Shown: one piece after another, positions 1 to 64,000 of the stretch | Numbering within the stretch: the first letter of the stretch is position 1 | How the letters are laid out: each line of letters begins with the position of its first letter | Assembly: GCA_949317995.1 (NCBI GenBank) | Contig: OX439040.1 | Coordinates: 52,713,186-52,777,185, forward strand | Direction: 5' to 3' | From: Acholoe squamosa | Lineage: Eukaryota; Annelida; Polychaeta; Phyllodocida; Polynoidae | Length of the DNA stretch: 64,000 nucleotides | Notes under the pieces: model-generated | The model's input: only the letters and a program-made list of their open reading frames with translations | Database searches by the model: none | Told to the model about the DNA's origin: nothing | Program-made: the position numbers and the translations under genes

Positions 1-2085
1 TTGGCCTTGTTCCTGACAATTAACCGTCTCCAGTGTGGCCTCGTGTGACTGTCTACTGCTCCCGATAAGAAAGGCTGACTAGCTCCCACCCAACACAACC
101 TGTACTTTGACTTGTTAACTCCTAGAAAATCGAAAAGAAACCTTGAATACGCTATCACATTCACTGTACATAATACCACTATTCATTCTCAAGGAAGTTA
201 TGAAATTGGGGGGGGGGGGTGTTTTTGTGTGAAGCATTCAAAAGGGGGGGGGGAAATAGGTGCTTACGGTAGTTTTGTACTCCTTGAAATGGATTACCTT
301 GTACATCTATGATAACTCTATTCGAAACTTTTCAAATAGCAGGTCAAGTTGGGTTGTGTTGTACATTACAGTACATAAGTTTAATTACCCATGTTGTCAC
401 ACATTGATGCCTCGGCTTTGTCGTTTGAAGTCAAAGCGGCATTGAGAGCATTTATTTTCTGCTACTCTAGGGAAATAAGACCCGAGTTACCAGCTTCTGT
501 GCTTCACCCAGACCTAGTAAATGGTGTAAAACATGGGAAGTTTATACGTACATGATAACACTCGTGAAACTAATCGATCATCTCATTGAAAATTTGTAAA
601 GGTTAGTTTTCGAGGGACTGAAGTGGTGCTCATTTCTTGAGGGGATTTTTTTTTTCTATGGTGTTTCTACGTAGCCAATGAGGTTTTATTTGCCAGTTGA
701 AAAATACCCAATGAAAATTACTAGACGTGAAATAGCAATTAAAAAAGGAAATGGTTTTGTAGAATATTTTAAAATATTCACCGAATTTCACTTGTAGTTT
801 TATGTACTTTCGTTATATAGTTTGTTAAGGACACACTCAAAGGGCTCTAGCATGTCAAACACCTTGGTATATGGGATTATACCGTTACATGAAGGTAACA
901 AATTAGTTACTTCTAATATCCCACTGAACACCACTTTTTCACTCACATGCTCATAGAAGTGACCACGTCCTTTCAGAATATTGCCCAATCGCTTGCAATT
1001 GACATCTTTATAGTATCTCTTAAGTCCCAATCTTGTAAGACTGGAGCGACAGGGAGTCAGGCATAATTGTTGTTCAGCACGGAGATGGAAAGGGATGGCC
1101 GCCACTTTTGTTTTGTTCATGACTGTCCATGCCACATTGTCCTATATTGTCTAACACATTTTCTTTTGGTATGGTTTAGGATTCTTGCCGGGGTGGGAGA
1201 ACTTGTCCGGGGGACTTGTGTTGTCCATCAACCTGGTGTTCATTTCAAACACTTCCCTCATACTGGTCAATTGTAAATGCCCTGGACCGTATGTGGGAAG
1301 GACACTGGTATATGATAGCAGTTGACGGTTTTTGTGTTATGCTAATGATGGCTCTTGACCTCAGTGACTTAACAAGGTCAGACTGCCTTGTACATTAGAC
1401 CATTGGCTGCGCAAGAAATCAGCTTTAAAACTTGCTACATTGCTAAAAGCTTGTTCCCTGCTCAGCCTAGGATTTAAGGTATCAGGCAGGTTGACACCAG
1501 TTACCTGGATCTGAGATGTGGTACATACCGGTACTGGATTCACGCATTCTGAATTTCCTATTTGACATGTCTGCCAATATAACACAAACAGGCTGACTAA
1601 GATTATACATGTACTTGGAATATTGGTGTGTAAATGGTAAACTATAAGTGTTTATTCATTTGTTTCTGCACAAATTTAACCCTATGTATTTCCGGCCATA
1701 AAACGTCTGTATAGACAAGAGTATGGGTATTTTTAATACATTTCAAACTTTTTTTCCGACTAAGTTCTAATTTTTCCATAAAGTGTGATGGGAAATAACA
1801 TTTGCTGTAAGTGTTTTCTAACGGTGAAAGGTAGATTCATCTAAAAATCCCTTGATAGGCCATAACATGTATTGTGTTTGTGTATCACGATTATAATGAT
1901 GATTGATTGTATGCATATGCAGTCTTTTTGTAGACTATTGGTACTGCATTTTCTTGGCGTGCATGATATTTCACGTAAAGCAACACTATTGAAAATGTAT
2001 TTTCCCTTTTCTCAGTGGGGGGTTTGACATATGGAAGGATATTGTGTGATGTGTATTAATATTTGTTTTTCTTTTTGGACTTTAG
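1..2085. other. No gene seen; probably upstream intron of the UBE2D-type gene
   Basis: I see no supportable exon, RNA gene or mobile element here. The first UBE2D exon in the window starts at 2086 in the middle of a codon, and the N-terminal residues of that family are not encoded anywhere in these 2 kb, so the stretch is most simply intron. Short open frames present (for example 800-1135 on -) lack recognisable domains. Poly-G runs lie near 210-220 and 245-252. Confidence 0.5.
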
Positions 2086-4730
<2,645 letters not shown>

Positions 4731-5572
4731 TGAAGAGTACAAAGCTAGAGACTGTGAGAGACAAGACGGCATCATCATGCACACGCCGCCGCATCACATG
4801 CTCATGTGATTGAGTGGACTTTAGAAAGAGCTTTTTTTCCATTGACCACTGCACTGCTTCATGGGCTCTTGACGAATCAACTACTTTCCTATGTCAATAT
4901 TTTCAAACCCACGCCTGACTTAAGCCTTGCAGCGTACATTTAAAAGGAAGTGTTTACTTTTATCTCTGTGTTCCCTGTGTCACTGATCAAGAGGATTTTC
5001 TGTTGTAAATCACTAAGAACCGACTTGCTTTAATAAGCACAGCTGTCATACATGATGGAAAGGAATGACTGCAGGAGTCTACCTATCAAGTTGACGGTTC
5101 GAACGCATCCAACCCAATGCTAAGTTTCCCACATATATCGGCTCAACACCAGGCCATCACAGCAGCTTGTGAACTCTTTTAATCGGATGTGAGGGGACCA
5201 TGTTCCTATGGAGTGCTTAAACGGCACATTATCACGGAGGTGTGTGCATCCGGCATGTCCTTTTTACTCCATACGAGACCACTGCCCAATGGTGATACTT
5301 AGTAAGAGGTACGTGCAGAGTGCCATCCTTACTGCGGACGAGCCTGGTGCACGTCTACAATATGGCCATGCACCACATACTTTGGATCAGTGGATGGCAC
5401 ATTGCACAGCATATGTGTCATCTGACCAGGGGTTCACCCAATTCCACAGACTGACCCAAAAAATGTACATCTGTAGATTATTTCTAAGTTATTGTGTCAG
5501 AAGAAAAGATGTGTGCCAGAGCGGATGGACCTTCATGATGTACCCATGTATCAAATATGAGAGTAAAATAAA
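4731..5572 (+). other. Probable UBE2D 3' UTR with AATAAA
   Basis: After the UBE2D stop codon the sequence runs without another gene to an AATAAA at 5567-5572, which would end an mRNA near 5590. Further AATAAA words near 6827 and 6993 could serve longer transcripts. The 126-codon open frame at 5208-5588 shows no domain and lies in this presumed untranslated region. Confidence 0.5.
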
Positions 5573-8500
5573 TTATGTAGGATTTTAAATCCATGTTATC
5601 CGTCTTTCTCATACTAGCACACAAGTATTTTAACTAGCTCGATCAAGACACTGGGGAGTGCAGTGGTCAAATCAACAGGACTGGATGTGCAGGGAGTTTT
5701 TGCATAACAGAACAAAGTCAATACAAGATGAAATAGGTGTATAAAAAAAGAGAAAATGTTACCAAAAAAATATATACATATTAAAAAAAATCACTCAACA
5801 TGAACATCTACCAAGGGGGCTGTCCCACTCTTAAGGGCTCCACCATTATGGGATGTAGGGGTACTGATTATGATATCACGGGCAGACTTAAGTGGACACC
5901 TAGTTCACCCACCCCCTTACTCATCCAATACACTTAGCTCTGCTCATCAATGGACGTCACCCATATTTTTCGTACCATGAGAAAAGTGGAAACGACTGAA
6001 GACACATTGTTATTATGATCATTAGTCCAACACCATTCTCTTATCCTCTGTACCAATGTATAGAATTTGCAATGTCCACGTCATCTGAAATAACTCTGAA
6101 GCCCACTTGGCAAACCTCAGTATTATAAATGAGTGAAGGAGGAGTCGTTGGCCTTGCTAAGTGTTCCTTAAGGGTGTTAAGATGACGTCACAGTGTATGC
6201 AAAGTGCACATTGGTATTATTCATTTCATATTGAGTTCTTAGCGTTTAGCCCTTTAAGGATGGCATGATGCCTCGAGGCTTTACAATTCAATTGATGCAC
6301 TAGAGCCCCATTGAGGAATAGCCCACCTGTGCTGTATTAGTGCAGCATGTAGCCCTTAGGGCATGTATCGATCGCCGATAAGGTCTACCTGCTGCATGAA
6401 TGCGTCCCTGGCAGTTAACTACCATGTCTGCATTCATGTTAAATACCAACAAGAGGACATGCATTAAAGTATTATGCTACCCTTGAAGGACCAAATTAAA
6501 ACAAGGATTACACATGTTGACGGCCCTTTTGCTTGAGTCTACTCTGCTAGGGCGCATGTAGTGATGGTTTGTCCCCCAGGCCTGGGAAGTAGCTGGGTTT
6601 ACGTTCACCGATCTATTGTGCATCTAATATAAATTAGGCTCATTTATTGTAACAGATAGTAAAAAGGATAGATAATTCGTTGGTCTTGTCACCATTAGAG
6701 AGGAACATGTAAAATAACCTCAACTGGTACAGTGCCCCTCTACCTTGTGATGCCATTTGTTCATTGTCAGTTTTATCTTCATGATGATGCATTATTTGTA
6801 AAAAAAAAAAAAAGAAGAAAGTTTTTGTAATAAATGGGGGATGTCATGTTTATGCGTTTTCAGCTGTTTTGTTGTAGATAGGAGTTATTTTAACTGTGAT
6901 AGAAATTCATACATAGTACATCCATCCCTTGCCACTTTGTATTTGGTAATTGCAGGGGAAGTTGAGGAATCGATCTATCCCATAACAACCAAATAAAGGA
7001 GAAACGACGGCTACTGGCAATATTTTTGCTAATATGGAATATATTTTAGTGGATTTTTTTCTTCTTCTAAATGGCACATGTACAATCCAAATTGGCCAGA
7101 ACAGACTGTTGAATACGATTCAATTAAGTACACAGTAGTAAACTAGACATTTGTATGTGATGAACATATGGTCCTTGAAACTTAGTGAAATCAGGGGAAA
7201 CTTGATCCCTGGTATTTTAAGCTGCTACAAGACAAAATATATAGATTTTCTACATTTCTTTCATCAGACCACTTGTTAGAATGTGGTCAAGTCTCATTCT
7301 GTTTTTGCGAGCTTTGGCTATGCTTATTCCAAGGGTAAATCTCGTTCTGTTTTTGTGAGCTTTGGCTATGCTAATTCCAAGGGTACAGTTATGATAAAAT
7401 AAAATGCTCCCAGTATTTTATCCATGTTGACAAACACAGTAGACCAGCTCAGTGGCTCCAACTATTATCAGAAATCAGACTGGTATTCTATGGTCCTGCA
7501 GTCTGGTGTAATTAGTCAGAACTATTAAGCTGAGAGTTGTCCTTTCCCACCAAAAATAAGAGAGCAGCTGGAACCTAAGTCCTTAGCTGTATGCATTTCT
7601 GTCTTACCAAAATTAAAGGCACTGGATTTGAGGATAACGGGTGTAGAACTATCTTGGAAAGACATTAGAGAGGGGTATTCCAACATTCATTGCAGCTTTA
7701 AGTAAACTTACCCCAACTGCATACCGTATCATCGTGATTGATTTGGAGGTATGGTTACCCCGGCCCTTATACAGGACAGGCACTTATTCAAGATACAGTT
7801 TTCAGTACTTAAGGGATATTTCAACACCCCCATACCCCTGGCGCTTAAGGTGGCTGGCGGGGATAGAATCAAAGTAATGAGATTTTCACTAGATTATCAC
7901 CAGGATCCCAAAATGATGTACTATTTATATATGCAATAAAAATGTGGGGGTCCGAGGCATATTTCTGAGATACAGAACTTTTACTATTATATAGGATTAT
8001 ACAGCAATATGCAACATAAATCCACAGAGTCATATCCAAAAGTAATTAGAATTTCATATAACTTCCTCAGCACTTAGATCATGCACATATCTTTGCAGTG
8101 AGTGTAGTTCTGACATGGTCCCAGCCATATTTCTAATGTTTTGGATGATTGAAAATTTTCCTTAAGGGAAATGGCTAGAATAAGTACATCTAGATTATAT
8201 AGTACATTCCAAATTCCCTACCCCAACTGACTCTGTGGCGCATGTGTTACATCTCTGCCTTCTACACAAGAGGTCTCGAGTTCAAATCCCTATTCAACCC
8301 ATTAAGAATTTTGCATATTTCGTTCTCATAGTATCAATAGGGCACATGAGACCCCTGGTGTCCAAATGGTGAACTGACAATCCCCGCCAGCCACCTTAAA
8401 CATGATGGTACGGTAGCCTACAAATCATATCAGTAATACCAGAAAGTGCCTGCAACCTTATAATCTTTGTGCTTTACAGGGGGGCTTACTGCAGTGATGC

Positions 8501-9389
8501 CGCTTTTCCTGGTTTACCAGGAATTCCTGGTTTTCATTCCACGATACCTGTATTAAATTATTGAACACTTTCCGCTGCTAAGCGAAAGTGGTTCCATACT
8601 ATCTATAGCCCCCTCCCCTCACCCCCTTTCCCCCCACACCCCCCGGTGGGTCGGCGCAGTGGAAGGACGGAACGCAAGTCGGCGTAGGGCCTGCCAGACT
8701 GGACACGTGAGTGGGAGGTGTGTGTGGTGGGGGGAGGGGGAGGGGGTTAGTAGACTGCCAGCTATATCACACATACATCACAGCATCGGCTCTCTCTATC
8801 CCCTGTCTGTCTCTATCCTGTCCTGTTCTTGTTGATTTCATGAAGCCGTGAAAGCCTTCCATTAACCCACTAAAGGCCACGTACGTATATATATATATAT
8901 ATATAAGTGGCATGGCATTGGTTTATTTGGAGTCTTGGGACTGTAAACATGCGTGCCATTCCCATATTAGGAGCCCCAATAGCGTGGCATTATTATATTT
9001 GGAGGATATGTTGCGTCCAATTAACTAAATCACTCTGGCCCTTGAAGACCACATAGTCATAGAACAGCCCTCCCCAGTCTTGGTAGTATAGTGTGTATCG
9101 GCAAAGCATTACTGTAGTAATGAGTTTTTGGCTCATTCGAATGGTATATTATGTATCAGCAAAGTTCTAATAGCCTCAAAACATCATAATGTCAACTAAG
9201 TTGGTCAAATTGGTGCATCATGCCCAGACCATGACGATTTTCCAGAGGAGTCCATAGCTGTTTGAATTTTTTTCCTACGACGATTTGGTGGAAATTTATG
9301 GCCATTTTTGTGATGTTATAGCTTTAAAACATCAATATCTAAGCCTATGCTATCATTAATACCCTCAAAACATCACTAAAATTGCTACA
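5573..9389. other. Intergenic; no gene seen
   Basis: I find no supportable coding exon. The stretch holds simple sequence ((TA)n at about 8886-8905, poly-A near 6800), a short tandem duplication (listed separately), a G/C-rich patch near 8600-8760, and a weak tRNA-like stretch near 8234-8305 whose B-box-like part is GAGTTCAAATCCC; this could be a decayed SINE head. Confidence 0.5.
7292..7385 (+). repeat. 48-bp tandem duplication
   Basis: Two adjacent copies of a 48-bp unit begin TCTCATTCTGTTTTTGCGAG and TCTCGTTCTGTTTTTGTGAG, and both end TATGCT(T/A)ATTCCAAGGGTA. They differ at a few positions. Confidence 0.8.
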
Positions 9390-11384
9390 CTGACAGTTAC
9401 TCGATTCCTCCCGCCACCAACCGTGATGGCAAGAGCAACGATGAAGAATGGATGAAAATCCTAAAGAAAGATGCCGGCCCTGTGAAATTTTATCGCGTGT
9501 GGGTGGCTTCCCTCGGAGACATGGTAAAGACGCCTAAGTCTTACTATGGCTTCAAACACTGCACGAAGCTGCAGTATGCCGCTTCGACCTGGGCACCGAC
9601 CAACCCGACCTGCCCCTTCGAGATTTGTGTCAACAAGTCAGAGAAAGAGTCTGGCCCAGCAAGGACTCGTTCTTCCGACATCTCGTTGAGCACTATATGC
9701 ACCATGCCCCAGTGTATAGGTGCACCAACGAGAAGAACCAGAACCAAAGGTGCCAGGGACTGAAAACCATGAGGCGAGGACGCATGGCTGAGCACTTGGC
9801 TCAGGTACATGGCCTCAAAGCCAGTGACGCTTGACTTAAAGCCCTGAAGCTCTACGAACACCTGATGACGAAGTGGGAACAAATGAACTCCGAGGAGACA
9901 CTCAATCACATTGAGAACCGACCACTTCCGTCACTTAGTCGAGGGAGAGCAGGATGCCTACTTCCTCAAAAATGTACGCTCTCACCGATTCGACATGTCT
10001 GCAGAAATGCACTGGCATGTCAAAGTGCAAAGGAAGGACCCTGACGCAGTAGACCACAACAGCAGGCCACGCCCACACCCTGGCGGCGACCCGCGGTCTC
10101 GTGACGCTAAGCGACCGAGATCCGAGTCACAATCCCCACCCCAACACCTGACCACAAAAAAAAAGATCCCCCAACCCTAGCAAGATCTTGGGAACTGCAT
10201 CTCGAGACCTTACGAGTATGGAGCATGTCTCACCTCTAGGCTCGAGTTGTTACCGACCTTCATCGGGGACCTCGACTGGTAACCATCAGACCTGGTTCGA
10301 GGGGTGGACCACCCTGTCCCACTCAGACTGGATGAGAGGTGACATGGAAGCCACCCCACGATACCAGGGCACCCCGGAAGAAGATGCCTTGCTCAAGAGG
10401 TTCAAGGAGGCACCTGACCCAGACGAATTCCCCACACTGACTGACACTCAGAAACCAGGCCCCGAATCCCAGACCCTACTACCATCTGGGAAACTGAAGC
10501 CTATGGGTCCACCGGCTAGTCCTGCCACCACCTCCGCTCGTGGATGGACCCGACCAGTGGACCCGAAGCGACCAGGCAGGGAACTGGTGATAAAGGACCC
10601 CACCCAGCCATTACCCGAGGCTGGAAGGGGGCGCGGTGTCACCATCGATGAAAGTGGGACGGTGACGGGATCGTCTCGACAACCCGGCACTACCACCCCA
10701 TCCCCGAATGCCAATGCCACTTTGAGCTCTGCCTATGAGAGCAGCTCAGATTCACACTCGACTCCTGTTGCAGCACCTCCAGTCAGGAACATGAGAACCG
10801 CCAACGTGCTACACTTGGTGAAGTCAAACCTCGAACTGGAGGACCCCGATGATTATATCAAGCATCGAACACAGGAGTCCTGTGATATCCAGGCCGACGT
10901 CTTTAAGGCATGGCAAGACAGACATATTAGTCAACCGACCGGATACCTTCGTGGTGTGACCGAGGGTGTCTCTGAATGCCTGCATGAGATACAGCGACGG
11001 GAAATATCCTGGATCTCCCAAGACATGCAGGGGCAAGCGAGGGACCAACTTCGGGCCTCGCTCCAGCGTGAAAACAAGGCGAAAGCCATGAAACTGAAAT
11101 ATGAGACTAAACTTTAGGAGCTACAGAGGCAGTATGACCATCAGGACGTTCGATTCATGGCAGTGTTCAGCTGCTTCATGAAAGACTGGAATGGCACTCC
11201 GGAAAGTGTGTTCGAGAAGCTCCAGGGCAAACTTCAGGAGGCCAGACAGCTCGAGGCAGACATTGAATCCTTTGGGTTCATGAGTGTGTCCATGGATGTT
11301 AATGACCATAGGGCTACCTCAATAATGTGCACTATTTGTCAGCAGTATTATGTCAGTAATTACTCACTATTTGTCAATATCTAA
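9390..11384 (+). pseudogene. Unrecognised intronless coding relic with frame breaks
   Basis: Coding-like sequence continues across frame 2 (9452-9763), frame 1 (9625-9834), frame 2 (9911-10180) and frame 3 (10188-11117), then past an in-frame TAG at 11115-11117 to 11384. The start is upstream of the Met at 9452, because the reading continues in from about 9390 (DEEW, then KILKKDAGPVKFYRVW). The second part has a Cys/His pattern (YRC...RC, then EHLAQVHG) like a C2H2 finger. The 10188-11117 part is rich in Pro, Ser and Thr, then becomes charged and helical (QDMQGQARDQLRASLQREN). No introns are evident, so it could be the ORF of a mobile element or a retrocopy. I do not recognise the family. Confidence 0.5.
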
Positions 11385-11399
11385 GTGAATATTGAAAAT

Positions 11400-12289
11400 T
11401 GAATTGAAGATTGCATTGAAAATTGCAATAAAAATTCGGGTCTTTTAGGTCTTAGACCTAATCTGCTCCATCTTATACCATAAGGTCAGCTTGATGCTCC
11501 AATAGATTTATTTGTCCTTAAAAGATCGCTAAGTTGGTGTAATAGACTAAAATTATCAATAACTTTGTTCCCATTGTGCAGATTTGAAAATAAAGACCAC
11601 CATGATGTTCGCCAGCTCGAGCTACCCTTAATCTATAGGTCACACTATGGGAAACTCCTATTATTAAGGGAGATGTGATTTTTTTTGTAACTGCCAGTTC
11701 TTGGACCTCTCTGCCAGTGCCTGGACTGGCGTCTTCCCCCGCGTCCCAAAAAAACCTTTATTTCGATCCATTCCTTCCTCAAACCTGCCCTTTTTCGCCG
11801 GTGACACTTAAAACAGATAGGTTTTGGCTGGAGGTAGGGTGCAGTTGGACCTGCTCAGGGCGAAAAGGCCGCTAGTTAAAAAAATAATTTCGCATATTCT
11901 TTTCCAAAACAAATTTTTTGGGGGGGCATGTTCTTTAGGGGGACAAAACACCCCAGATTGTACATTGTGAGAGATAACTGACTGGAAAGAGTAGATAACT
12001 AGAGACTGGTTTCTGTAGATAGTGACTGATAATCACAGACAGTGACATAAGCAGCAGTAATATTACAGCAGTTATTACTGTAGGTAGTGACAGATTATGT
12101 ACAGCACATACTGATTGAAGACCTTGATTCACCAAATCCTTGTTAAATTCCTGGGAAAATGTGTCCAAAAGTCCAGTTTTCCTGGTTTTTGTTGGTCAGT
12201 GAGTGGCATCTCTGTTACTGATAAACCTTGTGTATATTAAAGCTGCACCCAGGCCATCCATGAAAAAAAAAATCTGTTCCTGCAGAGTG
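11400..12289. other. No gene seen
   Basis: AT-rich, with the short tandem word ATTGAAAATTGAATTGAAGA near 11390-11430. No supportable gene or complete repeat is visible. Confidence 0.4.
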
Positions 12290-12478
12290 CACACATTGAT
12301 CTTTTCTGAGAACTATGGCTAGGAGTTTCCTTTCCTGTCACAGTAATTTCTCCAGTATAGATAGAGTGCGGATAGCATATGCCAAAACTTGTTTGACACC
12401 CCGCTGCTCCTGACCCAAGACCACGGCTAGACCCAAGTCACTTGCATCAGTGTCCAATACACTAGTTTCATCAACCAT
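12290..12478 (-). pseudogene. Ty3/Gypsy-type RNase H fragment
   Basis: Read on the minus strand, the fragment contains LDTDASDLGLAVVLGQEQ, which matches the start of Ty3/Gypsy RNase H (first catalytic Asp in TDAS). It continues with VLAYAIRTLS and, after an in-frame TGA, ERKLLAIV. The usual order TDAS...AYASRTLS...ELLAVV of that domain is kept. Nothing upstream or downstream of it is recognisable as pol, so it is an isolated old fragment. It lies ~760 bp outside the left LTR of element A and does not belong to it. Confidence 0.75.
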
Positions 12479-13236
12479 AATACAGTAGGTGGCACTAGTG
12501 TTGACCTGACCATTTTGGCCCTGCTACAGGGGCACCACTGGAGGGGTGATTCCCAAGGAAAAGGGGGTGGTCCGAATAGGGTTGTCACCTGTCATTACTA
12601 TGGTGGACACTGGAGGAAAGATAATAAACATCAAAGACAACACCCCCTACCCAGGCCTGAGATAACCATTAACACCCTCCACCATGGTGAGATAATCTAC
12701 AGTTAATTGGCTTAATGACCCCAAGGGACCTGTCTTGTAGTTTGTCATGACCACCAACACCACCCCCATGCACCCCCTTCTGTCCCCTTTTCTGAACTCT
12801 CAAAATTGTATGGTCACTCATATATTTTACTAAGTCTAAATAGATTTTGGCTAAAGATAATGTCCTAATATCGCAGGGATACTTAGATGAACATTTTCTA
12901 TCTATGCAGCTGTAATTTCTAAGGTGAGGGGACATTTCTTCTGCCAGAGTAAGGCTGATCTCTGAGAGGTATCTCTTTCTCCATATTGATTGCATAGGGT
13001 TGAGTTATAGGGAATTGAGAAGAGCGACAAATCGATCGCTATTGTTTGAGGAGTTACAATAGTAATCTGGGAAATAATATAAAGATGCGAGGTTCCTTCA
13101 CACTGACTATATCCCAGTAGCATACATGAATGGTTATTATATAAAGCATAACGGTTATTATATAAAGCCTAATCTAAAGGCAGGAAACTTTTGAATGCGA
13201 CATGTCACCGGGAACAAGCAAAGAATGTTACTATAA
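12479..13236. other. No gene seen; flank of element A
   Basis: No supportable gene. A short tandem duplication (GGTTATTATATAAAGC, twice) lies at 13,131-13,169. The last bases, GTTACTATAA, are the target side of the element A insertion. Confidence 0.4.
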
Positions 13237-14030
13237 TGTCAACAGGTCGTTACATGTCATGAAGTGAGGTAACAGGAGTCCAGACAATTCAGTTGATGAT
13301 CCAGCTTTATTGTAAGATTGGCATGAGAGTAATCAATACATAATACAGTATGGTACTCGCCAGTCTTACCAAGCTATATCCTGGGGCCAAGGCACCTGAG
13401 TGTCGTAGGGTCTAGGTTGGAGAAGAATAAGATGATCAGATCTGAGCAGGATCCCTCCAGCTTATAAAGGGGGGAAAGGAGCTGCTCAGGGTGACTCATG
13501 CCTCCGTATTAGGGCATGTCCAGTGACTCAGTCTGGGGGTGAGCAGCTCGGCCCCAGTCCGGTTAGATCCAGTCTGATCCGGATTTGGGGAGGGGGGTGA
13601 GCTGCTCTCCAAGGTGAGTCAGTTGGACAGGTGGGCCTGGATTGATTGATTGATTTGTGTTTTACAGCACTTTAGCGGCACTAAGTGGCTATCCCGTGCT
13701 TCACAGGTTGATAATCTAACAGAGGAATGTGTCAGTGCCCGCGCATATGTGCACCACACACATCCTGAGGGGATAGGAAAGAGGAGATATAGACCCTTTT
13801 AGGTGGGCTAGGGAAGCCTGAGGTGGGCCTGGAGGTAGTGTATGAGTCATGCATTCCAGTGGGGGTTCCCACTGGGAGAGGGAGGGGGTGAGTGAGTCAC
13901 TCTGGAGTGGATGAGTCACTCAGCCCGGTAGGCTAAAAATAGGTAACCTTGGGTTCTACAGGGGAAAGCTTGGTCAGCTTGGTTAGAGTATGGCGTTAAT
14001 AATTATAATACACAGAATAGTCCCTTGACA
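13237..14030 (-). repeat. Element A 3' LTR (left copy), split by a SINE
   Basis: This is the counterpart of the right LTR at 29062-29678, nearly identical outside the SINE and small indels. Without the SINE and its 13-bp duplication it is ~602 bp. Just outside it, minus-strand reading gives GTGGGGATA directly before the LTR (forward 14031-14041), a plausible polypurine tract. Confidence 0.92.
13642..13820 (-). mobile_element. SINE with (AATC)n tail, inserted in the element A LTR
   Basis: The 179-bp insert is absent from the other LTR and is flanked by the 13-bp direct repeat AGGTGGGCCTGGA (13629-13641 and 13821-13833), the signature of target-primed reverse transcription. Read on -, it ends in AATCAATCAATC. 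A second copy at 60497-60676 shares the interior (GGAATGTGTCAGTG...GCGCATATGTGCACCACACAC, ATAGACCCTTTTA), so the unit is a real family. No tRNA-like head is obvious. Confidence 0.85.
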
Positions 14031-14411
14031 TATCCCCACATTCCCACTCGTCTCTGCACGAGGTTAAAGGGGAGAATAATTATAAGGAAGGGGAGGACAC
14101 ATCAAGTTCATTGACATATTCTGATCTTGACATGAAACAAGGAGCTGGTACAATTCGTAGAGGGTTGAAAACAAGTTTTCTGAGGTTTTATTTGTGTAGC
14201 AGCTGCTGGGTAACTTAATTGCAGTCTGTGTACTGGTAGAAAGGTGGATTAGATGCTTTTGGATAACAACTGGTATTTTGTTCTAAAACTAAGTGAGTAA
14301 AAGTTGGCATCCTCAGCAGGTGAGGCAAACTTGGTACAAAACTTTCTAAAAAATGCAGCGACAGATGTGAGGCAATAAAAGGGCTTGACTGGTCTGGTCT
14401 GTCGACAATAT

Positions 14412-14659
14412 TGTAGGGGTTCGTTCCCCCGTCGGGTGCGCAGAGCCTTCAGAGGGACTGTTCACTTGGTTGTGTCACTCCCCTATGTATACCATACCGA
14501 TCCAGGGTAGTTGGAAGGTGGAAATGTCAGTGGGGCCGTGTTGGTGACAGCGTATGTCAGGCCAGGGGATGTAGCTCAGTGGTAGAGCGCTCGACTTGCA
14601 AGCGAGAGACCCGGGTTCGAATCCCGGTGTCTCCAGAGACGTTTTCACTGACCACTACA
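14412..14659 (+). repeat. Left LTR of the tRNA-bearing TRIM
   Basis: 248 bp with the short inverted termini TGTAG and CTACA. It differs from the right LTR at GTGCGCAG/GTGCCCAG and GACAGCGT/GACAGGGT only. The tRNA-Ala gene occupies its last third, ending 24 bp before the LTR edge. Confidence 0.9.
14565..14635 (+). tRNA. tRNA-Ala (anticodon TGC), in left TRIM LTR
   Basis: A 71-nt cloverleaf: 7-bp acceptor stem starting GGGGATG, D arm GCTC-AGTGGTA-GAGC, anticodon loop CTTGCAA with anticodon TGC at 14597-14599, and T arm CCGGG-TTCGAAT-CCCGG, then discriminator A. Acceptor pair 3 is G-U, the classical alanine identity element. The box A word TAGCTCAGTGG and box B word GGTTCGAATCC are intact, and TTTT at 14641-14644 would stop Pol III. 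CCA is not encoded. One oddity is an A-G mismatch at the loop end of the anticodon stem. Confidence 0.92.
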
Positions 14660-14660
14660 G

Positions 14661-14672
14661 TGGTGGAGACAC
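14661..14672 (+). promoter_or_regulatory. Primer-binding site of the TRIM, matching its own tRNA-Ala
   Basis: TGGTGGAGACAC lies one base after the LTR end. It is the exact complement of the last 12 nt of mature tRNA-Ala(UGC) as encoded in this LTR, including the post-transcriptional CCA. Since CCA is not in the DNA next to the tRNA gene, the TGG part cannot be a simple inverted copy of the gene. Pairing can extend two more positions with one G-U. Confidence 0.85.
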
Positions 14673-14856
14673 TGAGTGGTCCTGCCTCACATGGGGGACC
14701 TTTAGAGAGCTCGGTACCTGGGCCGGTATGGTATAGACAAGCGCTTCAACTTGCTAGTGCTGAGGGACTTGGAAACAGATGGGCTGTGTGTGACTCAGTA
14801 CTGGTACCGTTCAGACTGGACTGGAGGACCGGTTCTGGCGGGATACGGTTGAAGCT

Positions 14857-14868
14857 GGTTGGGAGGAG
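14857..14868 (+). promoter_or_regulatory. Polypurine tract of the TRIM
   Basis: GGTTGGGAGGAG directly precedes the TG of the right LTR; the last eight bases are all purines. This is where plus-strand synthesis would start. Confidence 0.7.
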
Positions 14869-15116
14869 TGTAGGGGTTCGTTCCCCCGTCGGGTGCCCAG
14901 AGCCTTCAGAGGGACTGTTCACTTGGTTGTGTCACTCCCCTATGTATACCATACCGATCCAGGGTAGTTGGAAGGTGGAAATGTCAGTGGGGCCGTGTTG
15001 GTGACAGGGTATGTCAGGCCAGGGGATGTAGCTCAGTGGTAGAGCGCTCGACTTGCAAGCGAGAGACCCGGGTTCGAATCCCGGTGTCTCCAGAGACGTT
15101 TTCACTGACCACTACA
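14869..15116 (+). repeat. Right LTR of the tRNA-bearing TRIM
   Basis: 248-bp copy of the left LTR, ending CTACA immediately before the ATAT duplication. Beyond CTACA the two copies stop matching, which fixes the LTR edge. Confidence 0.9.
15022..15092 (+). tRNA. tRNA-Ala (anticodon TGC), in right TRIM LTR
   Basis: Identical over all 71 nt to the gene at 14565-14635, with anticodon TGC at 15054-15056 and the same T4 terminator just downstream (15098-15101). It is the duplicate produced by LTR replication. Confidence 0.92.
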
Positions 15117-15120
15117 ATAT

Positions 15121-16624
15121 GCTTAAAAAGAATACAGTGCTTGCTCTGCAAGTTATGTGAGTTGCCTGAGGCTTATACAAAAATAGATCAGTCAGGCAGC
15201 AGTGACACTCTCTGCTACATGCTGCCTTGGGTAATCATGGCAGCACCAGCAGTTACAACCAGTCAGTTATAAGTTAAGGAAACATGAAAATGTACACATC
15301 GTCTTGATATATAGTGAGGTAAGGGCCTAAAAATGACCCTGCAGGCAACAGTGATATTCGCTGCTTATGTATTGCCTTGGGTATATTGCCTTTGACAAGG
15401 AAATTTTTATTGCAGGGTCTGCACCATGTGGGTGCTGGTGGGCTATGGCAAATACCACTGCCGCGATTTCCGGGGGTCGCAAGATGGTCCTGCCGGGGGG
15501 TTAAGTGGCCCTTGCTCCATGTGGGCTTGAAGATGAGATTTTCAAGGTATGTGTCAGGGTTGAGGATCTTTCGCGTTTGTGTGCTATGTGGAGGAAGGTG
15601 AAAGTAATGAAAGAGTCTGAGATTGTGAATTTGAATTTCCAGTTTGCGGTCCATTTGAGGTTCGGGGGCGCTAAGACAATTTTGAATTATGTTTCAGAAA
15701 AGGCGGTCTGTAAGGAAGGAAACAGGAGATGATTGAGGTGGAGCGGTAGACGAGGAAAGGAAAAAGGACTTGTCCAGAAGGTGGCGGGGGCCTAATGCGA
15801 CACTGTGATTGATTGTGATTCTCTACCTGTGATTGACTTTGTGATTGTGGCATCGACAGCCAGGAGGGCTTGGATCAAACTGTGATAACTGTGCAATATA
15901 CTTGATTTCTTGTGATTTTATGTGATTGATGCTCTGCCAGAAGGCCTGATCAGATGATGATGCTTTAGTCAATAATATAGAAAGTCCACCACCAGTTTAG
16001 AGTTATGTTATAAATTTTGGGGCTTGTAAATTGGGCGCCGGTGTTGTCTGAATTAGATTGGTATGGTGATCGGGGAGTGGTAAGTCGGGGTATGTTGCAA
16101 GTCTATTGTCAATATAAACACATGCTTATGTTGTTGTATTGATATGTGCACCATGTGCGAACGTCGGATTGTGTATTGATGACGCCAATCCCACGTTATA
16201 ACGTGCGAAAAACTGACGTTTGGAGCTGTATTGGGGACACTCAGGTGATGTCATGATGCCGCGTTTGGCGCGAAAAATGCCCAGACGCAGCGTCAGCACT
16301 TGACGTCTGCGGCCCGCTATACAACGTCCAAAATTGGGTCAGTGGGGCTGCGATTGTATAGGTATGTGGCGGTATGTTTGTTTTAGTTGGGTTTGTTTTT
16401 CAGCTGATAATGGCTGATAAGGTATGGTGGGGTCGGTGTTTACTTGGGGAATGCAGTCAGGATGGCTCGGCATAGCCGGGCAGTAACGTATAATAGTGGG
16501 CATCCCCACATGAGGTATGAGGTATAACAGTGGGGGCTATCCGGTGGGATCCTCCAGGTGGGTTTGTGGTAAACAACCTATATACGAGGGTATCCCCACA
16601 TAATTCCTGATCATGGGCTAAATT
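15121..16624. other. Element A 3' region; no gene seen
   Basis: Between the TRIM and the membrane ORF I see no supportable gene. A 126-codon open frame on - (15274-15654) has no recognisable domain. The words CATCCCCACAT (16501-16511) and TATCCCCACAT (16591-16601) repeat the polypurine-tract-like word at the edge of the left LTR. Confidence 0.4.
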
Positions 16625-17464
16625 CTAAATTGACCTACCATCGGCTGGGAGGAATTTGGCTACTTCATCAGGCTTGGAGGGGTCGAACAGGAATTTGTCC
16701 TTTAAGGGCTGGAGTTCCTTTGATCTGTAGCCTCTCAGTTCTACCAAACTTCTGGATTGATGGGACGATCTCAGTGGCGAGAGGGGACTCCTGGGGCATT
16801 GGATTTCGGATAACTCCGGTAGATTAGTAGAGTCCGAGATGTCTAGAGCTGGTAACAACTGGAAGTCCGGTTGGTCCTTGGATTTAATGACTAGGGTCAT
16901 GACATGGGGGCTTGAGTTTAGGATCCTGTAAATTGGGATCCTCCAGAAAAGGGGGCAGCGGGGGTATCTTTCCAGCTGCACCACCTTGAGCTGTCTGGCA
17001 ATGATGAAACTAACCTTAGCCTTCCAGTGCAGATCTAGGTGGCGGCCAAAGGGGCTAGTTAGGCGGGGTCTGGAGATCTTGGGGGCCTTAATGAAGGGGG
17101 GCCACAAGTTGGGTCCAAACATCATGGTTCCCACCACGAATTCAAAGCATCGGTCCCCAGAATGAATCCTGAGGACGAACTGAGGTAGGCCACTGGAGTC
17201 GTCCTGCCTGCCGTACAGCCAGTGTCTCCAGCATCTTGCGACGAGGAGGCGTAGCAGGTATAACACCACCAAGACCATGGCCATGGACCACATGGCATCA
17301 TACCTGTTGGTTTGCTGGATGAAATCAAACCCTTCGTCCCGAGGGATCCTTGTAGGCGGCGAGGGCCAGTTGTTGTTGGCCTCATTTATCAGTGCCTTGA
17401 GGTTCTTCCAAGCTGCTGCGTCTGCCATGGTCGAGGGCTTAAGCATAGAGTGGACAGTGACCAA
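16625..17464 (-). CDS. Element A membrane ORF (single TM plus cytoplasmic-type domain)
   Basis: 279 codons, starting 27 bp after the envelope stop. Residues 1-57 are polar, residues ~58-76 form a hydrophobic segment (MWSMAMVLVVLYLLRLLVA), and a basic stretch (RCWRHWLYGR) follows, predicting one membrane pass with the C-terminus inside. The next ~110 residues look beta-rich (FVLRIHSG, FEFVVGTMMFG, AKVSFIIARQ), then comes a Ser/Pro-rich tail. I do not recognise the family. Element B carries an ORF of the same plan beside its envelope (43826-44527). It may be an envelope partner or an assembly protein; that is inference. Confidence 0.7.
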   Translation of the reverse strand: MVTVHSMLKPSTMADAAAWKNLKALINEANNNWPSPPTRIPRDEGFDFIQQTNRYDAMWSMAMVLVVLYLLRLLVARCWRHWLYGRQDDSSGLPQFVLRIHSGDRCFEFVVGTMMFGPNLWPPFIKAPKISRPRLTSPFGRHLDLHWKAKVSFIIARQLKVVQLERYPRCPLFWRIPIYRILNSSPHVMTLVIKSKDQPDFQLLPALDISDSTNLPELSEIQCPRSPLSPLRSSHQSRSLVELRGYRSKELQPLKDKFLFDPSKPDEVAKFLPADGRSI

Positions 17465-17491
17465 CTGGGCAAGGCGTGTGATGCGCCTGTA

Positions 17492-19315
17492 TTAGTGACA
17501 CATGATTACACAACAGAAGATGACCAAAAGCGGGGTCAACAGGTGCAACCAGGGCGAGTACTCCAGGTGGTGACCGAGGTGCACTAGTGAACTTGCTGAC
17601 AACAGGGAAGCTTCATCCGACAGGCCTTCAGCTGCATTCCTGAGGGTGAGTACCTCCTTAATTAAAGGTACTATTTTCTGATTGTGTAGGAATTTTAAAC
17701 GCTGTAAGTTAGGTAGTTCCAGGGGCCGGGGTGTGGTTGTCATGGAGACGCCTGACACATTGGTTGGAGGAGATCCAAAGTGTTGCCATAGGGGGAGGTT
17801 GACGGGGCTCATGGCTAGGGGGTCTAGGGTGATGTTTTGTGTGCAAGATATATTTGAATTTATCATGATCATACCAGCATTATTAATAGAACATAGACAT
17901 GGAACTTTTATCACTGAATAAGCTGCATTTTTTATTGTAATTTGTCCAGCACTGCGACATTGTAGGTGGGATGGTGAGATGCTGGTAATCAAAAGGTATG
18001 TGTCCCTAGCTATGGGTTTAATTAGATTTGGCATGGGTGCAGCCATGTGTGCAGCAAAACTGCAGGTGTGGTGGACTGCATCAGGTAGATCTAAGAGTAG
18101 GGATAGGGCGCAAGTGGGGTGGAGTGGTGATAGCAGGGGTAGGGGTAGGTTGCAGCTTACAAAGGAGTCTTGTGTACACATGTCCATGTCAGCCTGCTGC
18201 AGCTCTATGTAGTGGGCGTGGCTGTTGGACATGGCTATGTAGGGGGGTAGGGGTTGTGCTAGTGTATAGCCTGTGGCGCCTGGGTCTGATGTGTCGAAAG
18301 GGACTAGGAAGGTTTCGGTTCTAAAAATAGAATAGGTGTTATCCCCTAGGCCTATTGGTATTGGTATGGTTATAAGTAAGGTAGAGTTATCGCTCCAGTG
18401 GGCGCTCACTCTTCTCTTGTAATAAAAACCTACCGGTACCTGTAGGACGCTGATACCTTGGTGGGCACTACTGAGGGCGCTGGAGAGATTGTTTAGACCT
18501 AGCCTTAGGGTATCATGGGGAATTAGTGTGGGTGGTAGCTCGCCCTCCATCAAACAATTGATGGCTTTTAGAAGGGTATCTAAGTCATCTTGGAGGTCAA
18601 TGAGTGACTCAATTTGTGCATTTGCTGCAGAAAACAGCATAGAGTAGAAGTTGTCCTGTCTGGCTTGGCTTTCCAAGTTCAGAATAATACTTGAAAAATT
18701 GGAGTTTAAATTTTGAAGTTTGTGGGCCAGGAGGGACAGGGCATCATCAGTGTCATTCTGAAATTCTGATAAGGTATTTAAAGATTTATAATTGTACTCT
18801 GAAATGTTTAGCAGAAAATGGGTGGCCAGCTCTACTACATGCATTTTGGTGGCTAGCTTTCTGTCTATTTCTGTTATATCTGAATTTAGAAGATCAATTT
18901 CGGGTTGGGTTCCTAGACCTATAGTGGCCCTGAGAATGTCGCCAATGACTTGCCCAGGGGCATTTCTGGTGACACAAGTTTTGGGGTTTGAAATTAGATC
19001 AAAAAGGAGGTCTAGGGAATTTTGGGATTCATCAAAAAGGGTGTTGATCACCAGGTGGAAGTTATTAGCTGTGTGGGTGATGTAGGGCGAGGCATTGGGT
19101 CTGACCAGGGGGCATACTCTGTCAGGTTTCTGGAGGGTGGGGGTGAGGGATACATTTAGGCTGAAAACCAGGGGGTAGTCCATGAAATTTGACAGCAGGG
19201 GCTGGGGCATGGGTGTGAATAGGACTCCGTAATTGGGTCTGAAGATATTTCCTGTGTGTGGCTCCTGATGTTGTGATCCACTGGTGGCAGCAATGAGGAT
19301 GAGGGTGATTGCCAT
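17492..19315 (-). CDS. env: Element A envelope glycoprotein, F-like
   Basis: 607 codons. It begins with a hydrophobic signal-like segment and ends with a hydrophobic anchor (LLTPLLVIFCCVIMCH) almost at the stop. Around residue 125 is a small-residue hydrophobic stretch (GQVIGDILRATIGLGT) followed by long heptad-like helices, then a Cys-containing C-terminal part (DMCTQDSF, CALSLLLDLPD). This order resembles the envelope proteins of insect errantiviruses, which are related to baculovirus F fusion proteins. No clear R-x-K/R-R furin site precedes the fusion-peptide-like stretch, unlike element B. Many N-x-S/T sites fit a glycoprotein. The frame is open throughout. The homology is judged by pattern only. 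Confidence 0.75.
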   Translation of the reverse strand: MAITLILIAATSGSQHQEPHTGNIFRPNYGVLFTPMPQPLLSNFMDYPLVFSLNVSLTPTLQKPDRVCPLVRPNASPYITHTANNFHLVINTLFDESQNSLDLLFDLISNPKTCVTRNAPGQVIGDILRATIGLGTQPEIDLLNSDITEIDRKLATKMHVVELATHFLLNISEYNYKSLNTLSEFQNDTDDALSLLAHKLQNLNSNFSSIILNLESQARQDNFYSMLFSAANAQIESLIDLQDDLDTLLKAINCLMEGELPPTLIPHDTLRLGLNNLSSALSSAHQGISVLQVPVGFYYKRRVSAHWSDNSTLLITIPIPIGLGDNTYSIFRTETFLVPFDTSDPGATGYTLAQPLPPYIAMSNSHAHYIELQQADMDMCTQDSFVSCNLPLPLLSPLHPTCALSLLLDLPDAVHHTCSFAAHMAAPMPNLIKPIARDTYLLITSISPSHLQCRSAGQITIKNAAYSVIKVPCLCSINNAGMIMINSNISCTQNITLDPLAMSPVNLPLWQHFGSPPTNVSGVSMTTTPRPLELPNLQRLKFLHNQKIVPLIKEVLTLRNAAEGLSDEASLLSASSLVHLGHHLEYSPWLHLLTPLLVIFCCVIMCH

Positions 19316-19584
19316 AGGGACTGCATCCCTAGAACAAGATAGAAAGGGAGAATGTTTTAGTAGTATGAAAAATCTTACACCTTGGGGTCTGTGTGGGTGG
19401 GTTTTGGTACACCTAGCTGGGTGTGATTATACGTGTGGGAGTGGTGGGGGGGTTGCTTGGCTTTGGGTGTGAGGTAAGGGTTTTTGGTGTGACAGGTGAC
19501 CTATGGTGTTAGTAGGTTCTAAGCTAGTTGGGGGTTTTAAATTGTGAAAATTGGTAGCTTACCCTGATTGGTTTATTCAAAAAA

Positions 19585-19986
19585 TCAGCTCTGGTGGCTG
19601 GTGCTGGGGGAATCTAGGTTGCACATTGGGCACGAGTGGGTTTCAAAAATGGCTTGTTGGTAGATGAGCTCTACAGTATTTCTGATGACCATAAGTCTGC
19701 CTATTCCAGAGAAATATCTGGGAAGGTCTTTAAGGGGCTTATCAGAAGCCAGAAATGTGCGCACACATAACAGCGCTATATAAGCTGCTGCCTTGGTAGA
19801 GAAAGTGCTCCAATCTGGAGTAGTGGGATTGTCACATACCACGTAGTACATCATCCTTTTGATGAAGGTGGCGAACGTTGGGTCGTTTAGGGGCAGTTCT
19901 TCCAACACTGCCGGGTCATTCAGGTAGAAACTCTTATCCCCCTCAGTCATAGTGATAACCAAATTTTGGTGCTCCATAATAAGCAA
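19585..19986 (-). CDS. Small ORF between integrase and envelope of element A
   Basis: 133 codons, no TM segment, mixed helical composition, with a CPMC pair near the C-terminus. It lies between the integrase and envelope genes in the same orientation, where complex retroviruses place accessory genes. I do not recognise it. It could also be the spliced-in 5' part of another product. Confidence 0.45.
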   Translation of the reverse strand: MLIMEHQNLVITMTEGDKSFYLNDPAVLEELPLNDPTFATFIKRMMYYVVCDNPTTPDWSTFSTKAAAYIALLCVRTFLASDKPLKDLPRYFSGIGRLMVIRNTVELIYQQAIFETHSCPMCNLDSPSTSHQS

Positions 19987-21410
19987 CCTAGTCCCTACAA
20001 TATCTCTTCTGCCATTTGGTATTCCAATGGGTCCCAGGAGGTCATGAATTGTCCAATCATGAGCATTTTTCCTGCAGAGAAGTTTTTTATTTTGAGTAAG
20101 CTACTTTTCGAATAGGCTGATAAAACAAACAGGGGGGTAACACAGAGGCATGTAAGAATCAACTCAGGTGTGGATGTGAAGAGGTATAAGTAACTTCAAA
20201 CTTTTAGAGGTATCTGGGCTCACATTGCCATTGGTTAATAGAGGTACCTGGGTATCATGACAACAAATTTGCCATTGACAATACATTAACGACTGATAGT
20301 CTAATACTAGAGTGGGCACATAGGACAGGCCTACCTGGGCTTGTTGCATGCTATGGATGCCATGGTGGAATCCCAGTCCAGGTACTTGTTCACTTGGTAC
20401 AGTGATGTGGTTGGATGAGGAAATATTGTGAGAGTGGATAAGGTTTGGGTGGGCTAAGGCTTATAAACCCTTCCGTGAGGGTGGCTATTTTTCACTTCCT
20501 GGTCTCCCTATGTTGGTATGTCTTGCCCTATAAGGCGATGGCCAAATTCTATTGGGTGTATGCAGTTTAGGCAGCGCTGCCCTCTATGCAAATTTTGGTA
20601 CCTATGCCTAGGTATGGGAGGTTTATAATTGGGACCTTGGGGTCAGTTGTATGAGATAAGGAGGGTTGGGTAAGGTCAACATTATGTTTGTAGAAACCGC
20701 TGACCAGGGAGGCATGATGTGTGGAAACATGCATGAGTAGGTGAGCTGTCTTTAATTGACAGGTCATAAATTTTGTATTCTACCTGCATCACCACTCTCG
20801 TGCTAAACAGAGGTACAAACATGGATTGGGCATGGGGAACACAGACACCTACAATAGGCGTGTCACTGGTAAATAGGAGCCCTGAAAAGCTAACAAGCCG
20901 GGGTATGCATGCTTTCTAAAATAAAAACATGTACCAGAGGATACACTGCTGCCTTGGGCAATGTATGTGGCTACCAAACCACACTGAGTGAGTATTATAT
21001 GTGTGTGCTGCCCTTGAATGGTTTAGCAGTGCGGCTTGAGTTTGTCTTTGAAGTCACAGCTTCAGTGATGATAATTGAGAAAGGTTTGTTTCTTGATGAA
21101 AGGAAAACAACAAAATAATAAAATATATATATATAAAAAAAAAAAAGGATATACAAAAAAAAAGTACGTAGATGGGGATTACGGTATAAGTGTTAGTACT
21201 TTGGAAAATATTTGGATACTGGCGTCTTCTTTAGAGAGGCCGCTGTATGGGTGTTATCGCCAGTACAAACTGTAGGTCAGGGTGTCACATGAGGTTGGGT
21301 GTGTGATGTTGAGCCTCTGAAGATAACAGAGGTGAGTCGCGTGGCAGGCTGTGTGCCGTGGGTCGTGTGGGGTGGGGGGGGGGGGGGTGCTAGAATTCTT
21401 CATGGAAACT
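19987..21410. other. Element A spacer; no gene seen
   Basis: No supportable gene between the small ORF and the integrase C-terminus. It holds A-rich simple sequence (21110-21165) and a G run (21371-21387). Confidence 0.4.
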
Positions 21411-23396
21411 TTAGGGAACTTTAGCTGTTTTCTTTTTCTTTGCCTTTTTCAGTGGAGATGGGGCAAAGGTAACAACGCCTTTCTTGGCGGGTCGACCTCT
21501 CTTCTTTTTGGGAGGAGGGGTCGGTGTGCTGGAGTCAGGCATTGTACTTGAGTCGGGGTCAAAGAGGGTCGACATAGGGCCGGTCTGGAGCCTCTTTATT
21601 ATGGCTTTGGTGCTGGCCCTTGTGTTTGGTCGTCTCAGTCTTGATACATGTACAGCTTTGCTAAAAACTTTTCCATCCTGCAGTCTTTTTATTTTTGCAG
21701 TTACTGATGAGGTCATTTTGACTATGATGTAGGGGCCAGAGTAGGTGGGTCGCAGCTTTTCGGTGGTGTGTTTAACCAGAAGGTTAGGGATGTGTAGGTA
21801 TACCAATTGACCAGTGTTGAAGGTGCATGTCTCTGCTGAGGCATCATGTTTGGCTTTCATCTTTTTGTGAGCCATAACCATGTTCTCTGCTGCCTTCATT
21901 TGGATGTCATCCCTGAGATTTAACAGGTGGGTTGCTATATCCTCCTTCTGTTTAATATCACTAGTTGAAATGATTAGCGCCAGTGCGGCCTCTGTGGGTA
22001 AGTGTGTTTGCTTACCAAAGATCAAGAGGTTGGGTGAGTAACCCAGGGCTCTAGAGACTGTGTTATTCATGCTGAAAATTACAGCCTGGAGGAAGGTAGA
22101 CCAATTCTTCTGTGATTTGGATACAAAGGCTCTGAGGGATGATTCTATTGTCTGGTGTTGTCTTTCACAGAGACCTTGGCTACGGCTCCAATGTGCACTC
22201 CCTGTGACATGTTTGATGCCAAATTTATTGCAGAATAATGCAAAAAATTTTGAAGTGTATTGTCTGGCATTGTCAGTGTTTAGGACTGAGGGAGTTCAGA
22301 GATGGATACAGATTACTCTTTGGAAAAAACCAAGGGCTACATCTGCAGCCGTGTTTTCTTCAGTGCACCATGCCGTGACATGTCTAGTGGCATGGTCTGT
22401 TACCACGTGTATATGGTGGGAACCATCCACAGCCTTATTGAAAGGGCCTATGGTGTCCATGGTGACATGGGAGTAAGCTGTTAGCACTGGGTCACGGAGT
22501 GTCATTGGTGATTTTAGGTGTTTTGGTCTCTTTTTGGTTGTGAGACATGTGTGGCAGGTGCCACAGAAATCATACACCTGCTTGAACATTGAACGCCAGT
22601 AGTATCTTGATCTGACTGCTGCATATGTTTTAACTGAACCCAAATGTCCACCTAGCGGGGAACAGTGTGTAGATTCAATTATAGACTCTGCCCATTTTTC
22701 AGGGATCATTATTTGAAGGGTGGGGTCTAGAGATTTGCCCAACACTGTATTAGTGATCCTGAAAAGGACCTCATCTAGTATGATGAATTGGTCGTGATTG
22801 CTCAAAATTTGAGTTGTCAAACCTGGGTCGATTGGCAATTTTCCAGATTCAATGTAATCTAGCATTGATGAGGCGAAAAGGTCTTCTTTTTGTGCCTTAA
22901 TTAAGGTTTCTCTAGAAGGTGTGGCAGATGTGTGCTTGCAGAGTTTCACAATTGCCCTCTCAGCTATGGGTAGTGCCTTCTGTGAGAGCTTAGCTCTTTT
23001 GGCATTGGCTGCCCTGACTGATACCCTTGGTGACCTGGATTTGTGGGGTCGACCTCTCGACCTAGAACCAGCCGGCTTGACCTTTGTGGGTCGGCTCTGT
23101 TTGTTTACAGTGGTTCTGGTCCGTGATTGGGTGGGGGCTGGGGGTGTGTCTTCCTGGGAGTTTTGTGACTGCGCCCTGGTTAAGACACACAGCTCTGATT
23201 GCGGTGTGAGTGAAGCTATGTAATTTCTTTCAGAGCTATTTTTCTTTGCAATGACACCTTTTGGTGGTTTGCCTGTGCTTCCCCAGATTTTGCCTCCTTT
23301 TAGGATTGATCTTGGAGGTCCCATCTGTATTGGGTGATTGGGTACTGGCTCATTGGATCTGAAAACCTTGGTCATGGTTATGTCAGAGAAAGACAA
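21411..23396 (-). pseudogene. pol (int): Element A integrase with a frameshift and AT-hook motifs
   Basis: Two frames make up this gene: 23396-22296 and a downstream frame that includes 22070-21411. The first has the HHCC zinc module (CSPLGGHLGS...CGTCHTC) and the first catalytic Asp (VTMDTIGPF). The second Asp and the catalytic Glu are still readable in the region 22296-22070 but in the other frame, so one frameshift lies near 22,295. The C-terminal part has a GPY/F-type motif (YSGPYIIVKM). Integrase inserts the cDNA into chromosomal DNA. Two AT-hook-like words are unusual: SRSRGRPHKS in the N-terminal extension and KKRGRPAKKG in the tail. Confidence 0.88.
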
Positions 23397-23422
23397 CTTC
23401 TTGGGGGGAGTATAATTTTTCC

Positions 23423-25090
23423 CTATGACCTGATGGGAATTGGGTCATCAGAGCTTGGTGGGTAGGTTCTCCTGGAGAGGAAATCCGCCACGAGATTGGC
23501 TCTGTCCTGCAGGTGTTTTACTTCAAAGTCGTAAGACTTGACTGTGTCCACCCACCTGGCTAATCTCCCATTTGTGATGTTTTCTTTTTTATTGAAAAGG
23601 GAAACTAGGGCGGTGTGGTCGGAGTAGACCTTCAAGTGAGTTTCATCCACATAATGGTGGAACTTTTTTACTGCAAAGACTATGCCCAGTAGTTCTTTGT
23701 CTGTTATTCCATATCTGGTTTCCTGTGGGGTTAAATCTCTACCTGCGAATTCAATGGGTCTGTAGAAGCCATGGTCATCCACCTGTGTGATCACAGCTCC
23801 CAGGCTGTAATTACAGTCGGTGAAGATGACAAAAGGCTTGCTGTAGTCTGGAAATTTGAGTACAGCTTCAGTACAAATTGAGGTTTTGATTTTTTCAAAG
23901 GCTTTCTGGCAGTTTACTGTCCATTTAAAGGTGCTTTTGGTGGCCTCATATAGGGGCTTCATGATGTGAGCAAAACCTTTGATGAATCTTTTGTAAAACT
24001 GTGCCATGCCATTGAAACACCTAAGATCATGAATGTTCTTGGGTGAAGGAAAGGTTTTGACTGGCCAGATTTTGTCTGGGGAAGGCAACACACCATGTTG
24101 GTCCAGGGAGAAACCCAAGAAATCCATCCTGGTGGTGCCAAATTCACATTTCTCTGATTTTAATTTGATATTCCCTCTGATGAAAAGTTTGAGCACCTCG
24201 TCTAGGTCTTGCAGATGTCTTTCCCAAGTGGGGCTATAAATAGCCACGTCATCTACATATGCTACTGCATTTCTGTATTTACACTTCATGAGTAGCTGTT
24301 CCATGATGTTCATGAAGGAGAGACCTGAGGTTTTGAGTCCCATGGGAAGGACTTTGGCCATGTACCTGGTTCCATTGGCTGAAAAGGTTGTTATGGGCCT
24401 TGATTCTTCAGCCAGGGGAATTTGGTGGTAGGCGCTATAGACATCCAATTTTGAGAAATATTTGGCGCCTGTTCTGCCAATTTGCTGCATAAAGTCATCC
24501 GCTCTGGGGAAGGAGTATGAAAAAGATTTTAGGTTTTGGTTTACCCATCTATAGTCCACTACAATTCTCCACCCAGAGGCCACAGATCTGTCTCCCTGAG
24601 GTTTGGGTACCAAGAAGGCTGGTGAATTCCATTCACATGGTTTGGTACATTCCTCAATGATTCCCTGCTCTAAATGTTTTTTTAATAGCTCTTTTTGGAA
24701 AATTTCTTTATGGGGGGACATTCTATAAGATGGCCTGTTGCAGGGTTTGTGGTCGGGGATTAATTCCAACTTCACTTCATTTTCCACATTGGAGCCAATA
24801 GCGCTGTCATTAATCACAAAAGCTTGTTTATTCCCCTCCACGACCTTACGGATTTCTTCCTTTTGGCTGTGAGTGAGCTGCTCACAGATTTTATATTTCA
24901 AAGGTTCATCGCCCTTTGGGAGCTGCTCTAGGGGGTCTTCACAATTTATTGGGAAGAGCTCCTGGTCGGGGGTGACGTGGTTCAGTGAGTGATGACTGTG
25001 TAGGGGGCCAATTGGTATAGCCTTCTTGATGTTAAAAGGCTTGAATGCACCTAAAGTCATGTGCTTCTTTAAATGCAAAGGAAAATGCAA
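23423..25090 (-). CDS. pol (RT-RH): Element A reverse transcriptase-RNase H
   Basis: 555 codons, open throughout. RT motifs run in order: SPAFLVPKP, WRIVVDYRWVN, KYFSKLDVYSAYHQIP, LPMGL and the catalytic YVDD near residue 278. RNase H follows with FTDCNYSLGAV, TDKELLG and YSDHTALVSL, and the domain ends at ANLVADFLSR. The protease frame overlaps the first 59 bp in another frame, so a frame change joins protease to RT; whether it is programmed or decay is not clear. The domain order places it in Ty3/Gypsy. Confidence 0.93.
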   Translation of the reverse strand: MHFPLHLKKHMTLGAFKPFNIKKAIPIGPLHSHHSLNHVTPDQELFPINCEDPLEQLPKGDEPLKYKICEQLTHSQKEEIRKVVEGNKQAFVINDSAIGSNVENEVKLELIPDHKPCNRPSYRMSPHKEIFQKELLKKHLEQGIIEECTKPCEWNSPAFLVPKPQGDRSVASGWRIVVDYRWVNQNLKSFSYSFPRADDFMQQIGRTGAKYFSKLDVYSAYHQIPLAEESRPITTFSANGTRYMAKVLPMGLKTSGLSFMNIMEQLLMKCKYRNAVAYVDDVAIYSPTWERHLQDLDEVLKLFIRGNIKLKSEKCEFGTTRMDFLGFSLDQHGVLPSPDKIWPVKTFPSPKNIHDLRCFNGMAQFYKRFIKGFAHIMKPLYEATKSTFKWTVNCQKAFEKIKTSICTEAVLKFPDYSKPFVIFTDCNYSLGAVITQVDDHGFYRPIEFAGRDLTPQETRYGITDKELLGIVFAVKKFHHYVDETHLKVYSDHTALVSLFNKKENITNGRLARWVDTVKSYDFEVKHLQDRANLVADFLSRRTYPPSSDDPIPIRS

Positions 25091-25559
25091 AGTTTTTCGT
25101 TGTCTTGGGTTTTACCAAGGCATGTTTGATTAAAAATGGCAACCTTGTATAGACATTTTCAGTGATGCCTGTGAGTCTAGTCAATTTGCCTGGGCCAAGT
25201 ACCATGGCACTTAATGTGGTCTCAGGGTTAGAGGGAATTGTGAGGCTTCTAACTGGCCTTATTGGGCAGACTGATGGCAATTTTGGGCCAAAACTGAGTT
25301 TGGCTTTGTATTTGGTCATGAAGTTTACTCCAAGGATGAGGGGGTGGTTTAACTCAGGGACAACATGGAACCTTGTGATAAATTCCTGTCCCTCAATTAG
25401 AAAACTTATGTTTAAAGAGTGATTTACCTGTACTGAGGACCTGTCTGCTAGGAGGACTGTCATACGTGATCTCCTACCGTGTCTAAAGTTTGGGGTGTTA
25501 ACAACCTTGTCAGCCATTTTCTGACTGATAAAAGACAAGGATGCTCCAGAATCAACCAA
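25032..25559 (-). CDS. pol (pr): Element A aspartic protease
   Basis: 176 codons visible from an internal Met. The active-site motif VDSGAS is at residues 2-7, and the second half has HPLILGVNF, the ILG-type motif of retroviral-like proteases. The true N-terminus lies upstream in the 25.6-25.7-kb region, which is in frame with less certain coding. The enzyme would cleave Gag and Pol during maturation. Confidence 0.85.
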   Translation of the reverse strand: MVDSGASLSFISQKMADKVVNTPNFRHGRRSRMTVLLADRSSVQVNHSLNISFLIEGQEFITRFHVVPELNHPLILGVNFMTKYKAKLSFGPKLPSVCPIRPVRSLTIPSNPETTLSAMVLGPGKLTRLTGITENVYTRLPFLIKHALVKPKTTKNFAFSFAFKEAHDFRCIQAF

Positions 25560-28500
25560 AGCTCTATAGTGGTGGTCATTTATGTCAACAAAAACTGCAC
25601 CTCTAGTTAACTCGGTATCAATGTGAGAGACCTTACCTTGCTGCCCCTACTTATCTGACTTGATTCTCAGTTGGAGGCGTGCCACTCTGCTGCTGCTATC
25701 CTCATAACAGTCCTCACTGTCTGAAGAGCTGTCCTCTAAGTTTAGCTTGCCGTTGATATTTGGCTGCTGGAGAGAGTTGACTTCTGCATCACTTTGAATA
25801 TCAGGTGACTGTTGGCTGGCGGGGGTCGTTCCAGATTTCTAGTCCATTTTGGTGGGGGCGGGGTTACAGGGTGCTGTGCGACCTTCCCCTGAAACCTATT
25901 CTTCATCGTCCTGGCTTTCCTCATTATCAATGAAATCTTCATCACCATCATTGTGATCAGGATTATCCTCATCAATGTTGTTGAGATCGGCATCATTGTC
26001 TGATTCAGTGGGCTCATTACCCTTACTGCCCTTGGAGTATCTGCCGGGTGTTGAGTCCCTGTTTCTTTTCTTGTAGTATGAGGAGCCATCAGGGGGGGTG
26101 GAGGTTTTCTTGAAGGAAACCTGTTTATTATCAGATGGGGCTGTGGCCACAGTGATGATGATTTTATTTTCATCTGAGCTTGGGCTCTTGTGGGAGCTCA
26201 AGGACCTTTTGAATTGGGGTGGCTGGGCTTTTCCGTTCCCAGGCGAGTCTTGGGACCTAGATCTGCCCTTGTATTTCCTGAAGTTGGATTCAGATTGATT
26301 GTTGAAACCACTTCTGTATTTGGCATCATACTGCTTGTTGTAGTTGCCACTTGGAAGCCTGTCCTCCTTTTTGTTGTCCTGATAATGGGCTTCTTTTCTG
26401 GACCTGCCATTGTTTTTATTGTTGTTAAAAATGGCACAGAGGTCTGCCTGCTAGGTAGAGGCGAGGGAGGTTTTGTTGGCTTCAAGACTGAGCTCTTGTT
26501 TGAGTGCTAGGCGCTCTGCCTCCACTATGGATCTGGGTGCCTCGGGGAGGATTATTGTTTTAATCTCGGGTTTTAGACCATTAATCAGATAATCCACCTG
26601 CACAGATTCTTCTAGGCTGCTATTGGCTAGGAGGAAAGTCATGTCGGCCAGGTATTGCTCCACAGTTTCATTTGGCTGTTGTTTTCTATTCCTGTAACCT
26701 TTAATGATGGTTGCAGGGTCAGGGGTGCCAAAACGCTGTAGAAAGGCAGCGTATACAGCCTCATTATCATACATGATGGGCTTCTCAAATATATTAGGGA
26801 AAAACCACTGGGCCGCTCTCCCCTTGAGGAAGGTGTACAAGCATGAGGCATGAAGATGGGGATGGCGGGGGTACATGTTCCTGATCCAGAATTTGAATTC
26901 CATGATGAATTTGGATGCAGATCTGTACTCAGTTGGCTTATCAAAGGTCTCAGGCTTATTGAAAGAGCTGAGCTGGGCTGAGGAAAGTCTATCATTTTTT
27001 TCAGCGTCATTTGTCCCATGCTATTAGTGAAGTGGGACTGCCCTAGGTTTGGGATCAAGGGTGTAGAGTGGGGGTATACCTGGCAATAGGCCGTATGGTG
27101 TGCACCCGTGCTTTGGGAGTGCAAGGTTTGCATAGGTATGGGCATGTTACCAGGGGTGTGTCCTTGTGCTGGAGTGTATATGTCTCCTATCACTGAGCCT
27201 AGGGCGCTGGGTCTAGCATCTGCCTGGGCGGGAGCTGGTGCTGCCATCTGGTGGTCTGCGGACAAACCAGGAATTCCGCCTTGGGTCAGCTGGTTGGAAG
27301 TGGGCGTGGCATGTGTTGAGCCTGTTGGAGTGTTGCTGTGGAAAGCACTAGGAGGGCTTAACCTGATGTTTGTACCTGGTTGTGGGTTGGAGGCTGCAGG
27401 GGGTGCACGCGGGGTCTGAGTAGTGTGAATCAGCCCCGTGCTGACCGGTGTTGGATGTGTGATGGGGACATAAGCAGGTGTTCTGTTGTCATAGGCTGTA
27501 TAAATGTCCCTTCTGACATCGTCCATATTTCTGTTTATTCTCTCAGAAATGTCTGCAGCCAATGCTTTGGATCTTCTTAAAACATCAGCATTGTCCTCAG
27601 CAGCTCTCCTTTGTGTGTGTATCATATCACGCTCCATTTGAGCTCTCCAGGTGTCCATGTTATCCAGTCTGTCATTGACTCTGGATAGTTGGCTGGTGTG
27701 CTCCTGACCTACCCTTTTGATTTCAGCAGACAGGAGATTAATTTGGCCAGTCAGTAGGTTGGATAAGGCATCACTGACTGCCTGAGTACATTCTCTCACC
27801 AGATTTCTGGCCAGGTCATCTTGGTCATATCTGGGTGGGGGCGCTGAAGCCATGCTGCTGTCCGTCCTGTGCCTGTTAAGGTGAGGGAAAGAGATTTCAG
27901 AATCTTCTCCAGAGGTGATGCTGTCTTCTGATGTAAATTCAGGGGCGGTTTGTCTTCTGCTGAAGATATGGGAGGTGGCCCTTAAGTTACCTCCAGCTGT
28001 TGCTGATTCTACACTTCCTAGCAGTCTATAATAAGGAGGTGTTTGTCTCCTATGAGGTGAACTAGACTGTGCTCTTCTTCTTCTGGGGCTAGGTAAGGGT
28101 GTATAGTCAGATGTAGAGGTTCCAGATTCCAAGCTTGGGGAGAGGGTGTTTGGTGGTGGTGGGGTCGCCTCAGGAGTGGAGGTACTTAAGTATGATCTGA
28201 AAGGATCCCTAAAGCTTGGGGCGTCGGGCCACTGTTCCTCCAATACTCTATTGACACGATGTAAGAAGGCTGAGGGGCTCTCACCACACTGTGTATTCTC
28301 AGGGTTGCAGGTTTGTGCCTGCTGAGCTCTGTTGTTTCTATTTGAGCCTGCTGATCTCCACCTGGCAATAGCTGATCTTATTCTATGTCTCCAGAGATCA
28401 AAGGTGGGTGGTGTATTAGTAGTAGAATCTTGGACAATGAGATTATCCCAAGTGAGCTCAGAGGGGTCTGGGTGTATAAAACCTGCTTGACTGGGGGTGG

Positions 28501-29008
28501 GGTGTGTACCGGTACTGGGCTGCTGAGTGGGAACTGGTATGCTCTGTAAGGCAGCCTGTAGTTGAGGAGACCTGGGCTCCAAATGTGAGTCTAAATCCAG
28601 GTGACTAGGAGAGTTAATTACAGGTGTTGACTGTTTTTCACTTGGTAGACCAGCAAGTCTCAGTACTGGGGACTCAGCGTCTGAGAAACCAGGTAAAGTC
28701 AGATTGAGGCCTGGTGCTTGTGATGTGCTGGGTGTGCTGGTCTGTGTACCGGTATTATTATCAATTATGGTTGATGAGAAAGTTTTGTCACTACTCACAG
28801 GTGTTGGTTTAGGTGTTAATAATGAGGCTGGAAGGATAGGATCCAACAGAAAGGCGTCGGGTGACGAGTCAGCTGTTCGAGTAGGCTGGTGTGCGTCTGG
28901 GGCTGCTGCTGCTGCTTCTGCTTCTGCTGGTTGGGGCGTGTCTAGCCCCGGGGGTGTAATGGCGCGTTGTGAAGCAAACTCTTTGGGTGTCGTCTCACTT
29001 TGATTCAT
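25560..29008 (-). pseudogene. gag: Element A gag with a homopolymer frameshift
   Basis: The start Met at 29008 opens a long Pro/Ser/Thr-rich N-terminal half (to ~27,020), probably disordered, with a coiled-coil-like stretch near 27,560-27,860. Near 27,000 an A7 run changes the frame, and the capsid-type domain then reads from ~26,990 to 26451: WIRNMYPR, FLKGRAAQWFF, ETVEQYLADMTFLL, VDYLINGLKPEIKTI. These are typical of the Retrotrans_gag family. The last part (26,450-25,740) is basic and Asn/Ser-rich, then acidic, in broken frames. I see no CCHC knuckle. Gag builds the particle. Confidence 0.85.
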
Positions 29009-29042
29009 GGCTCATGAGAGGTGAAAACAATGGGATTGTTAC

Positions 29043-29060
29043 AGTTGGAGTTTTCCACCA
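29043..29060 (-). promoter_or_regulatory. Element A primer-binding site
   Basis: One base inside the 5' LTR edge, minus-strand reading gives TGGTGGAAAACTCCAACT. The TGG start and the position are those of a tRNA primer-binding site. The matching tRNA is not identified; it is not the tRNA-Ala of the TRIM, which agrees over only the first seven bases. Confidence 0.65.
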
Positions 29061-29061
29061 T

Positions 29062-29678
29062 TGTCAACAGGTCGTTACATGTCATGAAGTGAGGTAACAG
29101 GAGTCCAGACAATTCAGTTGATGATCCAGCTTTATTGTAAGATTGGCATGAGAGTAATCAATACGGTATACAGTATGGTACTCGCCAGTCTGACCAAGCT
29201 ATATCCTGGGGCCAAGGCACCTGAGTGTCGTAGGGTCTAGGTTGGAGAAGAATAAGATGATCTGAGCAGGATCCCTCCAGCTTATAAAGGGGGGAAATGA
29301 GCTGCTCAGGGTGACTCATGCCTCCGTATTAGGGCATGTCCAGTGACTCAGTCTGGGGGTGAGCAGCTCGGCCCCAGTCCGGTTAGATCCAGTCTGATCT
29401 GGATTTGGGGGGGGGGTGAGCTGCTCTCCAAGGTGAGTCAGTGGGACAGGTGGGCCTGGAGGTAGTGTATGAGTCATGCATTCCAGTGGGGGTTCACAGG
29501 TGGAGCCTGGGGGTTCCCACTGGGAGAGGGAGGGGGTGAGTGAGTCACTCTGGAGTGGATGAGTCACTCAGCCCGGTAGGCTAAAAATAGGTAACCTTGG
29601 GTTCTACAGGGGAAAGCTTGGTCAGCTTGGTTAGAGTATGGCGTTAATAATTATAATACACAGAATAGTCCCTTGACA
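29062..29678 (-). repeat. Element A 5' LTR (right copy)
   Basis: 617 bp from TGTCAACAGG to CCCTTGACA, matching 13237-14030 apart from the SINE and small indels. It includes a 21-bp insertion-type difference (GTTCACAGGTGGAGCCTGGG region near 29,491-29,512). Confidence 0.92.
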
Positions 29679-29836
29679 ATAATATTACTATAAGTCCTCA
29701 GTCACATACTATAATGTTACTATAAGTCCTCAGTCACATAAAGTCTAGAGTGGGCGCGGTGTGTTATAGCCTTATAGGATACAGGAGGTGGCTGTGGGGT
29801 CCCGGTGGCCACAGTAGAGGTGAAGTCCTTATAAGT

Positions 29837-29837
<1 letters not shown>

Positions 29838-29894
<57 letters not shown>
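29838..29894 (+). repeat. (GT)n microsatellite
   Basis: An uninterrupted GT dinucleotide run of more than 25 repeats between GTGG and CCTCCGG. Confidence 0.95.
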
Positions 29895-29896
<2 letters not shown>

Positions 29897-30497
29897 TCCG
29901 GTATGGTAGTCAATGGCCACAGGGTGTCGAGTGACCTTAAGACCAAAACCACCGGTGGTCTGGTAGTATAAAAGGCTGGTACTGCAGAGGTGGGGTGCAG
30001 ACTGTGTACCAAAGGAAGGGATTCACGGTCTGTCCTGGAATCAGAGGGGAAGAAATTTATATTTGGCAGTTCACAAGTAAGAATCAATTGAGATTCTGAA
30101 TAGTATTTACTGGAGCTTTGGCCACTGTTTTGGAGTACGTTCTGGGTCCACAACTTTATTCAATTGAGGATTATACTTGTATCCTATTGAGTCTTGACTT
30201 CATTTGATGAGGTTTTGACTTATTCAATTGGAGATCTCAAACACATCAACTGAGAGATCTGCTTATAACATACATAGAGGAGACACACACATTTGAAGGA
30301 CTTAGATTTGTTTAGCTTTCATTGGTTCTCACTACACATTATTGTATTCTCAATGCTCACTTGAAACATCTCACCATGGAGTTATTGATTTGATTTGAGG
30401 TTATGCCATACTGGAGTTCTAAGGCCTCAACGGTTTGTGATTGTGATATTCATTTGTGATTATTGATTTAACCTGGAGTTATGCCATAATGGACTTC

Positions 30498-30667
30498 AAA
30501 AGTTCATGTTATTTGTGATGGCCTGTGGAGATCGAAATTTATCAAAAGTTCATGTTATTTGTGATGACATGTGAGGATCGATATTTATCAAAAGTTCATG
30601 TTGTTTGTGATGACATGTCTAGATCGATATTTGTGTTCATGATGACATGTGGAGAGCGATATTTGTA
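30498..30667 (+). repeat. 46-bp tandem repeat, about 3.7 copies
   Basis: Units start AAAAGTTCATGTT at 30498, 30544 and 30590, followed by a shortened unit from ~30,635. Each contains TTTGTGATGACATGT and ends GATCGATATTT. Confidence 0.85.
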
Positions 30668-31206
30668 AGAAAGTTTAGACATTTCAAATCATTATTGAAT
30701 TGGAGATTGGAAACTAACCTCATCTTTGGACTTGGTCATGAGGATTGAAACTTGTAAAGGTTTGTAATTGAGTGCCTTTCCATGTGGGCATAGGAATTTA
30801 GACACAAAGCTCTACCCTTGATGCTAGCACTAGATTATTCCCCAAGAATATGGTAACATCGCGAGTGGAGATGGACTGGAGGAGAAATTTAAGCTACAAG
30901 TGGAGATTGGAGTGAGGTGAAAACATAACTGGTGGAAATCCCGAGTTCGATCATTGTATTATAAGCTACCCCATTTCGGAAGGCGAGTTATAACCCCATT
31001 ATAAAGGCTCACTCCATTACAAGGGTGTACTATACTTCAGGACTAACCCCCTCTAAATTATCAAGAGAACACAACTTCCCCTCCAGTCTCCTCCTCAGAA
31101 CTATAACAAGGCGGCTCCCCACAAAGTAAAGGATAGAAACCCCACCGCCCATCAACCCTCCGCCTGCCATAGCTCAGGTGGTGGAGAACAATGCCTGTGT
31201 CTTGTT

Positions 31207-34200
31207 ATGAATCAGACACCGTTCCCGGAACCTCAGGGTACTACACCTCTGGGGAGGACGCCTGCAGGAAGTGATATATTATCAAGTGGCTCTGCTGGTG
31301 CCAATGCGAGCGATCAGGATAGCTATAGCAAGGAGGAGGAACAAAATTTTATTGAAAACCATCATCAGGACCATATTAATAATAGCACAGCTAATAGTGT
31401 GAGCAATGTTCAAGTTGAGCGAAGTGAGATAAGTAGTAGAGACCAGGGAAGACCTGAACAAGCTATAGGAGCTATAGTCCTTCCTAGGAGCGAAGGTGTT
31501 AATAATAGCATATATCAGGAAAGGGGTACCTCGGGAAATCGGGGAGCAAAATCGGGCAGACTTGATCAACCTGTTCGATTGAGCACCCGATCGAGAGGAC
31601 CAGCAGATCCTATACAGTTGGGACCCAGAGACACTCAGATAGCAGTAACGGCCTTAGCCTGGAGATCAGGGGAACTGCCAACTATAAAAGAACCCGCCCT
31701 GGAGGATGAGATGCTGACTCCCCCTCACGGTGCTGAACGAGTCAAAGGAGTCATCACCCTGATGAGGAGTTGTTGAAAACTAGGGCTGAAGCACGAAGAC
31801 AACTCCTCACATCCACCCCGTTATCGACGGAGCGGGGCCAGCGCGAACCGGCGGATTCAACCGGGACTGGCGGCGCTGCTATCCAGAAGCAGGCCTTGGA
31901 TTCTAGAGAGAGTAGCAATATTCCCTCTGGAGCCTTGGGGACCCACCAAGAGACATCATTGGGAAGGCTTCATATAGAAACAGAAAGTCAGGTGGCGTCT
32001 TATATTGGTGTTGCTTCTGGAGATTCCAGTAATAGAAAGAGAGGTAAGGCTGAGTCACCCTTGGGTACTCAGCACCGGAGCCATCATTTAGGGGAACAAA
32101 CATCAAGTAATTTAGAACAACTACCAAGTAATTTAGAAGAAATTTTGGCTTCTAACGAAGTTGAAAATACCATAGTCTCTCTTGATAATCGGAATAATAC
32201 TCAGATCACTGCCGAGAATAAAAACTCTCAACATCAAGTAAACCAAGTGATCCCGGCAGGAAGGCAAAGCAATTTGAGACCAAAAGTTGGAAACCTTGAA
32301 GGGAGTTATTTGGAGTCAATTCAAGGAACTACAGGTAGTGTTGAGCAGTATCCTGTATCTGATAGTGGTGAGTCTACTGATTATTTAGATATAGTGAATA
32401 CCAAGTCAACAGAAGAGAAAAGTGGAGAAAATCAGAGTCGTGGCACTCACCGTTATACACCATTACCATCAGGGATAGGCTCTACCGAAACACCTGTATG
32501 GGATTATAGTGACTTGTCGGCACGACCTTTGGCGGCCCAATGGGCACATACTAGTGTTAACACAAGACCTCATTGGGAACAAGCAGGACGAGAGTTTCCA
32601 GGGGCGCGATTCGAGGATACATCTGGAAAATCAGGATCACCTGGAGAAACCAGGGACACATTCTGTAGGCTTTCGAGTGACACTTCCAGAGAGGAGGATC
32701 CCTCTGACACTTTGGATGACCTAACTATCGTATCTCCAAAGGAGAACTCCCGAATAGCTCCAAAATCAGTGGCCGCAGCTACCGTGGCAGACAATGGAGA
32801 GTTTTCTGAAGTTTTCGACGACGTGGAGATAGTGTATGGTGGGACCTCTAGTGAATCTCCAGACAGGAGAGAAGTCCCTATCAGAATGATGACAGGTAGA
32901 AAGCCCCGCGTCGCGTCTGATGGTCATTTGTTTTTATTCTCTGATAGAGGGATCAATCTGATAGACCTTAATTCTACATCTGGAGACACGGCGGGACAGG
33001 TGAGTAGTGAGAGTCGAGGTGAGTCGCGAGGAGGATCAGGGACCTGCACGTACCTGGGATCCTCGGAAGGCAACAGAACTACCTCACGGCCGAGTCCAGA
33101 AATTATTAGTACCGTTTCGGCTGAGACTAGTGGATCGGGAGAGGAAGGAATCTCTGAAACTGACAATACCCTCCACCCCACCTCTGTGGGAGGATGTTTT
33201 AACGGTCATATTACTTTTGATGTCAGCGGCGACACCTGGGCCTCGTTGGATCGAACTGTTGGCGTTATTGAGGAGATTACTGAACATTCTAATCGCAGGC
33301 AGGAGGAGTTAAGTGGGTTTAGAACCGCATTGCGAGAAGCCACGGAGGCTTTGTTGCAGCAAATAAGAGTATCACATGCCTTGTATGGGCAAGAAGTCAG
33401 ACGTCAGGGAAGTCTAGTGGGAACTCGTTTTGCTAGCGAGAGAGAGGAAAGCTGCCTCATAGAATCAGAGGAGACCGGAGGAAATTCAGGAGCAGTCACT
33501 TCACCTGTGGAGGAGGTAGCACAAGGAAGAGAGTCGCTGAATGAAGGGAAAACTCCAATTCAGGATTTGGGGTTAAAAAGAGCTTATTCAGACTTTCTTT
33601 TCTCAGCGAGTTCCTATAGGGCCGACAGGAGAAAGGTACGTATCAGCTGATGAGGCACAATCCGAGAGGTGTGAGGAGGCAATTGTGAGGAATATTGAAG
33701 CCTCTATTGACGTGATACCAACACGAATCGACGATCGCAGCGAAGCCCCGAACGGATCGCAGACTGTAGTTAAGGTCCTCCAACCACAAGGTTTGGGCAA
33801 TATTGTTGCTGAGTGTGGAGTGGAGCCAGATTCTGTGACCCCTCAGAACATTAAATCACCACCCTGCTATGCACATGCGGTGACCGGACGTACACCTGTG
33901 AAACAGCAAATTGCCTTAGAGGCTACTACCAGGATTAAAGCTGTTTCCATGAATGGTCAGGCGAACGTACCATATGTATCAGCAGTGGTGGGCTCACCAA
34001 GCCAAGGCTTCCTGTTCCGCGATGGGATAAAACAAGCATTTTGTACCTGATTAGGTGAATTGGTTTTGATGGAAAGGAACCTTCCTTTCCAGAGGAGCCA
34101 AGAGGATGAGGTCGATTCTGAATTCAGTAAAGTACTAGAGAATTATGTCATGCAGGGAGTCCCTGGAAATTATAACCCAGGGGGATACGGCATGTCAAGA

Positions 34201-34596
34201 CCTCCATACAATCCTGGACGAGGAGGAAATGGATTTGGTCGAGGAGGAAGATACGCCAATCAAGGTTACTACAGTAACCGTATGCAGGGAAATTCTGGTG
34301 GACGAGGAGGAGGTCTAAATGCGGACGAGTATCGAAAAAGGTCCATGCATCGAGCCGAGGCTTACAAACGAACCATGGATCGTCTGCACGGTTTGATGCC
34401 CGCCAGTGAGCCAGAATCCAAGGCAGGAGGGCCAAATGGTAACACACCATACTGTATTATACATGATGCCCAGAGATACAGTACTGAGGAATGTGCCCTA
34501 TTGGCGGACTACCATCACAATCTAAATGCTCGAACCGGACCCACTTCGGATCCCAAGAGATCCACCAGTCATGCTGGCAATGGTCAGGGAAACTAG
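31207..34596 (+). pseudogene. gag: Element B gag, broken
   Basis: Three open blocks: 31207-31776, 31770-33650 (another frame) and 33685-34596 (back to the first frame, with an in-frame TGA at 34048-34050). The long N-terminal part is Ser/Thr/Glu-rich and low in hydrophobics. The C-terminal part has Gly-Arg boxes (GRGGNGFGRGGR, GGRGGG) as in some nucleocapsids, and then a Cys/His pattern (YCIIHDAQRYSTEEC). I do not find the expected capsid helices between the two parts, so capsid sequence may have been deleted near 34,030-34,055, where a copied 23-nt word also sits. Confidence 0.7.
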
Positions 34597-36866
34597 TGGG
34601 CCGGCCTGCACCTATTATTGAATTGCAATTGATTCAGGGAGACAGGTCGGCTGGCCACAATAATAACACACAAAGTGCTTACTTTTTGGAAATTATTGTT
34701 GAGGGAGAAGAGTATCAAGGATTGGTGGACACTGGAGCTTCTGACTGTTTTATAAGTCAGGAACTGAGGAATGATCTACCACTCGACGCGATATGGGATG
34801 TTATGGACGGAAACCAACAGACAGTGAGAGTGGGAAACAAAAATCAATGTGCGATACAGGAAACCATTAAGTTGCGCTGTAGTTTGGACGGCATAGTGAT
34901 TTACTATCATTTTCATGTAATGAAAACATTGGCACATCCAATGATTTTAGGTCGCAATATTCTCAAAGACTTGAAAGCAGAAATCAGTGCGGATCAGCAT
35001 AGGGTAAGAGTGTTTAATGGCAGGCCCGTATCAGCTAAACGAGGTTTATGTTTGCGGCCTAGACAGGAGCAGATAATTGCCGTGGAACCTTGGGGAAAAT
35101 TGGAGGTCAATCCGGGAGACACTGTCGCACTGGAACCCTCTGGACTTACTATAGTGGCCGTGGAGTATGCCCTTAACTATACCGACAAGAATTGGTGGGT
35201 AAAAGTAGCCAATTTTACTGATCAATTTGTATTTATTGATCGTAATGATGTGCTAGCTTATGTGCGCGAGGTCAATGCGCCACCTTTGGAGTTACAGGAG
35301 GTACGACAGGTATTAGACCTGGATCGTTGGACACTAGGGGATGATACTCCCAGCAGTTCATCAGAAGGAACTGAGTTGAATGACATCAATGTAGTGCGAT
35401 CTGAGTCAGAAAATGTCTCAAATCCCAGCGTTAGAAGTGAAACTAGTCAGGAAGACAGTGCTAGTCGAGTCATTAAACGGGAGAAGATAATGAATTTGCA
35501 TCTAGGTGGTACCTGTATGACCCTGGAGGAACAAATGAAATTTAAAGCTATGTTGGCAGAAAATATGGATGCCATTGCCTTCAATATGGAAGAGCTGGGT
35601 CATTGTACTTGGTCCCCCATGAAAATAAAGGTGAACGAAGAACAGGGCATATGTACCACCCAGCCATACTGGTATTCCCCACTCAAAATGGACATAATAG
35701 ATGAGCAGATCAAACTACTGCTCAAAATGGGCATTATTGAACCCAGTGACAGTGCATGGAGGAGCCCTCTGGTTGTGGTGCAAAAGAAAGATGGGTCAGC
35801 AAGATTATGCACGGACTATCGCACCCTGAACCTTATGACCAAGGATGAAACTTATCCCATGCCCACGGCTAGGGAATTGTTTCTGTACATAGCTTACAGG
35901 AAACCCATCATCTTTTCTGCCATAGACTTACTGAGTGGGTATCACCAATGCGATTTGCATCCCGATAGTCGCAAGTACTCAGCTTTTGAGTCACCCTCAG
36001 GAGTATGGCAGTGGACTAGAGTGCCTTTTGGCATGAGACAAAGCCCATGGCAATTCACAAAGATAATGTCTATGGCTTTGAGTGGACTAACTCCACGTAC
36101 TTGCCTAGCTTATTTAGACAATATTGTGGTTTTTGACCCTACAGTGAATGATCACATCAGTAGTGTCGATCAGGTCCTGAAGGCATTACACCGCGCAGGG
36201 CTGACCATTAAACCTTCTAAGTGTGAGTGGGGTCGACGTGAGATTAAGTTCTTGGGACACGTAGTGAGCCCTGAAGGATTGGCCACTCAAGCCAAAGTGA
36301 CACGAAAGGTGCAGGAATTTGGGCGACCTCATGACAAGCACATGGTGAGATCCTTTCTGGGGCTGTGTAATTATTATCGCAGTTTCATTAAGGGATTCGC
36401 TCAGTTGGCGGTTCCTCTGAATCACCTGTTGAAGAAACGCATTCCATTTGATTGGACACCCCAATGTGAGGAAGCGTTCAAAGAAATACAGAGTGTACTG
36501 GTGAGCCCACCACTGCTGATACATCCTGAAATAGCAGGACATTTTATTGTCTTGACAGATGCCTCTGACGATGCTTGCGGGGGTGTAGTGTGTCAACTAA
36601 GGGACGATTTGATGCGACCTGTAGTGTATTACTCATACACCATGAATAAGGCTGAACGAAATACTGTAATCAAGACCCTAAAGAACCATGAGAACATGTT
36701 ACATGGAGGAAAGGTCACTATTGTTACAGATCACCAGCCCTTGGTGCCGCTGCTTCAGCAGGCTTATAAATCCCCTTCAAAATGCCTGAAAAGGTGGGCT
36801 TTGGCCTTAAGTGATTTTGATTATGAGATAACATCAGCCCGGCAACAAGCATTTTGTACCTGATTA
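34597..36866 (+). pseudogene. pol: Element B protease-RT-RNase H, active site altered
   Basis: A single frame, open from 34491 to 36863. The protease motif is DTGASDCFIS with a later HPMILGRN. RT motifs are SPLVVVQKKDG, LCTDYRTLN, FSAIDLLSGYHQ and VPFGM; the usual YxDD box reads YLDN (36111-36122), so the second catalytic Asp is lost. RNase H has VLTDASDDACGG and VTDHQPLVPL. The frame changes at ~36,850, just where the domain normally ends with the PDYLSR motif, and integrase continues in frame 1. RT copies the RNA; with YLDN this copy should not be active. Confidence 0.9.
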
Positions 36867-38964
36867 TCTGTCTAGGGTGGTCTTAAAAGACACACCCGTA
36901 GTTGATTTGGATGATGAGGAGGAGTTTGAGCCGGAGGTCGGTTGTGAACTGTTGACCATAGGACCCTCTGACAAGACTAAGAAACCTCTGGAAAAACACA
37001 TAGAAGTATCACTGGAGGGAGGTCATTCAATGGATGATGAGATCCCTGCAGCTGAGTTTCGACAAGCGCAGTGGAAAGACCCTGAATGTCGAAAACTTAT
37101 GGAATGGCGTTTAAATAACAAGTTACCCAATAACTGGGACGAAGCTCAAGCTGTTTTATGTCAGTCGGACCATATGGGAATAAATGATCATGGCATTTTG
37201 TGTAGGTATGACAACGTCCAAAAGAAGGAACCAAGACAAAAGATTATCATTGAGCCACGAATGGTGGTGCCTACCGCCCTGATAGATCGAGTGCTCTACT
37301 TGATGCATGATGATTTCTTCTGTGGCGGTCATGTGGGCATCACGGCTCTACACAATAAGTTAGTCAGGAGATTTTATTGGAAGAACCTTTTTGCAGATGC
37401 AGCAAGGTATGCCCAGTCCTGTGAAAGGTGTGCTCTGCGGAAAAGAGCCCCGCACTTTAAGTCACATGCCAAGACATGGAACACACCTCAGTTCCCTTTT
37501 CAGGTAGTACAGACAGATTATGTGGGACCGCTTAGAAAATCAGAAGGGGGATTCACTCACATACTGACCTTTATTGACCGGTTGGCCGGAGGCCTTCCCC
37601 ACCAAAGACACGACAGCCACCACCACTGCCACTTTCTTTCTGCAGAAAATTGTGTGCAGGTATGGAAAGGTGGAAAGACTTCATAGTGATCGAGGAACTA
37701 GTTACATGGCCAAGTTATTTAGAGAAATCACTAGACGGCTCATGTGTAAACAGAGCTTCACTAGTTCCCGAATGCCCCAGGGAGGCAAGGGGGATAGGCT
37801 CCCCGATGCCGTCCCTGGAACAGGCGACAGTGGACCCGCGAGGGCCCGGGGGCATGTAAAATCGGCATTTTAAGTGCAAGGGAGATACTGAAGGCCCTCA
37901 TGTCCAACGAACGATGAATTGACATCCTACTGTGGTATCGTCTAGTCGGCCTATAGTTTGGCTACCATTTTAAAAAAAGCACTGTATGAGGTTTAGTAGG
38001 TGCGCCCTCTGCAGTGTATGCCAAGTGGCTATAGGTGGTACGGAGGTGACAGCCTCCACCCCGTTGCTCCAGTGGGGCGATGAGCAGGCAAGGTTGGTGA
38101 AAACGGTCAAAGTTCGCACAGGTTAGCTAAGATCTGGCCGGATCAGACTGTCGGTTCCTACTGGGGAGTCTAACACATTCTACTGGATTTAGGGATCGCT
38201 AACGACTGGGTCACCAATTGGTCGGGTCGCATATGGTATTAAGTCCTTATTGGCTGTTTAAGGCCACCGCGCTCGGCTCAATGTACAGTCTGGCCTGTGT
38301 AAGGTTGGTATTCCATCTATACCGAGCACAGTTCTATGTGATCAGGTACTTTGAAAAGAAGGACCTGGGAAGCATGGAGGACACCATGTCCCCTGTCTCC
38401 CCTTTTATAAGGGAGAATGGTGTCGGAAAGGTTCCTAGCCTAGGTTGCGCCCATAGGATCAAGATTAGCCGTGGGAAGCCGAATGGGAATAAGCATAATG
38501 CAAGGGCAGAGCGCCTACATAAGACAATACACGATGCAATAGGCGTGTACATAGATGAGAATCATGAGAAGTGGCCTGATATGCTACCTCTAGCATTATG
38601 GTGAGCCAGATCTACCATCAGTGTTAGAACCGGATTCTCGCCGTATGCATTGTTATGCGGTCGAGACAATGTTGCCTTGGGTTATCCTGAGGACAATGGC
38701 TTTGAGGTGGTAGGTGAAGATCGAGACTGGTTCCTGAGAACCAAGCACTGCATACAAATGTTCGATGAAGTGTCTCGGCAGAATACCAAAAAGTATGAAA
38801 AGGCCATGAGAGCACGGTTGGACAAAAATACCCGACCTGTGCAACTAGAAGAGGGCGATCTGGTATACTATTATGATCCCAGTTGTGCCGAAAACAGCTT
38901 GTCCAAATTCTCTAATAGGTACAGGGGACCTTAAAGAGTTGAGGAGGCTGTAGACGACAACCGA
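36867..38964 (+). pseudogene. pol (int): Element B integrase, interrupted
   Basis: The HHCC module (GGHVGITALHNKLVRRFYW...CERCALRKRAP) and the first Asp (VVQTDYVGPL) are intact in 36877-37686. A frameshift follows near 37,590-37,680. The second Asp (HSDRGTSYM) is read in the next frame. About 0.7 kb of unrelated sequence then interrupts the core before the catalytic Glu region (AERLHKTIHDAIG) resumes. In-frame stops occur at 38602-38604 and at 38932-38934, the latter within the GP(Y/F) motif. At least four separate breaks make the gene inactive. Confidence 0.88.
37784..38483. mobile_element. Unclassified ~0.7-kb insertion in the integrase
   Basis: Integrase homology stops at ~37,784 and resumes at ~38,483. 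The insert contains a TATA-like word in a small palindrome (CCCTTTTATAAGGG near 38,400) and no ORF I recognise. CCGAATG is present near both edges and could be a target duplication, although the edges are not sharp. It could be a solo LTR or a non-autonomous element. Confidence 0.45.
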
Positions 38965-40530
38965 GTGCGACTGCGGTCATTGAGAACCGGGAGGGCCATT
39001 GATCACTTGGTAAATGTGAATAAGCTGAAGAGGGCTTATCTCAGAGAAGAGCAGGAGATACCATTGGAAGATGATGAGAAAAGTGGTAGTGATCTCGAAG
39101 AAGAGATCAGTGAACCTGAAGAGGACACAAGAGAGACTATAATGAACCAGCAAAACCGTACATGTTCCCAGAATGTAGAGCTCCAGGAGATAGAGCAACT
39201 GTCTGAGATAGAAGAGAACAGTGATGGCAGTTCAGAAGAGAATCCCAATATAAGGCTATATGAACATTCCGAACCCAGGGGCGGCGAGATATCTGGTGGC
39301 ACTCAGGCTAGTAGGGAGTGTTCACCTACCTCTGCCACGCCTCTGTTATATAAAGGGCCATCTTCACAGACAGGGGTGGTGGAAACCTATGGAGCCGATG
39401 CAGTGTTGGCAGGCAGACGACCTACAGCCCAGCTCGTCAGCTTTAGTTCGGGTGTTCCTAAAAAGCAACGCAATGTTGCCGAGGTTGAGGGTTTAGGAGA
39501 TGAGACAACCCCGTGTGGGGCACGTCCAAAGATGCAACGCAATGTTGCCGAGGTTGAGGGTTTAGGAGATAAGACGACCCCGAGCGGGGCACATCCAAAG
39601 ATACAACGCAATGTTGCCGAGGTTGAGGGTTTAGGAGATAAGACGACCCCGAGCGGGGCACGTCCAAAGATGCAACGCAATGTTGCCGAGGTTGAGGGTT
39701 TAGGAGGTAAGACGACCCCGAGAGGGGCACGTCCAAAGGTATCATCAGTGTCATTGAACAAAGAAAGTTCAAAGGACACTGATCGCTCACGAGAGAGGGC
39801 GAAAATTAAAGCTATTGAGTCGTCAAGACGACGATTACATTTTAGCACTTCAGAAAATAAGACTGAGGTGAGAGAAGGAGTTAAGACTGTAGCGTCTGCT
39901 GTCAGCGACAGTGAACCAGAGGAATTGCAAATAAACTGGGGAGAATCTATCTCTGAGGAAATTGAGGGTGAGAAAGAAAAGGCGGCGGAAGATAGTTTAG
40001 ATCACGAGAGTCTTAGCAGTGACGATGGTATAGCGAAGGGCAAGAAGACCACTAAAATTGCCGATGCCCCGAGTTCTGAAGTCATCTGCAATCCGGAGAC
40101 TCTATATCACACCGCGAAACGTCAAAAGAAGGCCGTAAATAGTTGGACTGACAAGCGATCCATTCTGCCTTTGGTGGCGGAGGAGATAGCTAGTGTCCAA
40201 AACACTCGTAAGAAACAAACACAGGCCAAACTAATAGCCTACCAGCGTGAAAAAGAGCGAGCACGTTTGGAGCGTTTAAAGAAACAACAAGAGACGCGTG
40301 AGGCCCGCGACGCGCGCCGAGAGGCTAGGAGACTAGTTCACGATACTCAAGAGTTAAAAAGGAGAGGCTTTACCGGAGACGACGAGATAGGTGCCGAGAA
40401 TGTAATAACGGCATTGGAACCTGGTCCTAAAAATGTCAGAATTTCTCCAGTAACAGAGACCTGGGATTCCTTATTGGACACTATCACTGAAGACAGTGGG
40501 AGTGAGTCCGACTATGAGAGCGATATATAA
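38965..40530 (+). CDS. Element B integrase tail ORF with four 23-residue repeats
   Basis: 521 codons in the same frame as the integrase C-terminus; it continues past the stop at 38932-38934 (VRLRSLRTGRAIDHLVNVNKLKRAYL), so it is the C-terminal extension of integrase. It is highly charged, with acidic blocks, a 4 x 23-residue repeat and an Arg/Lys/Glu-rich helix (REKERARLERLKKQQETREA) near residues 430-460, ending acidic (EDSGSESDYESDI). No known domain. Such tails can direct integration or bind host factors, but that is inference. Confidence 0.6.
   Translation: MRLRSLRTGRAIDHLVNVNKLKRAYLREEQEIPLEDDEKSGSDLEEEISEPEEDTRETIMNQQNRTCSQNVELQEIEQLSEIEENSDGSSEENPNIRLYEHSEPRGGEISGGTQASRECSPTSATPLLYKGPSSQTGVVETYGADAVLAGRRPTAQLVSFSSGVPKKQRNVAEVEGLGDETTPCGARPKMQRNVAEVEGLGDKTTPSGAHPKIQRNVAEVEGLGDKTTPSGARPKMQRNVAEVEGLGGKTTPRGARPKVSSVSLNKESSKDTDRSRERAKIKAIESSRRRLHFSTSENKTEVREGVKTVASAVSDSEPEELQINWGESISEEIEGEKEKAAEDSLDHESLSSDDGIAKGKKTTKIADAPSSEVICNPETLYHTAKRQKKAVNSWTDKRSILPLVAEEIASVQNTRKKQTQAKLIAYQREKERARLERLKKQQETREARDARREARRLVHDTQELKRRGFTGDDEIGAENVITALEPGPKNVRISPVTETWDSLLDTITEDSGSESDYESDI
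39460..39735 (+). repeat. 69-bp in-frame tandem repeat, four units
   Basis: Units start at 39460, 39529, 39598 and 39667. Each encodes a 23-residue block beginning K(K/M/I)QRNVAEVEGLG, then (D/G)(E/K)TTP and ending ARP or AHP. The near identity of the DNA shows recent expansion, with the reading frame kept. Confidence 0.95.
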
Positions 40531-40951
40531 GGGTCGCTTAACTGGAGGGATGCTTCAGTTGGGAGAGCGAGTCCAGAGAGGACACATGCCTTTAACACTC
40601 TCGAGTGAGAGTATTATAGAGATGTTGATCGTTGCTGAATATAAGGAGGAAGTACTTGTTGAATGAAAAGTGGGTGAAAGTGTGTATGCCGGCAGAGTGA
40701 TTGGTAAGTTTAAAGAATTATGTTTTATTAAGTTAGAAAACCCAAGAAATTTGTCGCGAGCATTCCAGTACCATCCAAAGAATTCTGAAGGAGTATTAAG
40801 AAACCTGACTGAATCATTTGGATTCAGCAGAGAATCATAAGGGCTGAATTTCGGATTATCGTTGTAACTTTTGGTTAGAAAGGAGTTTTTTTTGACAAAG
40901 GGGGCCTACCTAGTTAAATTTTAGTATTATTAAAAAAAAAAAAAATCAGTT

Positions 40952-41392
40952 GTGGCAAAAGGAAGTGTTCTTGACCAGTCTGAAAATATGAGTGCACCTG
41001 AGGGTGTTAGTGAACCCCAGTTGGAGGACAGTGAGGTTGGGGAATCAACTAACAGCAATGAACCTATGCTGAGGTGTCATAGACTCTCAGGGAGCGCGCG
41101 GTTACCTGAGTATGGAACTCCTGAGGCAGCAGGATTAGATTTATTCAGTGATCAAACTCACTGGATTCCCGTGGGTGAGAGAGGTGCTATTGCCACCGGA
41201 ATAGCCTGGGAAATCCCAAAAGGGTGTTATGTACGCATCGCACCACATTCAAGTTTGGCATTGCGATATTCCATTGATATTGCCGCAGGGGTGATTGATA
41301 GGGACTATAGGGGCATGATATGTGTGCTGAAGGTTTCTGAAGTAGGCAGTACTTACCAAGGAACCGGAAGCTCTGGATCCACGGGACAGTAG
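40952..41392 (+). pseudogene. dut: Element B dUTPase, lacking motif 4
   Basis: dUTPase removes dUTP so that uracil is not built into viral DNA. Motif 1 (AAGLDLFS), motif 2 (PHSSLAL) and motif 3 (GVIDRDYRG) are clear. Motif 4 (normally GDRIAQ-like) is missing, and a degenerate motif 5 (GTGSSGSTG) follows at once, so ~40-50 residues appear deleted between 41,330 and 41,360. There is an unconserved N-terminal extension. The gene lies downstream of the integrase, a position known for dUTPase in some lentiviruses, but it is rare in Ty3/Gypsy elements. Confidence 0.88.
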
Positions 41393-41804
41393 TGGAGAAT
41401 TGAAATTCTAAGAAGGGGTTATTAAACGGTGGTGAATGTAATTTTGAGGGAAAGATCATTTGTAAGAAAAGTATCTGTGTTTGGTTTTAGGAAATTTTGA
41501 GTTAAAAAAAAAAAAGATTTTTTTGGGCTTGGCGCGGGTGCCGACGAGTATACTCATATTCGTAATTACCCCCTCCCACCTAGGCTTGAAAAGGGACAGC
41601 CCTCATATAAAGAAAAGGTGACCGGTGGCCGCTCTTCAGATGTGCTTGGAATCTCGAGGAGTTCACTTCATGAAAATTTGGAACTGAAGTGGAACACTTA
41701 ATTGCTGGGACCTTTGGTGAAGTTAATGGAAAGAACTTAACTGACAAGACTTCTGGACTTTGGGAATAGGAATTTGGAATGAGGTTTGAGAGAATACAGA
41801 CATC

Positions 41805-42435
41805 ATGAACTCCACACCAGGTGTCGGTGTTGTGGATATTGATGCACCCGCTCTAGGGTCTTCGCCCCCAACCAAAACTATTGTGGTGGAAACCACATTG
41901 TTTGCCCTGAAAGTCTTGATGTTTTGTATTTACCATGCCGGGTAAATATTCTAGGGCGACAGAATTTGACAAATGGAAGAACGGGGCAGATGACCATTGG
42001 AAGTACTAATCTGCAGGGGAAGCAATGCATTATAATGCCCTATATGATTGGGGATATTAAAGAAACCAGCATGACCGGAAGGTGCGTATGTGTTGAGTGT
42101 TTAAGGACACTGGCCGATAAGGCGTGGTTAAATCAACGTGATGTAATATCGACCATTTGGGAGGAGACGTCCTGCCCGATGATAATAACCACCTGCCCAC
42201 CAGCTTCCTGGGGACATTGTTAAAAAAAACACACACAATAACAATAGCAATTCAAAACAGTATGGGACAATGTTTGGAGATTTTGTGTTGTATGTCAGTT
42301 GAGGACAAAGCCGAAGAAGATATCTGTGAGCCCTACCATCAAAGGCGCGCAGGTAAAAGAACTGTTGTATATTTGGGTCCCTCGGTAAAAAGGAGGGACA
42401 ATTTAGATAGTGCTAGGAAAAGACGGAGAGAGTAG
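41805..42435 (+). pseudogene. Cys-rich accessory ORF of element B with basic C-terminus
   Basis: Coding-like sequence moves from frame 3 (Met at 41805) to frame 2 (41924-42223) to frame 1 (42157-42435). It has a cluster of cysteines (CVCVECL, later CC) and ends in a basic run (KRRDNLDSARKRRRE), suggesting a small nuclear or nucleic-acid-binding accessory protein. Two frame changes mean it is broken or spliced. The family is unknown. It converges tail-to-tail with the antisense ORF, 42 bp apart. Confidence 0.4.
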
Positions 42436-42477
42436 AAACAGGAGGAGGACCTCCAACTTACATGTGGAAGCGGTGTT

Positions 42478-43553
42478 CTAATAAGTGCTGGATGCCTCGT
42501 CTCCCGAGGACTCTACCTCAATAGGGCCTTCCTCTTTGAAGAAGGGCACCGTCGAGGATCGAGGCGAGGATGAGCGCGATTCCTGGGTGGTAGACAGTAG
42601 TGGGTCCGCCCCAGAACCAACAGCAGCGGAGGAGGATCCTCTGTGAGAACCGGGATCCTCGGATTTCTGTCTCTTAGTGGATTTCAGAGGGTTTGGCTTT
42701 CTGTGGCGGCGCTTGGAACCAGTACCTGGCTCCGAGGAGGTTGATGATGGTTTCGGTAGGGTTTGAGAAGGTCCCTGTGAGGATGGTCAGCTTACTGGAG
42801 GTCGTTGAGTGATGGCAGCGGAAGAGAACACTTCGGTTGGAGAAGCCACCGATAACACCTCCGACGTAATGGCCTGAATGGTGGACGGAGTCATATCCAG
42901 AGAAGTCCGAAAGGCCAGTGGGATTCCGACAGAGGCGGCGGATATTGAGGAACCGGGTACTCCTGTGGTGTTCAAGGGAATGCTGAAAACCTCGGTGCCT
43001 GCCTCACTCTGGGAATAGTAAGGAGCAAAGAAGGCCTCCAAGCCAAACGAGACATTGTAGCGCTGAGAGGTAGGTGGTGTACTATGAAGAATTGCAGTAT
43101 CATTTGAGGTTGGAGATGAAGGAGGAGCTCCCAGTGCGGCAGGGGCCCTGGTAGTGGCGTGAACCGTCGGAGTAGATGGTACCGAGCGCGCCTGAACGCG
43201 GGGCTCCGTTACCACGGATGCCTCAGCAAGGGGAACCACTGAGTAAACTCCTGGAGGCCACCGGCCCGCGGGGGCACCCATAAAAGGGGCACCATCAAAC
43301 CAACAGCAGCGTAGGAAATGGTTGGTATCTCTGGGTACCCCACAGAATAAATGTGCATGATATCCTCATAGGATAAATCCGAGGTGGCTGAGCTGTTTGG
43401 CACCAGTCGCGCATTTATGGTGAACTCAGGGTTCTGGAGAGAAACATCTGTATTGAACGGGATGGTCAGAGCTATGGTGCAGTCTTCTGGTAAGAAGGCG
43501 GTAGGAACTATCAAGCGCACATTGGGGCTTACAAGAATGCTTCTGAACTCCAT
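42478..43553 (-). pseudogene. Antisense ORF of element B with nuclear-localisation-like motif
   Basis: On the minus strand, a Met at 43553 opens 115 codons. A second frame overlaps it (43281-42787) and continues past an in-frame TGA (42787-42789) to TAG at 42478. The N-terminal part looks folded (VRLIVPTAFLPEDCTIALTI). The middle is Ser/Thr/Pro-rich. The last hundred residues hold a basic cluster (SKRRHRKPNPLKSTKRQK) and an acidic end (EEGPIEVESSGDE). A TATA-like TTTATAG lies ~120 bp upstream (near 43,678). Codon-like structure over ~1 kb with no sense ORF over it supports a real gene. HTLV HBZ is an antisense precedent, without any sequence similarity claimed. Confidence 0.5.
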
Positions 43554-43825
43554 GGTGTGCTGGTGAGCAGTTCAAGACAGAGTGACCGGAAAAGAGGGAA
43601 TTAGTGAGGTATATGTCCTTGTTTAGCAGGAAGCTGAACACCATTAGTAGATAAAGAGGGCTGGCCATTGGGTGAACTATAAAACTTGAAGATTGACAAA
43701 TTTAAGTGTCCCCACTTGATACCACCTTATCAGTAACCACCCTGCGCAGTAAGTGACAAATGAAAGACATGTCATGGTCTCTCGAGAGTGAAATGTCTGC
43801 CGAGTAAAAAAAAAATCTTTCACTT

Positions 43826-44527
43826 ATGAAAGAATCTAGCATGTCAGATCTAGCTTCCCATGAGAATTCTAAAGATTGTCAGAGAGTTACGGACCATTAT
43901 GGTTGGATAGCATCATTTTGTTTAGCAGGCATATTCCTATTAGTGATCGCAGTATTATGGAGGCACCTGGTGGTGGTGAAAAGAAAAATCAAAGGCGATG
44001 GTTTATATTTGCAGATAGTGACTGATTTTATGTGGGAAAGCATTAAAATAGGTGAGGCTTGTGTACCTAGCGAGCAATTATTTCTGGCTGAGACCTCTAA
44101 ATCTTTGATCATCGAAATTGATTTGGTGATTGGGTGTTGTGAATGTAAGGCCTGGATAGAATGGGGTCAAGAATTAAGAGCCATTAATACCCCTGCACGA
44201 TCAGAGGCAAGACGATTTGTACTACCAAAATATTTGAATCTCACCAAGAAATTGGCTAGAGAATTGGAGCGGGAAAATGGAAATGTGCGTCTTGCCAGGT
44301 TGGTACGCCAGGTGGCTGGCCTAACATCTGTGATCCCTAAAGGTACACCCATGATCACTAGCGACGGTTGGTCTGCTGTTGGGGCAGAATTACAAATCGT
44401 AAGTACTAGCCTAAAAAGATCATATAAAGAAGCCAGACATCACAAGGAGCGGAAAAGTGCCAGAAAAGGGGGAGAGAATTCCCAAGCATCCACCAGTAAA
44501 AGAAGGGACATCGAGTTGAAAGAATAA
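43826..44527 (+). CDS. Element B membrane ORF (single TM plus cytoplasmic-type domain)
   Basis: 233 codons, ending 11 bp before the envelope start. Residues ~28-50 are hydrophobic (WIASFCLAGIFLLVIAVLW) and are followed by KRKIKG, which predicts N-out/C-in. About 110 residues of beta-like sequence follow (LYLQIVTDFMW, SLIIEIDLVIGCCECKAWIEW), then a helical basic tail. Length, TM position and order match the ORF at 16625-17464 of element A, although it lies upstream rather than downstream of env. The frame is intact. Function unknown. Confidence 0.7.
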   Translation: MKESSMSDLASHENSKDCQRVTDHYGWIASFCLAGIFLLVIAVLWRHLVVVKRKIKGDGLYLQIVTDFMWESIKIGEACVPSEQLFLAETSKSLIIEIDLVIGCCECKAWIEWGQELRAINTPARSEARRFVLPKYLNLTKKLARELERENGNVRLARLVRQVAGLTSVIPKGTPMITSDGWSAVGAELQIVSTSLKRSYKEARHHKERKSARKGGENSQASTSKRRDIELKE

Positions 44528-44538
44528 AATATAGCAAC

Positions 44539-46401
44539 ATGAAGATTGCAAGAATAGGGCTGATTTGCATTATTGCGATTATTATAGGAGTGGAAGCCAC
44601 AACTCCAAGACTGAGTGTGGAACATGTATTCTTTAGACAGAAAGCCATAGTGCACACTACCAGATCACAATGGGTCATAAGCCTGGTCCTGGATTTAAAC
44701 CTGTATGAAAAATACCTACTGTTCACCAATGAGACCATACGCTCAGCCCGGGATAAGGCTGAAAAGGCCATGCCTTATTTTAGGAGGTTGTATGACGATG
44801 GCGGTTTTAGAAACCAAGCATTGGAAAAGAATAAAAGATTTTTCAGTGAGGCCTGGGCGTCAATTGAACAAACTCTTTTCAAGTACACCACCATTTTAAA
44901 GGAACAACTGAATGAATTGAGTATCATTGACAGTATCCATAACAAGAATTGGAGGGACTTTCAGGAATTGAAAAGAATTGGCCATGTTTACATGGGTATC
45001 TCCTGTGTGGGTCATAATGTGTCTCTTAAGGAGGACAATCGAATGGTCACTCAGGCTCCAATTTTAGAACAGAGAGCCAGGAAGGCTAGTCAAGCACTTC
45101 CACCAAGACGGGGACGCTCAAAGAGACTAGTGGGAGCTGTCTTGGGAGGACTGGCAGGACTGACTTCTGTATTCAGTATCTTTTCTACTTATCAATTGAG
45201 AGCCGAGATAGGTCATTTACGAAGAAATCAGGAAGTGTTGAGATCCGTAGTTAAAGAGGGACTATTAATGGTAAATTTGACCAGAATGGAGGTAAAGGAG
45301 AATAAGGTGAAAATTAATCAAGTGATCGAGACCTTGGGTAAACTCATCACTGAATTTAGGGCCGAGTTAATACCTATGAGGAAATTTGTGATCACCAGTG
45401 GCCAAATGCGTACCAATCTGGGAAAACTGAGAGACCTGGTGTCAGCCGAGTCAGATCTAATGAATGAACTTTTCAGAAAGGTAGATCAGTTAGCAGATCA
45501 GAAATTGACACCTACCATACTGCCTGCTCCAGAGTTGGTGCAAATATTAAAGGGGGTTGAGTTAGAATTGCCACCTGGATTGATGTTACGACAAGATCCT
45601 AGAGAAAGACCATTTTATTATTATAAAGTGCTCACTACCAATACGGTAGCATTGGATGGCACGCTCTTGGTAGGCATTGAGGTACCATTATTGGATGTTT
45701 CCAGAAAACTAAGAGTCATGGAAGCCTTGGAGCTTCCAGTTCCGTATTCTGGGACCGAGTTGACCGCAGCTTATGAATTGGAATTTCATAATTTTGCCAT
45801 CTCCGAGGATGGAAGACAGTACATGGTTTTGACCTTGGAAGACCAGTTAGAATGCTCACAGAGGGACATCAAATACTGTTCTCTCACATCAGCTATACAA
45901 GAGACCAACAGGCACTCTTATTGCACATTGGCCTTGTACCAAAGAGATGCGCGTAAAATTGAAACTTTGTGTCAGGTTAAGGTATCTAACAAGGTCAAAT
46001 TACCAGTAGCACATTATGTGTCTGATGGAGAGTGGCTCGTGGCTACCGGAACATCTTTTAATATGAGGAAGCACTGTGGCACCAATGAGGATGCCAAAAT
46101 AATAACAGTGGCACCTCCCTACACAGTCATAAGGCTAGGGTCCGGATGCAATGCACTTGCTGATGTACTGGAATTGCCTATATACTTCAAAAGACGGCAA
46201 GAGTATCATGTTATGCGTGAGGATAGAATAGTAACTCCGCCTAAAAATGTGAAAATGACCGAATTGACCATTTGGAGAGATATGGGTGACCGGCGCCACA
46301 ATCTCATGGAACATTTGACTAAACTCGGCGACATTGAAGGGCAGCCCATACAGGCTCTGATTGAAAAGTTAGATGACATGGAGGCATATATCTATATATG
46401 A
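44539..46401 (+). CDS. env: Element B envelope glycoprotein with furin-type site
   Basis: 620 codons. Residues 1-20 are a signal peptide (ARIGLICIIAIIIGVEA). A furin-type RSKR at residues 193-196 is followed by a fusion-peptide-like stretch (LVGAVLGGLAGLTSVFSIFS) and long helices. The C-terminal third has the Cys pattern of errantivirus/baculovirus F-like envelopes (LECSQRDIKYC, YCTLALYQRD). The frame is intact. Oddly there is no hydrophobic anchor at the C-terminus: the protein ends DDMEAYIYI. The anchor may have been lost, or the neighbouring membrane ORF may retain it. Confidence 0.82.
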   Translation: MKIARIGLICIIAIIIGVEATTPRLSVEHVFFRQKAIVHTTRSQWVISLVLDLNLYEKYLLFTNETIRSARDKAEKAMPYFRRLYDDGGFRNQALEKNKRFFSEAWASIEQTLFKYTTILKEQLNELSIIDSIHNKNWRDFQELKRIGHVYMGISCVGHNVSLKEDNRMVTQAPILEQRARKASQALPPRRGRSKRLVGAVLGGLAGLTSVFSIFSTYQLRAEIGHLRRNQEVLRSVVKEGLLMVNLTRMEVKENKVKINQVIETLGKLITEFRAELIPMRKFVITSGQMRTNLGKLRDLVSAESDLMNELFRKVDQLADQKLTPTILPAPELVQILKGVELELPPGLMLRQDPRERPFYYYKVLTTNTVALDGTLLVGIEVPLLDVSRKLRVMEALELPVPYSGTELTAAYELEFHNFAISEDGRQYMVLTLEDQLECSQRDIKYCSLTSAIQETNRHSYCTLALYQRDARKIETLCQVKVSNKVKLPVAHYVSDGEWLVATGTSFNMRKHCGTNEDAKIITVAPPYTVIRLGSGCNALADVLELPIYFKRRQEYHVMREDRIVTPPKNVKMTELTIWRDMGDRRHNLMEHLTKLGDIEGQPIQALIEKLDDMEAYIYI

Positions 46402-49400
46402 GGAGGGAGTTGAGGAGTTCGGTAAGAAACATGTAATGATGCCTTTCTGGTAATTAAAAAAAAAAAAAAATCCCAGAATTATAGCAAGGGAGATGTAGGG
46501 TGGATCCCAGATGCAAATTATTGATGCAATCTGTGGTTGATCCTTTGAAAATTTGTCGTTGTGAAACCAGAAAGGTGAAATTAGAAAAGGCTAACAAGGT
46601 TTAATCAGGTCTATTATGTTGAAAATTACAGTTTGTTGTGCCGTCATGTTTCGTATATTGTTTGTTATATCACTGTGAGCAGCTTATTGAATGTGCTATG
46701 ATGTATCATTCCCAACTTTGCGTATTATGGGCCACTAACTGATTATGCTATGGTAAATGTAGCTATCAGTGGTGACTATGGTGTACAGCTCACTAACCAC
46801 ATTGATGTTTAATAGTCATTGTTGCTTATGGTGCACCACTTATTATTGTTTGGTTGTCAGTGTTGCTTATAGTGCGCGAGTTGTTAGCTACGCTACATAT
46901 GTGTTTGTCAATAATGTTTATGGCGCGCGAATAACCAATTATGTTGTGATGTGCGCTAAACGGTCCTGTGTATGGTGTGTAGCTGGTCATCTATGTTTAT
47001 TTGTGGGTAATTTTCTTTGGCAGAGTCCAGAGAATTTGAATTCCATGTGTTTGAGAGAGGGAATTTCATTCATTATCAGAACCACATATAAGGTGTGCGT
47101 GACAAACTTTCTGTGGATAGGGGTACTTCCTTAGAAAGGAAATATGACTCGAGTAGAAAATATAGCTTAATATCAGGAATTCGAAGAAACTCAGAGGTAA
47201 CGAAACTTACGAACCTCCCAGATATGTTCAATGTCTGTGGAGCATGTGAACACGCTTGGGCATTTTGGACATTTGACAGAAACTTTTCAGGTAGCCATCT
47301 GCCGACAGCGGAGATTCTTGTTGAGTGCGGGAGATTACTTGACCTGCATTATTTCCTTCTGGAGGGTTTGCCTTCATGTTCTTAAAATAATCACACTCAA
47401 GTTTTCTTTTCTTTTCCAGCATTTAAGGTGTGATCTTTCTTTTCTTCTTTTTCCAGAATCTGAGGTGTGGAAATGAACTGACATTTGCGTGTGTACCGTA
47501 CCACGTAGGAGTCTTGACCAAAATGATATTTGTCCATTGTTACTAATGTTTCTTTGATTTTCATCTGCAGGCTATCCTTACATTATCCGCCAAGACTTGC
47601 TGAAAGAGTCTATTTCATGCTTTGTTGTCTTCATTGTTTCAGCTACACTCATGTTGTTATATATAAACGGTTTGGAGAGGTGAAGAATTATGCAGATCAA
47701 AAATAAAATAAACATTTTGAGGTTAGGAGAGTTCGGACAGTGATGTCTGAAATTAATATATACAGCCACAAAAAGAGAGGTAGAGTGGGCACGAGAGGTG
47801 CCTGAGTATTCTGGTATATGATCTGTATAATTGAGAACGGAACAATTTTCATCTGCCTGTAGTTAACCTGCCAGTGGCCGTGCTGGCAGGAAATTCGGAG
47901 GAGATGGTTGAAGAAAAGTACAGTGGGTCGAGTGAGATATAGTGTGACTATACTGAAAGGTACACCTATCAACCGGTCAGTGATTGTGTTGGTAGGAAGT
48001 TTGAAGGAATTGGTTTAGAAAAGTACAATGGTTCTAATGGGACATAGTCCGACTATACCGGGGAGAATGAGTATAAAGTCATGAATGTCCTCTGAGAAGG
48101 TGAAAGTGATCCCTATTCCTGTCCATTTGTATGGACAAACTCTGATGTCGGTCATTTTGAATATTTCCATTTACATGGAAGTACTCTACTGTTCCTCCTG
48201 TGAACCCTGAATCAACAGCATATCATGAGTGAAAACGAGTGATGGACCACACTTCAGGTGTGTTATTGTTGGAATTTTGTTGTAGTTTTGGGGATATGGC
48301 GGACTCAACAGGTTGGACCATATGTTCCGGTGACCATCTTACCTTTAGTGGTTCCCAGGCATGCTGTCCTGGGAGACAATCAGGTTGTCCACATACCAAT
48401 CAGACCTCTAGGTGATGTCCTGTGTCTGGGATGTCCCTTGGAGGATGGTAGTGACTCCTGAGGTCTTATGGACTTACAGGTGAGATCACGAGTCCTGACT
48501 ACTTTCTTTCTTTGGGAATTTTTAGTCCATACTTTCTTTCTTTTGAATTTTTAGCCCAGTCCTCGACTCGAGGCACTATTGGTTCATCCACGTATCAATT
48601 GAGCATCTGGGTGACATTCCGTGTCTGGAATGTCGCTACCGAGTGAGCCATCCTGTTTTCCCTATTTATACAAGTCTGATAAATAGATTCCTCTCCGGGA
48701 CTTGTTGTCACTATGAAGAGTGGTAAGTTCACAAGGTGAGGTTACGCAATGCCTGTGAGGGCCCGCGGACATGATAACCTGTGAAGCTATTGGATTCTCC
48801 ACAAAGCAAAACTCTTTGATGTTAAGATTCTGGAGTGAGGGTGGCCCGCCGGTTAAGACCAGAGGAAGCAGTGACCACCTATTTTTATGATAAGTTTGCG
48901 GTCATTATGACCTGTGATCCTATCGGATTTTCCACGTAGCAAAAAAAATAATAATATAATAATAATAAATAATAATAAATAATAATAATAACATCTGAGT
49001 GACGTTCTGTGGAATGTCCCTGGGTCTGAAGTATGGTCAGTTCACCAAGCCACACCAGAGGATGCAGTGATTCTTCGTTTTTATGGTGATTTGTGGCCAT
49101 TATGACCTAAGATGTGATCGGATTGTACACATACCAATCTGATACTCAGGAAATGTCCCGTGTCCGTGATGACCTTGAGTGGCTCCATGTCTCCTCCTGA
49201 GGAAGAGAAAATGAGACCATCTTTTTCTTCTTTTTACCTCGGCCTAAAGGGGCAGTGTAGATGCTGGATTCATGGCTGTGGCCCGAGCCACACCCTGAGT
49301 CAAACCAGAGTAATCATTGTCTCCTGTAAGGGTGCTCAGCATCAAGACGTTCTAAATTCTGATGACTATGCAAGAGGTCGATTCATTCTTCTCCGAATTT

Positions 49401-49887
49401 CTGTAATATTGGGCTTCCCTAGCCGTTTAAAAGGGTCTATACCTCTCCTTTTTCTATCTCTGCCTCCCCCCCTCTCAAAAGTGCGTAGCGCGTATGCGCG
49501 CGGCACCAACACATCCATCTGTAAAGACATGTGGTGTAGTTCTTGTTATGAGTGCGACCTCGGTTGACGAAACAGGGTTAAAAAAAACGGTTGTTATTCA
49601 CTATTTACCCTCAGTGACCGTCTGTAAGCAGGAGATTGACTGATTGATGCGTTTATCTTTTACTGCACCCTCTGTATTTTTGTTGGCAGTGACGGATATG
49701 CAGGAATGATGATCCTTTCTTCCATGTTGGAGAGCAGCAGGTTAGACCTGTCAGCTTTGCAGCCTTTAGGAGGTGTCTTGTGATCCTATGGGAGTCGTGA
49801 GGGTCTCAGCGTCTTTACGTATAAGAAAGCTGGGATGAGAAACCCGGAGCATCAATGTTCTCTGTGTGTAGGAAATATAACAGGGTT
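46402..49887. other. No gene seen; element B 3' end and degenerate repeats
   Basis: A-rich tract 46,458-46,471, then the purine run AAGGGAGA and TGTAGGG that may start B's 3' LTR. From 48,300 to 49,200 degenerate ~200-bp repeats recur (words such as CCACATACCAATC, GTGACATTCCGTGTCTGGAATG and ATTATGACCTGTGAT). No supportable ORF. Confidence 0.45.
48942..48990 (+). repeat. (AAT)n-rich microsatellite
   Basis: Imperfect AATAAT repeats following an A run. Confidence 0.85.
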
Positions 49888-49900
49888 GTTAAATGGCTAA

Positions 49901-50251
49901 GTGCATCGAAAGATGAGAAGGACACCCGGATTTCGAACTATGAGTCTGAACGCTCACTACATGATCATTTTCAAGAACCATTGCGACATTGGACAGATAG
50001 GTACTCTGTCTCGTCAGGTGTTTCCCTCTAGGGCGACGGCCGTCTCTAGTATATTTACCCGTGAACTCAAGCGTCCTCACTCATACCTGCTTCTGGACTT
50101 CAAGCAGACAACACCGGACGATATGAGAATACGCTCCTCCCTGACATCTGTCAAAGGAAAGAGGAACGTCTTGGTTCAAAGGGGTGGCTTTCTAATTCCC
50201 ACTCTGATAGGCATGGCCTTACCCCTTATAAAAAGGATTTTCCGCATATAG
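49901..50251 (+). CDS. Polinton-associated small protein
   Basis: 116 codons. The order SLNAHYMIIFKN...ARQVFPS-like...YLLLDFKQTTP matches in pattern a small protein I associate with animal Polintons. It ends in a Gly-rich hydrophobic, basic segment (GGFLIPTLIGMALPLIKRIF). Function unknown. The family assignment rests on memory of the pattern only. Confidence 0.45.
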   Translation: MHRKMRRTPGFRTMSLNAHYMIIFKNHCDIGQIGTLSRQVFPSRATAVSSIFTRELKRPHSYLLLDFKQTTPDDMRIRSSLTSVKGKRNVLVQRGGFLIPTLIGMALPLIKRIFRI

Positions 50252-50299
50252 AGCTCGTCATTCAACACCTCTCCACCACCGCCGCCTACCTCCACGACG

Positions 50300-50965
50300 A
50301 TGACGGACCCGGAGGAGCAACACTACAAGCACTTGGCTCTCGTCGATCCTAAGACCCTCTCGAAATTACGAGGAGTTCCTGATGTCGCCCCCACAGTTGC
50401 TGTTCCTGTTGCTGGTGACGGTGACGGTGACGGTGCTGCTGGTGGTGTTGCTGCTGGTGTTGGTGTACCTCCTCCTGCTGAATGTGAAAACAACAACCGT
50501 CCCTCTGCTTCCGACACCACCACCGCCGCCGTATCCCCCCACCCCTCAATAACATAGCTTATTACTACAGACAGGCCAAACAAGCACTACATCCCAACGC
50601 AGCATTACACCAGTTGCTACAGTTTGTCTACAGGGACTTGGACCTAGTGTTGAACAATCCCACTTTGAAATCACGCAAAAAAATGCTGAAATACAAGAAA
50701 CTTTTGAACAGGTTACAATTTTCCTCGCAACCACACGATTCCCGCTTTTGCTCCTGTGAGAGCTCTGCCGCCGCCGCCCGAGAAACCTCCCTCTCTCCTC
50801 GAGGGGTTGCTCGAACAAGTTCCAAAGAGGAAACGCAACAACACCACCAAACTCTTCAAGAAACTGCAGAAATCTGACTTGGTCAGGTGGAACGACGACG
50901 GCTCGGTGAACGAAATAATGGGTGAGAAATCGAATCCCGACGACCGAATAAGCATAGTGGACTAA
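50300..50965 (+). pseudogene. Polinton-associated ORF, fragmented
   Basis: Pieces in different frames: 50300-50557 (Gly/Ala/Val/Asp low-complexity from a GGTGAC repeat), 50614-50877 (helical, basic) and 50756-50965 with the motif VRWNDDGSVNEI...DDRISIVD. The last motif resembles a short domain (W-D-x-x-G, then a conserved I-x-D end) that I associate with the gene before the integrase in animal Polintons. Frame changes make it non-functional. Confidence 0.4.
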
Positions 50966-51370
50966 CTGAAACGCCGCCAGTATGAGGAAAACGGTGACGA
51001 CTAGACCCAAGGGGTACACGCCGTTCAAGCAAGTCCTGAGGGTGGAAGATCCCACCGGTTCCTTGATCGGAAACCAGCTCTATAAAACAACCGGTGATGC
51101 CAAAGCTTCGCACAGTACAGCTCTCGGCAGAGGGAGGAAGTGACTGAGCACCAACGAGGAAGACACTGACGACAACTTCGACGAAAACTATTATGACGGG
51201 GACGACACTCTCCTCGTAGGTCCCTCCTCCTTTTCTCCCCGTTTTTCCCGTCGTAAGGGGGGGCGACGACGAAGCTGAGGACGAAATTTAAGAAACTCCG
51301 ACTACCGGTAAAAAATCAGGAAAAGCACCCAAGGAAAGAAAAGGAAATTGCGCAATCGTGCCACCCCACC

Positions 51371-52462
51371 ATGGCTAGGTCTAAAAGACTGACCAAAAAG
51401 GAAAAAGAAAAGAGACGCGTGGTGGCTAAATACACCGACGTGAAAGCACCCTCCAGTTTTACCAAAGTCACCAAACACCAGAAACATCATTTCCACCACC
51501 GAGATCCCGCCTTCGTCTGAGACACCTTGGTGTCTCTGGATGCCTACACTAAACATAAACCCATTAGGAGAAAGTTCGCGAGGAACAAAACCATCACCGG
51601 GAAAATCGAGCAACAGTGGCAGTTAGATTTGATGGACATGCAAGCTTTGGCGTCTCACAACGACGGGCTCCGCTACGTGGTCATGGCCATCGACATTTTC
51701 TCCAGGTACGCGCGGGCTGCTCCCACCAAAACCAAAGCTGGCGCAGCTGTCACCGAGGCATTCGAAAAGATGACCACCGAGAGACACCCGCGCTCTGTTC
51801 AGACAGACAAGGGAAAACAGTTTCTCAACAAGACCTTCCAAGATCACCTGAAGAGCAAAGACATAGAGTTTTTCACTAGCGAAAATGATGACATCAAAGC
51901 TAGTCTAGTGAAGTGTTTGAATCGAAGTCTGAAGGAGAAGCTGTGGCGCTATTTCACACACAAGCGTACATATCGCTACCTAGACATATTGGACCAGGTG
52001 GTGTCTTCTTACAATCGCACTCACCACAAAACCTTGAAAATGCTGCCTGCTGACGTCACCTCAGAAAACAGCGAAACTATTTTCTATAGACACGACCTCC
52101 CTACTAAGAAACAAATCAAGGCAATATGGAAAAAAGAAGAAACGGACGCTCGCCGCTCTGACACCAACGTCATAGCTCCAGGCGACAGAGTGAGAATGTT
52201 GAGAGCTAAAGGTGCCTTTGACAAAGAGTACGAGGGAAATTGGAGGAAGGAAGTCGTCAACGTCGCTAAGACATTGGGTAGTAGAGGGTTCGAGCTGAAA
52301 GACGACACTGGGGAGGAGATAAAAGGGGTCTTCTATCCGGAGGAGGTTCAGAAGGTCTACAAGAGTCGTTACGGCAAGAGCAGGTACCTGATAGATGAGG
52401 TGCTGCGCTACAAATTACGTAGGTGGAAAAAAAAAAAAAATAATGATCATCACCCTACCTAG
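51371..52462 (+). pseudogene. Polinton integrase (RVE type), inactive
   Basis: Met at 51371 opens a basic N-terminus; an in-frame TGA at 51518-51520 breaks it, and the frame then stays open to 52462. The core has the first catalytic Asp (WQLDLMDMQ) and the second (VQTDKGKQF). The third acidic residue, expected before the NRSLKEKLW motif, reads Lys in the visible sequence (LVKCLNRSLKEK). So, besides the stop, one of the three metal-binding residues is gone. The C-terminus is basic and ends in an A-run. This enzyme would insert the element. Confidence 0.85.
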
Positions 52463-53528
52463 CAACAGTTCTATGGGCTATTACCCTGACAACACCTTGA
52501 CCTTTTTCCAAGCGCGCTTCGACTCGCCACTCCTTCTGTCAGAGGACCATGAAGCGGCTCTCAGTGAAATCATCCACCCGACAGAATGGAGCAACGTGCG
52601 AGACGACGACATGATCATGGTCGTTCCTCTGCACACAGCGAACTCGCTGGACGAGGCGAGAAAAGTTTTGAAAAGAGACGAAAACACCGACGTCCCGAAC
52701 ACGAAACCGATCGTGGTGGACTGGGCAAAGGTGAACAGGCTGATCAACCTGAAGAAAATCCTCGACAGCACTAATCCTCTGAACGAAACGAAGGAGAACT
52801 TTTCTGGCAACAACCCAACGCCGGAGCTCTTAGAAAAAGAGTTGGAGGACCAGATATTGAAACCTGGGAAGAAGTCGAAGCACGTCGCAGTGTTGACACG
52901 GGAGGCGGAGAATGAGGAGTCTGCTGGCGCGAAACTTGGTTCTGAAAATGGAGACAACAACGAAGGTGCAAACATTCAACCCAAACATATTTCCCGTGCC
53001 ACCCGTTTTCATGGTGACCAACGGTCAGTTCGTCTACTTCTTGAACAGTCTCACGAAAGACCCGCTCGGAGGTGAAAACTTCCTAGTGGGGGGGTTCAAA
53101 GAAATCTTCTCTTACAACTCACAAACGAGGCGCGTCACCATTAACGTGCCCCGATTCACGGTCGTGATCATCACCGAGCATCTGGCGCACATTCTAGGAT
53201 TCCGGAAGAAGACTTATTTTGTGACGCCCTCTACATCATGGACCCCTTCGGAGACGTGTACTCTGTGTACATGTACACCGACTCCATTCAAGAGACACCC
53301 GTGGGTGACATGCACATGCCTCTGTTACACTGCATTGCAGTCAACAGGAGCGGAAAGCGAAGAGGGGGAACACGAGCTGTCAGTTTTCCACATTTGGATT
53401 ATTTTCCCTTGAAATCCAGAAGGTTGGACGAGATCGGGGTCTACTTAAGAGACAGAACCGGCCGACCCATACCATTCATGAGAGGCGAGGTGATGGTGAC
53501 ACTTCATTTGAGACCCGTCGAGCGTTAA
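52443..53528 (+). pseudogene. Polinton structural-type ORF, frame broken
   Basis: The Met at 52443 starts a protein with the pattern LPSNSSMGYYPDNTLTFFQ, common at the start of a Polinton-associated protein, followed by ALSEIIHPTEWSNV. It runs in frame 3, then frame 1 (52912-53230) and back to frame 3 (53238-53528), whose end (VYLRDRTGRPIPFMRGEVMV) also fits that protein. It is probably a virion component; the exact role is unknown. Confidence 0.5.
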
Positions 53529-53589
53529 CTGAAGAGGTGCAGACATGATACGCAAATGAGCGCCGTACTTTTCTTCGTCGTCGAAGCAT

Positions 53590-53961
53590 ACCGCCGGAGG
53601 ACAGGGGTACAGCCATTACTACAACGCTCAGTTTGGTGGCGGTATCGACGTATACAGCGGACAACCTTTCCAGAGCGGTCACAGTTTCGAAGGTGCGCTC
53701 TTGGGTGTCATGCGCTCGGCCACACCGCTTCTGAAGACTGTGGGTAAAACACTCTTGTGTGCTGGCGTGGGTGTGGCCAGGGACTTGATGGCGGGAGGAA
53801 CTTTCAAGAAGAGCGTGAAGGAAAGAGGGGTAGGTGCTCTAAAGAGTCTGGCGGGTAAAGTGCTCTCTCCAGGGAAAAAAAAGCGGCGACCCAAAAAAAA
53901 CGTCGGAGGGGCTCTCCTGCTTCTCAGACGGGCGGAGGTTCCTGTAAAAGACGCCGGGTGA
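53590..53961 (+). CDS. Polinton minor-capsid-like basic protein
   Basis: The frame runs through GGGIDVYSGQPFQSGHSFEG and then a helical part (GVMRSATPLLKTVGKTLL), ending in a basic run (SPGKKKRRPKKN). The Gly-rich word followed by an amphipathic helix and basic tail recalls minor capsid/pX-type proteins of adenoviruses and Polintons. The start is uncertain, and the internal Met at 53701 is not the true start. Confidence 0.5.
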   Translation, partial: TAGGQGYSHYYNAQFGGGIDVYSGQPFQSGHSFEGALLGVMRSATPLLKTVGKTLLCAGVGVARDLMAGGTFKKSVKERGVGALKSLAGKVLSPGKKKRRPKKNVGGALLLLRRAEVPVKDAG

Positions 53962-54050
53962 CATTTTTGATCGCTAGGCGATCGACCTGAAAATAAAAAG
54001 GACTAGCGGTCACCGGCGTCAGTCTACCACTGACGTGAAGAGGGAGCGCA

Positions 54051-55305
54051 ATGGCCTACGTACACGAGAACAGCAGAGAGTGTGCGCTCTCTGAGCTCGA
54101 CCTGCACGCCCTAGCACCGACTCAGACCACTATCCTGAAGTCGACCTTTGTCAGGTTAGAGACAAAGAACTCTTTGGGAGACTGAAGCAACATAAATTTC
54201 ACTATCAGTAAGTCGCAAGAGTACACGGACCTGAACGAAAACTACCTGCATCTAGAATGCGAGGTGCTGAAACCGTACGGCGAGGCTCTGGACGCCAACG
54301 ACAAGGTGGCTCTGGTGAACAACTTGGCTCACTCGCTCTTCAAGGACGTCCAAGTCTCCATCGGAGGTTTCAAAGTGTCTGGCAACACCGAAACCTACCC
54401 CTACAGAGCTTACCTGGAAGGTTTACTCAACTACGACAAAGGGGTGAAGGACAACATCATGAGCATCCAAGGCTGGCACCAAGATGCGGCTGGTAAATAC
54501 GACACCTTATCCGACGAGAACCCATGATTTAAGGCGCGCAAAGAACTCATCTCCAACGGGCGCTTTCCGCTGATGGCGAGACTCCACTTTGACCTGGCTC
54601 ATCAACCAAAGTTCACAGCTGGAGAGACGGAAATCAATCCGACTCTGAAATTAGCTTCGCCTAGTTTCTATCTGATGAGCGCCGGCGACACGGCATACAA
54701 ACTCAAGATTCACAAAGCTAAGCTCTATGTGCGTCGCGCACTGGTAGCTGATGCAGTGGTGGAAATGCACGAAAAGGCTGTGATAGAACAGGGTCCCTTC
54801 AACTACCCAGTCAACAGAGTTGAGGTAACGAGCTACGCCATCCCTGCAGGTAACAGAGATCACACCTACACGCACTCCACCACAGGTCAACTGCCCAAGT
54901 CCATGATGATTTGTTTCCTGGACCACAATGCCTTCAACGGAAGTTACGCCAAGAACCCGTTCGAACTGAAACATTGCAACTTCAACTTGCTTCAAGTGAT
55001 AGTGAACGACCAGAAGGTGCCGAACAACGCCTACGTGCCCGACTTTGCCAAAAAGGAAGCGGTGAGAGAGTACCTGGCACTACACACGGAAACGGGGATG
55101 TACGAGGGTTCGCTCTTCCCGCTGGATTTAACTCCGGACAGGTCGCACGACGGGTGTAGAGTGAACCTTATAAAAGCTGAGGGTGGAGCTTAGTTTCGGC
55201 GCGCCGCTGGCGGAGACGACAACAGTGCTCTTGTACTTGGTGTACGACAACGTCGTCGAGCTGACCAGAGATCGACATCTCAACACAGACTACCATATGA
55301 ACTGA
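54051..55305 (+). pseudogene. Polinton major capsid (double jelly-roll) protein, broken
   Basis: Begins MAYVHENSREC. The length (~415 codons) and words such as LTPDRSHDGCRVNL near the end fit the major capsid protein of Polintons/adintoviruses, which forms the hexons. Breaks: TGA at 54183-54185, TGA at 54525-54527, and a frame change near 55,190, after which the last ~36 codons are read in another frame to TGA at 55303-55305. Confidence 0.72.
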
Positions 55306-55324
55306 AGACGAGAGAGAGTAGTGC

Positions 55325-55681
55325 ATGAATACAGTCGAAATAAACAGAGTGTTGAAGGAAAACGTTCACACAAAACATCATTTCCTAGGTGTTTTCTCTT
55401 GTGACACTATCCCCGAGCACCCTGTCAAGGACACTTTTTTCGTGAGTAAGACGGATCCTCAACATTTACCAGGTCAACATTGGGTGGCGTTTTACGTGTC
55501 GAGGACAGTAGAGGCGTACTACTTTGATTCATTCGGTTTACTTCCGCTGAGCGCAGAGTTCTTATCTTTCCTGAGGTGTTCTGCTCCGTTCAAGTGGTAA
55601 AGAAATCGTATTCAACTCCAAGACGCTTCTGCTGACACCTGTGGACCTCATTGCGTGCATTTCCTGATCGAAGCATGTTGA
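55325..55681 (+). pseudogene. Polinton adenain-like cysteine protease, broken
   Basis: Starts at Met 55325. The catalytic His is in GQHWVAFYV, an acidic residue in YYFDSFGL, and the catalytic Cys near the end in CGPHCVHFL, the order of adenain/ULP1-type proteases that mature the capsid. An in-frame TAA at 55598-55600 separates His from Cys. The gene is complete in length for the family (~118 codons) but cannot give an active product. Confidence 0.78.
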
Positions 55682-56091
55682 ACAAGACACCCCAAAAATA
55701 GCGTCATGCAAATGAGCAGAAACCCAAAACTGAGTGACCGGTCGGTGAGTCAAAGGCTCGCAATAATGATGATGATGTGAAGACGGAAGAAGGGTGCCGG
55801 AAACGTGTGCAAGTCATGCAAACAAGTATCCTATGTCTGGTTGAAATGGTGTTGGGTTTATCCAAACTAGTGCAGAGTATGTTGGAAAAGTACACTGTGG
55901 GTGCACTGACAAAGTGCGACTTTGCGGTTTGCTAAAAGGTCGAGCAAAAAAGTAAAATGATTGATTGAAATGTTGTTTCAATGAAAAATAAAAAAAAATA
56001 GATTAACTTATTTCGTTGTGTTTTTATTTCCTACATATGTTTTGACACATAAAAAATATACAAAACCTTATTTGCATAATTAGCCCCACCC

Positions 56092-56435
56092 CTTAGGGGT
56101 CACGTGACTGATCCCCTAATTAAGTCATAATGGTGGCTACTAGTCCCCTAAATAGGTCATGTTACCATGGTTACCAAAATGCTGGCCTCTAATTGGTTGA
56201 GTGGTTCCACGTGACCCGCTAATCCCCTAAGTAGGTCAAGTTACCATGGTTACCAGAATGCTGGCCTCTGATTGGCTGAGCGGTGGTTGTTAATCCCCTA
56301 AGTAGGTCATGTTACCATGGTTACTAGAATGCTGGCCTCTGATTGGCTGAAAGGTGGTCATGTGACCCTCTAAGTAGGTCATGTTGCCATGGCAATGGGT
56401 CACATGACCAAATTGAGGCCTCTGATTGGCTGCAG
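56092..56435 (+). promoter_or_regulatory. Tandem array of RFX-type X-box, CCAAT and E-box motifs
   Basis: Four ~71-79-bp units. Each has an X-box palindrome: GTTACCATGGTTAC at 56161, 56240 and 56311, and GTTGCCATGGCAAT at 56383. About 14 bp after each comes an inverted CCAAT box (CTAATTGGTTG or CTGATTGGCTG). E-box-like words lie between units: GTCACGTGAC 56099-56108, CCACGTGACC 56207, GGTCATGTGACC 56356, GTCACATGAC 56399. RFX binds X-boxes, NF-Y binds CCAAT, and bHLH factors bind CACGTG. The array is ~1.1 kb upstream of the SAR1-like start codon. Regulatory function is inferred; it could be only a repeat. Confidence 0.5.
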
Positions 56436-57155
56436 ATCGAGTGAGTAATAAACAGTACTTAACTATAGTCCCGTTTCGATACATACTATACTACTATGGT
56501 ACATTGCACAACCAAATACCAAATGACTTATGATTATGTACAAAAACCCTGAGTCACTTGTGATCGATGTCACACGTCCATTCATTTGATGTAGCAGATC
56601 ACTGGGCGTATTACTGACAGTGGCACAACGTTAAATTGCTAAATGAATCCAGAGCAGCCTCTCAAAGAGGGTCTGAAAAGCATGAGAATGCACCAAATGC
56701 CCTCTAGAACTCAAGATTTCCTGGGCGGATATATTAATTGATTGCTTCGATGCACTTGGAAATTTACTGCAAATTTGTGAATCAACCCATTCTACTACCG
56801 GGTACATCTCATGGCAAAAATGTGCCACCCCTCCCTTCTCGAAATCCTAGATCTACCCCTGAAATAGCCTATGAATGGCCTATGCCTACAAAAAGGGCCC
56901 GGAAAAAGGGGCGACAAATAAGGATTATCGCATATTATCCCCATCTGTGCCTCTTCTGTCTGAATGTCTGTTTTCTAAAAGGCCCACCAGGGGGCCTCAG
57001 TGGTGCCTGTTACATTCCTGTTACATTGCACCGCCAACGTGGCAGGTCCCACGTAACCACTGCTAACATGGGATGGCAACAGCAAGTTTCCCGCCACTGA
57101 CGACATGCATGCACACGTGGTCGGTACCAGGTGAACCTGGCTATGGGGACATTCC

Positions 57156-57163
57156 TATATAAA
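57156..57163 (+). promoter_or_regulatory. Possible TATA box of the SAR1-like gene
   Basis: TATATAAA lies ~400 bp upstream of the first coding exon. It would set a start near 57,185. An untranslated 5' stretch of this length is plausible. Confidence 0.3.
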
Positions 57164-57555
57164 TTTGATGGTCTGCCTATCGTTCAATAAACAGTACCAA
57201 GCCTGGCTCTGTGATAGAACGGATACCTATACCTTACACTGCCAGTCACTACATTATACATATTTAGGCCTAGATGTATTGAGATTCGCTCTCTCCAAGA
57301 CCTTCAAGACTTCATCATATGTTAGTACTGCACTGTACAGAGGGACTACAGAGGCATCGGGATTATAATAGCTTACCCAGTTTGGTATCATTCTTACTAA
57401 TTCTATTTAAAATCCTAGGCCTTAGTATAAGAGACAATAGGCCTACATATTAACTACCAGTACTACATTTTGTCCTGGGTTAAGGAAGCTGCCAGACATA
57501 ATACCAGAACATTTTTTCACCAAGGAGGATATTCAATACACTTCCAAAGACAACA

Positions 57556-59717
57556 ATGTTTGGGAGAATCTGGGACTGGCTTCACAGAATCGTCGAGCAC
57601 TTCTGTAAGTTTGACGTTTAAATTAACCTATTATTCCAACTTTTTCCTCTGCCAAAGTCCAAACTATCTGTCAGTTTTTATGACTCCAGGGCATATTAAC
57701 CATTTAGTCCTATATCAGCTTATAAGTTATATTGATCAATACATACATTGTCTCTACTTGAAATAGCGACAGTGTTCATGTTTGACCACTTTGTGTTTTG
57801 TTCATATCTGGACTATTCATCTGTCAAAATGCTCTATCCGAACACATTTCATGAGTGATTCCATAGCCTCAATATTTACACTGAATATAACATCGAAATC
57901 CCCAGATGTGTCATTATTTCTTATCTGTTCATATGTTGATTTTCAGGGGGTTGTAAGGGGACGCTGCTCATGCTGGGACTAGACGGTGCTGGGAAGACAA
58001 CGTTATTAGGACGTCTGAAAGATGACCGTATGATACAACCCTTGCCCACCTGGATGCCTCGTGAGTACATGACATGATATCTCTTACATGCACACACTTT
58101 ATAGCCCTTTAAAATCTTGGCAAATATTTAAGTAGGCCTATTTATACCGCTAGCTATAATACACTGAAATAGACAATTACAACATCTATTCTGTGCAATG
58201 GTGGATATACATGTATCAATTAATATCATATATATGCCACATTCTCGGGGCCATAGTAGCCTACCTTTACTATTGAGAGCCATGCAGTGAAGAACCAATC
58301 ATCTGGGCTGTAGAATAAGGGGCCCCTTTACATGTATTTATAACGCCCTTTTTCCAGAGGTCTGTTCAGGTTCACTACAAATCGTTCTGATTGATTGAAT
58401 CTAGATCAAAGCCCCCCCCCCCCGTTACTCTATTTATAACCTATTTTACTGATCACATTTCAGATTCTGAATCCTTGCAGTGTGGATGTGTAACATTTAC
58501 CACCTATGACATCGGTGGACACCAACAAGGTGAGGCATTTCTTACACACCTTCACTCTCTTTTAACAGTCTCTACCCTTAATTGTTCACATATTGTTTTA
58601 ATTATCTATACAGAATACTCGCCATGGCTGGATTAATGTATCAGGAAGGCAAATGGAAATGATCTATAAAGAGCACTATGCAGTCTTTGAATGGTTAACT
58701 ATAGAACGTCAAACTTTTTTTACGTTCAAAACAAATGTTTGGAGAGCTTACAAACATAATATTATTACATAAAAAAATAAGGTTTGTTTTTTAGCCGCTA
58801 AGTGGATATGTAGTGTGTAACGTGTCATGCTGTACTTTAAGGGTATGATTCATTATCGATTGGCTTATGTTGCAGTGAGGCGCGTGTGGAAGGATTATTT
58901 CCCAGTGGCAGATGGGGTCCTGTATATCATAGATGGATACGACACAAACCGGTTCCTGGAATCAAAGGTAGAACTGGATGTAAGTAAAACGGTTCTTAAC
59001 CATCGAGTCCTAGATTCCAGGAGGGGAAGGGAGTCAGGAATAAAATTCGATCCAAAATCCTCCCGATATAATTTAAGTTACTGCATTTTAATCAATATAT
59101 TTTATGAAAATGACAACACATACACCATAATAGATGTATCGTTCAGTGTGCCCTTTGAAAAACTTTCTAATAGCGGATTCTAATGGACGAGGAAATGTCA
59201 GAGATCCCCATCGCGGTCATGGTAAATAAGATTGACATACACGGAGCAGCAAATGATGTGGATGTTGCTCGGTACTTCAATCTGGCTGGCAATACTACAG
59301 GACAGGTAGGGATATTAACATATTGGTGATGAGAGAAATGAGTGTCAATCCATATGCTTCACGTCGTTATATCCTATAAAATGGAAGTATCGGTTTTTTA
59401 GGCAGTCAAATATTTCATGGATGAATAAGTCATTGTGTCCAAAAAGTTACCAGTAGCCGAAGCGGTATCCATATCTACCTGACGCCAGTTATTGAACCAT
59501 GGTCAAAATTTTATGAACGATAAAAGATGACTAACTGTTGAACTGATTTTGATACACTTAATCTGTATCTATTTTTCAGGACACAAGTGTTGAGCTCCAA
59601 GGGCGGCGGCCCATCGCCATCTTTCCATGTAGCGTTAAGATGAGACAAGGCTATGGCAAGGCACTCAAATGGCTGGCACACTATATGCGAGAGAGCCGGA
59701 GAAATACCACTACATAA
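57556..59717 (+). CDS. SAR1-like small GTPase, divergent paralogue (complete, six exons)
   Basis: SAR1 recruits the COPII coat at ER exit sites when bound to GTP. Exons with GT-AG borders: 57556-57604, 57947-58060, 58464-58529, 58876-58979, 59174-59305, 59580-59717, giving 200 residues (SAR1 is usually ~198). The first exon encodes an amphipathic helix (FGRIWDWLHRIVEHF), as SAR1 needs for membrane insertion. The P-loop is GLDGAGKT (SAR1: GLDNAGKT), followed by switch II DIGGH with the catalytic His, the base-binding NKID, and CSVKMRQGYG. Divergent points: the switch I region PTWMPHSE, a shorter N-terminal linker, and a C-terminal extension (MRESRRNTTT). All joins keep phase. Intron positions after VELD and TTGQ equal those of the SAR1 gene on - at 62,725-64,000, which points to duplication. 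Whether it still acts in COPII is open. Confidence 0.92.
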
Positions 59718-62700
59718 TTGCTCGGGTATATCTAGCCCTGCGATATCTAGTCAAGATAGGACCAATTATGAATACTCATTCACCATGTACCTCTTGGTAA
59801 AGATAAAATGGTTACTCTCTTCCAGAGATTTCAACAATAGTTAAACCATTTTTAAGTCAAACCATGCTACTTGGCATGTAAATTGGATTCCTTCTGCCCA
59901 TTATCAGTGCACACCGCGACTATCTAGGGCACAAATCGTCCCTTGGTAATATTGGTAAATAATGTTACAACAGTATCTGCTAGTTTGGGGACCGTGTGAT
60001 TCCTTAATAGGCCAAGTGGATAGCGTCAGGGATTACCGCTACCCGGTCCATACATAATAATTATGTCCTTCTTAAGGAATCTATATAGGCACAATCTCTT
60101 AGAGTCTGATCCTAGCATTATAATGCTGAAGTGACCAGTCTAATGACATTAAACCTGAATAGGTACCCTGTAATGGGCGTCACAGGAATAACATACATTA
60201 ATTTAAAAGCTGACTGCCCCAGGCATTCTGACCTGAGGAGCCAAGGGTACACATAGCACTACAGCATAGAGTGCAGGAGTAGTCACATGCCGCTGGACTT
60301 ATATCATACCCACGATGGTCACGTGCAATAGGGTTCCAAGAAAGGTGCAATGTTTTAGTGCAGAACTATATGAATAGTCAATGATGGTATGTGGTGTCTT
60401 CTATTGCTGGACACGATCATTTATACTAGACAACTCGTTTCTGTGATATCGTAAATAAAATGTACATAAGGAGCGTCTGATGGCTATGTCTTTGGTGAGT
60501 GAGTGAGTAATAGATGTTTAACGCCATTTCGACAGCTAAGGCCATATTCATGGCAAGAACTACATTACACAATTTCACAAGGGAATGTGTCAGTGACGCG
60601 CATATGTGCACCACACACACCCCGAGGGGATAGAAAAGGGGAGAAATAGACCCTTTTAAGTGGGCTAGGGAAGCCCGCTATGTCTTTGGTTAATCACTAA
60701 CTTAATGCATTGGATAGTAGCAACATAGTAGATATTATAGTGTTGTCCTTGTTTTAGTCTCCACCAGTTGCAAATCCCTGGCCTTATCTCGTGGATTCAT
60801 GTAGCCCACAATAAGGTTCCATACAAGTTTCTGTCATTGTTAGGTTTAGTTCTATGTCGTCTGATGGATCACCAAAATATTTCTCACTTTATATCACAAA
60901 TATATTTATGTAGAACGACTGTATTTAGTATATTTATATCGGGAGTTTGTTAAGAGATGTCTATTGAGCTATGCAAGTAGAAAGTCAACAGCTCAAATAG
61001 GAAAATTCTCATGGAACCTGACAGCTACGTGGATTTATGAGATTTGGCCCGGGATCGGCAGCAATTGAAGAGTCTATATACATACAGATACATGACTGGC
61101 TCTTTTGGGGTTTAAAATAAGACAAACATTGAGTACTGATAGAATTATTTATTAATTATTCACATGTGTCAATTCCTGTTGGACATTCGGTGTTATATGC
61201 AGAATATTGAATGCTGTTCTTATCTATTAGAGGAGTGGTTGTATGTAATTTCTTATTGTTTTGTGGATCACAGAGTTGGGTCTGCATACACAAATGTCTA
61301 CAAGAATTTAGTACTTGGTCTCTGTAAATTTAGGAATTCTCAAAGGGATGTGTTTCACTGTTCTTACAGCTTCTTTCTGTGCTCAAATTGCATTCTGAAA
61401 ACATTGTTCATTCACACACTCAGGGATTTTGAATAATAAGGTTCGAAACGTTGACATTTGACCACTGTGTGATACTTTCCATACGCATTATAAACCTGAA
61501 GAAGGTTTTGGGAATATTTACCATCTTTTACAGATTTTGAATAAACACCGCTAGCATCAAAACATTCGAGTATTGTACATTGTCTCTATATTTGTATTAG
61601 TTAATTTGTACATTAAATTATATAGTTTAATTACACAAAGTGATGGTTGTTTCCATCACAACAGACATGGCAGAGGGTCAGTGTATGCCAGACCATGGTT
61701 AATGGTCTAACTACTCTTCCTAGCATAGATCCTGTTGGATTTGTTATCATAGGGATTTTTTATCTTTTTGTTAGAAGTCTGAACTAACCAAATTAGGCCA
61801 TGGAAAATATATGATCATGGCAATAAGTGTATTTTGTATCACATTCTGCAATGTCATATCTGGCGATCCCCTGGCTTTCTTCTCTACACCCGCCAGGGAT
61901 GACACCTAGATGTCTCCTTAATATAAAACACACTACCATTTTACACTCAAGGGGTGAAAAAAAGTCAATCTAAATTTTAAAATCTGGCCTGTGTCAACTC
62001 ACACGAGACTTTCTTTTTTATCAATTGCTCCCAGCTTGTGCGGTGGTAATGCATTTATACCGAAGCAACAATTATGATACTGGTCTGGAACTCATCTCAT
62101 AATTAACAAATCAAGTAGATAAGTTGGACAGCGTGATGGGTTTGGGTCTGTAGCCGCATTCTGTACATGGCAGAGTTATATGATAACGTTTGACAATTGC
62201 CTGTCAGTGCAACGACAGACAGCGTCAGTACAATTTACTGTGTGAAATCAGCAGATGCTTCATAGTCAGCTAGATTCCACTATCAACGAAAATCTATTGT
62301 CTCTAAATGCTGTCACTTCATGATTTCTTTTCCCCAAGAAACTTAAAATTATTGTTATGCATGCATCGAAACCCCGACCTTTCCCTACTTTGATTCCAAA
62401 AAATCCCAATACATCATTCATAGCCTAACCTGTCTGTCGCAATAACCTTCTGGCAACACTGCAATGCTATCGTTGTACCTTTGCCAGAGTTGAAAACCTA
62501 CTCCAGGCTCCGTGACACGGGGCAAAGAGGCATTACCTCTGACGAGGCGCAGACACAACTCCAAACTACCAACAGCACCACCAGGCGGTAGGAAGATGAT
62601 GATGAAAGGCGCTGGATGATGGTGAAATGATGATTCGTAATGACCTAGATGAAATTGATGATGATCGCAAATTGCTGTCACTCCTAACGTGGGGATGTCC

Positions 62701-62724
62701 TAAACGAGGCCATACCGCCCGGCT
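59718..62724. other. Intergenic between convergent SAR1 genes; no gene seen
   Basis: Apart from the SINE there is no supportable gene. AATAAA at 60454-60459 could end the + gene's mRNA. Short open frames (e.g. 61164-61436) lack domains. Confidence 0.45.
60497..60676 (-). mobile_element. SINE with (ACTC)n tail
   Basis: 180 bp, flanked by the 14-bp direct repeat GCTATGTCTTTGGT (60483-60496 and 60677-60690). It is the second copy of the family at 13642-13820. On - it ends with a CTCACTCACTCAC tail where the other copy has an AATC tail; the 3' sequence before the tail is less similar than the body. Confidence 0.85.
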
Positions 62725-64000
62725 TCAATTAATGTACTGCGCTAACCAGCGGAAGCCTTCACCATACCCTTGCCGCTTCAGTACACTGCACATAAAGAGC
62801 TCCATTGGACGAGTGTGCAGCTCATTCAGTGGCACAGTGCCCTGAAATAACACAAGAGGAATACTCTTTACTCATTTGAATCTTTCGGAGTGGGTGTATG
62901 AACGATTATTTCTGTCTCATTGACAGACTTTTTAAGTTATTCTAAAACTACCAGGTATGTTATGAAATAGACCTTATTCTTGGAACCGAGAAAAGATTAT
63001 CATTTGCAATGAGCCATTGCTGTGTGAATTTTAAAACACATTTATGACTTTAAGAATAATATTTTATCACGAAGTGGACCATTTTAAAATTAGAAGTACA
63101 TGTCAAATGGATATGGACCGGATATACATACTTTTCCTGTGGTCTGTCCGTGCATTCCAAATAAGTGCCTAAGCTCATCTTCACTAGCAGCTCCGGCTAC
63201 ATCGATCTTGTTGCCTAGAACCAACACAGGAGCACTGGCGATCTGTTCATCTGTCAGTAAACTCTGAAAACCACAACATTGTATTATTGTAACTACCGGT
63301 ATTCTTCAATAACACTGGATAACTTTTGCGCAACTAATAAATCCCACAGAAGTTACACAATATGACCCAAATAAAACTGATCAGGCCTTAAAAAAAACGG
63401 TTGGATGTGCATGAGTGAGCACACTCTCCCAGCAGATGTTATCACTGATAGGTTATCTGAATGTGTGGGGGAGAGTGTGAAATGAGACTGAGACAGAGTG
63501 CAGAATAAACATCCACTAAGCACCCCCAATTAAGGGATTAGGATAAGAATCTCTTTGATATAACAAGATTATATTTCTGTAATCCTCCCTCTCCCTGTCT
63601 GTCACCTGACCTTGACACAGGAGGAAGTAAGGGGAGAGGGGCTGGGGGGTGGAGCCCTATGCCTGCGGTAGTTATACAGACCGCAGATGCCCAGCGTAGG
63701 TCTGCCCCCGAGATTCCCTGCCCAGAGTCTCCCCTGGACCAGTGAGTCCCTCTGCTTACACCAGGGGGGCTTAGTGGAGTCCCTAGTTGAAAATACAACT
63801 GAGGACTGGGTCTGTGTGAAGAAAATAACTAGGAAAAGAAGGCTGTGAATAAATTCTGTCCCTGAAGACCCTCGATATCCCTATTCAGACTACATTTCAA
63901 CATTTTTGAATTCCCTATTTTCAGGGAAATCCCTGACAACTTACATCTCTGCATAAAGGTTCAATATATACTTTGGTCGTCTACTTACATCAAGTTCAGC
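62725..64000 (-). CDS. SAR1: SAR1 small GTPase, conventional (last three exons, partial)
   Basis: Read on -: exon 64000-63989 (AELD, cut by the window end), exon 63263-63132 ([21 protein letters not shown] to GQTTGK, with the NKID motif) and final exon 62841-62725 ([20 protein letters not shown], then [18 protein letters not shown] and TGA). All borders are GT-AG and in phase. The sequence is very close to animal SAR1A/B, so this is the ordinary COPII GTPase, and the paralogue on + is the derived copy. The 5' exons, including the P-loop, lie beyond the window. Confidence 0.95.

Follow-up and report, generated by a model that had tools for sequence, protein, structure and literature searches.

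The accepted view is that LTR retroelements take host tRNAs as primers and seldom rely on their own RNA for priming. In self-priming LTR elements of the Tf1 type, the primer is the 5′ end of the element's own mRNA; these elements also supply their own primer, but encode no separate tRNA.

Helenus elements are TRIMs with tRNA-derived sequence in their LTRs and include animal members (Kojima 2024, PMC10886601). In the sections of that paper drawn on here, they are 311–1263 bp in length, have a primer-binding site (PBS) and a polypurine tract (PPT), and in animals are flanked by 4-bp target-site duplications (TSDs). Several families can occur in one genome, and tandem arrays are noted in one case, zebrafish LTR-11_DR. 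Gypsy elements are proposed as mobilisers of animal Helenus. Some families are predicted to encode tRNAs without isotype disagreement (Thr in bivalves, His or Thr in fungi); fungal Helenus-4_PTrit has 133 predicted tRNA-Ala-TGC genes, yet is counted as unable to encode functional tRNA (PMC10886601). The LTRs of two other TRIMs, Cassandra of plants and Ajax of nemerteans, also contain a Pol III-type gene, but that gene is 5S rRNA-derived (PMC10886601). PbTRIM of ants is an animal TRIM with 4-bp TSDs, ATAT being commonest, but its PBS matches Drosophila tRNA-Leu, and the parts of the source used here mention no LTR tRNA (PMC3532108). Ta-TRIM of taeniid tapeworms is an animal TRIM whose PBS, as described in the parts of its source used, fits a host tRNA-Leu gene family (PMC4558846).

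The window is a 64,000-nucleotide stretch of the genome of the annelid Acholoe squamosa. COX1 on contig C63 of the assembly is 95% identical over 98% to a Phyllodocida entry in UniRef, followed by Branchipolynoe at 91% among the best 120 of 7,999 matches, as would be expected of a polynoid-like scale worm. At 14412–15116 it contains a TRIM-type LTR element of 705 bp with a tRNA-Ala(UGC) gene in each LTR. By the definition in Kojima 2024 (layout, tRNA-derived LTR sequence, 4-bp TSD; PMC10886601), it is a Helenus element. The author of an earlier note on this DNA knew of no animal element whose LTR carries an intact tRNA gene. Animal elements of this kind are known, however: tRNA-bearing TRIMs were named Helenus in 2024 and include animals (PMC10886601). 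Two differences from Helenus as described were found. The six animal phyla named in the sections used do not include Annelida, and complementarity between LTR tRNA and PBS was reported there as absent (PMC10886601), whereas here the two match, over 14 nt in 54 of 71 elements, and covary. The layout with a tRNA in the LTR was already known, and the match between the PBS and the element's own tRNA appears to be the new part. This match was overlooked in the earlier note and indicates a role for the tRNA as primer, not mere cargo. Judged from sequence, the element is a Helenus-layout TRIM whose LTR tRNA gene would supply its own reverse-transcription primer, with a probability of about three in four. 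Among openly licensed PMC papers, searched by title and abstract opening, no report of a self-encoded tRNA primer was found.

Layout of the window element

Features are listed in Table 1. The two LTRs with two mismatches, the PBS, the purine tract and the ATAT duplication described earlier were all re-found. ARAGORN, Rfam and direct reading agree with the earlier description of a complete tRNA-Ala(UGC) with A box, B box, G3-U70 pair and T4 terminator in each LTR. The element is short, with two LTRs, a PBS and a PPT, and a polyprotein would not fit in it. The PBS begins 1 nt downstream of the 5′ LTR end.

The tRNAs were typed Ala(tgc) by ARAGORN, one per LTR, and lie 457 bp apart. Their Rfam RF00005 score of 68.5 bits compares with a cut-off of 29 bits. 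CCA is not encoded; A73 of the 5′ LTR tRNA is followed by GAGACG and then TTTT. One flaw was read from the sequence, an A31/G39 mismatch in the anticodon stem. A ViennaRNA fold of the isolated tRNA, in which modifications lie outside the model, did not produce the cloverleaf, and its energy was unremarkable (z −1.33); the tRNA assignment follows ARAGORN and Rfam. Rfam at its gathering threshold detected nothing beyond the two tRNAs in the whole window, and no 5S rRNA-derived LTR.

Table 1. Features of the TRIM at window positions 14412–15116 and its flanking duplications
Feature	Position	Strand	Remarks
5′ target-site duplication ATAT	14408–14411	.	same ATAT at 15117–15120
5′ LTR, 248 bp, TGTAG...CTACA	14412–14659	+	direct repeat of 14869–15116, 2 mismatches
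tRNA-Ala(UGC) gene, 5′ LTR	14565–14635	+	ARAGORN; Rfam RF00005, 68.5 bits
A box of 5′ LTR tRNA	14572–14582	+	read from sequence
B box of 5′ LTR tRNA	14614–14624	+	read from sequence
T4 Pol III terminator, 5′ LTR	14642–14645	+	6 nt past A73, between tRNA and PBS
Internal region, 209 bp	14660–14868	+	between LTRs
PBS TGGTGGAGACAC(TG)	14661–14674	+	12 nt complementary to GTGTCTCCA-CCA, 3′ end of own LTR tRNA
Polypurine tract GGGAGGAG	14861–14868	+	abuts 3′ LTR
3′ LTR, 248 bp	14869–15116	+	direct repeat of 5′ LTR
tRNA-Ala(UGC) gene, 3′ LTR	15022–15092	+	ARAGORN, Rfam; identical to 5′ LTR copy
T4 terminator of 3′ LTR tRNA	15099–15102	+	LTR position 231–234, as in 5′ LTR
3′ target-site duplication ATAT	15117–15120	.	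same as 14408–14411

Copies, target sites and conservation of the LTR tRNA

The 1.48-Gb assembly (63 contigs) was searched for other copies, as the earlier note had proposed. The element gave at least 51 matches. At least 46 cover query positions 1–703 or 1–705 at 98–100%; these come from 40 of 3,436 first-look candidates scored and include the window copy and overlapping array rows that share LTRs. The family-1 set consists of 40 loci, the copy in the window and 39 others, picked as best matches to that copy. All 87 of its LTRs carry the tRNA, which ARAGORN typed as Ala-tgc in 86 and Val-tac in one. Exact 4-bp TSDs flank 28 of the 40 loci, whereas shuffled pairing yields 1.2 on average and never more than 5. 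Recurrence of the layout with 4-bp TSDs excludes chance. The LTR pairs of the 36 two-LTR loci differ at 0–7 sites. Beyond this set, 24 resolved relatives are 623–990 bp in total length, with exact 4-bp TSDs in 17 and a PPT of exactly GGGAGGAG in 19.

Empty sites, also proposed earlier as a check, were sought by joining the two 150-nt flanks of the window element and running them against the genome. The query gave at least 43 matches, and at least 18 span it whole at 86–98% without insertion, with 40 of 142 candidates scored; four of the 18 sit in one array on C14. The window locus itself was recovered as two pieces. The unoccupied sites are paralogous copies of the surrounding repeat, that is, of the interior of a Gypsy-like element.

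Some loci are more complex. L029, L011 and L042 are arrays of 3–6 LTRs in which neighbours share LTRs head to tail. At L016, L017, L029, L030 and L034 the duplications are imprecise, with G as the last base of the left copy where the right copy has T or C (e.g., TTAG/TTAT). This looks as though a terminal G had escaped processing and replaced the final base of the duplication. Pattern scans of IMG/VR and GTDB gave nothing useful; a single 18-mer match from a pattern scan, without a tRNA, was taken as chance.

Across the 87 family-1 LTRs, no diversity is seen in the T4 terminator or in the 3′ strand of the acceptor stem together with A73. Mean diversity is 0.0128 upstream of the tRNA, 0.0185 in the whole tRNA and 0.0145 downstream, and by these means the complete tRNA is no better conserved than other LTR parts. 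TTTT also follows the tRNA region in all 30 loci read outside family 1. ARAGORN typed 27 of these 30 as Ser (16), Cys (9), Leu (1) and Ala (1), and the acceptor is Ala-like (GGGGA.. with TCTCCA) in most of them. The T4 lies between tRNA and PBS, so a Pol III product would be the tRNA, not genomic RNA.

Match between the PBS and the LTR tRNA

Reverse-complemented, the PBS TGGTGGAGACAC reads GTGTCTCCA followed by CCA, which is how the tRNA encoded in the LTRs of this element would end once mature. Pairing covers 12 nt in the window copy; most other family-1 junctions read have C at PBS position 13 and pair over 14 nt. A second family was found in locus L015, as a head-to-head neighbour. Its LTR tRNA ends in GTTTCTCCA, and its PBS, TGGTGGAGAAACCG, is again the complement of its own tRNA. 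The LTR/PBS junction patterns CTACAHTGGTGGAGANNCCG and CTACAGTGGTGGAGANNCCG occur at 1,193 and 491 genome sites, with no reversed-pattern control matches for either.

Pairing was read in 71 elements: the window copy, the 39 other family-1 loci, the second family of L015, and 30 junctions that are the first listed of the 1,193, all on C1. The pattern for these 30 fixed TGGTGGAGA and CCG, left PBS positions 10–11 free and placed no constraint on the tRNA side. The PBS pairs with the element's own tRNA plus CCA over 14 nt in 54 elements, 12–13 nt in 12, and 1–11 nt in five (L025, L045, L090 and L105 over 1–10 nt; L086 over 11 nt).

Position 67 of the tRNA and position 10 of the PBS are complementary in 70 of 71 elements (G/C 41, T/A 28, A/T 1), which is to be read as three states (at least two changes) together with the host-end differences and not as 71 independent events, because the elements share ancestry and similarity guided the choice of family-1 loci. 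In 5,000 permutations, the number of complementary cases averaged 35.7 and never exceeded 52. The sole mismatch (G/A) is in L090, a rearranged element. The third PBS state occurs at 11 sites genome-wide, and the tRNA has A67 in all 11: L086, five intact GTATCTCCA ends, four C4-cluster copies with TATCTGCA and one with TATCTCAA. The acceptor pair 6–67 is for the most part preserved, its two partners changing together: it is T6:G67 in 39 elements, A6:T67 in 25 and T6:A67 in one, is mismatched in two and was not read in four. Exceptions are L129 and L130, where the PBS has changed and the tRNA has not changed to match, and L141, where a tRNA end GTGTCTCCA stands next to a PBS TGGTGGAGAAAC.

Host tRNA-Ala genes were sought by a loop pattern that gave 212 matches and no control matches; 30 loci were fetched and 32 genes were readable. 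The host ends are GGTTCTCCA for AGC (one decayed to GGTTCTCAA), GCATCTCCA for TGC and CGC, and in one case GCGTCTCCA. None of the 32 readable genes has a GTGTCTCCA or GTTTCTCCA end. Across the 71 elements, the longest run of PBS pairing with three of these host tRNA-Ala ends is 10 nt. Nine sites with another T-arm context were hand-picked among the first 100 of 354; eight lie in element LTRs and one has a host-type GCATCTCCA end. The family-1 end TTCRANTCCCGGTGTCTCCA, not followed by G, occurs at 20 sites genome-wide, and by eye none is a free-standing gene; the test is blind to a host gene with G directly after this end and covers TTCRANTCCCGGTGTCTCCA only, not GTTTCTCCA. Element LTRs, some of them decayed (L132 and L135 the most), account for 18 of the 20 sites; the other two are insertions derived from the element. 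A long tandem array of host tRNA-Ala(AGC) genes is located at G000:C12:51451328-51476883, with spacings of about 290–805 bp among the matches listed.

The usual PBS pairing of 14 nt is short of 18. In 46 junctions, the PBS extends the tRNA complement to at least 17 nt. The search pattern fixed these 17 letters except for free position 10, thereby excluding host ends, and left the sequence after 17 nt unconstrained; 20 of the 46 were read. Seven end after 17–20 nt (L152, L154, L155, L163, L166, L167 and L169), and in the other 13 an element-type tRNA complement is present in full or for the greater part. In classical retroviruses, plus-strand strong-stop synthesis copies 18 nt of tRNA and halts before m1A58. 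L169 has exactly 18 nt of tRNA complement followed by element interior, and L154 and L155 are compatible with 18 nt, a base or two being shared. Several of the 13 long cases look like copies of one event (L158, L162 and L165; L151 and L159), and L160 and L161 are neighbours.

L133, L139 and L151–L170 are LTR/inverted-LTR products joined via TGG and tRNA complement. L139 (TSD ATTG) contains 47 nt of family-1 tRNA complement, including the partner of CCA, and L133 (TSD ATAG) has a family-2 LTR joined to family-1 tRNA complement. The cases with a full tRNA, 11 of the 13 plus L133, were compared by eye, and all 12 continue beyond the 5′ end of the tRNA into LTR-type sequence in inverted orientation. 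This run-on marks them as inverted-LTR products, formed through annealing of the PBS to an LTR tRNA rather than through plain read-through of a mature tRNA. The joined sequences suggest that PBS and LTR tRNA anneal during copying; alone they are no proof of a mature tRNA as primer.

Proposed priming, alternatives and surrounding sequence

In the proposed mechanism, the A and B boxes would drive Pol III transcription of the LTR tRNA, which would end at the adjacent T4. The transcript would be trimmed and then CCA-tailed, and its 3′ end would pair with about 14 nt of PBS in the element RNA, for which the complementarity and covariation are seen. The tRNA primer would be packaged, and copying and insertion would be carried out by the reverse transcriptase and integrase of another LTR element, probably Gypsy-type because the TSD is 4 bp. 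A helper with this PBS was not found; a pattern with other ACA ends beside the PBS gave 11 sites. Retention of the tRNA as a primer would account for the persistence of the acceptor end, the CCA-side sequence and the terminator alongside a drifting anticodon. A primer role fits the retained acceptor and T4 and the drifting anticodons, and a decoding role is at odds with the other families. Probably, this is also the first known LTR retroelement lineage to carry its primer tRNA gene, with tRNA and PBS co-evolving as a private pair escaped from host tRNA-Ala, the anticodon freed from decoding, and families that may cross-prime (L133).

Priming by a host tRNA-Ala, with the LTR tRNA of the same isotype by coincidence and acting only as a promoter, is unlikely. 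Nine to ten contiguous PBS nucleotides pair with host tRNA-Ala ends, short PBSs can function, and such a host tRNA might prime. Host primers were also inferred for Helenus in the sections of Kojima 2024 used here (PMC10886601). However, the host mismatches sit at PBS positions 10–11, where the element tRNA matches, and LTR tRNA and PBS vary in step over three states. The complementarity could instead reflect a hairpin in RNA or DNA that spans the end of the LTR, either with a structural role or left over from template switching, and not a primer site. The tRNA 3′ strand and PBS are an inverted repeat about 25 nt apart, template switching between them could homogenise both without a primer role, and the run-on of all 12 full-tRNA extended PBSs into inverted LTR-type sequence makes both stretches seem to anneal in copying. 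A hairpin is nevertheless quite improbable, as TGG lies 1 nt past the LTR, where a PBS is expected, and pairs with the CCA absent from the gene, and L169 has copied exactly 18 nt of tRNA before element sequence resumes.

A similarly small chance is given to the reading that the tRNA does no more than promote Pol III transcription of the genomic RNA, which is the TRIMp3 proposal for Helenus in the sections of Kojima 2024 used here (PMC10886601). A and B boxes are there, but the tRNA is separated from the PBS by the T4, invariant in 87 LTRs, at which Pol III transcription begun in the 5′ LTR should end, short of the PBS. A promoter alone also leaves the PBS match unexplained, although promoter and primer roles could co-exist. 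Dispersal of working tRNA genes that serve translation is very unlikely. Anticodon UGC and G3-U70 are retained in family 1 (86 of 87 LTRs Ala-tgc), but family 1 has the A31/G39 mismatch, and the related loci, mostly typed Ser or Cys but with an Ala-type acceptor, would miscode if used. A local tandem duplication of a tRNA locus, considered in the earlier note and suggested by two identical tRNA genes 457 bp apart, is ruled out by dispersed copies, TSDs and unoccupied sites.

If a self-supplied primer is the true reading, an element-encoded primer tRNA would be a third priming solution beside host tRNA and self-priming. It could explain the good acceptor end with incoherent anticodon, and with it the isotype disagreement described in the sections of Kojima 2024 used here (PMC10886601). 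It would also be a warning that many annotated tRNA genes may be primers. The three covarying states within one genome open primer specificity to direct test.

The TRIM is located inside a Gypsy-like element of about 16.4 kb (13237–29678, minus strand), close to that element's 3′ LTR. The larger element has LTRs at about 13237–14030 and 29062–29678, a TSD of ATAA and RT/RNase H by Pfam; ORFs at 16625–19426 have no Pfam match. Its PBS starts TGGTGGAAAACTCC, so its primer differs from that of the TRIM. A stretch at 13642–13820 is present in just one of its LTRs and is possibly a further dispersed repeat; 13713–13818 is 89% like 60571–60675. Another Gypsy-like RT/RNase H, a dUTPase domain and a baculovirus-F-like protein are found in one region at 31057–46401. 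An rve-type integrase core at 51521–52462 and its neighbouring ORFs are possibly, as a guess, a Polinton-like element.
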